Below are positions 1 through 19,559 of a stretch of DNA of 19,559 bases, piece after piece. The DNA is from Caldivirga sp. (lineage in GTDB: Archaea; Thermoproteota; Thermoprotei; Thermoproteales; Thermocladiaceae), in the NCBI GenBank assembly GCA_028275645.1, contig JAPWUH010000004.1, forward strand, positions 1 through 19,559, given 5' to 3'. The position numbers were made by a program, and so were the translations under genes. The notes under the pieces are model-generated. The model searched no databases. It was given only the letters and a program-made list of their open reading frames with translations, and was not told where the DNA came from. Within the stretch, counting starts at the first letter, position 1, and every line of letters starts with the position of its first letter.

Positions 1-1
1 T

Positions 2-118
2 AACCCCACGATTAATGTTAAGGTGTATTCACTAGGTAAGGATTAGGCACCAAGGCTAATTGAAGCTGCCAAAGCACTCACAGACGAGTGGAGGAGGTTG
101 AAGGGTGGGGGTGGGTAG
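2..118 (+). pseudogene. possible end of an upstream gene, interrupted by TAG
   Basis: The window opens inside a reading frame that runs to a TAG at 116-118 but is broken by an in-frame TAG at 44-46. The 23 codons after the first stop read like ordinary protein (LIEAAKALTDEWRRLKGG, helical and charged) and lie just upstream of the next small gene, as the end of an operon partner would. It may be a gene with a nonsense mutation, or a gene that truly ends at 44 followed by chance coding-like sequence. Too little is visible to name a family. Confidence 0.25.
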
Positions 119-120
119 TC

Positions 121-327
121 GTGGGTGCCTTACAGGTTAGAGTTGTGGTGGCTTACGGTGCAGACCCGGGCCACTTAGAGATGCTTGAGCCGAAGTTGAA
201 CGATGCCTTAGCCAAGCTAGCTAAGGCTGGTGCCAGGATAATCGATATCAAGTTGACCTCAGCCTGCAACTCACGCCAATTAATATGCACAGCACTAGCG
301 CTCATAATATACGAGGCATTGAAATAA
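121..327 (+). CDS. small hypothetical protein, 68 residues
   Basis: No family is recognised. From the chosen GTG the protein is 68 residues, with a beta strand near the start (VRVVVAYGA), a helix rich in Ala, Lys and Leu, a second strand (ARIIDIKL) and a C-terminal helix containing two cysteines. This is the pattern of a small alpha/beta domain. The frame is open from GTG 88, but GTG 121 is preferred because the GGTGGGGGTGGG stretch just upstream can serve as a ribosome binding site and because the start then lies two bases after the TAG that ends the upstream frame, as in an operon. It points in the opposite direction to the operon that ends at 490 and is probably not part of it. Confidence 0.5.
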   Translation: MGALQVRVVVAYGADPGHLEMLEPKLNDALAKLAKAGARIIDIKLTSACNSRQLICTALALIIYEALK

Positions 328-489
328 ACCAAGTTAAAAATCACTTACGGCTCCTGCGCATTGTTTGTGCAGTATTGCCCTTGCCGTTGCTGCATGCGTC
401 CCGGAGTATTCATTAATAAATTAATTATCTTGAGCACATGCCCTAATCTTAGTGTTCATTATTGGTGTTAGTCTTTATTATGCCTTGGG

Positions 490-894
490 TTAGGTGCTTA
501 TGCATTTCTTGATTCTTGCATGTAACTCCCTTGTGTTTGCTGTTGGGCAGGTTACTGCTATTATCGTTAGTTTACTTGTTAGTTTCTTAATCTCCTCCTT
601 AAGCTTAGCCATCCTGCCTGTTACGCTATTCACCTCCTCTAGGTTGGGTAGTACGTACTCTAGGTTAGCCATGAGTAACTTAGTTACTTGACTTATCCTC
701 AAGTCTCCGCGGCATATGGCCAGTAGCCTATTCTTGACGTTGCTTGAGTATCCTGTTAGGGCTGTTTTACCGTCACTGATTACATATACACCAGCGCCAA
801 CATCACTTATTGACGCGCAGTTCATTTCAAGTATGTTGTAGTTGCTGCAAATACCCTTAATGCACTCCTCAATCTTAGCCTTTAAGTCCTGCAT
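490..894 (-). CDS. hypothetical protein, 134 residues
   Basis: No family is recognised. The protein starts with a helix, then has a strand-turn-strand section around residues 25-50 (VYVISDGKTALTGY), a helical middle and a charged, coiled-coil-like stretch near residues 88-107, ending in a short Cys-containing tail. It has no signal peptide or membrane segment. It lies 45 bases downstream of the TGT-like gene on the same strand, so it may be the last gene of that operon. A TATA-like element (TAAATACTTA, duplicated at 921-944) sits about 30 bases before the ATG, so it may also have its own promoter. Its job is unknown; its place suggests an accessory subunit of the neighbouring TGT/ATPase module. 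Confidence 0.6.
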   Translation of the reverse strand: MQDLKAKIEECIKGICSNYNILEMNCASISDVGAGVYVISDGKTALTGYSSNVKNRLLAICRGDLRISQVTKLLMANLEYVLPNLEEVNSVTGRMAKLKEEIKKLTSKLTIIAVTCPTANTRELHARIKKCIST

Positions 895-920
895 TCACGG
901 TGTTAGTGCTTGGGGTCTAT

Positions 921-944
921 TAAGTATTTAGCTAAGTATTTAGC
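921..944 (-). repeat. tandem 12-bp repeat over a TATA-like element
   Basis: TAAGTATTTAGC occurs twice in perfect tandem (921-932 and 933-944, plus strand). On the minus strand each copy reads GCTAAATACTTA. The copy nearer the TGT-like gene supplies that gene's TAA stop, and the other lies about 30 bases before the ATG at 894, where an archaeal TATA box would be expected. It may be a promoter duplicated by slippage. Confidence 0.45.
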
Positions 945-1863
945 TGCCTAGGATTAATGCCTTATGCCTGGTGAGTACGTAGGCGTTGTAGAGCATCACT
1001 GACCTATTCTCCTCCTTAAGGGATTCTGCATTAAGTATCCTGCCTATTAGGAGGCTCTCAATACTGTCGTTTGTTGATTCTAGTCTCTCCTTAAGCATTG
1101 ATATCCCACTCATACTGTTAACCTTGACCCTAATAATGCCGTTGCCGCTTGGTATTAGGACCTCCTTCTTACCTGCCGCTATGGCTGGTGTACTCACATC
1201 GACGCTATCCACTAGGCTAGCCACCTTACGCAGCATGTTTAAGCTGCCAACCCCAAATAGGTGCAGGTGCACCCTACCACCAAGCACATCCCTAACAGCC
1301 CTCACCACGTTAATTATGAAGCTTGCGTCACCCTTATGAGGTACTAGGGAGCCTACACCAATGTACCTAGCCCCAAGGTCCCTGTAGTACTGAGCACATT
1401 TAACGTACGTGTCTAGGTTCCAGCCCTGTACAACAAGCATAACCTCCCTACCCAGGGACTCCCCAAACCTCAATGCAGCCTCGGCGTTAACTAAATTCCT
1501 ACCGAATAATTTGACCCTCACCTCATGATCCTTAACATGCAGTATTGGGTAATCCCTATGGACAAGTATATCCGAACCTAATACGTATTGAGTGTAAAGC
1601 ACCTGAGCCTGGCTTAGGTGGCTCACCTGCAAGCCCCCAACGGCGTGTAGCGGCTGTGTCATTGAGTCCACGATTAATGGCCCATTGTAACCGTAAAACC
1701 TCCTAAACCCCTCACTAAGCAGCCTAGTTAACATATGTACACCCCTATGCTGCCTCATATTCACTATAGACTTCATGGACACCACCAAGCCGTCAATGCT
1801 GAAGAAGTCCCAGTAATGCGGATCCTCAGGTTCAATGAACCAAGTCAGGTAAAGCCTCGGCAT
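940..1863 (-). CDS. divergent TGT-superfamily (DpdA-like) protein, 307 residues
   Basis: A TIM-barrel protein of the tRNA-guanine transglycosylase superfamily, possibly acting on DNA or tRNA guanine. Core landmarks align in order with bacterial Tgt: IVDS (Asp66, like the DSGG Asp), GGLQV at 76-80, LGSDILVHRDYP at 95-106 (like the DECTPYP strand), VVQG at 144-147 followed by LGARYIGVGSL at 163-173 (the usual GGL loop is GSL here), LFGVGSLNML near 202-211, and VDVSTPA at 221-227, where Asp222 occupies the position of the nucleophile. The CxCxxC...H zinc site of true Tgt is missing, and the protein is shorter than full enzymes. Its start lies two bases after the stop of the AAA+ gene, so the two are co-transcribed. 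It may be an active minimal enzyme or a partner of the DpdA-like protein at 3712. Superfamily membership is fairly sure; activity is not. Confidence 0.78.
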   Translation of the reverse strand: MPRLYLTWFIEPEDPHYWDFFSIDGLVVSMKSIVNMRQHRGVHMLTRLLSEGFRRFYGYNGPLIVDSMTQPLHAVGGLQVSHLSQAQVLYTQYVLGSDILVHRDYPILHVKDHEVRVKLFGRNLVNAEAALRFGESLGREVMLVVQGWNLDTYVKCAQYYRDLGARYIGVGSLVPHKGDASFIINVVRAVRDVLGGRVHLHLFGVGSLNMLRKVASLVDSVDVSTPAIAAGKKEVLIPSGNGIIRVKVNSMSGISMLKERLESTNDSIESLLIGRILNAESLKEENRSVMLYNAYVLTRHKALILGS

Positions 1864-1865
1864 AA

Positions 1866-2816
1866 TTACACGTGTCTTGAAAGCACTTCCTTAACGCCAT
1901 CAACGTTAACCTTACCGCCTAGGGACGTGTATATGAGTGAAATAGCCCTGACAATCTCCCCAGGGTTACCCTCAGTGTAGTCGTGTATGACCTTAACGAC
2001 ATTCTCGCTAATATCCATGTCAAGCCCCCTCCACTTAACAAGCTTACCAACAAACTCCAGCGACTCCTCGTAGGTGAAGGGCTTCAGGTAAATTACGAAT
2101 GACGAGAGCCTCCTGGCTAAGGCTGGGTACGTATTCACAACCTCATCCCAACCGGCGGGTGTTGAAGCCGCCAGTAGTAGGGTTTTACCAGGTAGGTTGT
2201 CAATCAGATTCCTAAGGAGACTTAGGTACTGCAGCTTTTTTACCTGCCCAATGGTAACCACGTCCTCTAATTCATCAATAAGTATGAGTATTGGGCCGTA
2301 ACCAGCCTTAACAACTGCATCACCAAGGTTCATCATGAACCTTAGGGCTAATTCATCATTAACCCTGGACCCAAGCCCATGCTTAAGCCTAAAGTTTTGA
2401 GGCGTTGGCTCACCCATAAGCCACTGCCTAGCGTAACCGCCGTCCTCACCACCACTTAATATAAGGGTTAAAGCCCCCCTTAAAGGATCCTCAAGGTGGG
2501 TGGCGACTTTACTCAACAGTTCACTGTCCCTTAGCATTAGGTTGATGAATGCCCTGTACAGGTTCATGAAGCTTGAGCCCGGTGTATTAACGTAAGTTAC
2601 CAAGGAGTCCCTGAAGTTAGCCTTAACCTGGCTAGCCACGTGGAGCATGATGTGGGTCTTGCCGAAGCCGTAATTGCCAATTATGACACCGGCCCCTGAT
2701 GGGCCCTTCGCTACGGTTTCCACATACCTCAGGAGTTCAGTCACGTTGCCATGTGGGTCGTAGAGGAATTTAGTATCCTCGTCACTGGGTATTGGTAGGA
2801 GTGTCCTCACATTCAA
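1866..2816 (-). CDS. AAA+ ATPase, ORC/BrxD-like
   Basis: A stand-alone AAA+ ATPase of 316 residues. Walker A is GNYGFGKTH (47-55), Walker B is ILILIDELED (176-185, Asp181/Glu182), a sensor 1-like stretch LLLAASTP lies at 213-220, an arginine pair (235-236) fits a finger, and the lid contains EGNPGEIVRAI (282-292), as in Cdc6/ORC-like and DUF2791 (BrxD-type) ATPases. The GKTH variant of Walker A is shared with defence ATPases of the BREX BrxD kind. The start is a TTG overlapping the TGA of the winged-helix gene by four bases; a GTG two codons later is the alternative. Encoded between a winged-helix-like protein and a TGT-like protein, it probably drives or licenses base exchange on DNA, perhaps filling the place of the missing DpdB. 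That role is inference. Confidence 0.8.
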   Translation of the reverse strand: MNVRTLLPIPSDEDTKFLYDPHGNVTELLRYVETVAKGPSGAGVIIGNYGFGKTHIMLHVASQVKANFRDSLVTYVNTPGSSFMNLYRAFINLMLRDSELLSKVATHLEDPLRGALTLILSGGEDGGYARQWLMGEPTPQNFRLKHGLGSRVNDELALRFMMNLGDAVVKAGYGPILILIDELEDVVTIGQVKKLQYLSLLRNLIDNLPGKTLLLAASTPAGWDEVVNTYPALARRLSSFVIYLKPFTYEESLEFVGKLVKWRGLDMDISENVVKVIHDYTEGNPGEIVRAISLIYTSLGGKVNVDGVKEVLSRHV

Positions 2817-3469
2817 ACACCCAAGCTAATCATGATGTAGACGTACCTCTTACCAAAAACCTCCACTGAACCCTTGGTGGCGCCTGGGGCTCCGGTCAAC
2901 ACAACCTTATTCCTCCATCTTCTAACGAACTCCTCAAAAAACCTACCCATGAGCCTACTGGGCACGTATAGCTCGCTCTTAACCTCGTTAAGCAATTGCT
3001 GTATCGGAACATACCTACTCCATCTTCTCCTACTCAGTAGCCTGTACTTCTCAAGTAAAACGCTCTCAAACCTGCTGTAAAATTCCTCATTAACCACAGG
3101 ACCCTTACTAACTCCCTCCACCTCGCTTATGAGTCTCAATGCCAAGTCAACTATGACTGCGTTATAGCCAGTTAACTTAATTATGTCACTGGGCTTAGTA
3201 ACACCCTTAGCCATGAGCTCGTAAACCCTCCTATATGGTTCAAGGCTACTTACAAATATTTCATGCAAAGCCTCAGAGTCACCATTACTCACAGCGTTAA
3301 GAAACTCCAACCCCCTCTCCGTAACCGTGTAATTGGAGTCGCCGCTTATGAAGCCGAGGTCAATGGCGACGCTCAACAATTCCCTGAACCTAGGGTCGTT
3401 AACCGGCGCCGCACCTGACTTAACAGTATTCATGAATTCGTATAGTGAGTTAAGCGTGAAGGGTCTCAT
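2813..3469 (-). CDS. winged-helix-like protein, 218 residues
   Basis: First gene of the minus-strand operon. Two helix-turn-helix-like sections are visible: residues 1-55, where helices are followed by the strand-like SNYTVTERGLEFLNAV seen in winged helices, and residues 77-115, where MAKGVTKPSDIIKLTGYNAVIVDLALRLI looks like a transcription-factor-type HTH. The C-terminal half is Arg-rich (LLSRRRWSRYVP, RRWRNKVVLTG) and could bind nucleic acid. It overlaps the ATPase gene by four bases, so the two products are probably made together. It could be the DNA-binding subunit of the ATPase, a regulator of the divergent promoter, or both. DpdG of bacterial systems is a possible counterpart by position only. 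No specific family is claimed. Confidence 0.65.
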   Translation of the reverse strand: MRPFTLNSLYEFMNTVKSGAAPVNDPRFRELLSVAIDLGFISGDSNYTVTERGLEFLNAVSNGDSEALHEIFVSSLEPYRRVYELMAKGVTKPSDIIKLTGYNAVIVDLALRLISEVEGVSKGPVVNEEFYSRFESVLLEKYRLLSRRRWSRYVPIQQLLNEVKSELYVPSRLMGRFFEEFVRRWRNKVVLTGAPGATKGSVEVFGKRYVYIMISLGV

Positions 3470-3493
3470 ACACTGGACCTGGCCTGGGTAGGT

Positions 3494-3506
3494 TCCTTTT
3501 AAATTT
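3494..3506 (-). promoter_or_regulatory. TATA box of the wHTH-ATPase-TGT operon
   Basis: On the minus strand this reads AATTTAAAAGGAA, a good archaeal TATA box centred about 31 bases before the ATG at 3469. It predicts transcription starting within a few bases of the start codon, that is, an almost leaderless mRNA. Confidence 0.6.
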
Positions 3507-3656
3507 TGCCTGATAAGTGTGATAAATATAGTAAATTGTTAATTAGGCCTGTTCATATCAATATTACTGTAAACTCAAAATCCTCAATTACATCACTAGG
3601 GATTCACTAGTATTACTTACCTATTTTAACGCCTAAAGTATGGGTCATATGTGATC

Positions 3657-3682
3657 ATTGTTAAAAATTATTGTTAAAAATG
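3657..3682 (+). promoter_or_regulatory. tandem TATA-like repeat before the dpdA-like gene
   Basis: Two copies of ATTGTTAAAAATT (13-base period; the second copy ends in G instead of T) lie just before the dpdA-like gene. The TTAAAAAT of the second copy is centred about 34 bases before the ATG at 3712 and is the best TATA candidate. The first copy could be a second promoter or half of a regulator site. The rest of the 242-base divergent region (3470-3711) is AT-rich and shows no open reading frame. Confidence 0.5.
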
Positions 3683-3711
3683 GTGTAATATTAAACTAAA
3701 TTGAAGAGCTG

Positions 3712-5550
3712 ATGAAGGGTTTGAAGCTGATACTGCCTGATTGGGATGACATTGTTGACGCTAACTACGACTTCGTTAATGAGAAGCACTCTGAGGGTTA
3801 CCTGAAAGGTAGGTACATGCATGGTGCTAGGATTTGGGATCTACTGGGTGATGAAGTCATAGATGGCGTCTTAATCTCAATATCGGCAATTAAGCGGGAC
3901 AAAATGAAGAAAATACTCGGTGCAGGGGGAGCCAGAAACTTCCTAAGGCTTCCAGGTAAAATGCAACTGATCGGTGACTGTGGAGCCTGGCAGTATAGGG
4001 ATAAGGATGCGCCACCCTATAGGGTTGATGAGGTGATGGATTACTACAGTAGGCTGGGTGTTGACTATGGGGTTACACTGGATCACATACCCTTCTTCGG
4101 CAACCCCCAAGAGAGAATGGAATTAACGTTCAGGAATGCGGTGGAGATGTATAAACTATGGAGGAGTGGCAACTATAAGTTCACCCTAATGGCCAGTGTA
4201 CAGGGTATTGAAGTTGACCACTACGTGAAGTTCATGGATAAGCTGTATAATGTAGGTTACAGGCACTTTGCAATAGGAGGCCTCGCTAAGAGGAACACTG
4301 GTTTCATTAAGGCCCTGGTTAGTGCGCTAACCGAGTACGTTAGGGGGAGGAGTGATGTGGAGAAGGTGCACTTCCTCGGCGTCACTAGGTTATCAATAAT
4401 CCCCATGCTAAGTGAATTACTGAACCACGTTAATGAGGTATCCTTCGACAGCTCAGCAATGCTTAGAATGGCGTGGACTAGGGAGGTGGGTAACTACCTA
4501 ACCACCAACGGTAAGGCATATACTGCCATTAGGGTGATTGGCGATAACCACGACGTCCTAAATGCTCTAAGGCTTTACGATAAGGGTGCATTAAGCCTTG
4601 AGGAAGTCATTGCAACATTGAGAAATTACCTAACCAAGGTTGGCCAGGTACATTACCTACCCTATTACGAGGCGCTGCTGAGGGATACGCCGTGGAAGAA
4701 GTGCAGCTGTGCCATATGCCGAACCGTGGGTATTGACGTGGTGATTTTTAGGGGTAATGATAGGAATAGGAGGAGGGGGTTCCACAATGTCTACGTCTTC
4801 AAGAGATTACTTGAATCAGGAAAGGATATAAGATTCATCAACGTGAAGGTGAACCACTCAATTAATGGTGATGAGGTAGCGAGTGATGAGTTAACCACCC
4901 TGCTTAAGAAGGCTTCAAGAGTCCTCATAATTACGAATTGCACTGATGAGAAGAACGTGGACTGGAATGATGTTTTAAACCTGCTTAGGAGCCGTGGACT
5001 TAAGGTACCTTCCTTCGACATCGAACTTGAGGATACGTATAGGGAAGTGCTTAGGCAGTTCATGAAGCCGGCTAGTGAGATGTATGGTGGCTCCTTTAGG
5101 GCTATTAGGAACCTGGCTAAGGCCTTTAGGAGACTGGGTAAGCAGGTGGACGTGTACGTGATAAGTGCTAGGTATGGGTTAATAAGTGAACGTGAGGTAA
5201 TATTACCATATAATGCGACACTTAAGGGGCTTGATATTGATGCCATTAGGAATTGGTCTAAGAGACTAGGCTTAGAGAAGAGACTTATGGAACTAGTGGG
5301 GAAGCCGTATGACGTTATTATCATTGCGTTACCGCGGGAGTACGCTATAGCCATGGGTTATGCTTTAAGGAGGTTGCTTAACATGGATAATGCAATACTC
5401 ATACTGCCGAAGTTCATAATTGAGGATGTTAAGGACATTAAGGCTAAGGTGATGCTGGCTGGAGGCTTGACAGCAAGGCTTAAGTACATTAAGCGCTTAA
5501 CCAAGGCACTAAGCAGCACAGGGGTAACCCTTGATAAGTGGCTCCTTTAA
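3712..5550 (+). CDS. dpdA: DpdA-type TGT paralog with YaaA/DUF6884-like C-terminus
   Basis: Predicted to exchange guanine in DNA for a 7-deazaguanine (preQ0 or a derivative), as DpdA does. The N-terminus (LILPDWDDIVDANYDF) and GDCGAWQY at 88-95 followed by APPYRVDEVMDYY (100-112) are DpdA-like. Asp89 replaces the DSGG Asp of Tgt; LDHIP (123-127), VQGIE (163-167), GGLA (189-192) and FDSS (245-248, Asp246 as nucleophile) follow in the Tgt order. A zinc site CSCAIC...H (Cys331, 333, 336, His358) leads into IFRGNDRNRRRGFHN. Residues 404-590 form an added domain with TNCTDEKN and ISARYGLISE...LPYNATLKG, resembling YaaA/DUF6884 proteins, which makes it longer than a plain DpdA. It is divergent from the second TGT operon and convergent with the PLD gene; the two stop codons abut. 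It is less likely to be the host archaeosine TGT, because no PUA domain is visible. Confidence 0.85.
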   Translation: MKGLKLILPDWDDIVDANYDFVNEKHSEGYLKGRYMHGARIWDLLGDEVIDGVLISISAIKRDKMKKILGAGGARNFLRLPGKMQLIGDCGAWQYRDKDAPPYRVDEVMDYYSRLGVDYGVTLDHIPFFGNPQERMELTFRNAVEMYKLWRSGNYKFTLMASVQGIEVDHYVKFMDKLYNVGYRHFAIGGLAKRNTGFIKALVSALTEYVRGRSDVEKVHFLGVTRLSIIPMLSELLNHVNEVSFDSSAMLRMAWTREVGNYLTTNGKAYTAIRVIGDNHDVLNALRLYDKGALSLEEVIATLRNYLTKVGQVHYLPYYEALLRDTPWKKCSCAICRTVGIDVVIFRGNDRNRRRGFHNVYVFKRLLESGKDIRFINVKVNHSINGDEVASDELTTLLKKASRVLIITNCTDEKNVDWNDVLNLLRSRGLKVPSFDIELEDTYREVLRQFMKPASEMYGGSFRAIRNLAKAFRRLGKQVDVYVISARYGLISEREVILPYNATLKGLDIDAIRNWSKRLGLEKRLMELVGKPYDVIIIALPREYAIAMGYALRRLLNMDNAILILPKFIIEDVKDIKAKVMLAGGLTARLKYIKRLTKALSSTGVTLDKWLL

Positions 5551-6303
5551 CTAGGAGAGGGTATTTATTAAGTCCTCAAGCACCGCGATGACGTCCATTA
5601 CACTACCCACTGCCCTAGGCAGCAATCCCCTGAACCTGCTAAGCATGTTCATGAACCTACCTTCACATTCACTAAACCCCCTAGCAGCGTTTAAGTAACC
5701 CTTGGTGATGTTCAGCAGTTCTCCGTAACCTGTTTCACTGCTTTTGATTGCTATAAGGCATTCCCAGTTAGCCCAATTAGAACTGTCAATAATGCCGCTT
5801 TTAGTGAAGTTAGCTGAGCCAACCAAGGCATGCTTATCGTTAATGTAAAGCTTCGTGTGAAGTCTTCTGCCTAAATCCCCAATCCCCAAGTCAAATAGAA
5901 GGTTGTCACCAAGAACCTCACTTAACCTAAGCATGGCCTCAATGCCACCAAGCAAATCCTCCAGTTGGGACTTAATGAAACCTTTAACCTCATCATCAAC
6001 GCTCCCCCTATTAACAATTTTACCGGCTAAGTCAAGTACATCAAACCTGAGCGCATCGTCGAAGCACCTGGTTAGTACTTTAACTTCAACACCCTTGTTA
6101 ATAATAGCCTCAATAATATCGAGGACCCTGGTTGAGGAGACCCAAGGGTAGTGTATGAATGGTCTACTGAACTCGAAGTTCGTTACCCAGGGGGATATTA
6201 TGTACATGAAACTACTGTTGAAGGATTCATGAAGGAATCCTCTAATTAAATCCTCGATACTACGCCCCGCGGTTAAGTTATCACGACCCCTACACGCAAT
6301 CAC
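5551..6303 (-). CDS. dpdK: single-HKD phospholipase D family nuclease (DpdK/DrmC-like)
   Basis: A PLD-superfamily protein of about 250 residues with one catalytic motif, HTKLYIND followed by VGSANFT (His152, Lys154, Asp159 and GSxN at 165-168 when numbered from the upstream GTG at 6312). With only one HKD it should act as a dimer, as small PLD nucleases do. The N-terminal half has the usual strand-helix units (FMYIISPWV, VEVKVLTR). It is the last gene of the five-gene operon. The start is set at GTG 6303 because it overlaps the TGA of the upstream gene as GTGA; a longer start at 6312 is possible. DpdK of Dpd and DrmC of DISARM are PLD proteins encoded next to a helicase, and this gene has the same neighbours. 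Expected role: cutting or degrading unmodified invading DNA (inference). Confidence 0.82.
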   Translation of the reverse strand: MIACRGRDNLTAGRSIEDLIRGFLHESFNSSFMYIISPWVTNFEFSRPFIHYPWVSSTRVLDIIEAIINKGVEVKVLTRCFDDALRFDVLDLAGKIVNRGSVDDEVKGFIKSQLEDLLGGIEAMLRLSEVLGDNLLFDLGIGDLGRRLHTKLYINDKHALVGSANFTKSGIIDSSNWANWECLIAIKSSETGYGELLNITKGYLNAARGFSECEGRFMNMLSRFRGLLPRAVGSVMDVIAVLEDLINTLS

Positions 6304-8891
6304 CCACCACACCCCAGGCTGTATGCCCTCCCCCGGAACTCAACAATGGCACCGTTACTGTAGGCTAGTTCACCGTCAGGTGCCTTACCTACCTTCTCAA
6401 TAATCATGGATGCAAGTATCTTAAGCAGTCTCCTATCCAGGGTCCTGGCCTGTATGAATGGTGCACCAAACCTACCACAAGACCTAGAGTTAACGTAGCA
6501 CATGCCACAAGCCCCATTGCAGGATAATAATGCCAAGTGTGTTAGTACTGAGGTGATTACTTTACGCAGCAATACAAGTGATGATATAACTCCCTCGCAA
6601 TTATCAATGCTTTGGTTACTCCGACTTCTTCTCTGCATTAGGCAGTCAAGTATGTACTTCTGAGTATTCCTCACGGCACCGCTTACAGCTAATGTTTCAA
6701 GCATCGAAGATACATCATCTATGAAACGTTCCTCGGAGTTTTCAGCCCCATAAAGGTTCCGCAAAACGTTAGTTAAATTACGCTGGCTCAGTGCCCTCCT
6801 GAGCAATACACGTATTAATTTCCGTAATGTTGGGTACTTACTAATGACCATCACTGTGTAGATGATGAGTTCATCAAAGTCAGGGAACCTCCTATACTTC
6901 CGCTCAAAATCGTATCTAATACTGTGTATTTCCCAAAGAATATTGAAAGCACTCTCGCCGATTAATTTCCCTATTCTAGTTGCCTCTTCAAACACCGAGA
7001 GCCACTGTTTAACGGTTTCCTTAAGTTCATCAGGAGTCACTATTATGCCTAAATCATCAGCCACCTGCTTAAAGAGCCTTGTTAACTCCTTTATTGGCTT
7101 AATGTCATCTTTCATTACTCCACTTAGCTCATTCTCTCTCTTAACAATGGCAAAGTGTATTAAGTCTTCAGGAGTACCAATGAGGCACTTACCTAATGAG
7201 AGTAATAAGTCCTCAACTAACGTCTCACCGTTTTTCCAGATATCTAGTATGTATTCGCCTTCACGCATAACCCCTATACCGCCTGAGTCCTTCTCCACGA
7301 TTTCAATGGGATCCTTCGATAACTCTTCATACTGCTCCAAAAATTTACCAGCCATAACTCCACCCCTGGTGCTCATTGTCCTTATAAGATGGTGACTGAA
7401 GGTATGTTTTACTAAATCGAAAATTGCACCAAATTTCCAATCATTATTCCAAACTTTTTTGTACTTATTCAGTATGTTTTGTAATCTATCACTTACCTTC
7501 TGTAGTAGGTTACTATCATTTACTTCACCACCCATGAATAACGTAATGAGCTTATAATTTCTCCTCAGCTTACTCATGAAATACCTGAGAAGAAGCGCTA
7601 GATTATCATTATTGTAATTATTAATGAAGTTTCGAACAATATCGATTATGGGTTTTGCATTGTCAACATTATATATCAGCTCAGTTATATTAACACTACT
7701 TCTAAGCTCGTGATGTAGGAATGCTAATTTTATGAGATCAGCAGTCTTCACGCTACCCATCAATTCAAAATAGTAAACAATGGGCAAGTCACTGGTAAGT
7801 ATATGCCTTAGTGAATTTACTAATGCCGTATTAATGCTAAGTTCGTAGTAACTCGGTTCAAGTTTCCTAGATCTATCATCATTTATCCTCCTCATAATGC
7901 GTTCGAATTGCTCCTGAATTATTCGACTATCATTAAGGTTTATCTCTAGAACCCTTGTATTATTAATCTTATACCCAATGGTAACTGGATCCCATAAACC
8001 ATCCTTAACACTTCTTATAAGAACCTTAACAAAGTTATTAAAATATCTACGTCCTTGTGCCTCTACGCATCTGCACCTAGAATCAGACCCCTCAATAGTA
8101 TCGGCAACAATGCAGTGACCCTGTTTTTCCTCATTCCTTTCTTTACAGAAAGGTCCCTTAATATTTGCATTTACATCAATTGCATATATACCAAAGTAAA
8201 CATCTGAGTTTTTGTAAAGTCTTATACCTTCATCTCTTATAATTTCCCTAAGAGGACCGCACGGTATCTTTAATGAAAGCACAGGCAATTTTGTTTGAAA
8301 TTGATAAATAAAGAATCTTGGGAATGAGTTACTTAAATCTAAGTAAGTATAAAATTTATACTTCTTCGATATTTCATCACAAGTAAAATTATGCCTTACA
8401 TGCGGGTAAAATAACCACCTATGAAATAGCCTCCTATGTTCCTCATCGTATTCTCTACATTCGAATGACTTAATATGTATAGAGTCTATGGTTCTTGCAT
8501 CGACGTGCCCCTTTCTAAGTATTTCTTTGACTACGTATTGATATTCATCAGGCAATGTAAGTCCAGCCTGTTCAGTCTTAGATAGTTCAATATGTATTGG
8601 TTCTCCACTAAAACTATAGTAGCCATTAATGTCAGTAATAATAGGTTTCACATCCTTGCTTAAAGATGGAGGTGATGTAAGTGGTATAAATAACCCTGTT
8701 CTCTCCCTGTAAGTTGGTTTCCCTGGTAAATATCCCGCAGCTGAGATGACTAAGGATGGGTCTTCGGCTATGAAGTCTCTCTTCCCTTCACGGTAAATAC
8801 GTATCTGCGGCAGTTTAGCCTCAGCAAAGAGGTTCTCAGGTATGTAGCGCCTAAGTATTTCTAGTCTTTGTAGAACAAACCTACCACTCAT
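6300..8891 (-). CDS. large Cys-cluster protein, DUF1998/DrmB-like
   Basis: A protein of 863 residues. Near the C-terminus it has CNGACGMCYVNSRSC followed by ARTLDRRLLKIL (about residues 791-823). This resembles the zinc-binding end of DUF1998 proteins such as DrmB and of many helicase C-termini (CxxxCxxC, then LDR). A second cysteine group (Cys249, 260, 273, 275) could hold another metal. The long middle is helical, with no P-loop or nuclease motif that I can see. The start is placed at ATG 8891 because it overlaps the TGA of the helicase gene as ATGA and follows GGAAGGTGGG; an ATG seven codons earlier is less likely. In Dpd systems the helicase DpdJ is one long protein; here helicase and Cys-cluster parts are separate, as in DrmA-DrmB of DISARM. 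It probably forms a complex with the helicase. Confidence 0.7.
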   Translation of the reverse strand: MSGRFVLQRLEILRRYIPENLFAEAKLPQIRIYREGKRDFIAEDPSLVISAAGYLPGKPTYRERTGLFIPLTSPPSLSKDVKPIITDINGYYSFSGEPIHIELSKTEQAGLTLPDEYQYVVKEILRKGHVDARTIDSIHIKSFECREYDEEHRRLFHRWLFYPHVRHNFTCDEISKKYKFYTYLDLSNSFPRFFIYQFQTKLPVLSLKIPCGPLREIIRDEGIRLYKNSDVYFGIYAIDVNANIKGPFCKERNEEKQGHCIVADTIEGSDSRCRCVEAQGRRYFNNFVKVLIRSVKDGLWDPVTIGYKINNTRVLEINLNDSRIIQEQFERIMRRINDDRSRKLEPSYYELSINTALVNSLRHILTSDLPIVYYFELMGSVKTADLIKLAFLHHELRSSVNITELIYNVDNAKPIIDIVRNFINNYNNDNLALLLRYFMSKLRRNYKLITLFMGGEVNDSNLLQKVSDRLQNILNKYKKVWNNDWKFGAIFDLVKHTFSHHLIRTMSTRGGVMAGKFLEQYEELSKDPIEIVEKDSGGIGVMREGEYILDIWKNGETLVEDLLLSLGKCLIGTPEDLIHFAIVKRENELSGVMKDDIKPIKELTRLFKQVADDLGIIVTPDELKETVKQWLSVFEEATRIGKLIGESAFNILWEIHSIRYDFERKYRRFPDFDELIIYTVMVISKYPTLRKLIRVLLRRALSQRNLTNVLRNLYGAENSEERFIDDVSSMLETLAVSGAVRNTQKYILDCLMQRRSRSNQSIDNCEGVISSLVLLRKVITSVLTHLALLSCNGACGMCYVNSRSCGRFGAPFIQARTLDRRLLKILASMIIEKVGKAPDGELAYSNGAIVEFRGRAYSLGCGG

Positions 8892-11827
8892 GGCTTCCCA
8901 CCTTCCTCGCAATGAGAGTATAATTCATTGCCTATGTCCTCAGTATGCCTTCTTATATCCTCTTTAGTAATTGATTCCAATTCCTTGAAAACGCCGTAAA
9001 CGTAATCCATAAAATCATCACTTGGTGACTTCAATAATTCAATTATTGAGCACTCATATTTGAATCCACCATTACTACTAAGGTTGTGATGCTTATGCGT
9101 GTCATGATGCTTAAGGATGTAGTATTCAACAGCTAATTCAGCTATTGTCTGTTTAATAAGCTCCTCACTATCTATAGGTAAGTAAAGCATATCGTAGTTA
9201 AGTGCATCCCTGAGACTCTTAACCCTAGTGAATAGTTCAAAAAGCCATGCTTGGTGAGGTAACTCATGGGATAGCTGTATACCCACGACAGCCCTCATTA
9301 ATGGGTTCTCATACATCCTCCTACCACCCCTACCAGCCCTCTGAATCAGTGATGCAATATTGAGCGGAGCACCATGCTGATATATTAAAACCACGTCTGA
9401 GTAATCAACCCCAACCTCAAGTGAACTGGTTGATGTTACCAGAGTGGCATTCCTAATATCATCACGTTCACGGCTTGAGAACGTTGCAACATTGTTGAAT
9501 AACGTGGTCGTGGCATTTCTTGGACTATTAACTATGGTGTCGAGCATGTAACTCCACCATAATTCCCCATCCTCCCATGCCTTAGTTGATACTACGTGGC
9601 TAATTTTACCACTCCTAATATTAACTATGTCATTTTCATCATCACCATACTCATTCGTGAACTTATCACTCCGTGGATTTCTAAGGTCTTGAAGCCCAAA
9701 TTCCCCTCCAGATTCTTCCCTAGATCCCTCTCGCTTAATTGCATCCGCTAAATCATGTCTCATCCTCCTTAATGTATTTAATTCGTCGACAAAAACAATG
9801 GCCTTCTTCCTCCAAGTGCCATCAGTATTGTAGATTGATGGCATGTTGTAGAATATATCCATAATAGTCTGTATGGAAACGGCTATGTTATTAACCGCCG
9901 AGATAGTTGTAGGTACCACTATGAAGAAGTACTCATTACCGAGTGGTATTGTCTCATCTTTATCAACGGTGATTACGTAATCGTTTACATTATCCTCTCT
10001 TATTTTTCCTGAAAATAACCTACCTAGAAAATCCGCAATCTTAGGTATGGTTGCGCTCATCCCAATAACTAACGTGCCTAATTTACCAGCCCCTTTCCGG
10101 CTCTGATTATACCATATCCTATTGAGAATCCTTCTTAGGACATAGGCATACCTAACTCCAGCTACATCTACGTACGTATGCACCTCATCAAGCACAATGA
10201 TTAATGGGGAATCCCATACCTGCCTATTTTCTATCCTCCTAGTAACACCAAATAACCATTCATTACTTGTGCTAAGTAAATAGTTTAAACGTAATGTTTC
10301 AAGTAATGCTAGGTGAACATCACCAGATTCTTCACTAACTTTACCTTTGGTGAGAGCCACAAAGTCGATACTCTCCTTTCTATTGGCAATCCCACATAAA
10401 ATAGCGTCGTCATATATCGTTAATTTACCATCACTCTTTACAATTTTGAACATTGGGTATGAACCGTCTGGACATTGGATGGATCTTAACTCAACATAGC
10501 ATTCATCATTATGCTTTTTAACATACACGGGAACCTCATACTTAAGCATTAACTTTAGTTCTTCCCTCTTTCCCTTGCAAACCTCATCAACTCTCCCTCT
10601 ACTCCTATTCAATTCATGCTCATAATCCCTCTTAGGCCTAACATCTGTATAATCTATTGTTAAACGTATTTCTTTAATCCCTCTTCTTTTAAGCTCATCA
10701 TTGAGGTAATAAATATACCTTATTAACCTAGTTACCTGATCATTAGCCAGGGCTCTCCTTGGATACACTATTAAACCCACGGGTGAGTTCTTACTGCTCT
10801 GTGCACTCAAGTTTGTTAGGATAATTTTCCTCGCCAACGCCGTTAGTAGTATTGTGAGCACCATTATCTCAGTCTTACCACTACCTGTTGGTGCCTCAAT
10901 GACTAAATAATCCGGTTCACTACTATCAATACGTTGAATCAACTTCTCAAAAGCTCTCCTAATTCCCCTTATTTGGAACCTATAGAGACGTAATCCGCTA
11001 AAGACTCTCTTGAGGAAACTACATACGATATCCCAATACTCGCTCCATAGCGAATCAACATTACCTATATTATTATCCCCGGCGAAGTAACTATAGTACT
11101 TTGTGAAGAATGCATGTAGTTGTCTCTTTAGGGAGCAATCCCCATTATCACTACACACATTATCAATACTGCAAAAGCCGAGGGGTAACTCACGTGGATG
11201 TGCATAGGCGAAAACCCTTGACGTTAATAGAGGTGACTCAAATACTGAGGTGTCTGGGAACCTCTGTTTAAGGTTATAGAGGTCGCGGGTGATCTCTATG
11301 AACCTGCTCCTAACCTTAAACTCTGCACTACTGCTTAACAACTTAACGCACTTAGGGATAAGTTCACTAGCCTCCATGCAGGCCTTATTGCGATCATCTT
11401 TATCCTTTATCTCCAAGTCAGGTAACTTGCTAATATCATCAACATTAATTAGTAGGTATCTGCTTATGCAGTCGTCGTATATGCCCCTTAGATATAGGTA
11501 ACATATAGATTTCTCAATAATGTGGCTATCGCTTAGGATTTTTCTCAACTCCTCAGTAATGCTTTCATTTAACTCTCTGCCTCTACAGGCTATTGAAAAT
11601 CTGTCCAAGTAATCCAATATTTGATTTATCATCTTATCGCGTTCATTATTATCAATCCTAACCCATTCACCATACTGCATACCCAAGGCTAGGTCCTGCT
11701 CCTTTTCCTCAATGTATGATAAAACAGCATTAACTACATACTTATCCAGGAACTCCCCATCCTTACCACAGTCTTTGAAGAGCCTTTCAACTTCACTAGG
11801 CCACTTAATGCCTAGCAGACCACTCAT
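8888..11827 (-). CDS. dpdJ: superfamily 2 DEVH helicase (DpdJ/DrmA-like)
   Basis: ATP-driven SF2 DNA or RNA helicase/translocase of 979 residues. Motifs from the chosen start: RLYRFQIRGI upstream of motif I (about 280-289), motif I APTGSGKTE (312-320), Ia VYPRRALANDQ (355-365), II LDEVHTY (546-552), III MSATIPK (590-596), V TSTSSLEVGVDYSDV (798-812) and VI QRAGRGGRR (829-837). About 300 residues of mostly helical sequence precede the motor, including a Cys-x5-Cys-x5-Cys group near 219-231. The start is moved to ATG 11827 because it gives TAATG overlap with the upstream stop and follows GGTGA at a proper distance; an ATG 13 codons earlier is the alternative. Its neighbours (ATPase, helical protein, DUF1998-like protein, PLD) match the DpdH-I-J-K order and the DrmA-B-C core of DISARM. 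Likely role: moving along or unwinding DNA to recognise or present unmodified DNA to the nuclease. Confidence 0.85.
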   Translation of the reverse strand: MSGLLGIKWPSEVERLFKDCGKDGEFLDKYVVNAVLSYIEEKEQDLALGMQYGEWVRIDNNERDKMINQILDYLDRFSIACRGRELNESITEELRKILSDSHIIEKSICYLYLRGIYDDCISRYLLINVDDISKLPDLEIKDKDDRNKACMEASELIPKCVKLLSSSAEFKVRSRFIEITRDLYNLKQRFPDTSVFESPLLTSRVFAYAHPRELPLGFCSIDNVCSDNGDCSLKRQLHAFFTKYYSYFAGDNNIGNVDSLWSEYWDIVCSFLKRVFSGLRLYRFQIRGIRRAFEKLIQRIDSSEPDYLVIEAPTGSGKTEIMVLTILLTALARKIILTNLSAQSSKNSPVGLIVYPRRALANDQVTRLIRYIYYLNDELKRRGIKEIRLTIDYTDVRPKRDYEHELNRSRGRVDEVCKGKREELKLMLKYEVPVYVKKHNDECYVELRSIQCPDGSYPMFKIVKSDGKLTIYDDAILCGIANRKESIDFVALTKGKVSEESGDVHLALLETLRLNYLLSTSNEWLFGVTRRIENRQVWDSPLIIVLDEVHTYVDVAGVRYAYVLRRILNRIWYNQSRKGAGKLGTLVIGMSATIPKIADFLGRLFSGKIREDNVNDYVITVDKDETIPLGNEYFFIVVPTTISAVNNIAVSIQTIMDIFYNMPSIYNTDGTWRKKAIVFVDELNTLRRMRHDLADAIKREGSREESGGEFGLQDLRNPRSDKFTNEYGDDENDIVNIRSGKISHVVSTKAWEDGELWWSYMLDTIVNSPRNATTTLFNNVATFSSRERDDIRNATLVTSTSSLEVGVDYSDVVLIYQHGAPLNIASLIQRAGRGGRRMYENPLMRAVVGIQLSHELPHQAWLFELFTRVKSLRDALNYDMLYLPIDSEELIKQTIAELAVEYYILKHHDTHKHHNLSSNGGFKYECSIIELLKSPSDDFMDYVYGVFKELESITKEDIRRHTEDIGNELYSHCEEGGKP

Positions 11828-13137
11828 TATAGCTTCACCACGCAGGGTAATATACCCCTCCTGCATAATTTAATGAATATTTTAAATTCCTCATCACTTA
11901 ATACACCGCTCTCATTAAGCTGCTTGAAGTTAACCTCACCGCTGAATTTTTCGAAAATCTTAATTAATACGTTAATCTCTTTATCACCTGCGCCGCTTAA
12001 TTCCCTGAACCTTATGATGCTATCATTGATAGTTTTATCCAAGTTCTCCATATAATGTACAATACCGCTACACGTATCTACAGCAACTTTGACATCCTTA
12101 ACACTACCGCTAAGTACTCCACTAATTTTATTAATACATGCATTAATTTTTTCAATATAAACATTATTATTGTTATTGTTTGAATTTAACCTATTGTTAA
12201 TGTAATCAAGTAAACGTTTTATAGAATCAATATGGGATTCCATAGAGTTAATTTTTTCACCGATATCTTCATGAAGCATTTCATAAATATCTTTAATGCC
12301 ATGGAGGCAATCCTCTTGCCCACTTATTCCGTTCACCTTATTCAACGCATCTTTAACGCTATTTCTAATGTTCTGGAGGTCACTTAGCAAATCCATAATT
12401 AAGGATGTTTTCAACCCCTTACCATCTACCTTACCTATCTCGTCGCTTACCATTCTAAGGACATTAACTATCTTTAGTTTGTCCTCTACATTACTTAACT
12501 CATCCATTATATTCAGTGGGTTGTTGCAGAAGTTCCTAGTAACTATGTGTAGGATACAGGTGCTTACCAAATCACCATTAATTCCCATACTGCCTAAGGT
12601 GCTTTTAAGGGTAGTAACATGCTGGGTAATGTTACTGAGACTGCTTAATGAGTCGCCAATTTGCATTTTCTCTAGGAGCTGGCAGTCATTTTTAAGACAC
12701 TCACCCGCATATTCCCTAATCCAAATGCTTAGGTCATCATTCTTATCATTAATCTTGCTTATCAGTTGCTTGTAATTACCGTAATACTTATTAAAAAAAT
12801 TCTCAATGAACTCGTCCACTGCACCACACCCCTCTATATTCACGTCCCTATCCAGTACCTTACTTAATACTACTGATAACACGTATGTTATATCTGACTT
12901 AAATGCCTCAATCAATGCTCTTAGTGATGACTCTAGGCCGCTTGGATCGAGTTTATTAAGGTCAATTGCCGTGGACTTGATTTTATCAGGCTTAATCGTA
13001 ATGCTAGATTTACGTAAGGTATCTATCATAGTTTTCAAGATGGAGTACCTTTTCTCAACATCATTCAATAGATTAATTATCCTGTTACCACTGCTGGCTA
13101 TACTATTTGCATATTCCCAGGTCTTCGTCATGCTCAT
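11827..13137 (-). CDS. helical coiled-coil protein (positional DpdI equivalent)
   Basis: A 436-residue protein with no recognised domain. Nearly all of it is predicted helical, with repeated heptad-like Leu/Ile/Val spacing (for example residues 210-270 and 285-318) and an asparagine run at 318-325 that separates two helical parts. It has several cysteines but no clustered metal site, and no membrane segment. It overlaps the ATPase gene by four bases (ATGA) and the helicase start by one, so it is made in step with both. It sits where DpdI lies in bacterial Dpd clusters, but I cannot show homology. The elongated helical shape and position suggest a scaffold or linker between the large ATPase and the helicase. 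Confidence 0.65.
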   Translation of the reverse strand: MSMTKTWEYANSIASSGNRIINLLNDVEKRYSILKTMIDTLRKSSITIKPDKIKSTAIDLNKLDPSGLESSLRALIEAFKSDITYVLSVVLSKVLDRDVNIEGCGAVDEFIENFFNKYYGNYKQLISKINDKNDDLSIWIREYAGECLKNDCQLLEKMQIGDSLSSLSNITQHVTTLKSTLGSMGINGDLVSTCILHIVTRNFCNNPLNIMDELSNVEDKLKIVNVLRMVSDEIGKVDGKGLKTSLIMDLLSDLQNIRNSVKDALNKVNGISGQEDCLHGIKDIYEMLHEDIGEKINSMESHIDSIKRLLDYINNRLNSNNNNNNVYIEKINACINKISGVLSGSVKDVKVAVDTCSGIVHYMENLDKTINDSIIRFRELSGAGDKEINVLIKIFEKFSGEVNFKQLNESGVLSDEEFKIFIKLCRRGILPCVVKL

Positions 13138-16100
13138 CCCCCTATAGCCCTTTTAAGGTTCTCAATCTCATTTCTTAAACTTCCTAGTTTGTTCATAACT
13201 TCCCGTTGTTTACCTAAAACCTCTATTAGGTAATCAATGTCCTTGTTCAGGTTCTCTAACCTACTTAAAAAATCACTGAAGCCTGCTGATTCCTTGAGAC
13301 TGGTTATAATGTCCTCACGTATTGCATTAATAGCCCCTGGATCATTGTTAAGTTCAGAACTAATAATCTTTTCATTAATTTCATTCAATTTACGCATTAA
13401 TTCATTTACACTATTCATCACTACATTAAACATCCCCTCTTCTGTATCCTCTCCTGTAAGCACATCGTTGATATTAGTAATTACGCCACCAATTAATTTA
13501 TTAATCATGAACTCAAGGATAAGTAGCTTCTCGTAGTAACCTGTGTTCTGAAGGTAGGGTACAATTTCAAGGTTTTTCCTCAACTCCTCGCATGATGCAC
13601 CGTTGAAAATGCCGTTATTTAATTCCATAAGCTTACTTCTAAGTTTCTCAAGCCCTTTCATTAATTCATCTACATTATTTATGAAACCTACCTGCACGGC
13701 TTCACTATCATTAATGTATTTACTGATTTCATTCCTAAGTTCCTCAAGTTTACCCCTCATCCTACCTAGTACATTAGTTACATTATTTAGTGTAGTCACT
13801 ATGTTGCACGTTTCCTCCACCACGCTCTCCATATATTCGGGTATTTCATTTTCAATTTCTTGAAGCGTATACCATGTTAACATGTACCTAAGGGCTTCGT
13901 GATCCATATTTACAATAGTGTCGATCTTATTATATACCTTGTTAATTAAGTTTCTTAGGTCAATGCTTTTGCCCTTATTGCTTTGAATATTCATACTTGC
14001 TATTGATATTAAATCCTTAAGCGCCTCTTTGAATGGCCTATTATTTGGATCATTAATGATATCGTTAATATTAGTCCAAGCGGTATGTAGACTCTCGAAA
14101 TACTTACTGTTCCTCATCAGGCTATTAATTAGACTGGCGTTTGAGAGTATTGAATCAACTTTCTTCCCTAATAGCTTATATGAAATGCCGTTTTCACCGA
14201 AAATCTTCTCAAAGTCCTCGTTAAGTTCATTTAATTGACTAGCAAATTCCTTTAAGTAGTCCCATAATACTTCACTGTTTTTAGAGGGTTCGATTAACCA
14301 AATGTACCTAGCATTTGCCTCACCAATTGAGTGGTCTTCCTCAACTAGGTAACTGAGTACTTCCTTAATTATGTCATTGGCCTTAATGTACTCATTTACG
14401 TTTAATGTTTTCACTTTTCTGGCGTATTCATCGGTAATCCTGTAGATGGTGCTTGCGTATTGGCTTACCAGGTTCCTTTCATTTCTATCTAATTTAGAAC
14501 ATTCATTTAACATGTTATAAAACATGCTTATGAGGAATAATGTTGCCTTATCACCAAGATACGGTACATGAACAATCCCAACATCTATGAAATGCCTCCA
14601 CCTCTCCCTTAACCTATTAATTATGTTATCTATACCTTCCTTTAGCGGTATTGGAATTAATATAACCCCTTTTACTCCCTCTCTAGTTAATAGGTTTTGT
14701 AAAATTATTGTCTTAAGCTTATCATTATCGACGTGAGTGCTTGGTACAAATACGATCATTAAATTCTTAGTGGCATCACTACTTGAATCCACCTTTAATA
14801 TTTCATATTTAATGTGATTCATTAATTCCTCACTTACATCTAAAATATATTGCTCGTTGTATTTGCTGAACTTCTGGTAAAGAGACTCTATGAGATTATT
14901 AATTTGTATGTTTCTACTGCATCCAATTATTGGCATCAATATGATTGGTGGATATACGCGCTCTATTACTGAAGGCCTTAATGCGTAATGATATTCTGTA
15001 TCCTCCATTAACGACTGAGCCACATAGTTGCTGTAGACTGCATTAGGATCTAGACTATTGAATACGTCGTAGATTTCAGGTTTATAGAATTCAATGGATA
15101 TACCCTTAATGATTTCGAGTAAATCCTTAAGCGATTCTTCATTAAGCGCAACATACTCATGGTTACTCCATGCTTGGATAATAATCCTTAATATGTCATC
15201 TGCGTAGGTATCAATATCTTTATCGAGATCTTTAATCGCCCTTTTAATGGCACTATGCAGGTCATCAACTTTAATAATTTTCCTTGACTTTACGAAGAAA
15301 TCCTCATTAAGCTTCTGGATCTTTAACCTGCTAAGTTCATCATCAGTAAGGAAGCTTTTCAATAGTGATTCAGGTACTTGGCCAATTAAGATTATTAAAG
15401 AGCTAAGTAGCTTACGGTGAAGGGGATCAGTAACGTTATTAAGTAATTCATCGAGCGCGTTAAGATCGACGTAAGGTACGTTTTCGGCAATCACGGCTCC
15501 CTTTAATGGGGTAAATAAATCACTGAGGCTAATCTTAGGGTTGCTGGAATTTATCACACTTGCTATTACATGGTTATTGATTGAGTTATACGTATTGATT
15601 AGCTTGTATACTTGGCCTATACGCCCCTTACCCATCCACCAGATTAAGTTCGCTAAGTACTTCCTTAATACATCATCTTTAATTACCTTGGATAATTTCT
15701 CAGATAATTCTAATGGGTATACTAGTGGTATGGTGTAAGTCTTGGTGCGCCAGGTCCCTGCCGCTGAAACTGTCTCGGCATATATTGATGAGGGACCGAA
15801 GGCAAGTATTGGAAATACCCATGATTTACCTTCATAAACCTTATCGAATAATCCCCTAAATGGTGTTGTAGTATAGCTGATAAGATTCCTAAGCTCCTCA
15901 TATTGCTCCTCTATCTCATCAATAAGCAGTACGCATTTTGAGTGCTCTTTAATGTACCTCTCTAGGACTCTAACCACTTCCTCACGGTTAACACAGCAGT
16001 GTTCAAACTCCCCCCACTCCTCAGCATCATTGGACTTAATAACTTTGTTAATTACATGTCCGCAGAACATTGATGCGTAACCAGGTAATTGATCCTCAGG

Positions 16101-16397
16101 TATCTTGCTGCTGCCTCCTCCCTTTAGTTTCGCCTCTAAGTAATTCACCAGTGAAGACAGGTTTACTTTAACCGCAGGTATGCCATTCCTTAATGCAAAG
16201 CATAATAGATGCCTCATTAATGTCGTCTTACCTGACCCGTAGGGGGCAACTATTATTGGGACTAAGTACCCACCACTTAATTGACCTGGCTGATTTTTAA
16301 CATAACCCAACATTGTTTTCTCAAGTTCCTCACGAATTTCCTTATGAGTGTTAGTTAAGTCCACCCAGGGACTGCAATCTTGGCTCTGTTGAATCAT
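13134..16397 (-). CDS. dpdH: large AAA+ ATPase with C-terminal coiled coils (DpdH-like)
   Basis: First gene of the five-gene operon, 1087 residues. The N-terminal ATPase has Walker A APYGSGKTTLM (51-61), Walker B CVLLIDEIEEQ (155-165, Asp160/Glu161) and a lid-like WWMGKGRIGQVYKLI (253-267). A second alpha/beta section near 545-625 (LMIVFVPSTH, GVILIPIPL, VGIVHVPYLGDKATLFLI) lacks a P-loop. The last 250 residues are long coiled coil (for example LRNEIENLKRAIGG at the end). The ATG at 16397 is supported by a TATA box 29 bases upstream, implying a leaderless mRNA. Position at the head of a set with helicase and PLD nuclease matches DpdH of Dpd restriction modules. Large ATPases with coiled coils in defence loci often act as sensors or DNA clamps; that role here is inference, and the name rests mostly on gene order. 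Confidence 0.75.
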   Translation of the reverse strand: MIQQSQDCSPWVDLTNTHKEIREELEKTMLGYVKNQPGQLSGGYLVPIIVAPYGSGKTTLMRHLLCFALRNGIPAVKVNLSSLVNYLEAKLKGGGSSKIPEDQLPGYASMFCGHVINKVIKSNDAEEWGEFEHCCVNREEVVRVLERYIKEHSKCVLLIDEIEEQYEELRNLISYTTTPFRGLFDKVYEGKSWVFPILAFGPSSIYAETVSAAGTWRTKTYTIPLVYPLELSEKLSKVIKDDVLRKYLANLIWWMGKGRIGQVYKLINTYNSINNHVIASVINSSNPKISLSDLFTPLKGAVIAENVPYVDLNALDELLNNVTDPLHRKLLSSLIILIGQVPESLLKSFLTDDELSRLKIQKLNEDFFVKSRKIIKVDDLHSAIKRAIKDLDKDIDTYADDILRIIIQAWSNHEYVALNEESLKDLLEIIKGISIEFYKPEIYDVFNSLDPNAVYSNYVAQSLMEDTEYHYALRPSVIERVYPPIILMPIIGCSRNIQINNLIESLYQKFSKYNEQYILDVSEELMNHIKYEILKVDSSSDATKNLMIVFVPSTHVDNDKLKTIILQNLLTREGVKGVILIPIPLKEGIDNIINRLRERWRHFIDVGIVHVPYLGDKATLFLISMFYNMLNECSKLDRNERNLVSQYASTIYRITDEYARKVKTLNVNEYIKANDIIKEVLSYLVEEDHSIGEANARYIWLIEPSKNSEVLWDYLKEFASQLNELNEDFEKIFGENGISYKLLGKKVDSILSNASLINSLMRNSKYFESLHTAWTNINDIINDPNNRPFKEALKDLISIASMNIQSNKGKSIDLRNLINKVYNKIDTIVNMDHEALRYMLTWYTLQEIENEIPEYMESVVEETCNIVTTLNNVTNVLGRMRGKLEELRNEISKYINDSEAVQVGFINNVDELMKGLEKLRSKLMELNNGIFNGASCEELRKNLEIVPYLQNTGYYEKLLILEFMINKLIGGVITNINDVLTGEDTEEGMFNVVMNSVNELMRKLNEINEKIISSELNNDPGAINAIREDIITSLKESAGFSDFLSRLENLNKDIDYLIEVLGKQREVMNKLGSLRNEIENLKRAIGG

Positions 16398-16420
16398 AAC
16401 ACTTAACAGACTCCTAACAT

Positions 16421-16431
16421 ATTTTTAAAGG
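16421..16431 (-). promoter_or_regulatory. TATA box of the five-gene defence operon
   Basis: On the minus strand this reads CCTTTAAAAAT, a strong BRE/TATA-like element centred 29 bases before the ATG at 16397 and inside the 48-base gap after the gene at 16446. It predicts a leaderless transcript covering all genes down to 5551, since every later junction overlaps. Confidence 0.65.
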
Positions 16432-16445
16432 TTCTTTAGCGAAAC

Positions 16446-17276
16446 TTAGGTGTGTGTTTGTTTATGCCCCCTCTTGGGTTTGCGGATTTCGAAGCCGCTA
16501 TCAGTCTGCACCACCATTACCCTCCTCCATAACTCATCCTCATCGTAAATGCCCTTTAACTCTTCAATCCACCAATCCAGCATTGCCTTATCAGTGTCAG
16601 GGTTGTAGTCCTTGACTAAGCTGTGGGTGTTCCACATCTTATGCGTGATGTCGTATGTGCCATCGTAATTATCGTAAATAGTCACCTTACCAACAACGTA
16701 GGCAACCCACACACTACCATTCTCTGGTGGGGTTACTAGGGTCACCTCATAGGCTACCAAGTCTTCATCACCGCTGAAGTCACCGTAGTCACAGAACCAG
16801 CCACTGGAGCTAAGGGCACTACATTCTTTACCGAGGTGGTTTAGGAAGCCCTTGTAGCTATTTAGTAGGTTTTTCATAGAGCCATAAACCTTATCCATAA
16901 CATCATCACTGCTTAAATTACCAGCCTTCAGGGTTATTGACTCGGATTCAGGGCTGTAATCCACGTCTAAACCCCTCGCCTTAAGTTCACCGGCCATGCC
17001 CGCTAGGAAGCCGTTAATGAAGTTGTCGTAGGGTTTAAACATGCTTGTTAATGCATTGTCAAGCTTATCACTGCCCGTTGGCATAATCTCATAAACAAAG
17101 GTTCGATACCTAACCATCCACTGCTTGGGCATACAATAAATGCCTTTACTGCAGGTAAATAAAGTTTTCTTTCCCCTCGTAGCGCATTGCAAATCCTTAG
17201 AATAACCTCTGAGTACTAGGTTAATTGCTAATAGTGGAACCTGGTACATCAAGGATAGTAAACCGTCAGCGCGCAC
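16446..17276 (-). CDS. hypothetical protein, about 276 residues
   Basis: No family is recognised. The N-terminus has a hydrophobic stretch (LLSLMYQVPLLAINLVL) too interrupted to be a clear membrane anchor, then several cysteines within about 25 residues (LQC, FTC, YCM). The middle is helical and the C-terminal third has beta strands (VWVAYVVGKVTIYDNYDGTYDITHKMW), ending in a basic His-containing tail. The frame is open to a TTG at 17288, but a TATA-like ATTTAAGG at 17294-17301 is too close to that codon. GTG 17276 fits a leaderless start better, and ATG 17249 remains possible. It lies just upstream of the DpdH-like gene on the same strand, but that gene has its own promoter, so a joint function is uncertain. 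It could be island cargo or a system-specific accessory protein. Confidence 0.55.
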   Translation of the reverse strand: MRADGLLSLMYQVPLLAINLVLRGYSKDLQCATRGKKTLFTCSKGIYCMPKQWMVRYRTFVYEIMPTGSDKLDNALTSMFKPYDNFINGFLAGMAGELKARGLDVDYSPESESITLKAGNLSSDDVMDKVYGSMKNLLNSYKGFLNHLGKECSALSSSGWFCDYGDFSGDEDLVAYEVTLVTPPENGSVWVAYVVGKVTIYDNYDGTYDITHKMWNTHSLVKDYNPDTDKAMLDWWIEELKGIYDEDELWRRVMVVQTDSGFEIRKPKRGHKQTHT

Positions 17277-17293
17277 AAGTAGGGACAATGATA

Positions 17294-17301
17294 CCTTAAA
17301 T
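17294..17301 (-). promoter_or_regulatory. TATA-like element of the gene at 16446-17276
   Basis: The minus strand reads ATTTAAGG inside GGTATTTAAGGTATC. Its distance of about 22 bases to GTG 17276 or 49 bases to ATG 17249 argues against the longest open frame starting at 17288. Confidence 0.4.
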
Positions 17302-17375
17302 ACCCCTTAGACTCATCACTACGATGACATGGAGTACAGGTGCGTTAGGTTGATTTAATGGTTTAGGGGAGATTC

Positions 17376-18071
17376 TTAGTTCCGTAGGCAAACAGATAAG
17401 CAATGAGGTAATTGCTGTATCATCATCTTAGTCGAGCGTCGTAACGACTTATTCGACATTACTTCACCCTTATTATCACGTGACTTTATACATAGATCCA
17501 GCACTTCCCTTAGTGTTAGGTTTTTCTCTGTGCCGTGTGCATTTTCTGAGGTTACTCTGAACCTAACCCTATAATTCGGCCGTAAGCTACCCACCACATT
17601 GTTACATATAGATTGCCCGTTGTAACCGTTATAGTTGAAGCATGTTGAGGAAGAGTCCCCTTGCCAGATTGCAGCTCCGGGGAGTGGGGTTGGTGGTATA
17701 ATTAATGCGGGGTCGTTTGTGCTCTTTATATCTGAGGGGTGTACTAGGAAGAGTATCAGAGTCTCCTCGCCAACAATGTTGATGCTTACTGCGTTACCCC
17801 AAGTCCAGACACCTGGTGAACCATGGACTTGCTTGCCTCCATCATCATAAATGCCAATCCATCCCATGGAGTTCCTCGCAACAAACTTTTCACCAATCCA
17901 GCGGTAAGTAATTCTAAACCTGGCACCGCACTGAAGGCGTGAGTTTTGCAGTAAATTTCCGACTATGCCCATGTACTCAAACCTTGGTTTAGACACGACA
18001 CTAAAGGCATAACCAGCAAAACCACCTACGACAGTACCTATAACGGTACTAGCAATGTTAAACCAACTCAT
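17376..18071 (-). CDS. membrane-anchored hypothetical protein, 231 residues
   Basis: From ATG 18071 the protein opens with one hydrophobic, Gly-rich helix (residues 3-26, FNIASTVIGTVVGGFAGYAF) followed by VSKPRFEYMG. This suggests a membrane anchor with the rest in one compartment. The body is rich in beta strands (ARFRITYRWIG, MGWIGIYDD, VSINIVGEETLILFLV, YRVRFRV), like an Ig-like or other beta-sandwich domain, with a short basic helical tail. The start is chosen over the longer frame to 18197 because AGGTGAT lies eight bases upstream and because the longer version would overlap the recombinase gene. No family name is offered. It may be a conserved archaeal cell-surface or membrane-bound protein carried as cargo; nothing ties it to DNA modification. 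Confidence 0.6.
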   Translation of the reverse strand: MSWFNIASTVIGTVVGGFAGYAFSVVSKPRFEYMGIVGNLLQNSRLQCGARFRITYRWIGEKFVARNSMGWIGIYDDGGKQVHGSPGVWTWGNAVSINIVGEETLILFLVHPSDIKSTNDPALIIPPTPLPGAAIWQGDSSSTCFNYNGYNGQSICNNVVGSLRPNYRVRFRVTSENAHGTEKNLTLREVLDLCIKSRDNKGEVMSNKSLRRSTKMMIQQLPHCLSVCLRN

Positions 18072-18120
18072 TGATGCATCACCTATCATGGGCTTATTAA
18101 GCATTACGTAACAGCAAAAA

Positions 18121-19413
18121 TCAACAGCACACCCTAGGCGCATGGCGAAGGTACCATTGCCTAAGCTCCTCGTGGCGGGGTGACCAATAGTGTTCAACTA
18201 GTATCCTGAATTCGCTTGGTGGTGCCCTGCCTTGCAGGGTGTTGACAATGCTCTCTGGGACACCCTGGCTCACCATCCACGTGGCGAAGAACTTACGCAA
18301 CTCATAAAGTTCAAACTCCCTGCCGAGAACCTGCCTGGCCGTTTCCTTGATTTCTTTCCTAAGCCTGTCTCTGTCGAAGGGTATTAGCTTCCTTGCCCAA
18401 TCCTCTGCGTTGGCGTTTACGCCTAGGTAGTCTGCCTTCACAATATCAAGCTTAGCCTTGATTAACGCCTCCCTGGCTGGTAGGTAAGACTCCCTAACCC
18501 AATCCACGACCTCGGGCCTTAGGAAGGCTACGAAGGAGCGCTTAGTCTCAGTAACCTTACCAATGCGTATTACACCATGCTCAAGGTCTAGGTCATCAAT
18601 GCTAACTAGGAATGGCTCCGATGGGCGCAAACCACACTCAGCCAGTACAGTGAAGTAGAATTTACTCTCAACACTCGGTAACTTGGCCCAGATTTGGCGC
18701 AACTGCTCAAGTGTGGGTAACTTAACGTGGCTACTGGCCTTAGGCCTATACACGGTGAAGGAATCATAAAGTAACCTAAAGAGTGCGGGGTCTCTTGGCT
18801 TGAGTATTGTCTTGAGGAGGCTCTTTAAGCTGACTGCTACATGCCTCGCAATGTAGTGTTCACCCTCCTCGGCTAAACCAGCCAAGTACTCCCTAACGCC
18901 ATCAGGTTCAAGAACCCAGTTAAGCTCACTTAAGGCAAGGCGAATATAACGAACCTCATCCCTAATTGTCTTCTCACTAAGCCCCCTAAGCCTCTTAGCC
19001 TTAACAAACTCCTCAATATCACGCTCAGTCACCATCCAGGATGACTTGTATTCACGGAACTCGCCCCCAAAGGCCTGCCTAAGCAGTTCGAAAAGCAGGT
19101 TCCTGTAGCCCTTATCCACAAGAGCCCTCTTCACAACACGCACGGCATCATCAGGCGTAGCCTCAACCAGCTGAGGCGCAGAGCCTACTAGGCGAGCATA
19201 CTCATCAACATCAATGAACCTGAGCAGTGCCCTAAACAATTCATCGCTAATCGGCACCATGCCGTGCCTAACCCTGTACATGTAGGTCTTATTGTAACCC
19301 AGCTCACTAGGCCCAATGTGCTTAACATTAACCACGTATTCAAGTATCTTCCGCCTAACATCCTGCGGAACCGCCTCAACCCTAATCAGGTCAGGGTCCA
19401 TGCAAACCACCAT
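18121..19413 (-). CDS. int: archaeal tyrosine recombinase (integrase)
   Basis: Site-specific DNA recombinase of 430 residues, expected to integrate and excise the element at a tRNA gene. An N-terminal helix-turn-helix (IGPSELGYNKTYMYRVRHG, 33-51) is followed by a SAM-like core-binding domain (about 125-215) and the catalytic domain. Visible catalytic residues are Arg263 in ECGLRPSE, a possible Lys291, Arg373 in YELRKFFATW (the usual His of HxxR is Tyr370), Arg396 in LQGRAP, and the nucleophile Tyr409 in VEHYW. These substitutions are typical of archaeal integrases. The gene is intact and not split by the attachment site, so it is of the pNOB8 type and not the SSV type. A TATA box (CTTTAAAAAC at 19459-19468) precedes it. 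It is clearly richer in GC than the defence operon. The attachment site lies about 95 bases upstream. Confidence 0.88.
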   Translation of the reverse strand: MVVCMDPDLIRVEAVPQDVRRKILEYVVNVKHIGPSELGYNKTYMYRVRHGMVPISDELFRALLRFIDVDEYARLVGSAPQLVEATPDDAVRVVKRALVDKGYRNLLFELLRQAFGGEFREYKSSWMVTERDIEEFVKAKRLRGLSEKTIRDEVRYIRLALSELNWVLEPDGVREYLAGLAEEGEHYIARHVAVSLKSLLKTILKPRDPALFRLLYDSFTVYRPKASSHVKLPTLEQLRQIWAKLPSVESKFYFTVLAECGLRPSEPFLVSIDDLDLEHGVIRIGKVTETKRSFVAFLRPEVVDWVRESYLPAREALIKAKLDIVKADYLGVNANAEDWARKLIPFDRDRLRKEIKETARQVLGREFELYELRKFFATWMVSQGVPESIVNTLQGRAPPSEFRILVEHYWSPRHEELRQWYLRHAPRVCC

Positions 19414-19435
19414 GTTTCAGGTTAACCATAGTGCT

Positions 19436-19446
19436 CACCAGTGGTG
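19436..19446. promoter_or_regulatory. small inverted repeat at the integrase transcription start
   Basis: CACCA-G-TGGTG is a perfect 5-1-5 inverted repeat lying between the TATA box of the integrase gene and its ATG, where transcription should begin. It could bind a repressor or the recombinase itself. Confidence 0.3.
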
Positions 19447-19458
19447 GTGTATGGGGCT

Positions 19459-19468
19459 GTTTTTAAAG
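19459..19468 (-). promoter_or_regulatory. TATA box of the integrase gene
   Basis: The minus strand reads CTTTAAAAAC, about 50 bases before the ATG at 19413. It implies a leader of roughly 20-25 bases, longer than for the defence genes. Confidence 0.5.
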
Positions 19469-19507
19469 AATACCGCCTTGATTATGCATTATGAATACTA
19501 ATGTGTA

Positions 19508-19558
19508 CTTAAGATCCGTTGGCGTAGGCCTGCGTGGGTTCAAATCCCACCCCCCGCA
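19508..19558 (+). tRNA. 3' part of a tRNA-Leu (TAA), probable attachment site
   Basis: The sequence folds as the 3' part of a class II tRNA. An anticodon-loop-like CTTAAGA (anticodon TAA) is followed by stem strand TCCGT, a variable arm pairing GGC with GCC (19521-19530), a T arm GTGGG-TTCAAAT-CCCAC (19534-19550), acceptor strand CCCCCGC and discriminator A at 19558. The bases before the loop (GTGTA) do not pair with TCCGT, so the 5' part is absent. With an integrase gene next to it, this is best read as the attachment core left at the end of an integrated element; the whole tRNA gene would then lie to the left of this window on the plus strand. A split-tRNA 3' half is the alternative. Confidence 0.65.
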
Positions 19559-19559
19559 C

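Follow-up and report, generated by a model that had tools for sequence, protein, structure and literature searches.

A Dpd-like locus of Caldivirga carries a second TGT, a BrxD-type ATPase and a winged-helix-like protein beside DpdA and has no recognisable DpdB

The window analysed here is a 19,559-nucleotide stretch from Caldivirga sp. (assembly GCA_028275645.1, contig JAPWUH010000004.1, positions 1–19,559 of the forward strand), on both sides of which the contig ends, and its 13 genes were scanned. A DpdA-type gene (3712–5550, forward strand) diverges from a tight operon on the reverse strand (3469–940) encoding a winged-helix-like protein, a BrxD-like ATPase and a short TGT (the trio), which confirms the observation made in a first-pass annotation of this DNA. 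Within the trio the genes are 2–4 nt apart or overlapping, and the two units are separated by a 242-bp AT-rich divergent region (3470–3711, 31% GC). The operon ends with a gene for a 134-aa protein (490–894, reverse strand) that gave no family match above cut-off and has an orthologue at three of five trio loci. The trio also shares its strand with the operon containing the DpdJ- and DpdK-like genes, which faces DpdA from the other flank. Scanning for sigma-70 promoters and terminators, patterns that are bacterial where the host is archaeal, gave no excess over shuffled sequence, and a repeat search yielded nothing informative.

The 612-aa DpdA scored 278.3 bits against NF041059 (cut-off 200) and matched 7ui4 in a search of the PDB (1.4e-71), with its putative zinc ligands (Cys331, Cys333, Cys336, and His358) invariant in five of five aligned sequences. 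It is extended at the C terminus by a DpdC-type (DUF6884) domain, recognised by PF21818 at residues 452–520 (38.0 bits, cut-off 30) and by the PADLOC DpdC model (1.3e-11). This fused domain was overlooked in the first-pass annotation, as were the DpdK-like and split DpdJ-like proteins on the other flank, and its presence on DpdA led us to reject the suggestion made there that the ATPase and second TGT may replace DpdC. The fusion fails as a predictor of a second TGT, as Scytonema and Allocoleopsis combine it with DpdB. One phage record matches the DpdA of the window.

The short second TGT, TGT2 (307 aa; 940–1863, reverse strand), matches Pfam TGT above the cut-off, and both a predicted-structure model and its fold match agree with the TGT superfamily, so that the fold proposed for it is upheld. 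Residues Asp66, Asp104, and Asp222 align with Asp89, Asp124, and Asp246 of the window DpdA and are invariant in 31/31 aligned sequences; by the roles of the aspartates in Zymomonas mobilis TGT, we take them to be of the catalytic type. The zinc site reported as missing is indeed absent, with no CxCxxC motif in the five close Thermoproteota copies, but this is less telling than it appeared because the arcTGT of the same genome (L001) also lacks the motif. With the aspartates retained throughout the alignment, the idea that TGT2 is a pseudoenzyme inactivated by zinc loss was rejected. The motif is kept in two database homologues (P0028 and P0029) and in the second TGTs of G249, Paenibacillus, Deinococcus, and the haloarchaea, the last of which keep the base-exchange loop as well. 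In the clade of the window this DSGG(F/Y)Q-type loop is lost and reads DSMTQ, such that TGT2 may not bind a base as other TGTs do. A scan of genome contigs with the short TGT found three loci, and at least 27 close homologues are present in the protein database, where scoring covered the 7997 candidates with the most words in common; one fragment (P0026) was excluded from the alignment (A5). A relative was not confirmed on any viral contig, and a viral origin of the short TGT is without support.

The ATPase (316 aa; 1866–2816, reverse strand) matches Pfam BrxC_BrxD, with Walker A GNYGFGKT and Walker B LILIDE, in line with its earlier description as BrxD-like; its NCBIfam BrxD score is 38.5 bits, below the 350-bit cut-off, PADLOC gave weak matches to BrxD and BrxC, and a PDB sequence search gave no match. 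It is homologous to the ATPase of the haloarchaeal trio (hhalign 99.5%), and its family is also found without any recognised TGT2. Weaker matches outside the known trio loci occur in 11 genomes, four neighbourhoods of which were examined, and in G237 and G156 a similar pair of an ∼300-aa protein and an ATPase sits beside a Csa1/Cas4-like nuclease. The first gene of the trio (2813–3469, reverse strand) overlaps that of the ATPase by 4 nt and encodes a 218-aa protein that is probably DNA-binding and winged-helix-like. It is homologous to its haloarchaeal counterpart (hhalign 98.1%, E = 6.9e-14) and has 27 close homologues in the protein database, the alignment (A7) taking in 24 of 31 matches. 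A fold search with its model returned 211 matches at E ≤ 10 and none at E ≤ 0.001; the best, to ORC subunits (E = 0.14), is a lead only.

The facing operon, all on the reverse strand, has at its end convergent with DpdA a DpdK-like phospholipase-D-family nuclease (5551–6312) that matches PLDc_2 above the cut-off and has a single HKD motif, at residue 152; its scores as DpdK are 1.9e-9 in PADLOC, 32.5 bits in NCBIfam (cut-off 100) and 92.0% by hhalign. The adjoining two genes probably encode, to judge from profile comparisons, a DpdJ that has been split. The 992-aa product (8888–11866; Walker A APTGSGKT, DEVH) corresponds to the N-terminal half of a DpdJ-type helicase (PADLOC DpdJ 2.7e-51, hhalign 99.9%) and scored 144.5 bits against NF041067, under the 800-bit cut-off of the full-length family; the PADLOC matches to BrxH also fall on it. 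The 870-aa product (6300–8912) is the probable C-terminal half of this DpdJ/YprA-type helicase, matching residues 810–1611 of a two-sequence cyanobacterial DpdJ profile (hhalign 98.2%, E = 5.7e-14) and residues 787–868 of Paenibacillus DpdJ by BLASTP (E = 1e-4), but reaching only 3.7% with the Enterobacter/Paenibacillus DpdJ profile and 1.5% with the haloarchaeal one. Its four-cysteine cluster (Cys798, Cys802, Cys805, and Cys812) is invariant in five of five sequences. Adjoining DpdJ is a 436-aa coiled-coil-like protein (11827–13137), for which homology to the Enterobacter gene in the equivalent place was not detected. The 1087-aa AAA+ ATPase that follows (13134–16397; PF00004 above cut-off) has an orthologue in L034 and sits where Enterobacter has DpdH, yet no homology to DpdH was detected in three sets (hhalign ≤10.7%); the comparisons came out the same after removal of a non-homologous row (L036 15579–18998) from its alignment and of a row matched by place alone from the p280 alignment. 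Its AAA region gave 88.5% by hhalign against the trio ATPase. For DpdG, DpdH, and DpdI, similarly placed genes exist, with no homology found using small alignments. With DpdJ-like and DpdK-like genes present, the locus is by its gene content Dpd-like and not a wholly unknown system.

Among 398 Thermoproteota genomes, six carry a DpdA TGT domain, and a second TGT, a winged-helix-like protein and the ATPase accompany it in all six; the DpdA query matched 18 genomes, 12 of them through the DUF6884 part only, which were not counted as DpdA. Co-occurrence of the trio with DpdA had been set beforehand as a test, and the close short-TGT orthologues lie beside DpdA in five of five loci, with trio order and adjacency kept. 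One of these genomes is G086, inferred to be Vulcanisaeta distributa. DpdA is on the trio strand in two loci (L036 and L037, in the latter ∼24 nt after TGT2). At the sixth locus (G249) the proteins are of the haloarchaeal type, and QueC is encoded nearby. The divergent second TGT of G249 was not detected by the 1e-5 search that found the five close orthologues, and this search may likewise have overlooked further divergent copies that lack a DpdA. QueC was matched in five of the six trio genomes, in that of the window on a separate contig (C98), and not in G381, which is rated ∼100% complete. The reported absence of DpdB extends to all six genomes (G000, G086, G270, G355, G381, and G249), with no match to NF041060 at E ≤ 0.01; completeness is ∼68% for G000 and ≥95% for G086, G381, and G249. 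A homologous trio is also found near DpdA/DpdC in 8/8 haloarchaeal plasmid records matched by DpdA, and in five of them TGT2 is the gene listed directly after DpdA/DpdC. Genes for preQ0 synthesis are annotated nearby in five of the eight, and two more have a queuosine-precursor transporter only.

DpdA matched 36 plasmid records, from which 11 weak or partial ones (H118–H128) were excluded, among them a Trichormus record (L092) with neither partner. In the remaining 25 with a proper DpdA, counted with HMMs built partly from the same loci, TGT2 accompanies DpdA in 11, DpdB in 12, neither within 15 kb in two, and both in none. Natronococcus is within the 25 and its DpdA and ATPase are in several frames, this DpdA being absent from the trees; Deinococcus taeanensis, with a second TGT and a very divergent DpdA, was found via the TGT and lies outside the 25. 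On a tree of 31 DpdA rows the TGT2/DpdB state switches only twice, giving one or two independent pairs and a sign test that was not significant, and the mutual exclusion is therefore not statistically established. The second TGTs, represented by 15 locus copies (the haloarchaeal L049, L078, and L080 were left out) and four of 29 protein-search matches, do not form one clade. The best tree requires four changes, at least two of them forced by well supported branches, although the number is uncertain given the long branches of Deinococcus, Paenibacillus, and L039; accordingly, we did not assume by default that every second TGT goes back to one origin.

Bacterial Dpd defence systems are considered to exchange a base in DNA as a mark and to attack DNA that lacks it. 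From the observed homology, fold, operon structure, and linkage, we infer for the window a Dpd-like modification-restriction system without DpdB, in which the ATPase and TGT2 do the job of DpdB, a reading to which we assign a probability of about 0.6. The chemistry would start with DpdA exchanging guanine in DNA for preQ0, made by the cell for tRNA archaeosine, which the fused DpdC-type domain would convert to ADG. TGT2 would pair with DpdA as the other TGT of the two, and the winged-helix-like protein and the ATPase would use ATP to load both onto target DNA. Defence would fall to the facing operon, with the split DpdJ, DpdK, the 1087-aa ATPase, and the 436-aa protein attacking unmarked DNA. 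A wider proposal, which we regard as tentative and rather doubtful, is that systems lacking DpdB have repeatedly taken up a second TGT-fold subunit from distinct TGT lineages, which together with DpdA would make up a heteromeric, ATP-loaded DNA transglycosylase. This would be a general alternative to DpdB, with a portable loader of winged-helix-like protein and BrxD-type ATPase in archaea; in bacteria, helicases or a different P-loop protein would stand beside TGT2. On this proposal TGT2 might modify the other strand or another site. The P-loop protein beside the Paenibacillus TGT2 may, however, simply be its DpdH.

The trio could instead belong to the restriction half, with the winged-helix-like protein and ATPase sensing foreign DNA and TGT2 reading the state of guanine to license DpdJ and DpdK. 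The shared strand with these genes in the window, the partial loss of the base-binding loop in TGT2 and the nuclease-associated pairs of G237 and G156 are consistent with this, and BREX-family ATPases with winged-helix proteins are seen as sensing parts in BREX-type systems according to a published account (PMC12839542). We nevertheless consider it unlikely, as TGT2 is listed directly after DpdA/DpdC in five of the eight haloarchaeal plasmids, shares the DpdA strand in L036 and L037, and alternates with DpdB, a modification protein. Somewhat less probable again is that the trio is an independent module, such as a second RNA- or DNA-modifying unit sharing a defence island with DpdA. That the ATPase family has other partners would fit such a module, but the trio is near DpdA in all five close loci, in G249 and in every haloarchaeal plasmid record, its genes in the window are nearly contiguous, and close homologues number 27 for the winged-helix-like protein and at least 27 for TGT2.

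A further alternative is that TGT2 is a DNA glycosylase that uses TGT chemistry to excise guanine, or the modified base, and puts no base back, so that abasic sites result as in base-excision restriction. Retention of the aspartates and the TGT fold despite loss of the base-exchange loop and of the zinc site would suit such an activity; against it, the haloarchaeal TGT2 proteins keep both loop and zinc motif, the Paenibacillus and Deinococcus copies keep the latter, and we know of no precedent for glycosylase activity in the TGT family. Base-excision restriction enzymes do exist, as described in one report (PMC10273834), and we hold a glycosylase role for TGT2 to be very improbable.

With DpdB lacking and a second TGT, a BREX-type ATPase, and a probable DNA-binding protein present in its stead, this kind of DNA marking may be powered in more than one way, and such systems would extend 7-deazaguanine marks in DNA to hyperthermophilic archaea. 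The seeming exchange of DpdB for a second TGT and a BREX-family ATPase also provides a comparative handle, in that traits shared by both arrangements would reflect the needs of base insertion into duplex DNA. No description of a DpdB substitution or a Thermoproteota form was found in the papers that could be searched.

With the bacterial Dpd system (dpdA–K) the window shares DpdA and a DpdC-type domain and, probably, a DpdJ-type helicase and a DpdK-like nuclease, all at one locus. It differs in having no DpdB, in the fusion of the DpdC-type domain to the C terminus of DpdA, in an apparently split DpdJ that retains the four-cysteine cluster, and in the addition of the second TGT, the BrxD-type ATPase, and the winged-helix-like protein; DpdD, E, F, G, H, and I were not recognised among the window genes. 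The ATPase activity of DpdB is described as inserting preQ0 in PMC12839542, where BREX-Related Capture (BRC) is also presented as comprising PglZ, DUF6079, DUF4007, and HerA/FtsK without DpdC, its authors proposing an NTPase in place of DpdB. BRC has in common with the window a TGT, a BREX-family ATPase, and no DpdB, and its TGT beside BREX parts allows readings other than ours; PglZ, DUF6079, DUF4007, and HerA/FtsK were not recognised among the window proteins scanned. The link to BREX itself is the Pfam BrxC_BrxD match of the trio ATPase, no other BREX gene being recognised in the window: the set PglZ, BrxC, and PglX was not found, and the PADLOC matches are only the weak BrxD and BrxC ones to the trio ATPase and the BrxH ones to the DpdJ-type helicase. 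BRIGADE comprises Dpd-like systems that, in a preprint (PMC12458937), are reported only from halophiles and usually have two YprA-like helicases, at least one of them ARMADA-like. Its publication, together with the DpdJ- and DpdK-like genes, means that the window cannot be called undescribed in the strong sense first suggested. The haloarchaeal plasmid loci with the trio are probably of that kind, and the window resembles it as a Dpd-like system in an archaeon but has one split DpdJ-type helicase and a Thermoproteota host; neither two YprA-like helicases nor the 7-deazaguanine synthesis genes that are a BRIGADE feature were found among its 13 genes. A different precedent is the eukaryotic QTRT1/QTRT2 enzyme, a heteromeric tRNA TGT of two unequal TGT-fold proteins, and 7ovs, which we take to be the mouse heterodimer, was among the structure matches. 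By analogy, the unequal pair of TGT-fold proteins at this locus may also make up a single enzyme, here with DNA as the expected substrate.

The DNA-type TGT of the window, DpdA (3712-5550, plus strand), matches its family at 278.3 bits against a cut-off of 200, so that its assignment, also made in the first-pass annotation as a full DpdA-type protein at 3712, is unambiguous. An AT-rich spacer of 242 bp separates it from a minus-strand operon encoding a trio of proteins: a probable DNA-binding winged-helix-like (wHTH) protein of 218 aa (2813-3469), a BrxC/BrxD-family ATPase (1866-2816), and a TGT-fold protein of 307 aa (TGT2, 940-1863), with a 134-aa protein (490-894) encoded in the same operon. 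The wHTH and ATPase genes overlap by 4 nt, and 2 nt lie between those for the ATPase and TGT2. That annotation correctly described the trio as facing away from DpdA and overlooked two features, a DUF6884 domain of the DpdC kind at the C terminus of DpdA and a DpdJ/DpdK-like operon convergent with it. The 19.6-kb contig, which is the entire window, comes from a Thermoproteota genome that is ~68% complete. At its right end are an archaeal tyrosine integrase (18121-19413; Phage_integrase 44.2 bits, Phage_integr_3 29.2) and two adjacent ORFs without an assigned family (17376-18197 and 16446-17288), and an integrated element may carry the locus.

The consecutive genes of the convergent operon overlap by 13, 25, 40, and 4 nt and encode a DpdK-like PLD nuclease (5551-6312), a DpdJ-type helicase (8888-11866), an 870-aa protein located between these two, and proteins of 436 and 1087 aa. 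The 870-aa protein, a candidate for the C-terminal half of DpdJ, matches that half of cyanobacterial DpdJ in profile comparison (98.2%, E 5.7e-14) and Paenibacillus DpdJ in BLASTP (E 1e-4), with only 3.7% and 1.5% and no alignment against the Enterobacter/Paenibacillus and haloarchaeal DpdJ profiles, respectively. Its residues Cys798, Cys802, Cys805, and Cys812 are kept in all five orthologues. By sequence, DpdJ thus appears to be divided between two genes with a DUF1998-like cysteine cluster retained, the C-terminal half resting on the cyanobacterial profile. The 1087- and 436-aa proteins occupy places similar to those of DpdH and an unnamed gene in Enterobacter, taken as DpdI by position, and profile comparison detected no homology to either.

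Close TGT2 orthologues (E < 1e-80) were found in five of 398 Thermoproteota genomes, including the window's own. All five neighborhoods contain the 870-aa protein, DpdK, DpdA, and the trio in unchanged gene order; the N-terminal DpdJ gene is found in four, the fifth contig being cut, and the 134-aa protein in three. The strand of DpdA is not conserved: it is divergent from the trio in three loci (the window, L033, and L034), directly upstream on the same strand in L036, and ∼24 nt downstream of TGT2 on the same strand in L037. The last two layouts argue for a shared function of DpdA and the trio more than the divergent layout does. With the window DpdA as query, matches were obtained in 18 of the 398 genomes and covered the TGT domain in six, the sixth locus (genome G249) having a haloarchaeal-type trio, a QueC gene nearby, an 1851-aa DpdJ, and a 948-aa DpdH relative. 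The co-occurrence proposed for checking in the first-pass annotation is seen in these genomes, with DpdA at 5/5 close TGT2 loci and the trio at 6/6 TGT-domain DpdA loci; since the close-orthologue search missed divergent TGT2s of the G249 type, TGT2 without DpdA could occur among such copies.

DUF6884-type proteins matching the DpdC part only were present in 12 genomes (G042, G079, G090, G097, G099, G105, G139, G145, G198, G312, G347, and G363) as open frames of 197-259 aa and one of 436 aa, and G355 and G381 carry an extra such copy besides their own trio locus. Phage-type DpdAs of 294-297 aa are encoded at L038:8715-9599 (genome G125), matching phrog_887, and L040:8658-9551 (genome G256), in similar neighborhoods with ORFs of ∼535, 1020, 235, 364, and 631 aa.

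Among plasmids, the window DpdA matched 36 records, and a proper TGT domain is present in 25 of these. Eight of the 25 are haloarchaeal, and in all eight DpdA has a fused or adjacent DpdC-type domain and is accompanied by a second TGT, a wHTH protein, and a BREX-type ATPase, in that order; preQ0-synthesis genes are annotated nearby in five. In profile comparison the haloarchaeal wHTH protein and ATPase match those of the window at 98.1 and 99.5%. A second TGT also occurs in plasmid loci of Paenibacillus, Nostoc NIES-3756, and Picosynechococcus, where it either neighbors a P-loop protein that may be the DpdH of the locus or has a helicase on each side. The Natronococcus CG52 locus (L049:5403-11495) looks degraded, its DpdA/DpdC being spread over three frames and its BREX-type ATPase over two.

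Partner calls by HMM (E <= 1e-4; 12-20 kb around, less at record ends; some HMMs built from the very loci counted) gave a second TGT in 11 of the 25 records, DpdB, the usual bacterial partner, in 12, neither in two (Acetobacter and Methylorubrum), and both in none. No DpdB was seen in the 18 second-TGT loci searched for it (11 plasmid, six Thermoproteota, and Deinococcus). Two DpdB genes with unequal HMM scores flank DpdA in all nine alphaproteobacterial loci fetched with DpdB (L081-L086 and L089-L091); another two loci from alphaproteobacteria, L087 and L088, have no DpdB.

In the DpdA tree (31 rows) the partner state changes only twice, and with just one or two independent pairs the significance of the TGT2/DpdB exclusion is out of reach. 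The most telling case is that of close cyanobacterial DpdAs with different partners, a second TGT in Nostoc and Picosynechococcus versus DpdB in Scytonema and Allocoleopsis. These form two pairs in the 31-row tree; a 53-row TGT-fold tree instead places Allocoleopsis with Nostoc and Picosynechococcus. The larger tree recovers DpdA (98/96) and arcTGT (100/100) each as a single clade. The second TGTs are scattered, with four changes in the best tree and at least two forced, and were therefore likely recruited separately, the number of times being blurred by long branches. The window genome's own arcTGT (L001, G000:C125:727-1701), a tRNA enzyme, has no CxCxxC zinc motif, and neither has that of a same-order genome (L018).

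The wHTH gene as query returned the five genomes with close TGT2 orthologues and one weak match among the 398, and the ATPase the same five as strong matches and 12 weaker ones, including G249. Four neighborhoods were read from the other 11 weaker-match genomes, and neither TGT2 nor DpdA was recognized in them. The ATPase adjoins a C5 DNA methylase in one, a protein without a family match in another, and in two a Csa1/Cas4-like nuclease and a protein whose C terminus resembles the wHTH protein (92.1% against that of G249, lower against other copies). The ATPase, perhaps with a partner, looks like a portable module, with the TGT linking it to DpdA. The BrxD-type ATPase, ∼300-aa protein with wHTH-type C terminus, and PF06023 nuclease at L093:9132-12113 (G237) and L095:7669-10346 (G156) are possibly an undescribed defence module.

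Beyond homology and linkage, we infer the mechanism as a whole. The trio ATPase would be the best candidate for the part of DpdB at the window locus, with the wHTH protein providing its grip on DNA and TGT2 acting as the partner of DpdA. QueC matches occur in five of the six trio genomes (G381 being the exception), and preQ0 should be available to the cell.

The literature searched, in which Dpd papers are incompletely covered, yielded no account of a second TGT standing in place of DpdB or of Dpd-like loci in Thermoproteota. In the portions of the sources consulted, Dpd islands are described for bacteria (PMC11888242), BRC systems are treated in PMC12839542, and the Dpd-like BRIGADE systems are reported from halophiles in a paper whose main text does not contain the words TGT, transglycosylase, queuine, or Thermoproteota (PMC12458937).
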